Source: Owenia fusiformis (Eukaryota; Annelida; Polychaeta; Sabellida; Oweniidae). Taken from it: a DNA stretch of 64,000 nucleotides. Both the position numbers and the translations under genes were made by a program. Positions 1-64,000 of the stretch are shown piece by piece. The stretch spans positions 20,463,375 to 20,527,374 of the forward strand of contig CAIIXF020000005.1 in assembly GCA_903813345.2 (NCBI GenBank), given 5' to 3'. The notes beneath the pieces were generated by a model that had not been told where the DNA came from, did no database searches, and saw only the letters and a list, made by a program, of their open reading frames with translations. Each line of letters begins with the position of its first letter. Position 1 is the first letter of the stretch.

Positions 1-1622
1 ATTTCCGTAACTTTCTTGTACTCTTAAGTTTTCCTCCATCGAGCGTTGGTAAATTTTAGGTAGGCATTTTCAAAAAGCGTTACTTTGGCCCTTTTGCGTT
101 ACTTTCTTGGACTTAAACTGTGTAACTTGAAAATCTTGTCAGTGAGTGGTATTACTAATTATTGTAAAATATAAGATGGACCATAGTGTAAAGAGAGGTT
201 AGTAGTGTTTTTCCATTTATTAATTCACTTATTCCACCTTGAAAATCTTAAATTCTTGCAGAAACTTTTGTACAATGCCTAACTTTTGTTTTGGTTTGTT
301 TCGTAGTTCGATGATCTTCCATGTTATTTTCGAAATAATAACATGGATGAAACTCCCTAAATAGGTACAGCTTTACTGCACGTTATACCTAACTATCTGT
401 AATATTATATACAATACATATAGTTACGTCTTGTACGTATGTTTTTTTCATTTTCTGTTGCAATATGTATGTTGGTTGCTTATTTAACGTTCAATGTACT
501 CAATTAGGCGGTTAAAAGACCAAAGTGGATCCTTTTTCATGAATGTACGTTAATTTATAGATTAGTTTAGCCGACAACAGTGTTGAATGACTTCAGAGTT
601 GCAATTTTAGCGATTCATACGATAAAAGATCGATTCATCCCAAACACCCACTTTACCGGAAGGCGCTCTCTGACGTCCGCGCCATTTAGGTCACTTATAA
701 CATGGCATTATTTTTCACTTCCCTTTATTAGTACGTTTGAATGCAACCATCTTAGACATTGATGCAGCAATTTTGACCATGATCATGAAATGAAATGATC
801 ATGAACGAATAACAGATTGACATATTGATATGTGAAAATTTGGAAGGTGTATTTTCTGATACTGAGCGACATCTTTATAAAACACAGTTTTCAATCCGAC
901 TATAAGTAGACTATGAGTAATTCATAAAGATGTCGTTCGCTTCAACTACATCTCATAAACGTCGAACTAAATCACTAGGTTTCTATATACACATTGTATT
1001 ATTCAAAACACGAGCTAACAAACAATACAATCGTTTGCATCAGAATATCAATGTATTTTTCCATTTAATATTGCACTGTTGTCTTTTGATTGCTTTTTAT
1101 CGACTGACGGAGACAAAACTGAAGTTCGTCAAAATGCGAGTCAAAATCATCTATTGAGTACTTTGAATTTAAAAAATAAGCAATCAAATGACCATATTGC
1201 AACAATATTTGGAGAAATAGAAACCTATGTACAAGGCCTAACTTTAGTATTTCAGATAGTTACAGCAAACGTTTGGCATTCAGTAATTTATTGAGTTTCA
1301 TCCATGTTAATTTTTCGTGTCGAAAATGTCATGGCAGAGAAGCATCGAAATATAAGAGGCCACACATATGATAGCTAACTACAAAACAAACCAAAATATA
1401 CAAAAGTTAGGCCTCGTACAATTGTTTCTACTTTTACAAAATACTGTTCAATATCGTCCTTTGATTCCTTATTTTTTACATTCAAAATACTCAATCGGGC
1501 AAAAAAGTTTAAGTCCAAGAAAGTAACGGAAAAGGGCCAAAGTAACGCTTTTTGAAAATGCCTACCTAAATTTCACCAACGCTCGATGGAGGAAAACTAA
1601 GAGTACAAGAAAGTTACGGAAA
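1..1622. mobile_element. Palindromic (foldback) element, possibly running off the left edge
   Basis: Bases 1 to about 125 are the reverse complement of about 1505-1622; both contain 'AAAGTTACGGAAA'-type ends and 'GGCCAAAGTAACGC'. The pairing continues inward: the segment around 265-355 (containing CCTAACTTTTG and AACATGGATGAAACTC) matches 1290-1430 inverted. The centre lies near 790-810, in a short palindrome built on TGATCATGAA. No transposase frame is visible; the short ORFs inside are chance frames. The part around 1290-1400 resembles 13400-13510, so this is a dispersed family. Its true left limit may be outside the window. Confidence 0.7.
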
Positions 1623-1639
1623 TCGGCCAAAGTAACGCT

Positions 1640-3612
1640 TTTTAAAAACACCAGGCTAAAATGTTCGACACTTGAAGGAATAAAGTTAAAAGTAACGTTT
1701 TACTGGCAAAGTACTGTGTTTTTAGAATGCCTACATAAAAAATCACCCAATATTCGAGGAGAAAAGTTAAATCCACGAAAGTAACGTTTTATCGGCAAAG
1801 TACTGTGTTTTGAAAATGCCTACCTAAAAAGCATCCATTCTTCGAGGAGAAAAGTTAAAATCCAATAAAGTAACGTTTTTAAGGCAAAGTACTGTGTTTT
1901 GAAAGTGCGTGCATAAAAATCATCCATTCTTCGTGGAGATCAGTTAAAGTACAATAAAGTCACGTTTTAAGGCAAAGTAACGTGTTTTGAAAATACCTGC
2001 ATAAAAAATTATCCATTCTTCGTGTAGATCAGTTAAAGTCCAATAAAGTAACGATTTTAAGGCAAAGTAACGTGTTTTAAAAAGGCCCTACATAAAAAAC
2101 CATCCATTCTTCGTGGAGTATGGTTAAAGTCGAATAAAGTAACGTTTTACTGACAAAGTACTGTGTTTTGAAAATGCCTAATATAAAATCATCCATTCTT
2201 CGTGGAGATCAGTTAAAGTCCAATAAAGTAACGTTTTTAAGGCAAAGTAACGTGTTTTAAGAAGGCCCTACATAAAAAACCATCCATTCTTGGCGGAGTA
2301 TGGTTAAAGTCGAATAAAGTAACGTTTTACTGACAAAGTACTGTGTTTTGAAAATGCCTAATATAAAATCATCCATTCTTCGTGTAGATCAGTTAAAGTC
2401 CAATAAAGTAACGTTTTTGAGGCAAAGTAACGTGTTTTGAAAAGACTACACAAAAATTCATCCATTCTTCGTGGAGAAAAGTTAAAGTCTAATAAAGTAA
2501 CGTTTTTAAGGCAAAGTACTGTGTTTTGAAAATGCCTAATATAAAATCATCCATTCTTCGTGGAGATCAGTTAAAGTCCAATAAAGTAACGTTTTTAAGG
2601 CAAAGTAACGTGTTTTGAAAAGACTACACAAAAATTCATCCATTCTTCGTGGAGAAAAGTTAAAGTCTAATAAAGTAACATTTTTAAGGCAAAGTACTGT
2701 GTTTTGAAAATGCCTGCATAAAAAGCCATCCATTCTTCGTGGAGTATGGTTTAAGTTGAATAAAGTAACGTTTTACTGACAAAGTACTGTGTTTTGAAAA
2801 GACTACACAAAAATTCATCCATTCTTCGTGGAGAAAAGTTTAAGTCCAATAAAGTAACGTTTTTAAGGCAAAGTACTGTGTTTTGAAAATGCCTGCATAA
2901 AAAGCCATCAGTTCTTCGTGGAGTATGGTTAAAGTTGAATAAAGTAACGTTTTACTGACAAAGTACTGTGTTTTGAAAATACCTAATATAAAATCATCCA
3001 TTCTTCTTGGAGATCAGTTAAAGTCCAATAAAGTAACGTTTTTAAGGCAAAGTAACGTGTTTGAAAATGCTTACATAAAATTCATCCATTCTTCGTGGAG
3101 TATGGTTAAAATTGAATAAAGTAACGTTTTACTGTCAAAATACTGTGTTTTGAAATTGCCTACATATAAAAATCATCCATTCTTCGTGGAGATAAGTTAA
3201 AGTCCAATAAAGTAACGTTTTTAAGGCAAAGCACCGTGTTTTGAAAATGCTTACATAAAATTCATCCATTCTTCGTGGAGTATTGTTATAGTCGAATAAA
3301 GTAACGTTTTACTGACAAAGTACTTTGTTTTGAAAATGGCCTACATAAAAAATCATCCATTCGTAGAGATCAGTTAAAGTCCAATAAAGTAACGTTTTTA
3401 AGGCAAAGTAACGTGTTTTAAGAATGCGTACATAAAAAGCATCCACTCTTATTAGAGAAAACTTAAAGTCTATTAAGGTAACATTCTAAAGGCAAAGTAA
3501 CGTGTTTTAGAAATGGCTACATAAAAAATCATCCATTGACAATGAACGAACGTTTTAAAGGCAAAGTAACGTGTTTTAAAATGCCTGCATAAAACATAAT
3601 CTATTCTTCGTA
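1640..3612 (+). repeat. Satellite array, about 88-bp unit, roughly 22 copies
   Basis: Head-to-tail copies of an 85-90 bp unit. Recognisable cores are AAAGTAACGTTTT, GGCAAAGTA(A/C)(C/T)GTGTTTTGAAAATGCC and CATCCATTCTTCGTGGAGA. Copies differ by scattered substitutions and small indels; higher-order pairs of alternating units can be seen (2100-2500). The unit resembles the right end of the palindromic element (1505-1640), so the array probably grew from that terminus. It stops within about 10 bp of the RT start codon at 3619. There is no sustained coding frame. Confidence 0.9.
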
Positions 3613-3618
3613 AAGATA

Positions 3619-5745
3619 ATGATTATATCACCAGGTTTCAACAGCCAAGGTAGCCAACGTTCCTTAATTACTTTTCATAATAACAAAACGAAAAAAACGG
3701 TACTTTTAAAATGTCAATATTTTTTGTCCCTATATCGTGACATATATACTAACGACCCAACAATTCTCAAAATAATTGAAGGTTATGATATCGAATTTGT
3801 TGATGTTAACAACATACCATCGTGTACCGATTGTCGTCCAATGGTTTTTTCTGATTCGGAATGCTTGGCTGTAGATCATGAGATCGAGAAATTTTTGAAT
3901 AAGGGTATTTTGAAACAAGTTGATTGTTCTGAAATAGGATATTTATCGTCCATTTTTCTGACACCCAAGCGTGATGGGTCCAAGCGGACTATTCTGAATT
4001 TAAAACCATTAAACGAGCATATTGTGTATCATCATTTCAAGATGGAAACATTTCAAAATGCCACAAATCTTGTCACCAAAAATTGTTATATGGCCACCTG
4101 TGATATCAAAGACAGTTACTATAGTATACCCATGTCTGAACATTCTCAGAAATACCTCCAATTTGAATGGAAGGGTAAAATATATCAATACACTTGTCTA
4201 CCACAAGGCTTATGTTCTGCCCCTCGTATTTTCACAAAAATTTTGAAACCAGTCTATGCAAAATTGCGAAACCAGGGTAGAAAGTCTGTGGCTTACATTG
4301 ACGATACGTGTCTATTTGCAGATACCTACGAGGAATGTAAATACAATATTGCTGATACTATACACCAACTGCAAACACTTGGTTTCATTCTTCATCCAGA
4401 AAAGTGTGACTTGATCCCTTCACAAAAGGTACAGTTTCTTGGGTTTGAAATAAATTCAAATACTATGGAAATAAAACTACCATATGACAAAACAGAAGCC
4501 TTGCGTTCATTGTGTATTGATACCATCCGACACAAAGACAACATTACTATACGTCAAGTTGCAAAATTAATTGGGAAAATGGTTGCTTCTTTCCCAGGGG
4601 TTAGGTATGGTCAGTTATACTACCGTCACCTTGAAATCCAAAAAAGCAATGCATTAACGCAAAATTTTGGCAATTTTGACGCGAAAATGTATCTTAACCA
4701 GGATGCAATCGATGAAATCAATTGGTGGATTAGCAATGTCAGATTGTCTAAAAGCCCTATCTCTGTTACAGATCCTGACTTAACGTTTCGTAGTGACAGC
4801 AGTAATGAAGGCTGGGGTGGTTTTGATGTGAAAAACAATGTAAAGACTGGTGGAAGATGGTCTATTGATGAATCCACTAATCACATCAATTACCTTGAGC
4901 TGTTAGCAATTTACTTAACGTTGAAAACATTTTGTAGGTCGTATAGGGACATACATATAAGGGTCCAAACAGACAATACGACGGCTATGACGTATGTCAA
5001 CAACATGGGAGGTACTAAATCTACGAAATGTAACATCTTATCAAAAACCATTTGGAAATGGTGCATATGTAGAAATATTTGGTTATCTTCCTCTCATATA
5101 CCTGGTATCAGTAACATCGAAGCTGATCACGAATCCAGAACGTTTCACGATGGAACAGAGTGGACGTTGGATAAACATGTCTTTAGCATGATATGTAGAA
5201 TAGGTGAATTTCCAACGCCAACACTTGATTTATTTGCTTCTAGATTAAATGCTCAACTTGAGAAGTTCGTGTCCTGGAGGCCAGATCCCGACGCACAATT
5301 TGTTGATGCATTTTCCATATGTTGGAACAATTATGTAATGTATGCTTTCCCTCCTTTCAGTCTCCTCATGCCTGTTCTTCGGAAAATTCAACAAGACCAA
5401 GCAGATGCAATCGTAATTGCACCATTCTGGCCGACCCAACCCTGGTGGCCTCAACTACTAAGCCTTCTGGTATCGAACCCAGTAGTATTACCACGTCAGA
5501 AGACATTGCTGGGACTTCCTCACAAACCCGGTGTTCACCACCCTTTGATTGGGAAAATGACCATCGTAGCATGTTCATTGTCCGGGAAATCATACAAAAC
5601 CAGGGAGTTTCTAAGGAAGCAACAGATGTTATCGTACAATCATGGAGACCACAGTCCCAAAAACAATACAATGTCTACATCAAAAGATGGGTTCAGTTCT
5701 GTTCTAAACGGCATATTGATCCCCTTCAGCCATCTATACAAATAG
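3619..5745 (+). CDS. DIRS-like retrotransposon reverse transcriptase / RNase H polyprotein
   Basis: An intact 708-residue frame. The RT domain covers roughly residues 85-350, with 'DGSKRTILNLKPLN', the 'CDIKDSYYSIP' aspartate motif, 'LPQGLCSAPRIF' and the catalytic YIDD box at residues 226-229. An RNase H domain follows (about 385-515), with acidic residues in 'FRSDSSNEGWGG', 'NYLELLAIYL' and 'VQTDNTTA' and a final 'NIEAD'. The C-terminal part ('LDLFASRLN', 'DAFSICW', 'YAFPPFSLL', 'APFWPTQPWWPQL') is the extra domain found after RNase H in DIRS/Ngaro-type elements. The recombinase frame overlaps its 3' end, the usual DIRS arrangement. No gag-like ORF lies upstream; satellite DNA abuts the start codon, so the element is probably 5' truncated. 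The exact start is uncertain. Confidence 0.9.
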   Translation: MIISPGFNSQGSQRSLITFHNNKTKKTVLLKCQYFLSLYRDIYTNDPTILKIIEGYDIEFVDVNNIPSCTDCRPMVFSDSECLAVDHEIEKFLNKGILKQVDCSEIGYLSSIFLTPKRDGSKRTILNLKPLNEHIVYHHFKMETFQNATNLVTKNCYMATCDIKDSYYSIPMSEHSQKYLQFEWKGKIYQYTCLPQGLCSAPRIFTKILKPVYAKLRNQGRKSVAYIDDTCLFADTYEECKYNIADTIHQLQTLGFILHPEKCDLIPSQKVQFLGFEINSNTMEIKLPYDKTEALRSLCIDTIRHKDNITIRQVAKLIGKMVASFPGVRYGQLYYRHLEIQKSNALTQNFGNFDAKMYLNQDAIDEINWWISNVRLSKSPISVTDPDLTFRSDSSNEGWGGFDVKNNVKTGGRWSIDESTNHINYLELLAIYLTLKTFCRSYRDIHIRVQTDNTTAMTYVNNMGGTKSTKCNILSKTIWKWCICRNIWLSSSHIPGISNIEADHESRTFHDGTEWTLDKHVFSMICRIGEFPTPTLDLFASRLNAQLEKFVSWRPDPDAQFVDAFSICWNNYVMYAFPPFSLLMPVLRKIQQDQADAIVIAPFWPTQPWWPQLLSLLVSNPVVLPRQKTLLGLPHKPGVHHPLIGKMTIVACSLSGKSYKTREFLRKQQMLSYNHGDHSPKNNTMSTSKDGFSSVLNGILIPFSHLYK

Positions 5746-6543
5746 GGTTGGACTTCCTAGTTAGTTTACACCAAGAAACTCTAAGTTATAGCTCGATAAA
5801 TACAGCACGCAGTGCCTTATCATCATTTATCTATGACGGAAATATTTCATTTGGACAGCACCCACTTGTGATTCGTTTTATGAAAGGTGTTTATAATTCG
5901 AATCCACCTAAACCTAGATATCAATCAATATGGGACGTTTCAATTGTTTTAAGACACCTTCAACTTTTGTTTCCGCTGGAAAAATTGACATTACGTGATT
6001 TATTTCTGAAACTTGTAACGTTGATAGCACTTACTACAGCACAACGAATGCAAACATTGGCCTTGTTAGACATTGAAAACCTCATTACTGAGGAGAACTG
6101 TTTTGTTTTTTACTATAAATCAGAACATTAAACAGTCTAAGGCGGGAGTTAAAAACCCAGTTGTACGACTAGAAAAATATGTAGATCCAAGTATTTGTGT
6201 ATATAGAACATTGAAAACATATTGTGAACGAACTGAGCCTTTAAGAGGGAAATGTACAAGTCTGTTCATAAGCTTTATAAAACCCCATCAATCTGTTTCG
6301 AAGGATACCTTGAGTAGATGGGTTAAAACAGTTTTAACAGAATCTGGTATTGATACAAAAGTTTTCAAACCCCACAGCACAAGAAGTGCTTCTGTTTCTG
6401 CAGCAAGTAGAAGTGGACTTAACATTGAATGCATTTTGAAAACAGCTGGTTGGAGCAACGAGTCGTGTTTCAGAAAATTTTATAATAAGCCAGTGGTGAA
6501 ACAAAATGATTCATTTTATAATAAGATTCTTAATGTACTGTAA
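5319..6543 (+). pseudogene. DIRS-type tyrosine recombinase, split by one frameshift
   Basis: Two overlapping frames (5319-6131 and 6073-6543) together give a tyrosine recombinase. Family similarity starts near 5560 ('SWRPQSQKQYNVYIKRW', a SAM-like core-binding domain). The first catalytic arginine lies in 'TTAQRMQTL' (codon 6045). The second frame carries the H-x-x-R box 'KPHSTRSAS' (His codon 6373, Arg codon 6382) and 'GWSNESCFRKFYN' with the likely nucleophilic tyrosine at codon 6481. The frame changes by one base around 6120-6131, where frame 1 ends in TAA. All catalytic residues remain, so this is a recently broken integrase, a sequencing error or, less likely, a programmed shift. It overlaps the 3' end of the RT frame. 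In DIRS elements this enzyme replaces the usual integrase. Confidence 0.85.
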
Positions 6544-6722
6544 CAGTTTGATGTGTTTATCAGGTAAATAACATGATTTAAATAAATGTATTAATACATT
6601 AATTATAATATCGTGTTTTTTGAAATGGAAATTTAATTTGTAAAATTCCATTAAATATCTAATATGTCCAGATGGCTTTAAAGTCTCAAATAATCGGCAT
6701 TGGTTTTAGCAAGGAGGTAGAA

Positions 6723-7061
6723 TTGAAAGTTAAACGATACTTTCAAGGAAAGTTGAAGTTTGACTGGAATTCTACCGACTTGCTAAACACCAATAGATTA
6801 CATGCCCGCCCTATGAAGCCACACCCTTTGAGAACATGTATAATCATTTATAACTTATTTTACATGTAATCACATAATAAGATATCAAATTTACAATATC
6901 ATTATTATAGTATTTATTTTCATCTGGACAAATAGATATACTTTAAAGTTCTAACCTACGCATGCGCAGTGAGTCATCTCATGTAATCTATTGGTGTTTA
7001 GCAAGTCGGTAGAATTCCAGTCAAACTTCAACTTTCCTTGAAAGTATCGTTTAACTTTCAA
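6723..7061. repeat. Perfect 81-bp inverted repeat with a 177-bp spacer
   Basis: 6723-6803 and 6981-7061 are exact reverse complements over 81 bases by my reading. The left arm, with the preceding bases from about 6698, also folds on itself: 'TTGGTTTTAGCAAGGAGGTA' pairs imperfectly with the segment containing 'TACCGACTTGCTAAACACCA'. No target duplication was recognised. It starts about 180 bp past the recombinase frame. It could be a young MITE or part of the DIRS terminal-repeat structure; I favour a MITE. Confidence 0.85.
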
Positions 7062-7649
7062 ATATCTCGTCTGACGTCATAATCATATCTGACTAACCTT
7101 GTGAGATATCTCAGGGTGCTGTACAATAATTGTCACACTATTTGTATCAATAGTCTTATGAAATAGTGTAAGGGTCACATGGGGAATACCGTTGGGTGCA
7201 ATTGAAATATATTGTCATTGGCTTCACAATCATGGCATAAAACATAGCACAGAGGGTGTTATTACAGTCCAGTTTATGCTGATATGAAACATGCCACTTT
7301 GATCAAGTTTTCATCACAATGACCAGTCACCAGCAGAAAACCTACAAAATAGCTTTGGTCAGCAATGAGTTTAAGTCTTGTTCTGGAGAGTAATAACATG
7401 TATGTTTACCTGTCTGACATGTGCAAAGTCTGCTACTTGATGGAGCTGCCACTGTAGGGAGGGGGCATAGCCACTAGGTGGGGGAAGGACTCTGGACTGA
7501 AAAATGATTGGCCATGTATAATGTACAGAGAGACTTCATCATGATTAATGTTGTATAATATGTATAATAATATAATTCTAGTATATATATTTGTATTAAT
7601 AAACTTATCAAGATGCAACAATTAAATAAGGAAATCTGAAATTTCATAA
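7062..7649. other. Intergenic DNA, nothing recognised
   Basis: AT-rich sequence with no supported gene or clear repeat. The short ORF at 7433-7621 (minus) has no family features. Confidence 0.5.
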
Positions 7650-8200
7650 TAAAAATTGCCTAGCATCTCAGTTTTTTTTATAGGTTATGTTTTATTTATC
7701 AATACTATCATTTCACAATGTCCGACAATGGGCCAAGGCCATTGGCATTAGTGGCCCATGTCGATTTTCACACATACACATTTATACAATTTCTAAAATA
7801 GAGTTAAGTAGGCACATAAAAATCAAGTTATTTTAGGCTGCTGAACACTCAGCATGACAATACATGTAAGTTACATGTTACATTTCACACCAAATATATA
7901 AACTTAAACATAGTCTACAATTAAAGAAATAAAGTTAGCAGATGTTGTGACTATAAGCTTGTTAGTTTCAATTTTATATGTTGAGCCACCATATAACAAT
8001 GTATCTAGTTTCTCTTTTGCATTTAGTTTGTTATAATGGTGAATGTTGAAATTGGGTATCCCTGCAAGGTCGTGTGCTAGTTGTTCCCTAAGATCAAGTA
8101 AAAGGGGGCAGTTAAATGTAAACAAAGGTTTTGGACATGTACATGTACATGTATACCATACATATTTCATGGAAATACTGTATTCTCTGTAATTCAATGC
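7650..8200 (-). pseudogene. 3' end of a non-LTR retrotransposon (LINE fragment)
   Basis: The minus-strand frame 8197-7904 ends in a segment like the extreme C-terminus of LINE polyproteins: 'LFTFNCPLLLDLREQLAHDL', then 'NKLNAKEKLDTLLYG' and a hydrophobic tail. This matches the family pattern of a CP...R..L block followed by 'KL..LLYG'. The downstream minus-strand sequence (7660-7900) looks like a 3' UTR, including 'GGGCCACTAATGCCAATGG'. The RT core is missing, so this is a heavily 5'-truncated dead copy. Its clade is uncertain, but it differs from the L1-like element at 47457-51590. Confidence 0.55.
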
Positions 8201-8678
8201 ATCCTGCTGATAAATATCTCATTGGGTGCTTCCCACATCATACTAAACTTAATTTTCTTTAACATGACTTTCACACAATATCACTGCAGACTCTTGATAT
8301 TCTTATTATCTGTGACACATAGACTACATATGATTGTTTTCTTGGAATGTTTCCTGAAAGGTCTGGATAGGAAACTATATTGAAATTAAAATTCTCTCTC
8401 TTATCACATATTTAGACATATGTATCATGTATCATATATACAGACGGACAGACCGACAGACATGACTAAGCCGATAATATGGCCCCACACTATGTGGTGG
8501 GGACATAAAAACGTATTAAAAAAACAGACAAACATAGATATAAACAAACAAATAAATATTTACCTGGTAAACTTTGACTGTTTGTTTCCTAAGTTTTTCT
8601 GCATCTACATCAGCAACAACAATAGTCTGGCACTGTTTAGCTTCATTTCTGAAATGTTAGCATAAATTTAAAAAAGGA

Positions 8679-9393
8679 GTGGTATCGATATGGAGAACTT
8701 TTTCAACAAATGTTTCTCTTAAACCAGTCATGAAAAAATCTAAAAATTTAACACATCGTCAATTTAATGGTCATCTTTTGAATGGGAACAATATAATTTG
8801 AAAAGTATATATATAAACTTTCATCTACATTGTTTTAGAAAACACATCAAACACTTTTTTTGTTCTTGGTATCATGTTTTCAGAGTGAAATGAAACATCT
8901 TACAGAACCTCATTGGAACAAAACGACATAAACACAACATGTTAGGTCTCTCAATATTGTAATTGTACAAATGAAATTTTGGTTGATTTTAAAAAAAGTA
9001 TCTTGTTAATGAAATAAAAGTTGATTTTTATCTATTTTGGGGAGATTTTGTTTTAATTTTTGAATACTTTTTTTTAAATCAACCAAAAACTCCTTTGTAA
9101 AAGTATAATATTGAGAGGTCTAAAAACATGTTGTATATGCTATTTCGTTCCAACAAGGTTCGGAAAGACATTTTATTTTATTCTCAAGAATTGGTAGAAA
9201 GGAGCAAAACAACTGCACTAAGAAAACAATAAATGTTAACAAAAACAGTTATATAAAATATTTCTAAATAATTTTCGCATTAAATTGTTGTCGATCAGTC
9301 AACATTACATAAAATACCGTTTTTACAGAATGTTTACAATGATTGGTTTAAGAGAAAAACATTGTTGAATTCAGTTCTCCATATCGATACCAC
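8679..9393. mobile_element. Foldback MITE, family A copy 1 (ends GTGGTATCGATATGGAGAAC)
   Basis: 715 bp bounded by inverted ends GTGGTATCGATATGGAGAAC and GTTCTCCATATCGATACCAC. Much of the interior is also self-complementary: 'CCTCATTGGAACAAAACGAC' near 8908 pairs with 'TTTCGTTCCAACAAGGTTCG' near 9142. Related copies occur at 60271-60986 and, truncated and interrupted, at about 37935-39450. No coding capacity. Confidence 0.85.
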
Positions 9394-9707
9394 TTTACTT
9401 TGCAAAGTTCGCTATTCCTACCATCTATTAAAAATTCCTAGGCCATTTTTTCAATAACATAATACATTACGCATAAGTGCATAATACAATAAGCATAATT
9501 GTGTATAATATATTACACATAAGTTACATTACGCATTAGTGTTTAAAACTGTATCTGTTTGGTTCTTAGATATTGTAGAGCTTGCTATGTATATAGTGCG
9601 TCCCAAAAAACGCACCAAGCAAAAACATTGTAAAACCACAAAACTAGTGATGATTACATCAACTGAATTTCATTCACTATGAAGCCATGTGTCTCCTCTT
9701 TCAATTA

Positions 9708-10137
9708 CCCAAATGCGAGTAGGTAGTTACCAGTTTCACCACCAGGTGGCTGATTCGGGTCAATTAACATGGCAGGTATACAAGAAAGTTCCCTGAAACT
9801 TGAATATTATCAACTTAAGTGGCTCAATTTTCATATAACCCTTATGCGTCTGATACTTATACTAATGAAAATATGTCCAGTAAAGCAAAATATTATCTGT
9901 CCACTAAAAGAAAAGATATTTCATTTTTAGTGATTTTATAGCATGGGGTCTATGGGGAATCTCCTTGAGCTAGAAGTCACATTTTCAAAGAAAATTAATT
10001 TTTCAAAGTTGATTAACACTTTTTAAAACCATATTTCTAGATGTAATTTTAGATGTAGATTTCAAATAGGATATTACTTTGACTGAATTTTGAATTTTTA
10101 ATGACGTAAATCAAGATTATTTCTACTCGCATCTGGG
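9708..10137. mobile_element. 430-bp MITE with TTA target duplication, copy 1
   Basis: Ends CCCAAATGCGAGTAG and CTACTCGCATCTGGG form the inverted repeat, flanked by TTA at 9705-9707 and 10138-10140. The same 430-bp element lies in reverse orientation at 49962-50391 inside a LINE. A 3-bp TTA/TWA duplication suggests PIF/Harbinger-type mobilisation. Non-coding. Confidence 0.85.
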
Positions 10138-10284
10138 TTATTGGTATGTCATTTGTTCATATCTGATAATGGACCACTGAATAATCATTGTTTTTTGCGC
10201 ATGAGTCAAAAGGCCTTTGTTCCAAGTTTTCATTTGCCTCTGTGCTAGATTTGAAGTATGACAAGGTACATTATCCCAATGCAG

Positions 10285-10636
10285 GATGAAGTAATCTACC
10301 AACTTTGGTCTTGAAGTGATCTACCAACTTTGGTCTTGAAGTGATCTACCAACTTTGGTCTTGAAGTGATCTACCAACTTTGGTCTTGAAGTGATCTACC
10401 AACTTTGGTCTTGAAGTGATCTACCAACTTTTGTCTTGAAGTGATCTACCAACTTTGGTCTTGAAGTGATCTACCAACTTTGGTCTTGAAGTGATCTACC
10501 AACTTTGGTCTTGAAGTGATCTACCAACTTTGGTCTTGAAGTGATCTACCAACTTTGGTCTTGAAGTGATCTACCAACTTTGGTCTTGAAGTGATTTACC
10601 AACTTTGGTCTTGAAGTGATCTACCAACTTTGGTCT
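10285..10636 (+). repeat. 25-bp minisatellite, about 14 copies
   Basis: Near-perfect head-to-tail copies of the unit GTGATCTACCAACTTT + GGTCTTGAA. Only a few point differences are seen (TTTTGTC near 10430, GTGATTT near 10596), which indicates recent expansion. Confidence 0.95.
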
Positions 10637-10832
10637 TTTCTTGCAAGTGGCATTCAAACATGTATTCATAGACTGGATTAAATGTTACAAAAGTGTGTTG
10701 AACACGATAGCAAATTTATAGAACACCTAAAATGAACATCTGAGAAAATAATAATATAGAAGAATGCATTGAATGTAACAAATACATGGAGTTTTGCTAT
10801 GTAAATGGAAAAAGGCAAACACCCCAACATTC

Positions 10833-11195
10833 ATCACAGGAACTTGTAGCACTACTCTATGAGTTGCTTATGTCAGATCTGAGTCAATATGTATATAAGA
10901 TATACTGACTCAGATCTCGCATTATAAGCATCTCATATCATAGTCGCTACTTGCTATATTTGCACATAGCCATCATTTAGATTGATGGCTATGGAAATCT
11001 TGATATTCCCAGTCCTTTATAAAGGTCTTTTGTAAAAATGTAAGAAATCTTGGAGACACACTCTGATTCAATCGATGCATAACATTCTAAAGTATTGCTT
11101 TTCTAACCATATCGGGCTATCCGGAGTGGGAGAGTAATTATATAAATCTAAAGATGGCTATGTGCAAATATAGTAAGACTTACAAGTTCCTGTGA
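10833..11195. repeat. Nested inverted repeat (MITE-like)
   Basis: 'CACAGGAACTTGTA' at about 10836 pairs with 'TTACAAGTTCCTGTG' at about 11179. 'GCTATATTTGCACATAGCCATC' segments at about 10953 and 11150 are inverted copies. An internal hairpin joins 'CAGATCTGAGTC' to 'GACTCAGATCT' (10873-10918). No coding content. Confidence 0.65.
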
Positions 11196-13049
11196 CATAC
11201 TCGAGTCTCTAGCTTACAGCTAGATGTAACTTCATTGATTTCGTATGTAATTTAGAAAAAGTATCACACGCAACTAGAAGTCCTATTTAATAATTCTTAT
11301 AAATATTTATAAGAATATTAATCATATTTAAGTTGAAGTGTTGCTTGTCTGGATCAAGATCAAGATATTTCAAAATTTCTTTTCGGAAAGAACCTCAAAC
11401 ACAACAGATCCGCCATTTATACAGCTCACTCAGCAGAAAAATGGAGGCCATTTTGAAATGAAATTCCACTTCACTAAATTAAAATATATATATAACAATC
11501 GATTGGAACCGTGACATAAGCTGATATTCTGCAAATGTGTACATAAAGGTATGTTTCATATAACTGTGCCATAACAACTGTGCGTGTGTCAGCATGATTT
11601 ACAAATATTGAATATCAGGGTGGCGGTAAACAATGACTCAAACCCGGAATATAGAGAAGGCTTAAGGACCTAAGTAACCTGTGACTTACTCGAGTCTCTA
11701 GCCAAATTACTTGGCTAGAAGACATGGCATGTGGACCACCATGCACTAGTGAATTAAACGTTGATTCTGGAGTAAGATTTTTTTAAATGTTATTCTAAAA
11801 ATGGTATTGAGAATATTTCATATTTCAACATATATAGCGTAAAAAGCAATAAAACTTGATGATAGCGTAAGGCCACACTGGCCGAAGAATAGCTGTGATG
11901 TCCCTAGTCCTAGGAAAGGCTAACATCATGGAATGGGAACAGAGTCAGCACTATCAATGGTAGACTACCTTTAGTAATATAAGAAAAAAGTTCGCTTATA
12001 TTACTAAAGGTTCCATTGATAGTGCTGACTATGGATGGGAAGGTGCAAAATGCAAATAATCTTACTGCACTCTTCGTAAGTATTCCATGCCAGACGTTGG
12101 GGGAATATCCAAGTCAAACTCTTCATCATCACCTGCCACTGGTAATACTGCATCTTGTAGCCCCTCACTATCACTAAGCATTGTAAAGTGTCCAAATTAA
12201 TAAAAGTAAAAGAATTATTTTCTTGACGAAACCTATGTATGTGTTACTGAGTAGGCCGCTATAGCCAACCATTATCACTAGACGAAAAACAGTTTTCAAT
12301 GGAACAGTTTTCATTCGAAGTTTTATTAGCATAGTTATGGATTCAATTAAAAGGATATCTGTGAAAGAACGTTAATTTCGTTATTAATTGTCAATAGTTT
12401 AGGTTTGCATATATTATTTCAGTGAAAATGATATCCCCGGGTAGTGAGTCATACCTGTCCGTTAGATGGCGTTGAATTAAATTGAGTCATTACAAAAGTA
12501 GGTCAAATGAGAAGGTAGAAAACACCTGTTAATTCTAGGTTAAATGCGTTCATTACAAGGTAAGAGCTCACGTTCTATTTTCCTCATTGTACCTGATTAT
12601 ATAAAGTTCAGATCTTTTCAATACTATTGATTATAAATGAGTATTTGATGAAGAAATGCAACTTTTAAAACAACTAGGTTTCATCCGTTGAATAAAAAAT
12701 GGCGGCCATTTTTATCTAATATTTGAGGTCATTCGATTTTATCAATGGAGAACTTTATAATCCTTTGATAATACGTAAACGGATGCTATTATATTCATGT
12801 ATTTTTATAAACAAGAACAATGCCACACTAATTTACCTCGATTAGGCTAGAGTACCATAGATTATTAGCAACATCTGAAATACAAATTCATTTCCTGATT
12901 GCTGATTCCTCATCCAAATCATTACAAATATACATGTTGATAATTTATTATGACTATAGCATATTACCAGATGTTAGGCTTCATATTTTGATCATTGTTT
13001 CCAGTAGATAATTACTCAGATGTCAGGTTCGCTGGTTGTTCAAGTGCTC
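11196..13049. other. Intergenic DNA, mostly unrecognised
   Basis: AT-rich with no supported gene. Minor structures: a 24-bp palindrome (ATTCTTATAAATATTTATAAGAAT, split here as ATTCTTATAAAT / ATTTATAAGAAT) at about 11296, and a direct repeat 'TACTCGAGTCTCTAGC' at about 11199 and 11691. Confidence 0.5.
11944..12030. repeat. Hairpin with ~40-bp arms
   Basis: 'GTCAGCACTATCAATGG' plus 'CCTTTAGTAATATAAG' is followed after about 10 bases by the inverted sequence 'CTTATATTACTAAAGG' and 'CCATTGATAGTGCTGAC'. The loop is AAAAAAGTTCG. The left arm has a short insertion relative to the right. Confidence 0.75.
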
Positions 13050-13740
13050 ACCATAAATAAATGACACCTGGATTTTCTATCACCATTTCCAGACCATGGT
13101 GATTTGAGACTTCATACTTTCTAATAATGTCTAGATACACATCCCTTCAGTTCAGTATATTAAACATTTTGTAGACTCTCATCCTAGTCTATATCCAATA
13201 AACTGAATTTCAAAAAAATTTCAGACTAAAGTCCATTTCACTGCTTCAGTGCGTCAGTAGAACGGCAAAAATAAGAAATTGGGAGACCATTGTGCAATAA
13301 TATATGGAAAAGTATATTCATAATATACATGAATGACATTTGTATATATCAGATTTTTTAGTTTTTTGTGCAATAAGCCTGTGCCGTCTTGTAATTTGAA
13401 GAATTTCAGGCATGTTAATCTTATTGAAAATAACATGGCAGAGAAGCATCCAAATATAAGAGGCCACACACTTTCTAAGCCAAACTAGAAGCAATCCAAG
13501 ATATACAAATGTCATTCATGTTCAATAGGAATATATTTTTCCATATATTATTGCAAAATGATATTTTGATTTCTTATTTTATAGCTTTTACTGACGCACT
13601 TTAACAGTGAAATGGACTCTAGAGAATATAGAGAACTCTCATCCACTGATGTAGCCTCTTGGAAATTCTCTTCTTTTTAACATGGGAAATCCTCACGTTA
13701 GCAAATCCAGGTGTCATTGATTTTTTATTTATGGTGAGCA
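13050..13740. mobile_element. Palindromic element related to the 1-1622 family
   Basis: 'TGAGCACTTGAACAACC'-side ends around 13050 (GCTCACCATAAATAAATGACACC) pair with 'GGTGTCATTGATTTTTTATTTATGGTGAGC' near 13711. Inner arms 13225-13345 and 13500-13615 are imperfect inverted copies sharing AATGACATTTGTATAT and GTCCATTTCACTG. The segment containing 'CATGGCAGAGAAGCATC' (13435) also occurs at about 1331, which ties it to the first element in the window. Confidence 0.65.
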
Positions 13741-14989
13741 GTGTGGTAAGATCCATTAAGGTAGAGTCTATTTCGTGGCCTGACTTAGTCGGTAGAACTT
13801 GAAAAATAAGATTTACCTGGAGATTACTCTCTGTTAAGCATGATAAAAGGCAAGAAGTTTAGTTAGAAATAAAAGAGTTATCTAATGAATGGGACCCTTA
13901 CATGGCTCCTAAAAGGTAGAAGACACTAAATGGTGTAACACTATAAGCTGAATTTTGTCCACATAGAGCATGTGCACAATACTAAAGACATGTAAAATTG
14001 AACTGTCAAAATAATAGAAATTACTCACCAGCTCGCCTCTACCGGAAGTTATGATACGTTATGGTGTAACTACGGTAATTAATTTTAAAATATTGAAAAA
14101 ATCAACAACATTCAATTTCTAGGGTGTACAACCATTTTCGAGCGAATTTGCCGATATAATAACAATATTTTTGAGTTCCCCTAGGCTATATATAAACTTC
14201 ATCAATACACAGTTTATTCAACATAGGTTTTGCTTCTCGATTTTTAAATATCACTATGCAAAGACAGGGACTAATTTTAGGTAAAATCATTGCTTCACCA
14301 ATGAAAATAAAAGGGAACGTTAGCTCACAAAATAAATAAATCCATTACAATGTTAAGTATATGATTTGAAAGATTGTCTTGATTATATGTGTGATCGATT
14401 GATGCATAAACAAACATATTCATTTCAACTTGCAGACCTCCATTCTGGCTCATGTATAGGCCTAAGACGCCATATTGCCTTATGTATTGTACTGCCCATG
14501 CGTGCATACTTAATGCGTGACGTCACATCGACAGAGATCAGCGATCAAGTTTGACTAAAAAATTAAAAGATCCACACTAACAGCACAAAAATGATATCAA
14601 TGATCGCCTATTTCATATCAAATAAGTGTAGGATGTAAGGTTTAACATTTTTCATGTTATTTAGTATTTACAGAAGCAGAGCTTGTAAAGAAACCAAGTT
14701 TTAAATTCCGATTTTGACTGTTGACAAAAATAAAGAAAAGAGAGAAAGAGGCGACTTGTTAGAAACAATGACATGAAATTGTGATTATTGTGGGTTTTAT
14801 TTTTTGAGAGTTCATCAAATACACTCATGTGTATTAATTTAAATATGTATTGTAATACCTCTCAGTTCTACCAAGGATTATAAAAACTGATCGAAATGGC
14901 TTCGTTTTTAAAGTATAAAAAACACTACCCTACCCGGAAGTAGTATAACATGTATATTGAAACCATGTGTAAACTGTAAATGGGGTCAA

Positions 14990-15093
14990 CCCAGTTGTCC
15001 GAAACCCAGTTGTCCGAAACCCAGTTGTCCGAAACCCAGTTGTCCGAAACCCTTCTCCGAAACCCAGTTCTCCGAAACCCAGTTCTCCGAAAA
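14990..15093 (-). repeat. 15-bp minisatellite, left copy
   Basis: About seven copies of CCCAGTTGTCCGAAA and variants (CCCAGTTCTCCGAAA, one shortened CCCTTCTCCGAAA). It forms the left terminus of the 4.07-kb element and is inverted relative to 18892-19041. Confidence 0.95.
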
Positions 15094-16160
15094 TTAAAAA
15101 ATTAAATGTCTTAGTAACGAATCTTGTCGCAACTTCGCGAATCAGGACAGCATTGGTATCACGTTGACATTGGTTAGCCCGGTCAATAATGGGTCCGAAA
15201 GTTCACGATCATATATATATTCTTGCTAGATTCTCGGCACATAGACTTATATGGACATTCTACAAATTTTGAACCGCATTGTCCAGCACGAATCGCACTC
15301 CTTCTTGGTGAAAATTCAAGACTGCCGCCAACATTTTAGACAATTATCACAGTCGAAGAGAATATTCTGGCGAAAGGAATATCTATCTCATTAGAATAAC
15401 GTATGGACGTCCGTGACAATTATATATATTCATTTGATAATTTTTTTCATTCCCTTTTCTCAATAAAATATGGTTAATTATGTTTTCCAATATCAATTGA
15501 TAATATTTCTACCCTGAAAAATATCTAAAAAGAAGATTTTGGTTGTTCAGTACCACCCATTGATTTCGTCCAAATTTTCGATAAATTAATAAAATATGCT
15601 CATTTCGTATAACTTATATATGTGGCATATATACATATCAGATGTCTATCCTTTTTTCATCATAATATAAGAGGTTTGTATGTTTTAGTAGAAACGTATT
15701 CCTTTCCAAACATTTAGATTTAAGAATTTCTCCCATTGGTGATATTGTTCAAAATCAAAACTGTGTTTTGCGATATATTGAACTGTTGAAGTAAGTGTGT
15801 AATAGTTTGTAGTAGAGCCAAGATTTGATCTGTATCATGTACGTACCCTGCATAAAAAAATTCGTTTTTAGTGTGCCATAGATGTCAACCATTAACTATT
15901 GCAGAATCAAAAAAAGTTTTGTGAAAAATTAGGATAATGTTTCAAAAGTTATACACCGGACAATAAATAACTATACTCAATGCAGACAGGGAGTTTTAAT
16001 TGCCCCAAAACTGAGTATCATAATGCATTTGTATCTCTTTAGTATCTTGCATGACTCGTTCATATGAATTCTTTATTTCTACCTCGTTCCTTATACGTTC
16101 TGAGACAGTTCAACCTTTGCCCCATGTCCTGTTCGTCGTTAGTATGTTGTCACTCGATAC
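15094..16160. other. Interior of the nested element, unrecognised
   Basis: AT-rich with no supported coding frame. Nothing recognised beyond short AT tracts. Confidence 0.5.
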
Positions 16161-16164
16161 GCGG

Positions 16165-16512
16165 TCACGCGGTCCTAACTTCGACCGTTAATTTTTGACC
16201 TACCGGATATTTGAAAATCAATTACGAGTCTCATACTGCACCGTTTTTCTTCAAACTTGTTCCATTCAAAGCATGACAAAAATCTCTTTCTGATGGTACG
16301 TTATTATCTTAAACAGAGTTCCTACTTCCAGCCAAAACGCTGCTAGAACGAGGGACTCTTTACAATAAAGTAATGCACTGACAGAAGTGCAATTTTGTTT
16401 TGCTTTTATATAATGGAAGAAAAACGGTGCAGTATGAGACTCGCAATCCTTGATTTTCAAGCATCTGGTAGGTCAAAAATTCCAATTAACGGTCGAAGAC
16501 CGCGTGATTGCA
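16165..16512. mobile_element. Foldback MITE (~350 bp)
   Basis: 16165-16255 and 16409-16512 are imperfect inverted copies sharing GCGGTC, CGACCGTTAAT, TTTTTGACCTACC and GTCTCATACTGCACCG. The interior is non-coding. Confidence 0.8.
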
Positions 16513-16870
16513 GAAAGTCAGAGACAGCACTCCTTTTTTCTTTTTAAATCATGTATATATTTCTTATTTTATAACTGTGTATACATCAGGTCATTTTACA
16601 ATATTGCAATATTTTTTTTAAATAGATACAATTGCAATTATTTAAAACATTATTACAATAGTTTACAAATATAATGTAACATAAGTTGTTTAACCATTCA
16701 TCAAAATAAGTATACTTAGTGTCTTGTACCTTATAGCCAAAGACAAGAGTTTTATACTTTTTCAAGCTTAATTCAATTTTAAAATCATCTTAAATATAAT
16801 TTTCAAGTGGGTCTATTACATTAGTAGGCCTACTCTATGATATTGAAAGAACAAATGTTTATAGTATTCT

Positions 16871-17085
16871 CAGGCCCGTAGCCAGGGGGGGGGGGGGTTG
16901 GCAGGGTTCGGGCTAACCCCCCCCCCCCTGGCCAAAAATTCTTTCAAAATCATGCAGTTTTTCACCATTTTTAGCACTTTTCAAGTGATTTTGACCATAT
17001 TTGGGCCTAAATTGTCAAATGTGAACCCCCCTGCGAATTTTTGAAAACTGAACCCCCCCCTTGGAAAATCCTGGCTACGGGCCTG
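16871..17085. mobile_element. MITE with ends CAGGCCCGTAGCCAGG, 5-bp target duplication
   Basis: 215 bp with inverted ends CAGGCCCGTAGCCAGG and CTGGCTACGGGCCTG, flanked by ATTCT at 16866-16870 and 17086-17090. It contains a long G run next to the left end and C runs nearer the right. Comparison with the intact LINE copy near 48850 shows that the element and one ATTCT are extra. Confidence 0.85.
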
Positions 17086-17150
17086 ATTCTACTTGTCTGA
17101 AAATATCACACTTGTCATTAACAATTAGTTTCCATCATGATCTTAGGAGT

Positions 17151-17351
17151 CACTGGCAAACCCAGAAAAAAGCCTAAAAAGGCCCTTTTGGTCAATACTG
17201 GGCCTTTTAAGGCCTTATTTTTCAATTTCAGGCCAAATTTTTAAGAAAACGGTCCTCAAAATTTCAAAATTTTGGCCAACTTTTGGGTTTTAGGGAAGTT
17301 TTTTCTCTGACCTGAATTTGCCCCCCTTGTTTGTTCCCAGATCCGCCCCTG
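17151..17351. mobile_element. MITE with ends CACTGGCAAACCCAG / GATCCGCCCCTG
   Basis: 201 bp inserted in the LINE fragment. The loosely inverted ends (CACTGGC... and reverse-complemented CAGGGGCGGATCTGG) are flanked by GGAGT and GAAGT, a 5-bp duplication with one mismatch. The LINE sequence on both sides matches 48890-48930 once the insert is removed. hAT-like ends are likely. Confidence 0.7.
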
Positions 17352-17742
17352 GAAGTAATTGTTTGCATGGTAGAATGTAATGTAAAAGTTTGTATTTGAA
17401 ATTGGCCACTTTTTATTTTTGGATTGCTTTAAAAGAATCCAAGTATGTTGAAACAGCATTTGACTATTTTGAATTTCACAAAGATTAATTCAAAATGATT
17501 CCAAATATGTTTAGTTGCTATAAGTTCCACCAAGATTGAATATATGTCTCTAGGACTTGCATGTTTATCCAAAAATCTATAATGCTTCAATTTACAGTCA
17601 TAAAACCTTAAACTTACATTTGTATTAACATATATACGTACATCTGCTTGCCTCACTAAATATTTTAACTATATATTGAAATGGCAAAGATTGCTTAACA
17701 GTTATATATTCTGCCATCCGTTTGACCCTAGATTTGAGCTTC

Positions 17743-18891
17743 AGACCCTATATTTAAGGGGTCAGTACCCGGTGTTTGTAACAAATGGCAGGCTGTAACA
17801 ATGTAAATGTTAATGCCTTAATCGTTAATGGATGAAGTGGGATGGGAGGTATCCCACTTATAGAGGTCCATTTAACATTAATGAGTTGGTCTTGGCACTC
17901 TGAAATGTTCCACTTGACATATTTCACTCCAATCCATCTAGCTCTATGAACGAACACTCTTTCATTGGTAAAGGGTGTATTTGAGAGTAAATATCAACTG
18001 AACGATTCCTCCATGGGCTAGTATTTAGCCTAATAAAAACTGTCGAAAGATGAAAATACAGGTGATACAGATCTTCAAATAAACAAAGTTAAATTATGCT
18101 ATTCTCATTGCAAAGTGGCGTTTACATATTAACATACATAGGGGTCTACAATTTTTAAACCAATTTTCTTTATGCCCCATGGGGCTTTTGGAGAGGGAAC
18201 AACATTTTTCCAATGCGTGATGGGCGTTCATAAAAGGGAAATAGTTTTCCCAAGCCAGTGGGCATTTATTTAGTAAAGTTGACGTCGTGTACATCTTTTG
18301 AAACCAAAAATTATTCTTCATTTAGGTACTCTGTTCGAGAAATAGAGATTAAATTCAAAAAGATGAAGTGAGTACATGGCGAAAATGAAACTTCTTGCGA
18401 ATGGGAGAACATCCAATTTGATACGAGGACAGCCTGTCTTCGTTTCCAGTTAATCCCAAGTGATTACGTTTAGAATGTTTTGTTCTTTTACATTTTACGA
18501 TTTGATAAGAGACAGAGACTAAGAAATTAAATGCGACGAAACATTTTGACAACGTAATATGTGTACTGTTTATTCTTAAAGTTTTATGCGTTAACTTATT
18601 TTATCGGTTTCAAAATGTTTCATTTTATTTTGCCTATATAAAATGTATTGAATAAGATAAGATCAACTGTTCCGTAATATATATTGTGTTTTGATGACCT
18701 TTTTTAGAATCACAATGTAAAATAAATCCCCCGTTCCTGTCATTCTGGTAACGCCGTGTAATGGATGCAATTCAAAGTGAGAGAGAGATCTATACATCAG
18801 AATGCGTCCATGCCATTAATTTTGCCAAATACATGACATGAAACTGGCTTGAGGTGCGTCCCCCTTTATCTGGTAAATTATGACTAAATTT
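17743..18891. other. Interior of the nested element, unrecognised
   Basis: AT-rich with no supported gene. Short minus-strand ORFs here show no family features. Confidence 0.5.
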
Positions 18892-19041
18892 TTCGGACAA
18901 CTGGGTTTCGGACAACTGGGTTTCGGAGAACTGGGTTTCGGAAAAATGGGTTTCGGAGAACTGGGTTTCGGACAACTGGGTTTCGGACAACTGGGTTTCG
19001 GACAACTGGGTTTCGGACAACTGGGTTTCGGACAACTGGGG
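18892..19041 (+). repeat. 15-bp minisatellite, right copy
   Basis: Ten copies of TTCGGACAACTGGGT with variants (GGAGAACTGGG, GGAAAAATGGG). It is the mirror partner of 14990-15093. Because 15 is a multiple of 3 the array stays open in several frames on both strands; those ORFs are artefacts. Confidence 0.95.
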
Positions 19042-19938
19042 TGCACCCACTGTAAATCACGTGAATTGGCTGATGCAATCAGGATGTGACTAGTACAAAG
19101 TAACTATGATGCAATCAGGATATGACTTGTGCAAAATAATTGGCTTCACCTAGAATTCGCGATCTTTGCTCTTTAGCATAACATGAAGACATGTTTTGTG
19201 TTTAAGTAGCTAGATTCAAATACAAACTAAATGAATAAAACATAAACCAACCATCATTCGTTCCAATCATGGCGAATTTTCAAGGAAATACGTGTAACTG
19301 AATGTAAATCAACCGCGGAGCTCTTCAATTATGAGGTGAGAAAAATGTAAAAATAAAAACAAAAATAAATCTCACAGAATAGAGCTATTTATACGATTCT
19401 AAGTACATTTTAAGTGCTCCATACATTAGTGCAAGTATAAAAGCCATTAACCTCAACTGGGAAGCACTTTCCAACTATTTTTACGGCTTGAATTGTAAGA
19501 AAATGGCACTTATCTCAAAAATGGAAATTTGAAAGAAGCTCAATTTATTGTGAAGATGAAGTTTATATATATCTGTATATGGGGGTGCGAATATATAGTC
19601 ATAGTATGGGCTAATTCGCTTTAAAATGGCGATATATACCTCAGAACTTGTATTTTGTGTTTTTTTCAATATTTTAAAGTTAATTACCGTAGTTACACCA
19701 TAACGTATCATAACTTCCGGAAGAGGCGAGCTGGTAAGTATATTTCAGTTCTTTTGACAGTTCAATTTTACATGTCTTTAGTATTGTGCACATGCTCTAT
19801 GTGGACAAAATTCAGCTTATAGTGTTACATCATTTAGTGTCTTCTACCTTTTAGGAGCTATGTAAGGGTCCCATTCATGAGATAACTCTTTTATTTCTAA
19901 CTAAACTTCTTGCCTTTTATCATGCTTAACAGAGTTTA

Positions 19939-20620
19939 GGAGTCTTACTTACCCTCCAGAGGTTTGAACACACATTTCAATGAAACCCTATCACCTTTGT
20001 TGCGTCAACTATAGAGCATTTAGCACAATATCCAACAGGTAAATTATGGACCGTGAAAATGAATGAATTCCTAGTAAGTTCCGGAAGTTTCAATACGATA
20101 AATTACTGATCATTTGTGAAAATTGAATGTTTGTTATTGATTTTATAATTTACACGTGCGTGTATTCTTCTATACTTTGGTCTCAATTATAAAGCATCAC
20201 GAACAGGTCCTACTGTATTAATAGACTAATACAGCAGACGACCCATTCATACTTTCCATGCAGCATTTCATTCAGACCAATAGTTCAACTATATCATGCA
20301 GTTTTTTCTATCGTAGAACAGACCATCCTCCTCTTCCCTGTCTTATTAAACTCATCTACAAAAGACCGCAAAACATTATTTTCTAATATTTTAATATTTT
20401 TACATCAGACATGGTTGGATGACATGTCACAAAATTAAAGTTCAAGGTCAAAACATTATTTTGTGATAGGGGCAACGCCGTCCCGGAAGTAAACACGAGG
20501 AAAATGGAAAAGTCCAAATTTCAATCAAGTACTGTGCTTATGCTTCATCATGAACAAAACAAAGCTGATATGGTTTCATTGAAATGGGTGTTCTAACCTC
20601 TAGAGGGTATGTAAGACTCC
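19939..20620. mobile_element. Foldback MITE inserted in the right arm, TA target
   Basis: 682 bp with ends GGAGTCTTACTTACCCTC and reverse-complemented GGAGTCTTACATACCCTC, each next to TA (19937-19938, 20621-20622). The uninterrupted left arm of the outer element (near 13820) shows the empty site. Confidence 0.8.
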
Positions 20621-20672
20621 TAATCTTCAGGTAAATCTTATTTTTCAAGTTCTACCGATGCAGCCAGGCCAC

Positions 20673-21320
20673 TAGTGGTTGGAAGACTGACTCGTGTACT
20701 CGAGTTTTACTCTCATTTGTCCTAAAAATCAATTGATCGAGTTGAAAACTTGAACTCGCGATTTGAAATGTTTACCAATTATTCACTCGTTTTCACCTTA
20801 CCTTGACTCGCGATTCGTCTCTCCTATTCGCAATTTCCATGCTTATAGTTGTAATGTTCTGCTTATAATCTGTATAGAAAACAACTTATTTTCTATTTAA
20901 TGCCATGTGCGGAAGACAAACATACTCGGATTTTATTCTGCGTTCGTTATTTTTTAAAAAGTTTCATTTCCGGTTTGATGCATTCTGGGAATATCCAACA
21001 GCCGGGAATTTTAAAACATTTGTCTACCGCGGTGCATCCTGGAACTTTCTGGATTGACGAAGTTTGTTTTCACTATTTATTCTGTAAGTTTTACTATCTA
21101 TAGGGGACTAGGGGTGAACTTTAGCGATCTATAGGGATGTGCAATACGATTTAGACAATAAAAAGTATAGAGGCACTTGAAAGACTTGATCAAATTGATG
21201 AATTCTGCCGCTACTTCGGAAACTGAAACCGGAAGTAACTCAACTAAGTCAAATCGCGATTATAATCGTGGTTTTTCATGGCCCACTCGAGTGGAGATTT
21301 TCAGGCGAGTCCGACCACTA
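20673..21320. mobile_element. hAT-type MITE with 8-bp target duplication
   Basis: 648 bp beginning TAGTGGTTGGA and ending TCCGACCACTA, flanked by CAGGCCAC at 20665-20672 and 21321-21328. The 8-bp duplication and short TAGTGG ends fit the hAT superfamily. The matching left arm of the outer element has a single CAGGCCAC equivalent (near 13775), which confirms the insertion. Non-coding. Confidence 0.85.
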
Positions 21321-21341
21321 CAGGCCACGAAATAGACTCTA

Positions 21342-21746
21342 CAGCTGGAAAATAACATTTTGTTAAAAAATTGCTGTACCTGCACATGTTATTATCTGCT
21401 ACACTATAAAGTATGAAGGCATGTGTTAATTTCCTTGCTTTTTTCAGGAAAGTATCATTACATTGTCTTCTTTTAGTAAATCTGGTAAGAGGTCAATGGG
21501 AACTCCAGGAAATTCTGATATTTCACAATTTTTATTTTTCCAAATTTTCTTTCAAAGTTATCAGACAACTCAGGAGTACTATTGACCTCTTTCCAGGTTT
21601 ACTAAAAGTAGACAATGTAATGATACTTTCCTGAAAAAAGCAAGGAAATATACACATGCCTTCATACTTAATTTTGTACCAGAAAATAACATGTGCACTA
21701 ATGTGCAGGTATAGCAATTTTTTACCAAAATGTTACTTTCCACCTG
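21342..21746. mobile_element. Foldback MITE (~405 bp)
   Basis: The ends CAGCTGGAAAATAACATTTT and reverse-complemented CAGGTGGAAAGTAACATTTT are inverted. Inner arms also pair ('GAAAGTATCATTACATTGTC' near 21450 with its inverse near 21625). It abuts the right end of the 7.6-kb nest. Confidence 0.8.
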
Positions 21747-22084
21747 AACCTTAAAGTGGGAGACATTAATAAACCTCAACTGTCAAACATCAATATTTTT
21801 GATGTAAAAGATTGCGCTTTTGTAGTTTTAATTAATAATATGAAGGATATTCTGTGTTCACTGTGACTAGGGATTACTCACTTCCAGAGCCATGTTAGAT
21901 TTTAAACTTATGGCTCTCCTACTGCGCTCTGGACAGCTGAGGAAGAGTCACCTTTAAAACATGAATTAATGTGATCAGCGGCTTACTTTTGGTCTTGTAA
22001 CTGTGTCCTTCATCATTGGCATATATCTCGACTATCTGTGCAAGAGTACCTCTTTGTCAATCAAGACTTGTAATTGTTTGTCAA

Positions 22085-22378
22085 GTGAATTTTTTTCTGC
22101 CTAATTCCAATATGGCGGTTTTTGCTTGGAAATTAAAGTAAATATCCGGAGGCATTTCCGATATTTCCATTAAAAGACAATTTTATATTTTCTTCTTTAT
22201 GCTAATTGGTTCGATCTTAACTTCTATTTGGCGCAGCGACTGCAGTAAGCGTATTTAATGAAGTCTATAGCTTTTATTATATCAAAATCCACATTGTCAT
22301 TTGGAAAACCTCCCTAAGATTTACGTAAATATCTGAGCAAGAACTGCCATATTGGAATTGGGCAGAAAAAACATTCAC
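22085..22378. mobile_element. Foldback MITE just upstream of the adhesion gene
   Basis: 294 bp with inverted ends: GTGAAT, TTTTTTCTGCC and AATTCCAATATGGC on the left, and GCCATATTGGAATT, GGCAGAAAAAA and CATTCAC on the right. It ends 76 bp before the initiator ATG at 22455, so it probably lies in the 5' UTR, the first intron or the promoter. Confidence 0.8.
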
Positions 22379-22454
22379 ATTTGATTGCAGATGTTTTTGT
22401 TAATTACAGGTATATGGTAACTGTTTGAGGTGAAAGTTGCAGCAAACTGCAACC

Positions 22455-22506
22455 ATGTTGAAAGTAGTCATATTATTATTAGCTTGTCTAGCAAACACAT
22501 ATTCAA
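22455..22506 (+). CDS. Exon 1: initiator Met and signal peptide
   Basis: Encodes MLKVVILLLACLANTYS, a short basic N-terminus plus hydrophobic core typical of a secretory signal. The ATG has A at -3. Donor GTAAGT; ends in phase 1. Further non-coding 5' exons may exist; possible acceptors end at 22410 and 22440. Confidence 0.85.
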
Positions 22507-25500
22507 GTAAGTATACCATACAACGTACGTTGTGTGCATTACTACATGCATGATTTTTTTTAATTTAATTTTTGAAGCAACAAGTACAGTTGGCCTCTAC
22601 CAATGTATACCTTACAATCTCAAATATTATTCTCCCAAAAGATCCGTGATACGTTACAAAGTGGGGAAATGTTTAAAATCTCCCAAATATCAATGGTAAA
22701 CATATTTATAGAAAGATGAATATGTTGTTGTAAAAATCTTTAGTTTTCCTCAAATACAGTAAACATTGTAGGCTTTTTAGAAAATAGACATGACTAAGAA
22801 ATGACATGAGCCCAAAATATTCTAGAATTTAAATAATTTTTGTCTAGAGTACTCTTTAGAATCTTTCTAGATCTGATTCTGCCTTTAAAATGTGAAAGTA
22901 TAGTCAGATGCATAATGTTACCAAATTTGATCTCTTGATATGTCAAAAAAGAAATTTGAAAATCATCTTATATTCAGCATTGTTTTTGTTCCAGTTACCA
23001 TTCCCCCACTTATCCTAGAACAGCCACCTCAAGATGTTGCCTTCAAGATAGATGAGAGTATAGAACTGAGGTGTATATCCTCAGGATCTCCTCAACCACA
23101 GTATGTATACAGTGATCTTGCATTAGAGCAAATAGTTGATGCACCAGACTGAGAAAGTGACATTTTCCTAATTGCACCAAATTGAGATTCTGATATTTTT
23201 TTGCACCTGATTGAGAATTAAACATTTTCTCAGTATGTATACCTAGCTGAGAATTTGAACCCTTTCCTTAGTTTTACCTGAGCTGAGTTCTAGGTAAACC
23301 CACATGCTATACTAAAAAAAAACACTTAAAACCAAATCAATTTATCATTCAGGTACAAGTGGCTTTGGAACAATGAAGATTTTGATGCTAGTGGTAATGA
23401 TGGGCGTGTTACCCAACAGCCAGGTGTAGGAACTCTGATCTTTAGTAGACCCATAAAGAAAGATGAGGGCACATACCAATGTATCGCAGAGAATCAATAT
23501 GGGAAATCACTTAGTCAGAAAATAGTTGTTAGAATTGCAGGTAGAAACTATTTATTTTCTTTATTTTAAGTGTTCATCAATTCTGAAAAACAGATGTTTT
23601 AAAATATATATTAAATAGAATATATGATTTTTGCATTTCTCAGTTGGAAGTCAAAAATCATTTTCACTGTAATGACTACAAGGGCCACATTGTTGTCAAA
23701 GAATCTAACAAGGCAAATATGTGCATTCAATCAAGTTAAGTTTAGTGATATCTAGTTACAGTACATAAGGATTTAAATGGGAATTCAGTAGTCACATTAT
23801 ATAGAGTATTTATTTATCTCTGAGAACAAATCTGTTTTTAATTTCAGTATTAGAAAAATTTCCCCAGCGGGATAACCCAGTTGTTTACAGGCCATATGTT
23901 GGAAGCCCCCTGACACTGAACTGTGTTCCCCCAGTCAGTTATCCACCCTCAGAGGTATTCTGGTCCATAGTAGAACCAGGAGAGAGGTTTAGACCCATAG
24001 ACACCACAAACAGAGTTACAATGGATCATTTTGGTAAGATAAGTGTCAGTTAACATAAAGTGGCCACTGCACCCACTTGAAATTTTGAAAGTAGGCTTGC
24101 CCCCACCTGAAAATAAGAAAAATCAGTCGGAAAATATAAGCATATTTGACCACCTTTTGTGACAATGATTTAATAGTATTTGTTTAAAATTGGGGAATGT
24201 AAAAGGTAACAATATTCCAGTGATACATAGAAACATAGAATAAGCTGAATGGTTGTATGTCTTTCAGGAAGCCTCCACTTTGCCAATGTTCTCCAAGAGG
24301 ATCGTCAGGATGGTAGAAAATATGTGTGCACAGTGCAGAACAAGTTTATGAGAGCTTTTGTGCAGGGAGAAGATGCCATTATTGAGCCACAAGGAGGTAC
24401 AGTACAATTCAATATTTATTTGATATAGCATTCTGATTGGTTCATCAAATCATGACAAACGACATGTGGTATAAAATAGAATATGTCCACATGAAAGATG
24501 TACTCTATTTAATTTAGCTTAAATCACTTGCTTATGTTACCAAGTATGATCAAAAAGTAGTGGATGCTTTTTTGCTCTCATATTAATGCCTATTTGATAC
24601 GTTCAATGCTTAGAACATTAAAGAATCAGTTATCGACATAGACAATTTGGCTATTATTGAGTTTCATATTTGTATAAAGTACTATATTGTATATCATTAA
24701 AGGGATATTTGTTATTGTATATTTTTTTAGTTACTGTTAGTCAACTTAATTTGGAGAATTTTGCAAATTGCAATACATGTACTCACCAATCCAATTTTTC
24801 AGAAATCCCCAGTAATTTTCGTCCAGTGTAATATGTTTAGTAAAATGGTGCGTCGCGGTTCAAATATTCAAGATTTGTTATTTCCAATAAATTGAACCAT
24901 TTTGTGTTACAAAGTCGCAATAAGATAGCATCCACTTGATAAGTAGAGCTTATGTATTCATTTAGATGAATTTGAAGGTATTAAAGCATTACTTTGGGTC
25001 TAAGTGATTGATTTTTTTGTGCTAACTCTATCATCGCCCATCTAAATGAAACAAATTTCTATCATTTTCTGAAGGAAATACAGTGTAAAATGCACATTGA
25101 TTCAATTTAAATCTCTACTTTGGCTTCCTTTTTCAATTTTTTTTATCCACCTGGCTTATGATTCATTTGAATGAGGACCATTAATACTTGTTCAACCCAC
25201 ACCTGTGAAATTCACCAATTTCACAGCTATTTATTCTTGCTAAATTCACCAAATTGAATCTTCGCCAATTTTGCCCAATTCGTGAGCGACAGCCTTTTGT
25301 GTGGGGTACTACATATTAAAGCTTTTTGTTATTATTAGAATTTGTGACTTGCCAGGTTGGTGTAAAATATGGTTAAACATCATTCTAAGACAAATTCTGT
25401 TTTCTATGAGTCATATTTGTTAGATTCACGTATCATGTTGTCAGATCATGTCTTTTTATTGCAATTGTTTGTATTAATTCTGTTCAATGTGTTGTAAATG

Positions 25501-28500
25501 TTGACTTATTCCTTAGATACGATTCAATCACGAAGTGCAAGTCTTCGTTGGGCTTCTCCAACAACTCAATGGACTCTCTTGGGGACAACCCATAGAGTGA
25601 AATGTATCTTTTCTGGCATGTAAGTTATCTAGTCTTAAGGCCAGTGTTCCCTGCTTTACACAAAGAAATCAGGTTCGTGAAGAATTACATGAAAACAATG
25701 CAGAAAATATAAGGAACAGAGTGTTATTTTTCAATTCTCACACAAGTTTCCTCACATTTGTCACACATGAGCCAATTCAAAAGAACATTCAAAAGCTTTT
25801 TATTTCTAATTTTATTTTCATTGTACTCAAAACAATGTAATCTTCTTCACTAGCATGAGCTCTTCAATGGTTTATAGTTGGATGCCTTCAGTATAAGACA
25901 ACACCCCTCCCCCTACCATATAAGGTAATATATCATGGCCAAGAGTGTGAAAATTCCTTATTTAAGTGTCAAAGCATTGAGTTTCATGTTCCTAAACCCT
26001 GAAATGCCTGTATGTAAGAAGCATTAATTAAGAGCTTTACCCCTTTTAAGCTATATGCTGCATATTTATTCATATAAGCATTCCCATTTCCCAATCTAAT
26101 GCATTTTGGTAGGTAGTTATAAATGCAAACAAATTATTGCTTACATACTAATATAATTTTTTTTTTATCTTTCAGACGGTATGCATCTCCTGGGCATCAT
26201 TTTGTCAAGATTTAGCATTTAATGTTGTAGCCTAATAATATATTTTTTTATTTACACCAGACATTGTTCAGAATCGGGGTGCAGTACTAGAATGGTCCTC
26301 ACCATTTCGTATCAACAGATTAAAAGGTGGAATTGTACGATTCATGTGTTTATTCTCTGGAATGTAAGTTATAGTTGAGCAACATTGTTTTCCTGATATG
26401 ACTTTCCAGATAATATTTAAGGCGAGCAGTTGCTTGCTGTACTAATATTGATCTGGTGCTGTACTATTTCTGTGCTGGGCTTTATTTACAGTTGGAATGT
26501 AGATAGTTATGCTGTAAGGCTTAAAACACATAACGCTTCGCTTGTTTTGCACTTGATTGATGTGTTTTATTTTACGCTAGATATTGTTCAGAATCGTGGA
26601 GCAAAGCTAGAATGGGCTTCACCATTTAGTATCAACAGATTGCAAGGTGGAACTATAAGATTCATGTGCTTATTCACTGGGATGTAAGTTGAGCAAGAGT
26701 GTTCTCTTTAATGATTGGCACATGTATGCGGACACTATATGCACTTTGGATCTGTACTAACAATAAGTGTGTTAGATGTTCTTCAAGGTTAATATTTCTG
26801 AAAATGTTTACATATTGGAAAATGATTCATCGATCAAATATACAGCCAACAATTTGATTTAATAAATGAAATTGTTTACACAACAGTACTCTTCATGAAA
26901 CTCCAGTATATATACTGTATGTACCTGTATCAAGAATCCATGTAAACAATTTCCAATGCATGTTTAATAGTTTATTTAGTTTGTATCTCATCTTTAGTTG
27001 GAGTTATGATGCATGTTGTTCTATAATCTGTCCTTATATTTCATACTTCATTTGCTTTTTTTAAACATTTACTATTGAACATTGCCTGTATTTTTTATCG
27101 TACCTAAAAAAGGTACGATATTGTCATCAGTGGGCGGGCTGCGTCTCAATTTTCTTATCATCATGATTCCAGGAAAGCCACTTCATGGATTTACTTCAAA
27201 TTTTTACACATGTTACATGGTAAGAAGTTCTAGAGCTGATTATCTTTTCGGTGGCCATCTTGCATTCTGGTGGCCATTTTGGAAGTTTTTAGATAAATCT
27301 TGTCATAGTAATTCCATGAAAACCACTTAACTGAATTTACTTTTTGGTGGCCATCTTGCTTTCTGGGTCAACAAGCCCACACTGCTATGTTTTAGGTACG
27401 CTATTGTTCACCCTGTGCCTTATTTGTTTTTGATCAACACTTTATATTTCTTTTGGGGGATAATCCCCCTCTATGTACAAGAATGTAATATATTACATTA
27501 AATAGTTTTTCTTAAAATGTCAAGTTTATTATGATTTTAACATTAAAAGGTTACAAATTAATGAATATTAACATCCATTTTTACTCTAAACAATAATGTC
27601 AATTTTATACACAGACATGTACATGTCCTTGCAGAAAATGAGTCACTCCTTTGCAGAAAAAGAAAAATAGATTTATTATCCCATCGAACGAAGTTCGGAG
27701 GGATATAGGGAACGCCTCCGTCCATACGAACGTACGTTGGCCCGATTTTGTTCATGTTTTGTACCCTATGGGGGTAGAAGTTCTGCTCAAAAGGTGATTT
27801 TCAAAATGGCCGCTCATTTAAAAATGGTGGCCATTTTAGTGCCTATTTTACAGTAATTTAGGTGCAATATGTAAAACTGTAGCAATATGTTTTAAATGTA
27901 TGAAAATTTATATAGGACATTATTAAAGCTAAGAAATGTAGATATTTAAGAAGCACATGGCAGCCATCTTGAAAAATGGCGGCCTTTACTCGTTATTTTA
28001 CGATTTTTGCTGTAACTGGAAAAGTAGAGCGATTTTGTTCACATTTGGTATGTGAATATCATAAGCTTGGCACACTGTCTAATGACACTTTTGATAGAAG
28101 GTGGCCATTTTTCAAAATGGCCGCCATTTTAATGTATATTACGATGACTCGAAAAGTAGTGGAGCGATTTTGTTCATATTTGGTATGTGAATACTATAAG
28201 CATGGCACACTGTCTAATGACACTTTTGGTAGAAGGCGGCCATTTTAAAAAATGGCCACCATTAATATATTTTGCTATAACTGGAAAAGTAGTGGGGCGA
28301 TTTTGTTCAGATTTGGTGAATACTATAAGCATGGCACACTGTCTAATGACACTTTTGGTAGAAAGTGGCCATTTTGAAAAATGGCTGCCATTTTTGCTAT
28401 GTAATTTGTTTGTAAAAATACCAGCCATGGCTGTTCGATGGGAACTAAAAGGCATTTGGCGTTGCTGTTGTCTAGTTATGCTTGAAATATGTATAGTGCC

Positions 28501-31500
28501 TGTTACTTTCAACCTGGACTATTGTTAGGTATACCTTGTACTTACACAATGCAAATTTTGTGTTATACATGTAATCATCTTTTACAAATGATAAAGAAAT
28601 GTTTAAGACTTAAATCATGTATTTACATAGAAAACCTGAAAACAACCTAGATTACAAATACATACAATTACCTTCTAAATATTTAAATCAATGTCTAGTC
28701 TTTTACTTGTTTCTAAATGTTACCTGTTGATATGAACCCAAATTTCTACAAATTATTTGTTGATTTTCTAGGCCTACCCCAAATGTTGAGTGGGATCGTC
28801 TTGATGGCAAAGTAATGCCTCCTAGGTCCCGATTGGAGAGTTTTGGTCAAGAACTTGTCTTAGAAAATGTACAAATTGATGATGCCGGGCAGTATGAGTG
28901 CTCTGGGGAAAATACTGGTATTCCTATTAGAAAATCTTTCGACTTGGTTGTTGAAGGTACGAAAATTATTTATTTGTTCTTCATATTATCTTCAATTTAT
29001 TTTTGTAATTTTGTCATAGTAATAGTGTTTCTGAATGCACTGTAACATATATAAACGTACAGTATGCAACAGAATCAGAAGGTGTTTTTATCAACTTGCA
29101 GTGAATTAAAACTTGATAAAAAGATTGAATGACTGAAATATTTTCTAGCCAAACCATATTGGCGTAGCCCAGACACGAGACCTAAGAATATCCAAGCTGG
29201 TGAGGGGGACAAAGCCACCTATATGTGTATAGCTGATGGTATCCCTGCCCCACAGGTATTCTGGTTCATCAATGGTAGACCTTTGTCACGTAAGTGGATT
29301 CTTTGCCTTAACATGTACAACTATGCATTATTTCATGAGCGAAAATATATTGATAACATCTTCCTCTTTATGAGCTAAATCCAAAAATGATTGCCTTTGA
29401 TGTTTTACATTCATGGATTATTCAACTTTCAGTGTTGATTTATTGTATCAAATTGAATTTTTTTATCAGGGTTTTGTTTGAATTTTGCAACTCACAGTTT
29501 CAATGTTCAAACTCGAACTCTGACTTCCAATACATTTTGCCTGTTCACTTAGAAACACTACCACGTGGAATCAGCTGCTCACTTCCACTGTCCTACAGGC
29601 GGGTGCTTCCCTTATTGCATGCTTTTATTAAAAACCAAAACAATCCTGGGTTGTGTGTCTAAGTGTGTTGAATGTGTTCATGCATTTTGCATATTATCAT
29701 CAATTCTATTGAGACATGTTTATATTCATGATCTGACACTATTATTTGCTTAATTGTAGAATTGGAAGCTAATCCTTATAGACTGGTTAATGGAGGTAAC
29801 ATGACATTCATCAACTTGATGAAGGAAGACACACAGAATATCCAGTGTAATGCTACTAACAAGCATGGTTATATATGGGCAGATGCATACCTCAATGTAC
29901 TGGGTATGTAGTATCTTAAGACACATGAATTAGATTAAATATTCTCCGGAACTGTACTTGATAGAATTTCATTTATGTAGTTGACAAATTGGGTTTAAAT
30001 CATGTAAACAAAAATATAAAAAAAGGAAATCAAATTTTATAATGCTCCAATTGTCAAATATAGCTTCAACCATGTTGGCAAAGCACACCTACAGTTACAT
30101 ACTGTTAGATTGGAAAGTTAAATAAATCAAGTTAAATGTCGCTAAAAATATATTAGCACTAGTATATATGTGTACAGTCTATGAGCTCTAGGCAACTACT
30201 TACCAGTACTGGGGCAACACCCCAACTGACATATGAGTGAATGTGATTGCCATAATATTGAACACAAAACATTAGAAACAAACAATAGATTGTGAAGTGA
30301 ACTCACAATACAAAGCACATACAAAAGGCTTACGGACAACTCATCCCCTATACAAATCATCCCTGGACAACTCATCCCCTGGACAACTCATCCTTTATCA
30401 CCGGAAGCTAAATTGTAAAGTCTTTCTGGAAAAAAATATTAATTTTATACACCTTTAATCATTCAAAATATTATTTTACACTCTATTGACACAAAAATAT
30501 GATGAAAGTTCTTATTTGATATTAGTCAAACGGTGCCAGTAAAACTCCCATTTCTTGTCATTATATTACATCACTCAATATTTCATTACAAAAAAGTTTC
30601 CTTCCTGTATAACTTGGAAACATGAACTTATTAGTAACTTCATCTCTGAATGCTGTGAATTTTTGCTGTAACTTGAAAAGTAGTGGAGCAATTTTGTTCA
30701 TATTTGGTATGTGAATACTTTAAAGTGCCCGATAAAGTATAAAATGCGCATGCGTCCAGGTGTTGATAAACTATAAATAGCGAAAACCCAGGGTTTGTCA
30801 CCACAAGGTAAGCCAGGACGTGTTGAGAGAACAGCTAGTGTTGATATTGAATTTATATGTAGCCAGATAAGTTTCCTTATTGAAATTACATATGGTTATT
30901 AGCAATACTTTGTAGGTGCTAAATAATAAAATATTTAGAGTATATATGAGAGAAATTGGTCATTTCGAACCTGTTGAAAAGTTTGTGGCTCTCGGCTACA
31001 CCGGGGAATTTACTTCCATGAGTACACACATAAATGTGGGGTTCCCCAAGAGGTACGCGACAAGGTGACCTGACATCAAATGTGCGACTAAATGCTACTA
31101 TCGAGAAGATAAAATAACGAATACGACAATAAGTTATTGCATGTGACAATTCCGAGCCTTCATCTCGCTGAAGTATTTTGAAGTGAAAATAGGATTTTTG
31201 TTTTGATACATACTTTATTCTGACAACTAATCAAAACTGAACAAAATTGATTGTACGTAACAGACAATTTATTGTTTTACAATGTTTTGATTGGCTTAAC
31301 GAATGAAACCAACAAATTATGACATGTAAAATGACAATTTTGAAATGTAAAATTTAAAAGTGACAAACACATCCTCCCTATCCACTCTTTGGGAGCCCTA
31401 GTAAATTAGTAATATGTACATGCAGCAGTGGTAGTGTGCAGCTTATTATCACACTACGCTTTGTATTCTAAAGCCTGTTGTTTGTAATAACACTGTTCAC

Positions 31501-34500
31501 TCAACGTATGTTTTGTGTGTGGGCAGTCAACGATAATCATTGTTTTATCCCGGTTATATGACCTCGGCAATTATAACAAAACCGTACTAAACGAAAAAAC
31601 GCAAATAAGAGAAAGCTTTCACACACATATAAAAAATGAACTAGTCTAATCCGCCAGTATAAACTCTGTGCTATACGTAGCCGGGTCAGGCGCACACTTT
31701 AAGCATGGCACAATGTCTAATGACATTTTTGGTAGTAGGCGGCCATTTTGAAAAATGGTCGCCATTTTTACGTGTGTTTTTTAACTTTTTTTTCAATGTA
31801 AGTCAAAAAGTAGTTGAGTGATTTTGTTCATATTTGGTATGTGAATACTTTAAGCATGGCCCAATGTCTAATGACATTTTGGGTTTTGAAAAATGGCCAC
31901 CATTTTTTACTATAACTTGAAAAGTAGTGGAGCGATTTTGTTCATATTTGATACGTGAATACTTATGAGCCTTGCACACTGTCTCATGACACTTAGGTGG
32001 CCATTTTAAAAAATGGCTGTCTTTTTTACTATAACTCGAAAACTATTGGAGCAATTTTGTTCATATTTGATATGTGAATACTTTAAGCATGGCAGATTGT
32101 CTGATAAAACTTTGGGGAGTAGGAAAAATGGCCACCATTTTGATGTGTATTATTTTACATTTTTTATTATAATTCAAAAAGTAATAAAGCGATTTTGTTT
32201 ATATTTGATATGTGAATACTCGTAAGGATTGCATACTGTCTTATGACATTTTGGGTAGTAGGCGGTCATTTTTATGATATTTGCTATATATTTTGTTTGT
32301 AAAAATGCCAGCCATTTCTGTTCGATGAGATTCGCTACGCTTTGGCGTTGCTGTTGTTCTGGTTGAAATTGTATATTAAAAGTAAAATTAAAAGTAAATA
32401 TTAACAAAACAAATCGCAGATTAATTGGTTGATTATATCAGTTTTTTAACAGTTTTCCTGATTTCCCCTTCAGAAAGTCTGTGTTCATATTTGTAATATA
32501 TGTTTTTGAAACTTCAAACTGATCAAATTCATAACCAAAACATTTAAAAATCATTTGAATATCAAATATGAATTGATAATATAACATTAAATTAATCGAA
32601 CATGCCAAATGATGAGTTGTCCAGGGGATGACTAAGTCTAGGGGATAAATTGACCAAGGGATGAGTTGTCCAGGGGATGAGTTTTCTAGGAGATGAGTTA
32701 TCTGGTTACCACACAATAAATAGAAAACAATAGAAGTGCATATCTAAGTTAATATTGTAAGTGAATGAAAGGGACCTGTTAAAATGAAATGAAAACTTTA
32801 ACATAAATGGGGATTGGTCAATATAAAAGTATGAAATATAGAAAGATGAAAATGAGCAGTTACAATTGTTTCTCATAATAATAATAACTAGGCCATTGAT
32901 GCTATGTATGTAAACCAGCTGTTTTGTGCATTGCACCTTATCTACATCAACAAATTCAAGATTCTAACATAATTGAGAAATATACTTATTTTTGTGTTGC
33001 CCTCTATGTAGATGAGAAGCCAACTATAATGGAGACCCCAGGCACTGTGAGGGTTGCTGAGAGTCAAGATGTACAATTGAGGTGTAAGGTGTTTGGTGCC
33101 CCAAGACCTGTGGTAGTCTGGAAGAGAGGGAACATGCAGCTGACTGGAGGTCGATACACTACCTTGCCAGATGGCCATCTCAACATAACAGTAAGACTGA
33201 TTTTTGCTATTAGCCCTTGTCACTAGGGATGATGCCTGAATGGTAAAAGGAAGTTAATATTAATTATGCAATAAAATAAGAAAAGGCGAATTTGGTATTC
33301 ACATGTTGATCATCTTTTTTACTTGTGCACCATCCTTTATTCAAAATTTTGGGTCACACTTACAAAGGTTTCAGACATATTGGTTGAAATACTGATCATT
33401 TGTCAAGTTATTACCTCACTGAATGAAGTTTGCAGGGATATATAGAAGCTGTCTGTCCATTTGTTTGTTAGTCCAGGGGATAACACAAATACCCATTGAT
33501 GGATTTGGTTCAAATCTTATTGGCTTATGCCTTATGTACCAGTTGACAAATCTGTTTCAAATTTTTTATGCTGATGCCTAGGGACATGGCATCCCTGCTC
33601 AAAATTATCTTTCAAGGTGGCCACTGAATTTCAAAGTGGCCACCATTTTTAATAAAAATGTATAATTTTTGACCAAAATAAAGGAATTTGGTCCAGATTT
33701 TGTAGGCTAATAATATATATGGTCAAAGAACCTCTGCTTAAGGAGGCATGTTCAATATGGCTGCTCATTCAAAATGTCTACCAATTTGATAAAAAATGTA
33801 ACGTTTAATAACTCAAATACCTGTTGATGGATTTGGTTCAAATTTTATATGGTGATACCATATCAGGACATAGACATGTGCTCAGAAAGGAATTTTCAAA
33901 ATGGCTGCCTTATTTTATAAAAATATTTTTTTTACTCAAATACCCATACCAAATACTAAAGTTTATAAAATATGTTTTGTTCAGTGGGATTTTCTACTCC
34001 ATGGAGTTGCTGTTTGTTCATGTATGACAAAGTGTGTACTTTATGCGTACTTGCTTCACACCTTAATGCTGTACTTTTCAGGATGTCTCTGCTGTGGATG
34101 CTGGCATTTATTCCTGTACAGCTACTAACAAGTTTGGTTCAGCACATGCCAATGGCAGTCTTATAGTGAGAAGTATGTTTCTGAAATATGTTTTTATTGT
34201 AAGAACGTATTGGTATCGATAAGCTTATATCCTGAAATTTGTGTCCCGAGTGAACAAATTCACATCCTCTTTGTCTTAGACCCAAACACTCATACATTCA
34301 TACCTGAGCTTTTCATTACTGACTCCAAACAAAGCAACACTCAAATGACCATCTGTCCAACAATTTCGATAATAATGGGAATAAGAGGTATTTGTTACTT
34401 GTTTCGTGTATAGCATTCGATGTGTGTGATATTCATGTATTACTTGGCTATTTGTTGACATTTAAAGCCATTTGGAGGAGCTATATGAAGTAGTATAATT

Positions 34501-36438
34501 ATCATGATTCATAAACGTATTTGTCATTTTACGGGTAAAAGTCCCTCTTAGTTGATTCAGAGCATCAAAGTATACTTTGGTCAAATCTCAAAGATATACC
34601 ATACCATGGATTATTGTAATTAAATGTCCAAAAATCCAGTAGTAAATATGATAACATTCTCATATTCAGGAAACGCTCCAGTCAGGTTTACATTAAGATG
34701 AAAACACTGTGGTATCTAGATAGTTGTAGGGAGAAGTAGTAGTTGTAGGTCCCTTGACTTTCCTTTTTGAATATGTTAAGTGGTAAGAGCGTTTTCCTGA
34801 GAACAAGTGATGGGTTTGGACTACTAGTTTGATAGAAAGCTTGACATTTTCATATAAATACAATTTCAATGCAAATTTTAGTACAATTCTTCAACTTTAG
34901 ATTTGTGCGATCCACACCGTGTCTTCACATCTCACAATTTTTTCATGTTTTGTAGTTGCATAATACACAAAGTGTACATTTGGCATATTTTCTCTCATCA
35001 AAAGCAAAAATATCATGCAGACAAAAAAACATTTCTCTCATTATTTCAGGACGCACACTTATTCGTACTGCACCCCTTGACATCACCGTCCCTGTTGGAA
35101 CAGAGGCTAAGTTCACATGTACAGCCACCACAGATCCAGAAGAAATTCAAAATCTCAAAATTGATTGGAAGAAAGATGACCAGATTATTGACTACCGTAC
35201 AGCTCAGCGTGTGTTCAAGAATATAATGGATAACTCTCTCACTGTCAGTGGAACCATCAGTTTAGACACTGGGAAGTACACATGTATGGCCCATAATGGG
35301 CTGGATACGGATGAGGCGAGTGCCCAGTTGGTTGTCCAAGGTAAGTCTGTTCTCTGCTGTAATTATTTCATAATAATAAAAAAGCAATACCCTTTATGGT
35401 CACAGCATTGTTACTAAATGCTTCATTGTGTATAAAGCAATTTCACAAGAAATGGTAGTCACCATTCAATAACATTGAGTCATAAATTAAAAGGTAATAC
35501 TTTTAATGGTCACTGTATTGAGCTTTGTAACTTATGCCTCATTGTATTTATCTGATGTTTAGACATTCCTGATCCTCCAACCTCCGTGACTGCAAACTGC
35601 AAGCGTGAAGAAGGCAAAGCTGAGGTTGAATGGCAACCAAATAAGGAGAACTATGCACCCATTCTCAACTTCATTGTGCAGTTCAACACAACATTCAGTC
35701 CTGACACTTGGCTAAATGCTCGCGAAAACATCACACAGAATCAACAGAAAGTCATCATTGACCTATCACCGTATGGTAACTACAGTTTCCGGGTTCTGGC
35801 CAGGAATAAGATTGGAATGTCCAACCCCAGCATGCATTCAAAGACAATATGCACCACCCTGCCTGGTCGGCCAAGGAAGAATCCCGATAATGTTCGTGGG
35901 GAGGGAGATGCCTCAACTAACCTGGTTATCACATGGACAGTAAGTTCTCATCATTTCGCCTCTTTTTAAAAATCTGTGTTCTAATGAAAATTTATGATAA
36001 CTTTCAGTAAAAAATATTAAATTAAAACATTCTGTATGGTATTGTACTCTGGTTTACCCTTGAATACCCTATGCACCTGAAAAGATTTATTGCAAATACT
36101 TCCTTGAAAATCTCAATTGTAATTTATTTATTAACAGCCAATGCCAAAGATAGAACAGAATGCTTTGGGTTTCCACTATGTGGTGTACTGGAAGAGGGCT
36201 GATGATCCTGATGCACTTGAATACAATGAAAGAATTGACCAGCCAGAGCGCAACTACTTGAGGTATGTCTATATGTTTCACTATGCCACTTTATTTGTCA
36301 AAGTTCAAAGTGTGTTCATATAAACAGACAAAGCTGTAGCCATGTTTATTTGCAAGGATTCTGTAATACACCATTCACCTCCCTCAAATTAACTGTTTTT
36401 TAGCTCACATGGTGAGCTATTGCAATCACTCACTTGTC

Positions 36439-36469
<31 letters not shown>

Positions 36470-39400
36470 CAATCTGTCAACAATTGGCCAGTTTTAAAAC
36501 CTCTGTCAATAGGATTCCTGTTTTAAATTATTTTTGTTCAACATCAATATAGAAAAGCCCCTATGACTCCTGGTTCAAAAGCTCGCCTATTTTGTAAATG
36601 GCTGCCATTTTTGTCTCGCGAAATTCACTTTTTGACCATTTGGCTTAAAAATTCTGTCGATAGGATTCACGTTTCAAGTCATTTTTGTTCAACATCTATA
36701 CAGAAAACTCCCCTATGACTCCTGGTTCAAAAGCTTGCCTAATTTCAAAATGGTCGCTCTACAAATAATTTCAGGTTTCCTGCATTGTAAAAAGCCATGT
36801 CACTGTAAAGAGTAGTTGTATGAAATAATTTTGTTACAAAGAATCGACAAAAAGTTATATCCGTTTTTTTATTTTCAGCCATTTTAGTTAACATTGATTT
36901 GTCCATCTGTCTCGCGAAATCCACTTTTGGACCATTTGCCTTAAAGGCCCCATATAAAGTTTAAACCACTTTGGCTTATATTGTAGTCTTACCCAATGTT
37001 ATCAAAGTATGATATGTGAAACTTTTTTTTTAAATTTCAAAAAGTGGTTTTTGATAGACTTTTTGTTCCAAAATTTGTGAATTTATTTAAAACCAACTTT
37101 TAGAGGTCACTCATATCTTCTAATTAGCCACAATTCATACCAATGCATAGCATTCATCCTCCCATGTTTTTTGCCGAAAAAATTAAGAAAATCGGTTCAT
37201 AAATAAGCAAGAAATGAACTTATTAGCGCATGAAAATGGTTCTGAGAAAAATGCATTTCAAAATTTTAGTTCTCATAGAAACAAATGGTACAATGATATC
37301 TAAAACATAATTTATTCTTCCTTTTAACCTGTTTAGACAATCAACATTGTTTTTTATGAAAGTCTAACATATTAAGAAAAGATTGACATCGAAAAAAAGT
37401 TTTTGGTACCTTAGTGACATCACTAATGTTTCAAAATATTTTTGATATGTTAAAACATTGAAGTGGCCCATTAAATATGGCATTTTATTATTGAAATAGT
37501 GTGTCCTTTCTTCAACCTTTGCATTGGTGTTAAAAAGATAATCTTTTTTGAAATGCATTAAGAAATATTTGATGATTAAGAAATTTCAACTTTTTTTGAA
37601 AAATGGCGGGAAATTTGAATATTTGAGAAATGAAATGCTCACAACTTTTTTTTCAAAAATTTTTTTATTCAAAAATCTCTAAAACCACTTTTTAAGTCCT
37701 GACAAATAGTAAATGAATGATAAAAAAATATTTTCAAACTTTAGACGGGGACTTTAAAACCTCTGTCGATAGGATTCCAGTTTAAAGTTATTTTTATTCA
37801 ACATCAATACAGAAAACCCCTATTGACTCCTGGTTCAAAAGCTTGCCTATTTTCAAAATGGTTCTATTTTTAATAATTTCAGGTGTCCTGTATTGTAAAA
37901 AGCCATGTCATTGTAATACAGTACTATTTAAATTCCTTTCTACCAATTCTTGAGAATGAAATAAAATGTCTTTCCGGACCTTGTTGGAACAAAATAACAC
38001 ATACAACATTTTCTTATACCTCTCAATATTATAGTTATACAAAGGATTTAACAAAAAGAATGCAAAAACTTAAAACAAAACCCCCCAATGAAATAAAAAT
38101 TGAGATAAAATTTTTATTTCATTAACAAGATAACTTTTTTAAAATCAACCAAACTTTCCTCCTTTGTACTGTACAATATTGAGAGACCTAAACATGTTGT
38201 GTTTATGTCGTTTTGTTCCAATGAGGTTCGGATAGATGTTTCATTTCATTCCGAACATATGATACCAAGAACAAAAGAAGTGTCTGATGTGTTTTCTAAA
38301 ACAATATAGAGAAAAGTATATATATACAGGGTGGTCCAAAAAAAAGTGAACCCCTGCAACTGGCCATATTTCCCTTATTACTTGCAGGAATTCTTTTTTA
38401 TTTTCACATGTTGTAGAGGAAGGTCTAAAATTTATGTTGGTACCATACATTTTTCTTAGTCTTGAAATTTGCAGAAATTATAAGCCCTAACCAAATATTA
38501 CTGAAAATGGACAAATTGTGATTTTCAATATCCGCGATTCTTCAACCCTTTAACACCTGTCCCCTGAGAATTTTTTAAGCTGCAGTCTTAAAGAACTAAT
38601 ATTTTCTGACTTTGTTCAATTTTAAATCCTGCACATTATGGCTTAAACTAGCATCCTACATTTGTTAGTTGCAAAGTTATTGTGATCCAAAGAGATTAAG
38701 CTTCCACAGACAAAAACATTTTCCAGTGAAATCATGAACATACCCCTATATGATCTTGAAATGTCAATATCTTCATAAATCATGGACCAATTCTCATGAT
38801 ATATGGCTCAAAACATTGAGCATTGGATTTTCTTTTTTTTTTAAAGATATTTGATGAAGGGGTTATCAGATTCCTGGTCACAGGGGGCAACTTCCTTCCA
38901 TAAGAGGCCCCCTCTAATTATTGGTGTAGGTAACATACCCCTGAACTGTGGAACAGTTAAAAATGCATCAAAATGATCAATGAAAGTGTGAAATGTGTTT
39001 TCTGCTTGATTAGTGTCCCCTTTATCATATGGTAGGGTTTTAAACTTGTATCTCTAACTGAAAGCTGTTTAAGATCATCCAATGTGTTTCAACAATTTCT
39101 GTGAATCACATTTGTAAAATTTTGTACAATATCTAATTTCCAGGCATGTTTGTTAAAAAAATTGTAATTTCTTCAGTATTTAAGACTGAGAATAAATTAT
39201 GGCATCAACCAAAATTTTAGACCTTTCTCTACAACGTGTGATAATATGACCCAATTCATGCATGTATTAAGAAAAATGTAGCCTGTTGCAGGGGTTCACT
39301 TTTTTTTGAACCACCCTGTATATATTTCAAATTATGATATTACCATCCAAAAGATGACCTTTAAATTGACATCGTGTAAATTTTTCAGAATGTTTTGATG

Positions 39401-42400
39401 ACTAGTTTAAGAGAAACGCGTGTTTAAAAGGTTCACCATATCGAAACCACTCCTTTCCTGCCATTTTTCAAATAAAAGTTGTAGTTTTCTAAAAAATCAT
39501 CAAATATTCCACTATACAATGCAAAACACAACATCTTTTCAAACATCTTTGCAAAGATTGGACAGATGACACCATTGAACCACTTTCATGTGAAAAAACA
39601 CTTTTTGAAGTTAAAAAAAAGTTTCACATATCATATTTTGATAACATTGAGATAGACTACAATATAAGCTAAAGTGGTTTAAACTTTATATGGGGCCTTT
39701 AAACCAAGTAATGCATTTAATAGTTACTCGATGCTTGTAAAGCTATAAAAAATAAGCACTATTTTTGTTCTAATTTTATTTATTCAACTTTGAATAACAT
39801 GTCTTGAAGGTTAAAAATAAATGCAGAACATCAAAAAATTTGAATATTTTATATTTTCTCCATCAGGGTCGACAACCAGCCTGTCTATGTACCTTATGAT
39901 ATTCGTGTGAGATCCTGGAATGCAGAGGGCTCAAGTGAAGTGGAACCAACAGTTGTTACTGGCTACTCTGGTGAAGCTGGTAAGTCAAACTATTCTACAG
40001 TGATATAGACATACATCATTTTCTTCAGAAAGCATTACTGTATAACATGAAATATTGACGTGGATATAAAGTTGCCGATTGCCGAATGTAAAACAGAAAT
40101 GGCAACATAAATTTCGGAAATATAATTAAGTAATTGAAGATCGATCTTAGTGGGCGATAATATGGTAGTTGTCTAACGTGCGTTAACTTACTGTAATAGG
40201 GTAATTTTCGAACGAGTATCAACGATAAAATCGAAGCTTTATTCCCCAGCATAAAATTACAATAAAAAGTTAATAATAAAAATGTTGCAGTTAAAATGCA
40301 TGCAGTAAAATCTATAAAATATTAAAAGGATTGTCATGTTAAAGAGTTAAAATGTCAGAAGATCTAATTGTATCCAAGTGCTTTGGAAATCCCAGTATTA
40401 AAAGTTTTTAATCCCAATTTTAAACGTTTTTAATCCTGGTATTAATTTTCCTGAGCCTATGGAATGCAGGTATTATGTGAATAAATCACTCGAATTGTCA
40501 CTCATAATGTCAGGATGTCAGGTTTTCTGAGTCAGTCAAATGAAGGTGATTAAAATTCAGTTGTAAATCAAAATTATATTAGGGGTGTCAGCGTAGCAAT
40601 ATTTTATTTGGCTTTACATTTAGGGGTGTCAGGTCGGTAAACTTATATTCGGCAATAACAATTTTAATCCAATTCCGAAAATAAATCATCCGGATTTAAT
40701 ACATGTTATACAGTATACTGTGCATCGAAATCAATATTGTCAGCATAGTATTCAATAAACATGAGTATAATGATTTCCGTTGACACAAACGTGATATTGC
40801 CCGTTCTAAACATGAAACTGAAGCTGTTCTGGTATTTGAAGTAGACTTCTTAGCGCTTGTTTTGTACGCGCGCTATATACATTACTGTATTGATTCATGG
40901 ACTTTGCGTTTGCAGTTGCATTGTGAAAAACATCGCTAGCTTAAAGTCTCCATTCAGAAAAATCACCCAGTTTACATAAAGTTCCTAACTCTCTGGAACT
41001 TAACTGTGAAGTTACAGAAAACAGAAAACATGAAATGTGGTTTTCCACTTACTCATTTTCTAAATGTTTGATGATTATCACTTACACTCTTATGCCAAGC
41101 TCCCAAATTGCTTCAAACTGAGAAGTAACTTGGCCATTTAATGTTCATTGACATGAGCATATATTTAATATATATTTTATTAATGTTTCATGTGAGAAGG
41201 GCATTGTACAATTCTATTTGTGATATAATATACATTTGTTTTGAATTATATTGCAGAGCCTCTTGTGGCACCACAGAATTTCAACTATGATGAGTCAACA
41301 TTGACGGCTACAGAGTGTACTTTTACCTGGGACCAAGTTGATACATCCCCTTCTCAGATCAGGGGCTACTTCAGAGGGTACAGGGTAAGTCATGTTTCTT
41401 TATACAATCAGTTTTCTTGCTGGTTAACCCTAGATGTGCGTTGAGCGAGTTTACTCGCTTTGACGTCACATTCCATGTAGACGATCGGCGAGTTTACTCG
41501 CTTGATAATGTTGAAAGTGTTTGCAAAAAGTCAGAAGTCTTTACTTAAATAATTTGCTGCTGTTCTTCTCCAAATGTGATGGTTTTGATAGTTGATGGTG
41601 TTGTTAACATTCATACAACATAATTTTTACAAAATAAGTTAATTAGACACAATAATAAATGAAACAAAAATAAATTTAAACTTTTCATTTCGAAAATATT
41701 GACTGGTAGTTCGAAACCGGAAGTAGTCGTAAGTGAACAATTTATTTTTATTTTTTGGATTAAATTGAAGAATACTCATCAAATATGAGAAATCAAAGGG
41801 TTAAGATTCCTCTTGTGTAGTGCAAATGTTTAAGTATTTAACCATGCATACTACATGTAAAATAAAATACTACAAATATTTCCCGAAAGCCTTACATCAT
41901 TTTTCAAAACTTATAGTTCCCATAATTTTACTAAAAAATGTGCCTGTTTTAGAAATATCAAAACAAGATATTGAATATCACTATTGTTTATAGCTATTGT
42001 AGCTAAGACCAGCAACTGACCAATTATGTTTGAGTTTTCTACATTAGAATAGACAAAAATGATTTCTGTTTTTTATTTTTAGATCCAGTACTGGGCACAA
42101 AAGGATGGACCACAGGAGATGCGAGAAGAAGATATCATTCTGATAGATACACGTTGGTCTGATGGACGTCGTAAGAAGCGACAGTTGCCCTCAACCGTCT
42201 CGTACAGGGTGAAACATCTGCCTCAGTACCAAGAAGTGATTGCAAGAGTGTTAGTGCTAAACAAACGATATGCTGGACCCACTAGTGCTGAGCTTTCATT
42301 CAGAACCAGAGAGGGGGGTAAGACAGAATGTTTTAGACATTATTATTGTTAAAAATACCAATTTACATACTTGTCTTTTAGTTTTCACTTTTATTTGATG

Positions 42401-45400
42401 AGATGAAACACTATGCATAAAACTTTGCTATCTTGAAAATGCACTTATTAAAATATCAGTGCTTCAGTCAATGAGGGAAACTGATATTATTATTCCACCA
42501 AACGAAGTACTAGGGGGATATAGGAAAGCTGTCCGTCCTTTTGTCTGTCCTTCCGTTTGTACGGGCGATAACTCAAATATTGGTTGACGGATTTGATTCA
42601 AATTTTATAGGCTTATGTTTTATAGGCTTATGCCTTATGGGGGTAGAATCTCTGCTCGAGAAGGAATTTTCAATATGGCCGCTTAATTCAAATGGCGGCC
42701 ATTTTTCATAAAAAATGTAATCTTTGATTACACAAATACTAGTTGACGGATTTTGTTCAAATTTTATATGCTGATGCCTAGGGACAAAGTAGATTTGTTC
42801 AAGAAAGAATTTTCAAGATGGTGGCTGAGATTTTACAATTGCCACCATTTTTTTCTTAAAAATACTTAATCTTTGATAACTGAAATACTAGCTGATGGAT
42901 TTGGTTCAAATTTTATATGCTGCTGCCTAGGGAAAAAGGACCTACCCTGAAGAAGAGATTTTTAAAATGGCTTCTAAATATCAAAATGGCGGCCATATTT
43001 CGTACAAAACGTAATCTTTGCTAAATTAAATACCATTAATGGTTCAAATTTTATATGATGATGCCTAGGGAAAAAGTAGATTTGTTCAAGAAGGAATTTT
43101 CAAAATGGCTGCTGAATTTCAAAATGGCTGCCATTTTTCATAAAAAACCGTAATCTCTGATAACTCAAATACTAGTCAACGGATTTAGTTCAAATTTTAT
43201 ATGCTGATGCCTAGGGATAAAGGAGCTACGCTGAAGAAGAGATTTAGAATGGCTGCTAAATACCAAAATGGCGGCCATTTTTTGTAAAAAGTTCTCTGTT
43301 TACATATTGTTATAAAGTTTTAGGCCATGTCCTGATAATCAGTGGCTGTGCCAATAAATAAATAAATTTGTTATACTCAATGAAAGGCAATTTAGAGTAG
43401 ATTGTAAATATTGTATCGGTTTTGTAATTTGGGCCTCGTAAAATTCAAAATGGTCGCTTATGTGGAATAATTTTCTCTCTTCAAAGTATGGCTATATTCT
43501 TTTCAAATTGAAAGAAATTTAGGAGATTGTTTTTGTTTTGCTGATTTGTGCCTCAGAAAATTCAAATTGTCTTTATTTTTTGTGTCTTTAAATGGTCACC
43601 CAAAAAATGTTTTTAAAATTGGTAGAAATTGTGATATATCTCTAATGTTTCCAATGTTTATATATTTTTTGTGACAAATAAAACTTCATATATGTTATAA
43701 TGTTCGTTGGGATTTGCTACTCCGTAAGGTTGCCGTTTTCTAAAATGTTTAAAATGATTTTTGTCATTTTCCAGTCCCAGGCCCTGTGTCCAGTTTTGAA
43801 CTTTTAGCAGTTGGTCAGAACCACTTTGATCTTAAATGGGGCAGACCCATACAGAACAATGGTATCCTGACAGGCTACCAGTTGGCTTTCCAAAAAAGTA
43901 AGTAAACATCGTCAACTGTATTTCAAACTGACTCGGTTATCAGACAAGAAATACAAATTGTGCATAACAGTATTTCACAAGTAAATACCTTTATGAAAGA
44001 GTGTAACAATTACTAAGGTATGCACAGTAAAATTAATAGTTCATTTTATTAAGCTAAAAAAGATTAAAATGAATAATATAATTTTGTATAATAGCATGAT
44101 GCATGAAGGTATAAATAGGCCTTCCTTAACTTTTTCATTTTGTGTTTCCAGTCAAAGGTTTGAATCTAGATGTGCTCCAAGAAAGACCCCCTATAATGAA
44201 CGCAAGTGCCACTGAGGGCAGACTGAATGGTCTCCAGGCTAGCACAGACTACAGGGTGTATCTGTGGGGTATCACCCAGAAGGGACGTGGAGAGGAATAC
44301 TTCATGGACCTACGAACATCAGATCCTGGGCGTTAGAACCTTATATTATTATTCATAATTGTATTAGTTTTTATTTTTCGTAGAGGTCTACCTGGTTAAT
44401 ATTAGTTTTGATCCTGAGTCACTAGTTTTCAAGAAACATTACATTATCATTTTGATTTTTTCAGAGGTCAGAACTGCGAAAAAAGAAATTAACCAATATT
44501 GCTATAAAGATGGCTAATCCGGCGGATCCATCCACCTGATTTCAAACTTTTAAAAACTTAACTTTTTCGCGCCAATCTTATGATCCAATTAGATTGCCCG
44601 ATTTATTCAGTGCCTTACATGACTTCCTGTTGACCTAGAAATGGCGATCTTTGGAAAAATATTTCCCAATTCAACAATTTAAACAGAATTTTAGTCGTTT
44701 TTAGTGAACAAATCATACAAAATGGCGGCCAAATATGATCACAACGAAAATGTGGAGGAAATGGATTGCGATTTTGAGCTCTTAAGGCTCTTGGAAGCCG
44801 ATAATGGCCATCGAAAAAAGAAACTAGAATATTTTCTGAATGGAAAAGTTGAACATTCGATCGCTACAAATTCAGTTTTGGATTCCGAACAGACGTTGAA
44901 GCTTCCCAGGGGCAAAACGGCGGAAATGCGAAGGAGTATTCATGGTATATTCATGCCCGAGTCATGTTTATTTACGAAAAAATTCATGAGAATTTATTTC
45001 CATGAGCCAGGACGGTGAATCTTCCTTTTGTGAAAATTTTATCCAGATTCATTCAGTAGTTATTGAGATATTAATTTTTTAGTCCAGGCATATCATTTTT
45101 TGCACTCTTTGAAAAATAAACCAGTCGCGTGGGATATATTTGCTGAAATAAGGCAGCATGCTTAAGGTTAATTAGCTCAAGCCCTGGTGTGTAGATACCA
45201 AGGCAAAAGATGGCAGTTCCTGTTGAATAATAACATGAAAAAATCTTAATGCAAAATCACAGCACATTAAAGTTAAATGTGCCAGTTTAACATTGTTTCT
45301 TCAAAATAACTGTTATTTAGGTATGTTACACCATCTTGTTAAAGTTGTATGATCTTGATTTATTGGGTTATTAACGTCTTGACTACCAGAGTGATGAGAT

Positions 45401-47455
45401 TTCTTGTCACCTAAAAAACAACTTTGAAACCCAGAGTGACAAGATAATCTGACAAGAAAAATTTCACTAAAATTGCTCTTATTTGAAGAAACTTCATTCA
45501 TTTTACACAAAATAACTTTTAAAAGTGTAGAAAACATCTCTGCCAACTGATTTCACTAAATTGAGCATCACCTGTTGTGTAAGCATGTATATATAGTTAC
45601 ATGTCAAAAGCTGGCAAAAATGAAAAATTCTCTGGTTTCACACACATTTTAGAGCCTGGGATTTAAGAGGTTAAAACTTGGAGAATTTTTTTCAAAAATT
45701 GAATTTGTTTGCCATTTCAGCACCAGGAGCGCCATCATTTGTGATCACTAATGTTACGGAGACTGCTGTCAACTTGACGTGGGTACCCTCCCGTTCTGGC
45801 ATTCCTGGTAGTGTCTTCTATGTACAGTTCCGAAGACAAGGTGAGATAAGTGTCATACTGCTAGGTTTTGATTGTAGAAAAATGAATTTTTCAATCATAA
45901 AAAGAGACAGAGTTTAGTTGAAAATAGTTATGAAGAACATTATTACACTCGGAGGTAGTTAAGTTGTCAATCATTATTTTTTATGACTGAAATTTCCTAC
46001 AGAATTTTGTTTTTCATCATCCTAATTTCCTAATTTTGAGTGAATATTTTTTGAGGAACAATAAAGGTCATTGAGGTAAATCAAAATATAGCGTCAAATT
46101 ACTAAAGAAGTTGATTTTGAACTGTGAAGTGCAGATGTGCAGAATCACCAAAAGGTGGTGTGACATTCTACATTTTCTTAGTTCATTTTTTTAGTTAGAG
46201 GGTGTTAAAGGGGATTTAAGTTAATTGAAATTCTATATTTGTGAAAATGTTGATTTTGAAGAGTAATTTGGGTGAATGCAAATCTACATTTTAATATTAA
46301 GTGAATTATTTACTTTATGTTGCTTTATAGGCAAGTGGGAATGGCAGCAGAGTCCTGATGTGTATGCTACACGCTACCACAATCTGACCAACTTAGATAC
46401 TGGCAGCTATTATGAAATCAGGGTGATTGCAAAGAATGGAGCTGGTGACGAGACACCTAGTGCTATACAGGAGGTCTGGACAAAAGGAACTGGTGAGAAT
46501 ATTTCAAATAGTTAATAGGGGTTTCATGTCTGTTTTGTACTAATACTGCATTTTACCATTATTATTTTACCATTATTTATTTTACCATTATTTTTATTTG
46601 GTATATAAATTATGTACTATGACGTTAACTAAAGCGAATTCAAATAAATGGCTCCACCAAAGGTATTTATTATGATATCATTGGTACAGTTGATAAACTT
46701 GGAAAATTGATAAATTCAACATAATTATATTGTCATTAAATGAAACATAGTGTAATGTTATGCACTAATATTACTTTATTTGTTTCTAATTTCAGAGTCT
46801 GTTCAATCATTCATTTCTTTCCTCTGGCTCCTCATCATGTTATTAGTCCTCCTCATTTTCTTCATCCTGGTTGGCCTTGTCTTCTACTTCCATAAGAAGT
46901 TACCTGAACGACAAGAAGGTAAGCAAAATTCAACAACAGTATCTTCATGCCTTAAATTTTTATTTATTTCATGGTATTGTATTACTTGATGAATATATGT
47001 CAGTTGAATAACAAAAAAGTTTGTTAATAATACAGTGAAAGTCATTCTGAGATTATTCAGCATTTCATTTGTCACCAGGCATGCTAGATTATGCTCTGTA
47101 CATAAGGCTTGTAGTGCTTAGTTCCTATCATATATATGTATGCCTTTTAGAGGATATTGTGACACAATTTTTATCAAGTTATTTTGGTCGACCCAAAAAT
47201 CAGAACCCTCTAAAAGTGTAATAATTCCTAAATACCCATCCTATCAACCCAACTTTTTATGTGCATTAACTAGAATCTATGGATGATAATATGATATTAA
47301 GTCTTTTACACAAAATTCATTATTTTCGATATCATGAATGATCTTAGAATGTGTCCAATTTCTGGAAAATCAACATTGAGACAAAATCATATCTTGAGAT
47401 TTTATGAGGAAATTCCGAAGAAGATGTGAAATGAAAGTCTCATTTAATATTTTAA

Positions 47456-47488
<33 letters not shown>

Positions 47489-50400
47489 TGTATATACAGG
47501 GTGTTCCAAAAGTAACAGGACTGGTGCTGGCATTTTGTTGGATATGCACCAATTGTCTTCAAAATCGTACATAATATACTTTCATGTATTGTTACTAAAA
47601 TTGCAAAGTTTCGATAAAAATTATTAAACTGGGGTAGAGTTATGGTTGCTATGGTAACATGACATCACAATACCCGGGGCAACATTCGACGCAGAAAATT
47701 ACGGAGACTTTAAGCATTTTGTACATCCCATATCAAAGTTAGAATCCAACAACTGGTGGGAATTACATTTGCTAAATACATCATTTGATATTCCTATCTA
47801 TCCTCCACTTTGACAAGTAGGTCCTCTTGGGTCAGTCTAAGATTAACACTCTGTATCCATGACTCAAACACATGAGTGAACCCATTTGATGACATGTCAC
47901 GCAGGGTTGATAGGACAACTTGGGGAAGGTCATTCTCATCTTTAACGGTCTTACCGCGCTGATTACATTCCCTTCTCCACATAAAAGTAAAAATTAGATA
48001 TTGCATGATCAGAAGATTATGGGGCATGGTCTTAGACCTCAAGACCTAGCTCCGCTATAGGTGCAGTGGTCTTTAATGCTGACTTGCGGGCAGGTGCTTT
48101 ATCAAGGTTGGTTACTGGTTTCATATTGGGTATTTTCAAAAACTCAACAGTGAATTGTGCAGAGTGTTATACATAATTATATTTCAGGAAATTGAATAAA
48201 CATTATTATTATGAAATCATACTTGAATCTGAGTTGTAGAGCAACACCATAACTATAAAGCAACTAATAAAACAAACAAGAAATGTTGTATTGTAATAGG
48301 TGAATTAGATACTTTCTTCAGTTATATAAAAATGTTAGATACTACATTTTCATGAAAAAGTTGCCCCGGGTATTGTGATGTCACGTTACTATAGTAACCA
48401 TAACTTTACCCACATTTTATCATTTTTTCTGAAACTTTACAATTTTAGTAACACTACGTCAAAGTACAATTTGTGAAAATTTGAACACACTCGGTGCAGA
48501 ATTTACAAAATGCTAGCACCAGTCCTGTTACTTTTGGAACACCCTGTATTTCTCATTTTATAACTTTGTATACAAGTACATCAGGTCATTTTACAATATT
48601 ACAATATTTGTGAAAAATGATATAATTTCAATTCTTGAACATTATTACAATAGTTTACAAATATAACGTACCATAAGTTGTTTAACCATTCATTAAAATA
48701 AGTATAGTTAGTGTCTTGTACCTTATAGCCAAAGACAAGAGTTTTATACTTTTTCAAGCTTAATTCAATTTTAAAATGATCTAAAATATAATTTTCAAGT
48801 TGGTCTATTACATTAAGTACTCTATGACATTGAAAGAACAAATGTTTATAGTCTTCTACTTGTCCGCAAATATCACACTTGTCGTTAACACTTATTTTCC
48901 ATCTTAGAAGTAATTGTTTGCATGGTAAAATATAATGTAAAAGTTTGTATTTAAAATTGGCCACTTTTTTATTTTTGGATTGCTTTAAAAGTATCCAAGT
49001 CTGTTGAAACAGCATTTGACTATTTTGAATTTCACAAAGATTAATCCAAAATGATTCCAAATATGTTTTAGCTGCTATATGTTCCAACAAGATTGAATAT
49101 ATGTCTCTAGAACTTGCATGTTTATCCAAAAATCTATAATGCTTCAATTTACTGTCATAAAATCCTAAACTTACATTTGTATTAACATATGTACATCTGC
49201 TTGCCTCACTAAATATTTTAACTCTATATTGAAATGGCAAAGATTGCTTAACAGTTATATATTCTGCCATCCAATTGACCCTAGATTTAAGCTTATGAAG
49301 AATTTCATCTTGGGTACACATAAGATCATTAACATATAATATATTTGAATTTATCCAGTTTACAAAATACAAACATTTGTTATTGAAAGTTATGTCTTTA
49401 TTGTGCCATATCACCATTTGTCTAATTTCTGCAAATGTTATGTTATCAATTTTGGATTCTGAGCCTCCAAGAATACTCCAAGCATGGAGTAAATCTTTGT
49501 AAAATTGAGGCAAGATACTAAAATTACAAATATTCTCTGGTTTTCCATAAGTAGATTTAAATATCAAAGTATCTGGGAGTCCAGTTTTACTTAATATCTC
49601 TCTTGCTAGAATATTCCAACTTGCATGTTTATTCCCATACTCAATGTCTAATATCCATTTAATTTTAAAGGCCCTGAATTTAGATTTTAAGTGAGGCATT
49701 GAAAGTCCACCTTTAGACAAAGTATTAATTAAGACAGATCTTTTAATTTTATCTCTTTTTCCATCCCACAAAAATGAATAAAGTTCTGAAGTAATTTCTT
49801 TCAAAAAAGTTTCATTTGGTGTGTCAATGCTTTTTGCTAAATACATCAGTTTAGATAATGCAAGTGTTTTAATGATAACTATTTTCCCATAAAGAGTAAT
49901 CTTGCGTTTTTTCCACAAAGACAATGACTTTCTCATTTTATCTGCTATGCTATTCCAATAACCCAGATGCGAGTAGAAATAATCTTGATTTACGTCATTA
50001 AAAATTCAAAATTCAGTCAAATTAATATCATATTTGAAATCTACATGTAAAATTACTTCTAGAAATGTGGTTTTAAAAAGTGTTTATCAACTTTGAAAAA
50101 TTAATTGTTTTTGAAAATGTGACTTCTAGCTCGGGGAGATTCCCCATAGACCCCATGCTATTAAATCACAAAAAATGAAATATCTTTTCTTTTAGTGGAC
50201 AGATAATATTTTGCTTTACTGGGGATATTTTCATTAGTATAAGTATCAGACACATAAGGTTTATATTAAAATTGAGCCACTTAAATTGATAATATTCAAG
50301 TTTAAGGGAACTTTCTTATATACCTGCCATGTTAATTGACCCGAATCAGCCACCTGGTGGTGAAACTGGTAACTACCTACTCACATTTGGGTAATTAAGA

Positions 50401-53400
50401 TCATGCAATTTAGTTTGATCTATTCCAAAGTAGACACCTAATGATTTTACTTCCTGTTTCCAGGAAATATTACAAAATGTAGTATTGTTATCATTTTTAA
50501 AGTTACCAAGTTTTATACCTTCTGTTTTTTCTAAGTTAAGCTCTAAACCAGAAACAGTTCCGAAACGCTGTATTTCTTTAATAGCTATATTAATAGAGTT
50601 TTTTCCATGAACAAAGAGAGTGGTGTCATCTGCAAGTTGACATATTTTGACTTCTTTGTTTCTTACTTTAATACCTTTGATTCTAGAATTATTTCTAATA
50701 TTGATTGCCATTGTTTCTGCTGCAATGAGATAAATCAAAGCAGAAATGGGACATCCCTGCCGAATGCCCCGAGATACATCAAAATATGGTGATAAGTAAC
50801 CATTATTAGCTACACAGCTTTGTATTCCATTATACAAGGTTTTAATCCACTGGATAAAACTAGTGCCAAAATTAAATTTCTTTAATGCTTCTAGAGTGAA
50901 GTCAATTTCCAAACAATCAAAACATTTTGAAAAATCTGCAAAAATAATAGCAGAATCTAATGTTTTTCTATATTTATTAGCATATTTGATTACGTCATTT
51001 ATTAGCCTTATATTATATCCAATAAATCTTCCTTTAATATAGCCCTGTTGATCTTGATTTATAATAAGTGGTAATATTTTATGAAGTCTCTGAGCTAAAA
51101 TGTGGGCACATAATTTGTAATCTACATTAAGCATGGTTAAGGGTCTCCAGTTACTTAATATTTGGTTATCATTTTTCTTATGTAACAACTTTATAATGCC
51201 TAATCTCTGAGAGAAAATTAATTATCCTTTACTGTAACCATAATTTAAAACATCAGTTACCATTTTACCAATTAATGGCCAAAACGTTTGATAGAATTCA
51301 ACAGTTAATCCATCTTGCCCTGGAGATTTATTAAGCTTCATGCTAAAAATAGAATTTTTTGCTTCATCATAAGTAAGCTCTCCTTCACAGAGATCTGCTT
51401 CCTCTTTAGTTAATGCTCGTTTAATATTAGTATTGTCTAAATAATTTTTGATTTTATCCTTTTGTATATTTTTTGAAGTATAAAGGGTTTTATAGAAATT
51501 CTCCTGCATTTGTAATATTTCATTCTGATTACTGACTACAATTCCATTGGGACGTTTTAAATTATATATTGTTTGATTCTTCTGTTGGTGTTTAATATTT
51601 TAATTGAGAAATGAAGAATAGGCAATGGTAATACACCTATTAAAAAATCATATGACTGAAATTCCTGGCCTCTGAGCAAGAACACCTCAAACGCTGTATG
51701 AATTCCATTGGATGAATTTTCAAGAAATCATTAAGACAGCAGAAAGATCAGTCAAAAGCATTGCATGACATGTGATTTAAAGTCAAATATTTATTATGAT
51801 TTGGAAGAGGAAGAAAGGAGAACTGTTAAACACCTGAATGGAAAAATGATCAGCTTAATTTACACCTATCTAGGGAGGTTTCTAAGAATGGGGGTATGAG
51901 AACACCTGAAATCACTATGTGTGATTGCATTGAACGCAGTTCTAAGATATCACTCAGAAGGTGCTTAAAGATAGCTTAATGGTTGTTGGGACACTTTCTC
52001 AATAATAATCTCAACCTATACTCACAAAATACAGCTTAACAAGAAGCTAAAAGAATGTGATGTGTTCAAACAATGTGTAATATTTTGGTTTTCACGAAAA
52101 TCTTTTTCATTTTCTTTCAAAAGTTTGGCACATTTTCTAATTAATTATGTAACAAATTTGGTCTCACATTGTCATCCATAGATTGTGTACATAAAAATGA
52201 AGCTGATTACATATGTACAAGTATATGTATTAAAGAAATTATTTTATTTTTGGAGGGTTCTGTTTTTTGGGTCACCCTGTATATGGGACTTTTGGATTTG
52301 AAATGTTATACCAATGTTTATCTGACCATTGTTATTCCTTAAGATTCTGGTAAGGATCTTTTACTTTCCCCACATTTTATGTATTTAGTTAATTTGTTCA
52401 AACTTATTGTTCTTATCCAAACTCTCTATTCCTAACTGAACCTAATTTTCTTCACTGTTCATATTGGTTTATGGGAAGGGGTATACAATAACTTCTAAAA
52501 AACTTATATGATCGGATGTTTGGAAATTTGCTTGTCTGAATCTAAATTTAACCCTTAAACAGTAAGGCTATCCAGAATGACACCAACGGTTAGGGGGGGG
52601 GGGCAGCTTACTTATAACTATATTGAGCCATTATTGATGAAGAAATTCATATCCTTATAACATGCGTTTATCGCTTCAAGTAAAAAAACTGACAATTTGG
52701 GTATTTCAGTAATTTTGGCAAGCTCTAACTTTCCTCCTAGGGCGGTTAGGGTCACAATTTTTTCGCTATAACATGCCTAATTCAATTTTAAGAAAAGCAA
52801 GAAAATTTCAGATCAAAAGATAAACTATGAAAAAAGTTATCAGAAAATTCATTTGTGCCCTCCCCCACCGTTTAAATGTTAATACTGTACAGCAAAATGA
52901 TTTTTTTATGTATTTACTTTATGGCATGTATTTGAGTTTATTTCTGTTGATCTGTTCTTAAACCTTTATTTTATTGCACAGTTTATTTGTTATATACGTG
53001 TTTTGTATGAATGAATACTTTTTGAAGTGTTGTTCAGTCTTAATTATATAAGAATTGAACTCAGCATGTAACTTTATATTGTGTATTATTTGATGAGAAT
53101 TACATGTTGTGTGTTGATTAATATTTATTAATGTTTTTTTTAATGTTTTATTTGGTCACACTGGAATAGCCTGACTACGGTAAAGTCAGATACCGTTTTC
53201 ACAAATGGCGGACATAACTATCGCTTCAACTGTTTAATCACTTGGTCCTCATTTCATGGGAATTTATGGTGGCTAATTCTGTGCATGCATTAAGCTCTTG
53301 TGATAATGTATCATACGAAATCTGAATTTGAGTAATTTAGAAACGGCATATGGTATAATAATTACAGTGTCCGTTGTCACGTATCTCATTTTGATCAGTT

Positions 53401-56400
53401 AAATTAAAGACTTTATTTCGATGGTAGAACATTATTAACTGTACAATGAGTATTATGACACTTTATTTTCATGAAAATCTATTGAAGCGATGGTTATGTC
53501 CGCCATTTGTGACAACGGTATCTGACTTTACTGTTGTCAGGCTGTTCCGGGGTGTTGGTGTAATGCAAGTTGTTTTATTTACCACTCAGCAGTCATGGCA
53601 TGCTCTGAACCTTCATCCTCATTTTGGAGCCACTTACTAGTTCGATTAAATGTTGTGACTAACCAGTTCAGTTCATTGTTACTAACTAGATTGAATATAC
53701 ATTGGCAATTATTAGTTCGATAACTGTCACTATATAAATCAATTTATTTACTTGTTCATCAGTATGTGTTGGCATCATAGAGTTCAACATATATTGTCAC
53801 TTACTAGTTCAGTATATACTGTCAGTAACTAATCAATATACATGATCTAGTCCAATATTGTCATTTTGACAACACATTATAAAGTCTACTTAATAAATAT
53901 TGGTCTTATGTTGTAAACTATTTCGAACCATACATTACTGTATACATGGAAGTAACAGAAAAGTTGTTCAAAGTTGCTTTAATTCTTCCATGTGTAATGG
54001 TAGCTCTATACCTGTAATGTGTAAGGTGGTTATGGGGTTACTTTCCTATACATTGTGTGTTTTCTGTGTAGATATGTTTGGGACAGATTATTGTACATAG
54101 TATGTTCAACCTCTGTGTAGTGACCTAGGATAGTTACCTGTATGTAATGTGTTTACATTTGTGTAATCATATGCTTGTTAATATTGTATGCTTTAAATGT
54201 CATCACTTTCATCCATTGAACTCATTTAACAAAAAAATCTTTCCAATGATTCTACGTTTAATATTCATGCTCTGTTCCAATATCAAGATTTCTTATTTCT
54301 TGATATAGATAGTGATTTTAGGCTTTGTTGAAATGATGCCCTTAATTTCAATCCAAAATGTTTGAAAGGATAATCTAGCTAATACACTTGGAAGAGTGAT
54401 CCCACCATGTCCACCTTAAAGAGGTGTTGCAATTTTTCAGTCCTTCTATTAGAACATCCTCCGATCACAGGGCTTGAAGATCCAGCTTGTCTTCTTACTC
54501 TTTCCCCCTGCAGTAAGCAGTTAGCATTTCCTCAATTAAGAACTCGCAGTCTGATTCACTGTCGCATTACTGAGACAGCCAATCAAATTATCTTTTACAG
54601 TTTTTTTAGTGAGTGTCTGTGCACCACTCCAAATTTGTTGACCTTCCGAGTAATTGTTAAAAATGATATTATTGATAACACATGAATATGTCATCGGTAC
54701 ATGATTGGGTGACATGATTCAGTTTAATTGGGCACTTCCATATTGGTTATAGCAGTGGGGAGAAGATGTATGGATTCTTGACACCTGCTTAGGAGGATGT
54801 CTTTGAATCATAACATAGATACCAGAGCATTTAGATACACTCTAATGTGAGACTTCATACTGTTTTAGAAATTGGAAATGTTTAGTTTGAAAATTCCAAA
54901 TATACAATGCAGTAATAAATAATATGGCATAAAGGTCCATGTGCAGTATGGGAAGTGATTTAAGACAGTCTGAACCATGAATACTTTCTGGGCATAAATA
55001 CAGTAGGGTTTATTACAACAATATGTTTTCTTTCAAGAAAAGATCCAGGATGATAAAAATATCAATCAAACAATTCAAAAATTTATGAATAGGGACCCCA
55101 TGTCAACATTTTTTTCAAATTTACTCAAAAGAGGATCTTCTTTTTCTGGTTTTATTGCATGAAAAGATTATTCAACAAGGGGTCTAAAACTTCTTCAAAA
55201 GTAGAATGGTATTGAAAGTCTAGTTTTGAAGATCTCAATTTTCGATGACCAAAATTATGCTGAAAACAATGGATAGCACGAGTTTTCCCTATGGGAAAAT
55301 AACATGGGATATGTGTTTTTAACTTTAACGCATTTCAATACGCATCCCCTTTTCAGAAATCGTTAATAAAGTGTAGAAGAAACTTTTGATATGTTTAAAT
55401 TGAGAAAAACAAGATCCTCTTTTTCTGAAATGAGCCTAACATTTTTAAAAAAGTGCAAAGGTGGGGTCCTAATCCATAATTTTTCAGAGAATGATATTTT
55501 ACTATCATGGGGACTTCACTTGAAAGAAAACATATTGTTTTAATTAAAACCACTGTATTGATGGCCAGAAAGTATCCATGGGGAAAGATATGACTGTCTA
55601 AAATCACTTGCCATACTGCACATGGACCTTTATCAAATCATTACTGTAACATAATACATTTATCTAGAGGAATAATCAAAATACATGAGAATCCATTTTA
55701 TCATACATTGAGAAAATATTGAACATACATGTATATTGAAAGGGCCACATGTTCAAATTCAAATATTGCGTTTTCTTAATATGTTCTGTTAATTTAACTC
55801 CATTGCCATATTTATTACATAAGCATCTTTTTTTATTAAAATCAATGTAACATATATACAGGTTATAGTGGCTATAAAACAACAAACCTTAACCTGCCAC
55901 CTACTGATTTATGCAAAATCTTGTGTATGCTTAACCTGCCACCTACTGTTTCATGCAAAATCTTTTGTATGCTTAACCTGCCACCTACTGTTTCATGCAA
56001 AATCTTGTGTATGCTTAACCTGCCACCTACTGTTTCATGCAAAATCTTGTGTATGCTTAACCTGCCACCTACTGTTTCATGCAAAATCTTTTGTATGCTT
56101 AACCTGCCACCTACTGTTTTATGCAAAATCGTGTGTATGCTTAAACTGCCACCTACTGTTTCATGCAAAATCTTGTGTATGCTTAACCTACCACCTACTG
56201 TTTCATGCAAAATCTTGTGTATGCTTAACCTGCCACCTACTGTTTCATGCAAAATCTTTTGTATGCTTAACCTGCCACCTACTGTTTTATGCAAAATCTT
56301 GTGTATGCTTAACCTGCCACCTACTGTTTCATGCAAAATCTTTTGTATGCTTAACCTGCCACCTACTGTTTCATGCAAAATCTTTTGTATGCTTAACCTG

Positions 56401-58344
56401 CCACCTACTGTTTCATGCAAAATCTTGTGTATGCTTAACCTACCACCTACTGTTTCATGCAAAATCTTGTGTATGCTTAACCTGCCACCTACTGTTTCAT
56501 GCAAAATCTTGTGTATGCTTAACCTACCACCTACTGTTTCATGCAAAATCTTGTGTATGCTTAACCTGCCACCTACTGTTTTATGCAAAATCTTTTGTAT
56601 GCTTAACCTGCCACCTACTGTTTCATGCAAAATCTTGTGTATGCTTAACCTGCCACCTACTGTTTTATGCATAATCTTGTGTATGCTTAACCTGCCACCT
56701 ACTGTTTCATGCAAAATCTTGTGTCAATGCTTAACCTGCCACCTACTGTTTTATACAAAATCTTGTGTATGCTTAACCTGCCACCTACTGTTATATACAA
56801 AATCTTGTATATGCTTAACCTGCCCATGCATGATTAAACGTAAATGTCACCTACTGTCTTATACAACATCTTGTGCATGCTCACCCCTCAACACTATGTC
56901 TCATTGTCCCATAAGTATCCACCTAAGTATCAGGCAAAACCCTATGACCACTCTAATTATGACCACCTCTACAGTACTAAGTGAATTTATAATCATTGAG
57001 ATGGCACACTAGGCTTGCGCTCATAATTATCCATGACGTTTTACAGAAAAAACAACATTACAAATTCCTGAGAGAAGCCAGGCTAGTTCTGCTTATGAGG
57101 AGGGAGGGTTCAGGCACCCTGGATATACTCAAGGGTAAATAAATGAATAACTTAGCATTACTCTAACATAAGATCTCATGATGGTCACATTGTGCTCATG
57201 ATATTTCAATTAAAATGATTAATGACAAAGAATGGGACTAATGGTTAGATCACACCAAAGAAATAATTAATTGGGCATGGCACAATGAATAACTCGACCA
57301 TCATGGAATTTTATAAGATGGGCTGTTCTGAAAAACTTTGGTCATTGATTTGTGAACTTTGAAGGTTGTTTAGAAAATAAAGTCTTGGAAGTGGCAGCAG
57401 TTTCCAGATTGAAAGATGGTACGTTTTCTCTTCACATCTTTGGCCAAAGTTTTTTTGAACGGTATATACGATTTATAAATAAAAATCTCAATCAATTAAT
57501 TCTGTACAGAAGAGTACTATTACCCTGAAACTATGATGCCTTTGCAAGATCCGGAACCCAAAGTGTATGGTGTCCAAAAGTCAGAGTAAGTTGAGAAGCA
57601 TGGGTTCATTAATTTGAAATCATTTCATTTTCTTCTATTTGACCGATTTTATTAAAAATATTGCATACTCTCTTTCTTAACATGAATCATACATTCTGGA
57701 AATTGAGACTGCTGTTATCTTAGCCATGTGTTTTTAAATTTAAAAAAAACTACATTGAATCATTGATGTAACTATGGAGGGACAATTCAATTTAATTATT
57801 CGTTTAATTACAATCTATTCAAGGAACATACCACTGATTCACTTATAATATTCACTCAGATGAGAATAGATGAAATATAAAAATGTGTGGTTATTTCAGG
57901 CCCAATGACTCTGAGTCATCCATCAAGAAACCTGCATATGACAGTGAAGATGAGTTTGAAAGTGACGAGGAATACACTGATGATGAGGACGAGCTTGACA
58001 CCAAAGCTGCTTACCCAACAAAGGAAGCACCATATCCTCAGTATGCAGCTAGAGGTCCCAGCATGCCTGAGACCACTCGGCGACAGTACACAGGGGCCCC
58101 AGAGTATGCTAGGGGTCCAAATGAAGCAGCATACGCCCCAAGAGGTGCAAGCGCTCCTGTGCCAGAATATGCTCCCAGAGGTGCTAGTGCCCCAGTTCGC
58201 CCCCCTGCCCCGAGGGGTCCTGCTCCCCAGCAATACAACTATGGCCCCGGGTATGAGCCTGGCGCTGGACAACCAGAAAGGACTATTAGAATTGGCAGTG
58301 ATACACAGGGAGATGAGAAAGACAATATGTCAACATTTGTCTAA
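22455..58344 (+). CDS. L1CAM/neuroglian-family neural cell adhesion molecule (26 exon positions)
   Basis: Predicted single-pass adhesion receptor: signal peptide, Ig1-6, FN3 1-5, transmembrane helix, cytoplasmic tail. Exons: 22455-22506, 22995-23100, 23353-23540, 23848-24033, 24268-24396, one of 25517-25619 / 26261-26363 / 26581-26683, 28772-28956, 29149-29289, 29760-29903, 33012-33190, 34082-34172, 35050-35340, 35563-35939, 36138-36262, 39867-39979, 41257-41384, 42083-42317, 43775-43897, 44152-44331, 45721-45840, 46331-46492, 46796-46918, 57047-57134, 57408-57418, 57510-57585, 57900-58344. All introns are GT-AG and the phases join into one 4101-nt frame (1366 residues). Family marks: 'PPLILEQPPQD' in Ig1, 'IQCNATNKHGY' in Ig4, 'NPDNVRGEG...NLVITW' between FN3-1 and FN3-2. 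Family members mediate homophilic and heterophilic adhesion in axon growth. The FIGQY ankyrin motif was not found. Vertebrate and insect members run to about 1240-1300 residues. Confidence 0.93.
22995..23100 (+). CDS. Exon 2: first half of Ig1
   Basis: Starts after TTCCAG, ends before GTATGT. Encodes 'IPPLILEQPPQDVAF' and the first Ig cysteine in 'LRCISSGSPQP'. The PP-x-I-x-x-Q-x-P opening is typical of L1-family Ig1. Phase 1 in, phase 2 out. Confidence 0.9.
23353..23540 (+). CDS. Exon 3: second half of Ig1
   Basis: Encodes 'YKWLWNNEDFD', 'QQPGVGTLIFS' and the second cysteine in 'DEGTYQCIAENQYG'. The 'PGxGTL' strand is conserved in L1/NrCAM/neurofascin Ig1. Acceptor ATTCAG, donor GTAGAA; exits in phase 1. 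Confidence 0.9.
23848..24033 (+). CDS. Exon 4: first half of Ig2
   Basis: Encodes 'YVGSPLTLNCVPPVSYPPSE' and 'VFWSIVEPGERFRPIDTTN'. 'PLTLxCxPPxxxPxxxxxW' is the L1-family Ig2 signature. Donor GTAAGA. Confidence 0.9.
24268..24396 (+). CDS. Exon 5: second half of Ig2
   Basis: Encodes 'GSLHFANVLQEDRQDGRKYV' followed by the second cysteine (YVCTVQN). Acceptor CTTTCAG, donor GTACAG; exits in phase 1, the phase needed by every version of exon 6. Confidence 0.9.
24397..25516 (+). other. Intron 5, no recognised element
   Basis: AT-rich intron before the alternative exon cluster. I found no further 103-nt exon copy here. Confidence 0.5.
25517..25619 (+). CDS. Exon 6a: alternative first half of Ig3 (103 nt)
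   Basis: Acceptor TTCCTTAG, donor GTAAGT, phase 1 in and phase 2 out. Encodes 'DTIQSRSASLRWASPTTQW' and 'LLGTTHRVKCIFSGM', with the first Ig3 cysteine in VKC. It is the most divergent of the three versions. Joined to exon 7 it gives 'CIFSGMPTPNVEW', which matches the L1-family Ig3 'C..SG.PTP...W' pattern. Confidence 0.88.
26176..26230 (+). pseudogene. Possible relic of another exon 6 copy
   Basis: A strong T-rich tract and acceptor (TTATCTTTCAG) at 26175 precedes sequence that opens with a few in-phase codons, then reaches a stop near 26219 and has no donor. In another frame it reads 'YASPGHHFVK', faintly like the 'WASP...HRVK' of exon 6a. It may be a decayed fourth copy or a chance acceptor. 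Confidence 0.2.
26261..26363 (+). CDS. Exon 6b: alternative first half of Ig3 (103 nt)
   Basis: Acceptor TTTACACCAG, donor GTAAGT; same length and phases as 6a and 6c. Encodes 'DIVQNRGAVLEWSSPFRI' and 'GGIVRFMCLFSGM'. By my count about 86 of 103 bases match exon 6c, so these two come from a recent duplication. Intron sequence just after both donors also shares GTTGAGCAA. Confidence 0.88.
26581..26683 (+). CDS. Exon 6c: alternative first half of Ig3 (103 nt)
   Basis: Acceptor TTTTACGCTAG, donor GTAAGT; same phases. Encodes 'DIVQNRGAKLEWASPFSI' and 'GGTIRFMCLFTGM'. It lies 217 bp after 6b. No further copy was seen between here and exon 7 at 28772. Confidence 0.88.
27672..28445. repeat. Intronic repeat element with ~130-bp internal repeats
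   Basis: Starts near 'CCCATCGAACGAAGTTCGG' and ends with 'CTGTTCGATGGGAACTAAA', so its ends (CCCATCGAAC / GTTCGATGGG) are inverted. The inside has about three copies of a ~130-bp unit containing 'GCGATTTTGTTCATATTTGG', 'GGCACACTGTCTAATGACAC' and a 'GGCCATTTT...AAAATGGCC' palindrome. Related units occur at about 30655-32330 and, more distantly, at 33420-33930 and 42488-43300. A preceding stretch (27095-27420) has similar 'GTGGCCATCTTG' phrases. Confidence 0.7.
28772..28956 (+). CDS. Exon 7: constant second half of Ig3
   Basis: Enters in phase 2, completing the ATG Met codon begun by each exon 6. Encodes 'PTPNVEWDRLDGKVMP', 'LVLENVQIDDAGQYEC' and 'SGENTG', supplying the partner cysteine. Donor GTACGA. 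Confidence 0.9.
29149..29289 (+). CDS. Exon 8: first half of Ig4
   Basis: Encodes 'AKPYWRSPDTRP', 'YMCIADGIPAPQVFWFINGR'. The PYW opening and 'ADG.P.P...W.ING' are L1-family Ig4 features. Confidence 0.9.
29760..29903 (+). CDS. Exon 9: second half of Ig4
   Basis: Encodes 'LMKEDTQNIQCNATNKHGYI', nearly identical to the conserved L1-family 'D...VQCNASNKHGY' segment, with an N-glycosylation site at NAT and another at NMT. Donor GTATGT. Confidence 0.92.
30336..32705. mobile_element. Element bounded by inverted ~16-bp tandem repeats
   Basis: Left: copies of GGACAACTCATCCCCT at about 30333-30400. Right: the inverse AGGGGATGAGTTGTCC at about 32605-32700. Between them are the ~130-bp intronic repeat units (30655-32330), interrupted by a TTAA element (30724-31698). 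No target duplication was recognised. It sits in intron 9. Confidence 0.6.
30724..31698. mobile_element. TTAA-flanked element, 975 bp
   Basis: Flanked by TTAA at 30720-30723 and 31699-31702. Removing it restores the repeat phrase 'GTGAATACTTTAAGCATGGC' seen intact nearby (31840, 32075). The ends AGTGCCCGATAAAG and reverse-complemented AGTGTGCGCC are weakly inverted. This fits a piggyBac- or Kolobok-type non-autonomous element. No transposase. Confidence 0.75.
33012..33190 (+). CDS. Exon 10: first half of Ig5
   Basis: Encodes 'TPGTVRVAESQDVQLRCKVF' and 'APRPVVVWKRGNMQLTGGRY'. Phase 1 in, phase 0 out (donor GTAAGA). Follows a 3.1-kb repeat-filled intron. Confidence 0.9.
33420..33930. repeat. 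Intronic dispersed repeat, ~110-bp unit
   Basis: Copies of 'GATGGATTTGGTTCAAAT', 'TTTTATATGGTGAT' and 'TTTTCAAAATGGCTGC' in intron 10, the family also found at 42488-43300. Non-coding. Confidence 0.65.
34082..34172 (+). CDS. Exon 11: second half of Ig5
   Basis: Encodes 'DVSAVDAGIYSCTATNKFGS' with the second cysteine. Acceptor CTTTTCAG, donor GTATGT. Confidence 0.9.
35050..35340 (+). CDS. Exon 12: whole Ig6
   Basis: A single exon encoding the complete domain: 'VPVGTEAKFTCTATTDPEE', 'KIDWKKDDQIID', 'GTISLDTGKYTCMAHNGLD'. There is no RGD here, unlike mammalian L1CAM Ig6. Confidence 0.92.
35563..35939 (+). CDS. Exon 13: FN3-1 and start of FN3-2
   Basis: Encodes 'DIPDPPTSVTANC', 'IDLSPYGNYSFRVLARNKIG' and 'RPRKNPDNVRGEGDASTN' then 'LVITWT'. 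'LSPY.NYSFRV.A.N..G' and 'NP.NV.G.G' are strong L1-family markers. Exits in phase 0. Confidence 0.93.
36138..36262 (+). CDS. Exon 14: FN3-2, middle
   Basis: Encodes 'PMPKIEQNALGFHYVVYWKR' and 'LEYNERIDQPERNYL'. Matches the family's 'W.P+P..E.N..G.HY.V.W+R'. Donor GTATGT. Confidence 0.92.
36398..36944 (+). repeat. Dispersed repeat with TCTG tract ('TTTAGCTCACATGGTGAGCT' family)
   Basis: Opens with TTTAGCTCACATGGTGAGCT followed by CCGTCTGTCTGTCCGTCC-type repeats, then ~150-bp units with 'CTCTGTCAATAGGATTCC' and 'CCTATGACTCCTGGTTCAAA'. It resumes at 37754-37920 after a TTAA insertion. Such sequences are common in bivalve introns. Confidence 0.7.
36945..37753. mobile_element. TTAA-flanked MITE, 809 bp
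   Basis: The ends AGGCCCCATATAAAGTTT and reverse-complemented AGTCCCCGTCTAAAGTTT are inverted, with TTAA at 36941-36944 and 37754-37757. Removing it rejoins the surrounding repeat ('CATTTGCCTTAA' + 'AACCTCTGTCGATAGG'). A partial second copy of one end lies inverted at about 39595-39706. Confidence 0.8.
37935..39450. mobile_element. Foldback MITE family A copy 3, left-truncated and interrupted
   Basis: Matches 60450-60986 ('CTTTCTACCAATTCTTGAGA', 'GTTGGAACAAAATA', 'CCAATGAGGTTCGGA') and ends at 'CACCATATCGAAACCAC'. The left part of the family is missing, and a mariner-type element (38327-39318) splits it. Confidence 0.8.
38327..39318. mobile_element. Mariner-type element, 992 bp, ends CAGGGTGGTCCAAAAAAAAG
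   Basis: The ends CAGGGTGGTCC and reverse-complemented CAGGGTGGTTC continue with 'GTGAACCCCTGCAAC' and its inverse. TA lies at 38325-38326 and 39319-39320. No transposase frame remains. Confidence 0.85.
39867..39979 (+). CDS. Exon 15: FN3-2, end
   Basis: Encodes 'VDNQPVYVPYDIRVRSWNAE' and 'GSSEVEPTVVTGYSGEA'. Follows a 3.6-kb intron containing three nested transposons. Confidence 0.9.
39980..41256 (+). other. Intron 15, no recognised element
   Basis: AT-rich with no clear repeat boundaries or coding frame. Confidence 0.45.
41257..41384 (+). CDS. Exon 16: FN3-3, first half
   Basis: Encodes 'PLVAPQNFNYDESTLTATEC' and 'IRGYFRGYR'. The RGY.RGYR turn is a family feature. Exits in phase 0. Confidence 0.9.
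42083..42317 (+). CDS. Exon 17: FN3-3, second half, with furin-type site
   Basis: Encodes 'IQYWAQKDGPQEM', then the basic stretch 'DGRRKKRQLPSTVSYRVKHL' (RRKKR codons at 42167-42181) and 'ELSFRTREG'. RKKR followed by Q fits the furin consensus R-x-K/R-R. Vertebrate L1CAM is also cleaved by proprotein convertase or plasmin at a basic site in FN3-3. Confidence 0.9.
42488..43320. repeat. Intronic dispersed repeat with five ~110-bp units
   Basis: Begins 'TTATTATTCCACCAAACGAA' and contains repeated 'TTCAAATTTTATATGCTGAT', 'GCCTAGGGA' and 'AATGGCGGCCATTTTT' phrases. Related to 33420-33930 and to the opening of 27672-28445. Lies in intron 17. Confidence 0.75.
43775..43897 (+). CDS. Exon 18: FN3-4, first half
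   Basis: Encodes 'PGPVSSFELLAVGQNHFDLK' and 'NNGILTGYQLAFQK'. Acceptor TTTTCCAG, donor GTAAGT. Confidence 0.9.
44152..44331 (+). CDS. Exon 19: FN3-4, second half (weak donor)
   Basis: Encodes 'GRLNGLQASTDYRVYLWGIT' and 'YFMDLRTSDPG'. The only phase-compatible donor is C|GTTAGA at 44332, a poor site. If unspliced, the frame reads CGT TAG, ending the protein after '...SDPGR' before the membrane segment. Start and body are secure; the 3' boundary less so. Confidence 0.8.
44722..45018 (+). CDS. Unidentified 98-residue ORF nested in intron 19
   Basis: The ATG sits in a good context (AAAATGGCGGCC) in a locally CpG-rich patch (about 44480-45010) unlike the AT-rich intron around it. It encodes 'MAAKYDHNENVEEMDCDFEL', then 'LEADNGHRKKKLEYFLNGKV' and 'LKLPRGKTAEMRRSIHG'. 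A GTATAT at about 44944 could be a donor, making this the first exon of a nested gene; otherwise the frame runs to a stop at 45018. I do not recognise the family. It could be a captured gene exon or the N-terminus of a transposon protein. Confidence 0.4.
   Translation: MAAKYDHNENVEEMDCDFELLRLLEADNGHRKKKLEYFLNGKVEHSIATNSVLDSEQTLKLPRGKTAEMRRSIHGIFMPESCLFTKKFMRIYFHEPGR
45721..45840 (+). CDS. Exon 20: FN3-5, first half
   Basis: Encodes 'PGAPSFVITNVTETAVNLTW' and 'SRSGIPGSVFYVQFRRQ', with N-glycosylation sites NVT and NLT. Phase 1 in and out. Confidence 0.9.
46331..46492 (+). CDS. Exon 21: FN3-5, second half
   Basis: Encodes 'GKWEWQQSPDVYATRYHNLT' and 'YEIRVIAKNGAGDETPS', a typical FN3 F-G region. 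Donor GTGAGA. Confidence 0.9.
46796..46918 (+). CDS. Exon 22: transmembrane helix and juxtamembrane region
   Basis: Encodes about 26 hydrophobic residues ('FISFLWLLIMLLVLLIFFIL' continuing 'VGLVFYF'), then the basic stop-transfer 'HKKLPERQEG'. Donor GTAAGC opens a 10.1-kb intron. Phase 1 out. Confidence 0.93.
47497..48546. mobile_element. Mariner-type element, 1050 bp, ends CAGGGTGTTCCAAAAGTAAC
   Basis: The ends CAGGGTGTTCCAAAAGTAAC are perfectly inverted, with TA at 47495-47496 and 48547-48548. The other LINE copy (about 16552) shows the uninterrupted target CATGTATATATTTCT. A minus-strand frame (48042-47794) contains 'LSTLRDMSSNGFTHVFESWI', like the mariner transposase C-terminus ('L.....F...F..W'). 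It is a relic only. Confidence 0.85.
48599..49936 (-). pseudogene. LINE C-terminal region (445-residue frame)
   Basis: An intact frame starting 'MRKSLSLWKKRKITLYGKIV', the usual post-RT segment of L1-like ORF2, and running through 'WNILAREILSKTGLP' to a Cys/His cluster 'CDICGQVEDYKHLFFQCHRV' (C-x2-C...H-x4-C) typical of LINE C-termini. It is separated from the RT part by the 49962-50391 MITE; reading through the empty site keeps the frame. Confidence 0.85.
49962..50391. mobile_element. 430-bp MITE with TTA target duplication, copy 2
   Basis: Reverse-oriented copy of 9708-10137, the same length, with TAA (TTA on the minus strand) at 49959-49961 and 50392-50394. Removing the element and one TTA leaves the LINE reading frame continuous. 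Confidence 0.9.
50392..51188 (-). pseudogene. LINE reverse transcriptase core
   Basis: Encodes 'ILSNWRPLTMLNVDYKLCAH', 'QQGYIKGRFIGYNIRLINDV', 'IIFADFSKCFDCLEIDFTLE', 'RGIRQGCPISALIYLIAAE' and the catalytic 'LADDTTLF' (around 50620-50640). These are RT blocks in order, of L1/Tx1 type. The frame is shifted from the upstream part (51222-51509). Confidence 0.88.
51222..51590 (-). pseudogene. LINE region upstream of RT core
   Basis: The frame encodes 'LQMQENFYKTLYTSKN', 'ALTKEEADLCEGELTYDEAK' and 'LNKSPGQDGLTVEFYQTFWP', the conserved L1-type start of RT. It ends at a stop just before the core, so one frameshift lies between 51190 and 51222. The 5' break of the element is at 51590. Confidence 0.85.
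51606..53151 (+). other. Intron 22, unrecognised stretch
   Basis: No supported exon or transposon. I looked for an exon encoding a FIGQY motif here and found none by eye. Confidence 0.45.
53157..53554. mobile_element. Foldback MITE, 398 bp
   Basis: The ends CACACTGGAATAGCCTGAC and reverse-complemented CACCCCGGAACAGCCTGAC continue into ~70-bp arms containing 'ACAAATGGCGGACATAAC'. TTGGT flanks both sides (53152-53156, 53555-53559), a 5-bp duplication. Confidence 0.8.
53560..54929 (+). other. Intron 22, unrecognised stretch
   Basis: T-rich sequence with no supported exon or element. Confidence 0.45.
54930..55632. mobile_element. Foldback MITE, 703 bp
   Basis: 'TAAAGGTCCATGTGCAGTAT' at the left and its inverse at the right, with longer imperfect arms ('GAAAGAAAACATATTG' near 55520 against 'CAATATGTTTTCTTTC' near 55019). 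Confidence 0.8.
55888..56825 (+). repeat. 42-bp minisatellite, about 22 copies, in intron 22
   Basis: The unit contains TGCTTAACCTGCCACCTACT followed by GTTTCATGCAAAATCTTGTGTA. Copies differ mainly at a few positions (TTTTGTA/TTGTGTA, CTACC/CTGCC, TTTCATG/TTTTATG). Because 42 is a multiple of 3 and no frame holds a stop, both strands show long spurious ORFs up to 363 codons. The array ends about 220 bp before exon 23. Confidence 0.97.
57047..57134 (+). CDS. Exon 23: cytoplasmic cassette exon (88 nt)
   Basis: Acceptor TTTTACAG, donor GTAAAT. Encodes 'KTTLQIPERSQASSAYEEGG' then 'FRHPGYTQ'. It enters in phase 1 but leaves in phase 2, so it cannot join exon 25 directly. With the 11-nt exon 24 the pair totals 99 nt and restores phase, so both should be used or skipped together. 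Confidence 0.7.
57408..57418 (+). CDS. Exon 24: putative 11-nt microexon
   Basis: ATTGAAAGATG lies between GTTTCCAG and GTACGT. It adds 'LKD' and bridges exon 23 (phase 2) to exon 25 (phase 1): '...GYTQGLKDEEYYYPE'. It was chosen because other nearby acceptors give the wrong phase. L1-family genes are known to use very short tail exons such as the RSLE exon. Predicted by frame logic only. Confidence 0.55.
57510..57585 (+). CDS. Exon 25: cytoplasmic tail
   Basis: Encodes 'EYYYPETMMPLQDPEPKVYG' and 'VQKSE', rich in tyrosine and proline. Only the frame entered in phase 1 is open. It can also be joined straight to exon 22. Donor GTAAGT. Confidence 0.8.
57900..58344 (+). CDS. Exon 26: C-terminal tail with PDZ ligand, stop
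   Basis: Acceptor TTATTTCAG. The acidic run 'YDSEDEFESDEEYTDDEDEL' is followed by a proline/alanine/tyrosine-rich part with an imperfect repeat '(E)YAPRGASAPV', and the end 'DNMSTFV' with TAA at 58342-58344. S/T-x-V is a class I PDZ ligand; NrCAM also ends in a valine PDZ motif. No FIGQY ankyrin motif. Higher GC than the introns, as expected of coding DNA. Confidence 0.92.
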
Positions 58345-59190
58345 ATCTACAATGTATGATGTCTTCTAGATATATAGGTCAATCTTTTAACTTTCAGATG
58401 GAATGCCATGTGTACATTATTACTTGACTTCATTTTCATAAAATTCTTTCATATATTTTATAAAATACTGCAGTCAATCTAGGTACCTGTAGTATCTGTA
58501 TACACTAGTATTTAAGATGTACTGTGCTCAGTACTGTAGTGTATATTTCTTCAAATAAGCATTCCATTCAGATATCAGTTCAATTCTGTACATAACTCTC
58601 TTTAAGACTTTAATCTAATCATGTGTTCATATCTTTTCATGTCAAAATATGGAAATGATGTAATTATTTCAAATTCATGAACTAAACATTTTATATATTC
58701 TATATATCCATTTGTACATATACACTAGCTTAAATACTATATATTTCCTCTCTTTTTATACAAGATTTGTATTATATAATTATATTCAGGTTGTAAATAA
58801 TCACAAGATTGTCAGCAAATTTTATATCATAAATTGTTATTTTGCTAGCTATTAACAAATGCAATTGTGTAAAGCTTAAGGGTAGTGAAATATTTAGATG
58901 GTTTCCTCTAGGATATGTCATAAACATATTGAATGATTCATATCATCCAAACTCTGTTTTTCATATGGATGCTTATGGTATTCATGGGACATGTATAGGA
59001 TTGATATTTTTAGTCAACTTGTTCTATGTCTGTTACCAAAATATGTGAAAATTTCAGTGACAGTAGCATTGTTTTACATTATTCTCAACATTCCAAAGAA
59101 AATAATTCAAAATATCAGATATATTTTAAGGTAATGTATGTAAATTGGCTAATTTTTATAATGAATAAAATAACATTTAGATTTATAAAT
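58345..59190 (+). other. Probable 3' UTR of the adhesion gene
   Basis: AT-rich sequence after the stop with no repeat boundary. An AATAAA at 59164-59169 is a candidate polyadenylation signal. Short ORFs here are not supported as genes. The true transcript end is unknown. Confidence 0.5.
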
Positions 59191-59570
59191 GATGTATTGT
59201 GTGTAGAGTATGACATTATCAGTGAAATCAGAACAATCTTAAACTACAATAGTGAGGAGACTGTCTTAAACCATTCATTGCCTACCTGTTCTATTTGTCT
59301 AATTATCCAGCTGAAAATGATCCTAGTAATTCTGTTTGATGTTTGATAAATCACAGCTACTCAAGTAACACAAATGACTAAAATTTGAAACCATGTATAG
59401 CTCTTTTAGACAATGGTTTGAAATGTATAAAACAACTTTTATTTGAGATATCTCCCTTGACGTAACCCACTAAGACGTTAAATATGAGGATCACTCTGTT
59501 TTAACTTTGCAGTTTATCTTGTGCACTAAATTGCTAATTAAATAACTCTATTTCAACATGTTCAACAGCA

Positions 59571-60084
59571 CTGTTTCACAACTAGTTACTTTGACGGAAC
59601 GTCAATGTAACAAAATGGATGAACTTCCTGATTACGACTTTTTTGTTATCTCAATATAAACCTACTTATAAGTCAAGTTGCAGATTATAATTTTGCACAA
59701 AGCTAGAAAATATAGTATAGTTTTGATAAGTTTCTTCGAATTGGAATTTGTTTAGTAAATGAAGTTGCAATTCATATATTTAGCCCTTCGCTTTTGTTAC
59801 ATTGACGAAAGTCCGTTATATCACAAATGTATGTTACTTTGACGACTTACGCCAATGTAACAAAAGCGATGGTCTAAATGCATGAATTATAGCTTCATTT
59901 AATAATCAAATTCCAAACCGAGAGCATTTCTAAAAGCTAGACTGTATTGTCTAACTTTGTGCCAAATGATAATCCGCAAGACGACTTAAATACTAAGTTA
60001 AAATCGAGAAAACAAAACTCTAACCAGGAAGTTCATTCATTTTGTTACATTGACGTTCCGTCAAAGTAACTAATTGTGGAGCAG
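59571..60084. mobile_element. Foldback MITE, ~514 bp
   Basis: The left 'AGTTACTTTGACGGAACGTC' and 'AATGTAACAAAATG' segments are repeated inverted at the right (60032-60075). The centre (59800-59870) is itself palindromic ('GTTACATTGACG' / 'CGCCAATGTAAC'). Confidence 0.8.
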
Positions 60085-60270
60085 TTAACGGGGGGAAATT
60101 CACCATGAGCCCTTCTTTTATCACAGACTGTAGCAAAAAAGGTCACACGATAACTATCCCCTGCATTTAAACCTCTTTCTTGAGACAGTATCTAGAAGTG
60201 GTTCTCATTAAACATTATCAACTATATCTTTGCCATGAATTGGTGTCTTAACTAAAATGAACAAAGGATA

Positions 60271-60986
60271 GGTATCGATATGGAGAACTGGATTCAGCAA
60301 TGTTTTTCTCTTAAACCAATCATTGAAAACATGGTATTTTATGTAATGTTGACTGATTGACAACAATTTAATGCGAAAATTATTTAGAAATATTTTATAT
60401 AACTGTTTTTGTTAACATTTTTTGTTTTTTTAGTGCAATTGATTTTGCTCCTTTCTACCAATTCTTGAGAAATAAATAAAATGTCTTTCCGAACCTTGTT
60501 GGAACAAAATAGCATATACAACATGTTTTTAGACCTCTCAATATTAAAGTTATACAAAGGAATTTTTGGTTGATATTAAAAAAGTATTCAAAAAATTAAA
60601 ACAAAATCCCCCCCAAAATAGATAACAATTAAGAAAAAACGTTTATTTCATTAACAAGATACTTTTTTAAAATCAACCAAAATTTCCTTTGTACAATTAC
60701 AATATTGAGAGACCTAAACATGTCGTGTTTATCTGTTTATGTCGTTTTGTTCCAATGAGGTTCGGAAAGAAGTTTCATTTCACTCTGGAAACATGATACC
60801 AAGAACAAAACAAGTGTTTGATGTGTTTTTTAAAACAATATTGATGACAGTATGTATATCTATTTCAAATTATATTGTTACCATTCAAAAGATCTCCATT
60901 AAATTGACAATTTGTAAGATTTGCAGAAATTTTTGATGACTGGTTTAAGAGAAACGTGTGTTCAAAAAGTTCGCCATATCGATACC
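60271..60986. mobile_element. Foldback MITE, family A copy 2
   Basis: 716 bp with ends GGTATCGATATGGAGAAC and GCCATATCGATACC. Same family as 8679-9393 and 37935-39450, with matching internal 'ACCAATTCTTGAGAAATAAA' and 'CCAATGAGGTTCGGAAAG' segments. Confidence 0.85.
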
Positions 60987-60992
60987 CATTCT

Positions 60993-61037
60993 TTATTCTT
61001 CAAACTGCAGCTTTTAACAAATGCTGCAGATTGAAGA
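60993..61037. repeat. Short hairpin
   Basis: 'TTCTTCAAACTGCAGC' is inverted as 'GCTGCAGATTGAAGAA' around an AT-rich loop, with one mismatch. Confidence 0.7.
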
Positions 61038-61439
61038 AATATACCAAGTATTAGTCGATCAGTATACAGTCAAAGGAGGACGGAAAGTATTGCAACAGAT
61101 TTCGGACAGTCATATGTTGAATTTTCACTATTTTCTGAGGATTTCAACAGGTGCTTATGTTAGGTCAATGCATTACCTCTAGGAAAAGTATTCATAGGGA
61201 TGAAAAAATAATTTCTACTTCGAGACAGGGAAGACATGTTTTTTTCTGAAATGTTGTCCTGATTTCCTTAAGCCTTCCCTTCCACCACTGCTTTTTCAAT
61301 TTTTGTTGCATCAGTATGTTGCGTTTTGAGACACAGTTATCCCCTTTAAAGAAATAAGTAATGGCTCTTAGATAATGCATATATGTATGTATCTTTTATT
61401 CCCGATTTCAAATCGGATTTCATAAAAACTTATTACATT

Positions 61440-62424
61440 TGTAACCGGACGAAACGGGGAAGGGAAAGGGACTTTTAAACAGGGCCTAATATATCAAATA
61501 CAACATGCAACACATATGCAACACGACAAGTGATGTAAAATATAACAATATGTACAAGGTTTATTTATTTAAAATCAACATAGAGAACAGTATGATCAAA
61601 ATAGTAATATTGCACTGAGAGAAAGAACAATGGTATTTATGATGCTTTTAATTTAATCTATTACTCTAGATATGTAAATGTCTTTATAAAATGTATTCGG
61701 AATAATACTACAGAAATGTCTATTTAAAATGTCTATAAAAATATAATAAAAGCTATGCGAGACGATAAGAGGCAACCGGTTGTGGGACTGGCCCTTGAAG
61801 TCGTCGTGGACTTGATCACGATGATAGGGGACTTGCATAGAGTGTAGCTTCTCGACTTTCGGAGACTGGCTGCTCTTGATGGGCTTGGCTGACTGTGTGG
61901 TCTCAACTCCCGTGGTGACGCTATTTCTTCAGCGAATTCCAGCCGTTACGGCACCCCAATGGACTGCTGTAGATTCACAGCTTACGAATCCTTATCTTGG
62001 GTTGCTCATTGCTGTCTATCGTCGTTGATGAAGTCTTTATCCCGAAGTAACGCCCAGTCCAGAAACAGAAATGTTGTTCACCTAGAAAATGTGCATAGCC
62101 CTACCTTGTAGTCGTGCCTCCCGATATCGTCTGACGCCCTACAACGCTGGCGATCTAACCTTCGAATCAATCGTGAGTTGATATAAAATCAACCAATCAG
62201 ATTACAGATAATAATTTCCAACTCGCGTTCGAATTGCGTTTTCCGTCATGGTTTGCATCCTCGTAGTTACAAAACCGGTTTATTTCCGATTAGTCTACCA
62301 CACAGGATTCATATTTAAAGTGTTGCTCCGTTTTGGGGTTTCAGTGAAATAGACTTTAAAACATCATACGACCGCAACTGAGAAAGCTTTATGTATTAAT
62401 AATTTCGTTAAGTAGACCGTTACA
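61440..62424 (-). mobile_element. Long terminal repeat (3' LTR) of a Gypsy-type element
   Basis: Read on the minus strand it begins TGTAACGG, ends CCGGTTACA and is 985 bp, with the TG...CA and inverted TGTAAC ends expected of an LTR. A polypurine tract lies directly before it (62425-62438). The GC-richer middle (61760-62170) is unlike the surrounding DNA. Only one LTR is inside the window, so boundaries rest on the ends and the polypurine tract. Confidence 0.7.
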
Positions 62425-62438
62425 TAGCTCCCCCTCTT
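62425..62438 (-). other. Polypurine tract of the LTR element
   Basis: Minus strand AAGAGGGGGAGCTA immediately before the LTR's TGTAACGG. This is the priming site for plus-strand DNA synthesis in LTR retrotransposons; 'AGAGGGGGAG' next to 'TATGTAAC' is typical of Gypsy-type elements. Confidence 0.7.
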
Positions 62439-64000
62439 ATAAAATGACGTCCTCGTCATTAACATTTAATATATTCCTCTATTCTATTTTGTGAAATACG
62501 TGACTGGTTACAATTCATTTCTATCTTTTCAAAAATGTCACGTCATTGATTCTTAATGACAAGTTCTCTTTGTCGAAACTCCAGGCTCGTCCTCAAAATA
62601 AAACTCAAATCCACTTCATAGAAACTTCAAATGATCAGCAATTAAGGCCTCGAGTTTAAAATGTAACTAAATTGATAACTCTCAGTTAGGTCTATATAGT
62701 ATACATATACATCAAACATCTCCAAAAATATCAATCGATTATATCTATCTACAATGCAGATGTCAATAATTTTTAACAAAAAATTCTCAGATACGATGCT
62801 TTCACCCCCTCCTTTCTTTAGTTAACGTCCTCGTTAAGACAAAATTATTCCTAGGCGGTGACTATCTAGCCATAACAAATCACACATTTCCTTCAATATA
62901 TCTGGATTTTTCACGTTTTTACTATTTACAGCTACAAAATACGCCTTGACGATTACACCATTTCCTTACATGGATAGACGTTTCTGTATTTTTATCTAAC
63001 AAAACATGTGCTGCAATCAAACAAAACAATAGATCAAGCTATGTACATTATCTTATTCGAGACAATCTGAATCATCTATATCTCGATCAAAATGACAATA
63101 GTTTCCAAAAATATTACTCTCTCCATATATCCAAAGCTAATACTATTATTCCAAATCATCATTCTCAACTATTTCAACTCTATGCAAGTTGTATCACCTG
63201 GATCACCATAACCATAATCAGCGAAACTTGATCTAGCAGCTACCAAACATCGAGATCCAACTGTCTTTCCAAACTTTCAGACACAATTCCTAATATCGTA
63301 TCACACCTCCCCATAGCACAAATGTACGTGCACATCCACTAAGTAAATACAATTCAGAATGCATGAGTAATTGATACTCAAAATGATCAGTTTCGGTTCA
63401 TGACGCCGACGACATAATCATATCGAAACTATCTTTAGTTGACGAAATCGTAGAGGAAAATGGACAGCATATTTCTTACATGATTTACATTCACGCACAC
63501 ATTTAACCTTTGTCAATCGCTTTATGGGTTACAAATCCATGAACATTCATACAATCAAATAAAAATACATGTTGTCGTCTTCTTAAACGAACCCATCAAA
63601 TCCGAAGATTCAGCTTCTTAAAATAACCATTCCTTCAAATGTCCTTTAATGCAACTACCAGACAAAAAATCACTTCATAGATTCTGGACCACCAAGCACC
63701 TTCTTTCAACATTTTCCAAATAATCATTAACGGCATTGCTAAAGAAACTTCGGCATACACTAGTTCAAGCTATGCGATCCACCTTAAGGCAAGCAATTAC
63801 TTGCATGAATACATATTCTACGGCAAGAACTTATTTACTAAATCTGAAGCATTACATGACGCACTTTGGAAAACATCTTAAGTTGGCTTATACTACTGAT
63901 GGGTGTGTTTCTCTTAATTTGACACATCACATAACATTTGAAATTATTTACGTCATTTCACCAATTATTTCTTAACTTGTTTTCTAACAGCAACCTATAC
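62439..64000 (-). mobile_element. Internal region of the LTR element, decayed or non-coding
   Basis: Expected to hold the 3' end of the internal domain. No long frame exists on the minus strand. The piece around 63440-63520 reads 'KVKCVRECKSCKKYAVHF', suggesting a degraded Cys-rich segment, but I cannot assign it. The element continues beyond the window. Confidence 0.4.

Follow-up and report, generated by a model that had tools for sequence, protein, structure and literature searches.

The window, that is, the whole 64-kb stretch of DNA analysed here (contig C5, 20463375-20527374), carries on its plus strand a gene with 24 exon positions, extending from 22455 to 58344; positions without a contig prefix refer to the window. 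Exon 1 (22455-22506) contains the start codon and the signal peptide. The Ig1 to Ig4 domains are encoded by two exons each: exons 2 (22995-23100) and 3 (23353-23540) for the first and second halves of Ig1, exons 4 (23848-24033) and 5 (24268-24396) for those of Ig2, exon 6, described below, and exon 7 (28772-28956) for those of Ig3, and exons 8 (29149-29289) and 9 (29760-29903) for those of Ig4. Exons 2-4 and 7-9 were assigned from the gene model and an alignment with neurofascin, together with Pfam matches, which were weak for Ig2 in exon 4. One version of exon 5 was found, ending in phase 1, and exon 7 enters in phase 2. According to the gene model and Pfam, exon 10 (33012-33190) encodes Ig5, exon 11 (34082-34172) the end of Ig5, exon 12 (35050-35340) Ig6, and exons 13-21 (35563-46492, introns included) five FN3 domains. 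They are followed by exon 22 (46796-46918), with a transmembrane segment, by exon 23 (57047-57134), tentatively cytoplasmic from its frame and splice borders, and by exon 24 (57900-58344), which encodes a cytoplasmic tail ending in STFV before the stop, without a FIGEY match. The 1337-residue protein comprises a signal peptide, six Ig domains, five FN3 domains, a transmembrane segment and the tail, the signal peptide and the transmembrane segment having been recognised by eye.

The original prediction had placed this gene in the L1 family, a view that stood with respect to layout and closest relative. The family layout of six Ig domains, up to five FN3 domains and one transmembrane segment was found in the gene model. 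Pfam Ig matches passed for Ig1, Ig3, Ig4, Ig5 and Ig6; the Ig2 match was weak (19.5 bits, cut-off 30), and its assignment rests on the neurofascin alignment, which covers this domain. Four of the five FN3 domains passed, and FN3-2 fell just short, with 24.7 bits where 25 are required. Among Protein Data Bank chains, Ig1-4 matched neurofascin best (E 5.7e-64 and 2.2e-58), then contactins (contactin-2 at 4.7e-45, others weaker) and Dscam (1.5e-34), and the segment from the end of Ig2 to the start of Ig4, taken with version 6a of exon 6, matched neurofascin (5.6e-33) and contactin-1 (4.2e-25), indicating that the horseshoe is nearer to the L1 family than to the contactins. The part that did not stand concerns the Bravo/FIGEY ankyrin-binding domain (PF13882), which was absent from the Pfam matches of the 1337-residue protein, so that one defining L1 feature was not detected; in the genome, this domain was found at E <= 1 in two places only (C5:16.459 Mb and C1:40.313 Mb). 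A small FIGEY exon may have been missed in the 10-kb intron 22. Judged by its layout and sequence, the gene is L1-like.

Exon 6 is represented by three tandem versions on the plus strand, each encoding a first half of Ig3: 6a (25517-25619; DTIQSRSASLRWASPTTQWTLLGTTHRVKCIFSG), 6b (26261-26363; DIVQNRGAVLEWSSPFRINRLKGGIVRFMCLFSG) and 6c (26581-26683; DIVQNRGAKLEWASPFSINRLQGGTIRFMCLFTG). All of them are 103 nt long, enter in phase 1 and leave in phase 2, and have AG/GT borders. Read in the frame that exon 5 dictates, they contain no stop, and the Ig cysteine occupies an identical position in each, within the motif C[IL]F[ST]GM. The coordinates, lengths, phases, cysteine and borders given in the original prediction were borne out. 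The neurofascin alignment showed that exon 6 spans the linker between Ig2 and Ig3 and continues into Ig3 until shortly after the first cysteine of that domain.

Base identities were 86/103 between 6b and 6c, 48/103 between 6a and 6b, and 52/103 between 6a and 6c; at the protein level 6b and 6c differ at 7 of 35 residues, while 6a differs from both in about half. With 6a as the query against five stretches (24.0-29.3 kb of the window and four other L1-like loci, composition statistics off), 6c (E 7e-8) and 6b (E 1.7e-6) were recovered at their exon borders. The full 64-kb window with default statistics gave 1.4e-6 for 6c and 9e-5 for 6b. Across the 498-Mb genome, in a search where weak matches and matches in withheld stretches can be missed, four matches were obtained at E <= 1, namely 6a itself, a paralogue on contig C4 (see below), 6c (0.011) and 6b (0.36). 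By these comparisons, the likeness of the three versions is beyond chance and they are homologous. Versions were detected for exon 6 only: the 24 exon translations searched against the window (E <= 0.01) revealed none for the other exons, with a minus-strand match of exon 20 (E 0.007) disregarded and exon 22 missing even itself, probably through low-complexity masking. The highest-scoring acceptor-like site in the region (26160-26182; 26176 is the first base after the AG) is followed by a GT at a distance of three bases and does not adjoin any recognised exon. The idea that a fourth version begins here was rejected, as nothing exon-like follows the site; it could be a decoy or a relic.

Exons 1-5 were joined in silico to each of the eight combinations of 6a, 6b and 6c, and these to exons 7-24. 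Each version on its own joins both exons 5 and 7, as had been predicted, and the three single-version transcripts are open to the stop at codon 1338, giving 1337 amino acids. The other five of the eight combinations stop early: at codon 235 without exon 6, at 295 with 6a and 6b, at 271 with 6a and 6c, at 271 with 6b and 6c, and at 299 with all three. The frame shift foreseen for two versions or none was therefore confirmed, and the inclusion of all three (309 nt) was discarded as an in-frame form, since it leaves the frame as skipping does and stops in 6c. The introns between 6a and 6b (641 nt) and between 6b and 6c (217 nt) are long enough for splicing, so double inclusion is not barred by spacing alone. 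Spacing is therefore not expected to bring about exclusion; frame and decay suffice to render errors unproductive, and an active choice of some kind has to be assumed. The criteria given for mutually exclusive clusters in the available part of PMC3228551 are adjacent exons, similar length, the same splice-site types and frame, and homologous sequence; 6a, 6b and 6c lie next to one another, are alike in length, splice-site types and frame, and are homologous in sequence. Mutually exclusive splicing of the Ig3 half-exons is probable, and we give a probability of roughly 0.8 to the reading that the locus encodes an L1-like adhesion receptor in which exon 6 is present in three tandem versions, with one used per productive transcript.

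The pattern of change among the versions is relevant to their use. Between 6b and 6c, 17 of 103 bases differ, with 8.8 changes at 23.7 synonymous sites and 8.2 at 81.3 non-synonymous sites (dS 0.516, dN 0.108; Fisher p 0.003 with rounded counts, on 35 codons), which supports purifying selection that has kept the protein since their split. Their flanks share 26 of 50 bases upstream and 13 of 30 downstream in ungapped comparison, and gapped 60-mers gave identities of 0.53 and 0.57, against 0.48 +/- 0.05 for random sequence. A conserved protein between largely diverged flanks is the pattern that two coding exons in use would leave. The 6b-6c match nevertheless covers 131 nt (26240-26370 with 26560-26690), so that it overshoots the exons by ~20 nt on the upstream side and by 7 nt on the downstream side, with 20 nt more further on; since similarity extends beyond the exons, part of their likeness reflects a duplication that is not very old. 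Between 6a and 6b or 6c, synonymous sites are near saturation and dN is 0.59-0.70. The sequence distances indicate that the 6a split is far older than that of 6b and 6c, yet the proteins are still alike.

The paralogue on contig C4 (C4:8817500-8827400, minus strand) has exons 1-9 open and bordered as in the window gene, but lacks the donor after exon 9; its frame runs on and ends in LNVLAMHLT-stop, so that it would encode a secreted Ig1-4 horseshoe. The one exon 6 found there is of type a and is flanked by intact exons 5 and 7, so the 6a type is shown to be compatible with both. Synonymous change exceeds non-synonymous change per site between the two genes. The best conserved of the nine exons is 6a (97/103 identical), compared with 48/52 with a gap in exon 1 and 0.81-0.88 in the other seven. 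Synonymous change in 6a is unusually low, at 1 in 26 sites, where exons 2-5 and 7-9 together have 71.7 in 246.8 (p 0.004; exon 1 left out); in non-synonymous change, 6a (5 in 79) does not differ from them (79.3 in 833; p 0.42). A 35-nt intronic block downstream of 6a (25682-25716, plus strand) is 33/35 identical in the paralogue, the best of eight intron comparisons (runner-up 30/35), and is a candidate splicing element. Together with the low synonymous change of 6a, this block points to constraint at the nucleotide level, for example on splicing signals; gene conversion between the paralogues is another possible source of the low synonymous change.

Splice-site scores, obtained with a small matrix built on the other sites of this gene, bear on whether all versions are used. 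The three donors are AT|GTAAGT and score 6.6, within the range of the other donors of the gene (1.2-11.7). The 6b acceptor scores 10.7, while the 6a acceptor is weak (-0.3, rank 68 of the 198 AG sites in the region) and that of 6c is modest (2.3, rank 35 of 198). The other acceptors of the gene range from -5.1 to 13.2, and those of exon 10 (-5.1) and exon 15 (2.1) are no better than those of 6a and 6c, respectively. The weak acceptors of 6a and 6c, and the presence of 6a alone in the C4 paralogue, would agree with only one version, either 6a or one of 6b and 6c, being in regular use, with the rest retired or rarely used. This seems unlikely, as a check for dead versions, by stops or broken junctions in two of the three, found 6a, 6b and 6c all intact in frame and borders, 6b and 6c have diverged with the protein conserved, and 6a is the exon best kept between the paralogues. 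Still less probable is a cluster that serves unproductive splicing, where skipping and double inclusion would produce substrates for nonsense-mediated decay and so control how much receptor is made, and the differences in protein would be of little consequence. The early stops in five of the eight combinations, and the small difference between 6b and 6c (7 of 35 residues), are what such a cluster could present, but the divergence of 6a from both in about half its residues speaks against it, and a poison exon would not need several productive versions.

In the preferred reading, with one version per productive transcript, the choice may lie with splicing factors or with RNA elements close to the individual exons, and nonsense-mediated decay would clear away faulty combinations. 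One specific form of this mechanism is pairing between a docking site and competing selector RNA sequences, as in the exon 6 cluster of Dscam1. The tandem homologous exons within a 4.4-kb interval and the conserved intronic block 25682-25716 are in line with it, whereas no shared selector was found in 24397-28771, and the block is known from a comparison of just two paralogues, of which the C4 gene has only one version to splice; we regard this mechanism as rather doubtful. Inverted repeats and tile duplexes examined over the same interval, judged by raw duplex energies, revealed no convincing pairing and no common selector. Many of the longer inverted repeats of the interval lie within the repeat-rich intron between 6c and exon 7. 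This intron also contains three tandem copies of ~106 nt (28023-28392), and similar stretches were seen by eye in other introns (near 30690).

The location of exon 6 suggests what the versions could do. Neurofascin binds itself and contactin through Ig1-Ig2, and its Ig3 packs on Ig2 through a turn; low-affinity clustering of contactin 1 through Ig3-6 is also reported (PMC9633819, in the portion of the text available). Because the neurofascin contacts lie on Ig1-Ig2, the main interface is less likely to be affected by a change in half of Ig3 than is a side contact or the turn between Ig2 and Ig3. The versions would most likely change the turn of the horseshoe, the packing of Ig2 on Ig3 or a free face of Ig3, and it is less likely that they alter the main homophilic contact directly. 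The case for an effect on binding is weaker than initially supposed, since the neurofascin homodimer is formed by Ig1-2. By tuning the Ig2-Ig3 turn or the face of Ig3, the versions may give rise to receptor forms that differ in their partners or in the strength of binding.

Four other L1-like loci of the genome were compared (C4:8.82 Mb, C5:16.62 Mb, C5:16.48 Mb and C1:40.30 Mb). Targeted queries found one exon-6 equivalent in each of them, which is a separate exon at C4, C5:16.62 Mb and C5:16.48 Mb, and is fused with the exon-5 equivalent in the C1 gene, where the second half of Ig2 and the first half of Ig3 form one exon (positions 7340-7588 of the stretch C1:40296000-40305900); intron 5/6 is present in the other four genes. 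The single equivalents at C5:16.62 Mb, C5:16.48 Mb and C1:40.30 Mb count against the preferred reading. The gene at C5:16482000-16491900 (minus strand) is followed by its Ig5, FN3 and FIGEY parts in order on the same strand. This FIGEY-bearing L1 gene contains two tandem versions of exon 5, encoding the second half of Ig2 (C5:16486337-16486218 and 16486156-16486034, minus strand; 120 and 123 nt, 61 nt apart), both with AG/GT borders and running from phase 1 to phase 1. Joining both keeps the frame, so their exclusion would depend on the 61-nt gap; gaps shorter than 50 bp make up >45% of those in the exon 6 clusters of beetle Dscam (PMC8042237, in the part available). A self-comparison of the five stretches yielded mostly repeats among the matches listed and was insensitive, since it missed this known exon-5 pair. 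Like exon 6 of the window gene, the pair consists of tandem half-Ig versions in an L1-family gene; it differs in encoding the second half of Ig2 and in being in frame, so that any exclusion would come from spacing rather than from frame. The pair and the exon 6 versions lie on opposite sides of the Ig2-Ig3 turn. From its sequence, the pair appears to be the best outside support for half-Ig exon swapping as a habit of the L1-like genes here.

The textbook example of half-Ig exons swapped for cell recognition is Dscam, and the variable domain of the Dscam1 exon 6 cluster is Ig3, as in the window gene. The predicted arrangement resembles that cluster of insects in its tandem exons for the first half of an Ig domain, of which only one is used at a time. 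It differs in having three versions, in contrast to 48 in the fly, and one cluster instead of several; the window gene is L1-like, with six Ig and five FN3 domains, and no convincing pairing of the docking/selector kind described for Dscam1 (PMC8042237 and PMC3228551, both in part) was seen in 24397-28771. A hypervariable Dscam gene with several large arrays was not what the locus contained, but a single array of three in a gene whose best relative is neurofascin. Neurofascin 155 is also an L1-family gene with alternative splicing at the Ig2-Ig3 junction, through an 18-residue insert in the linker (PMC9633819, in part), and in the Ig1-4 alignment the residues that 7ok5 has in addition to those of 3p3y are located near the exon 5/6 border; that insert is present or absent, however, while the window gene would choose between half-domain versions. 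Drosophila neuroglian is likewise an invertebrate L1-family gene with regulated splicing, but in the available part of PMC8055025 it concerns last exons only, the choice between them being controlled by Elav.

Half-Ig exclusive exons in Dscam1 and splicing at the Ig2-Ig3 junction in neurofascin are therefore already known. For exclusive extracellular exons in an L1-family gene, no report was found among the matches listed in the open-access literature, as represented by titles and the starts of abstracts (subscription papers and preprints fall outside this scope), which agrees with the original impression that this was undescribed. In the parts available, PMC1397879 and PMC5775551 mention Nrg in reference links only, and the Macrobrachium paper PMC9767951 has actin as its exclusive-exon example and neuroglian in its references only. 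If the reading is correct, this would be a second, small and independent case of half-Ig swapping, located at the Ig2-Ig3 junction of the L1 family, and the turn would be a place where evolution repeatedly tunes adhesion. A system of three isoforms is simple enough for all pairwise binding to be tested, and the cluster, with one old and one younger duplication, models the origin of exon arrays. More tentatively, and with a good deal of doubt, the L1 family of this lineage might possess a half-Ig swapping device on both sides of the Ig2-Ig3 turn that arose independently of Dscam, with versions of the first half of Ig3 in one gene and of the second half of Ig2 in another. L1-type receptors would then choose their partners by a small splicing code, and the secreted four-Ig paralogue, fixed in the 6a type, would be a possible competitor.

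Two minor observations concern the 3' part of the gene. The tail end STFV (58330-58344), in a protein without a detected ankyrin-binding domain, resembles a class I PDZ ligand. Intron 22, which is tentatively considered free of further exons, contains the remains of a retroelement on the minus strand (48599-51599), with a reverse transcriptase frame (RVT_1, E 1.7e-32, 50373-51221), and a minisatellite (55888-56824) of 22.3 copies of 42 nt with 95% matches, which is open in several frames.
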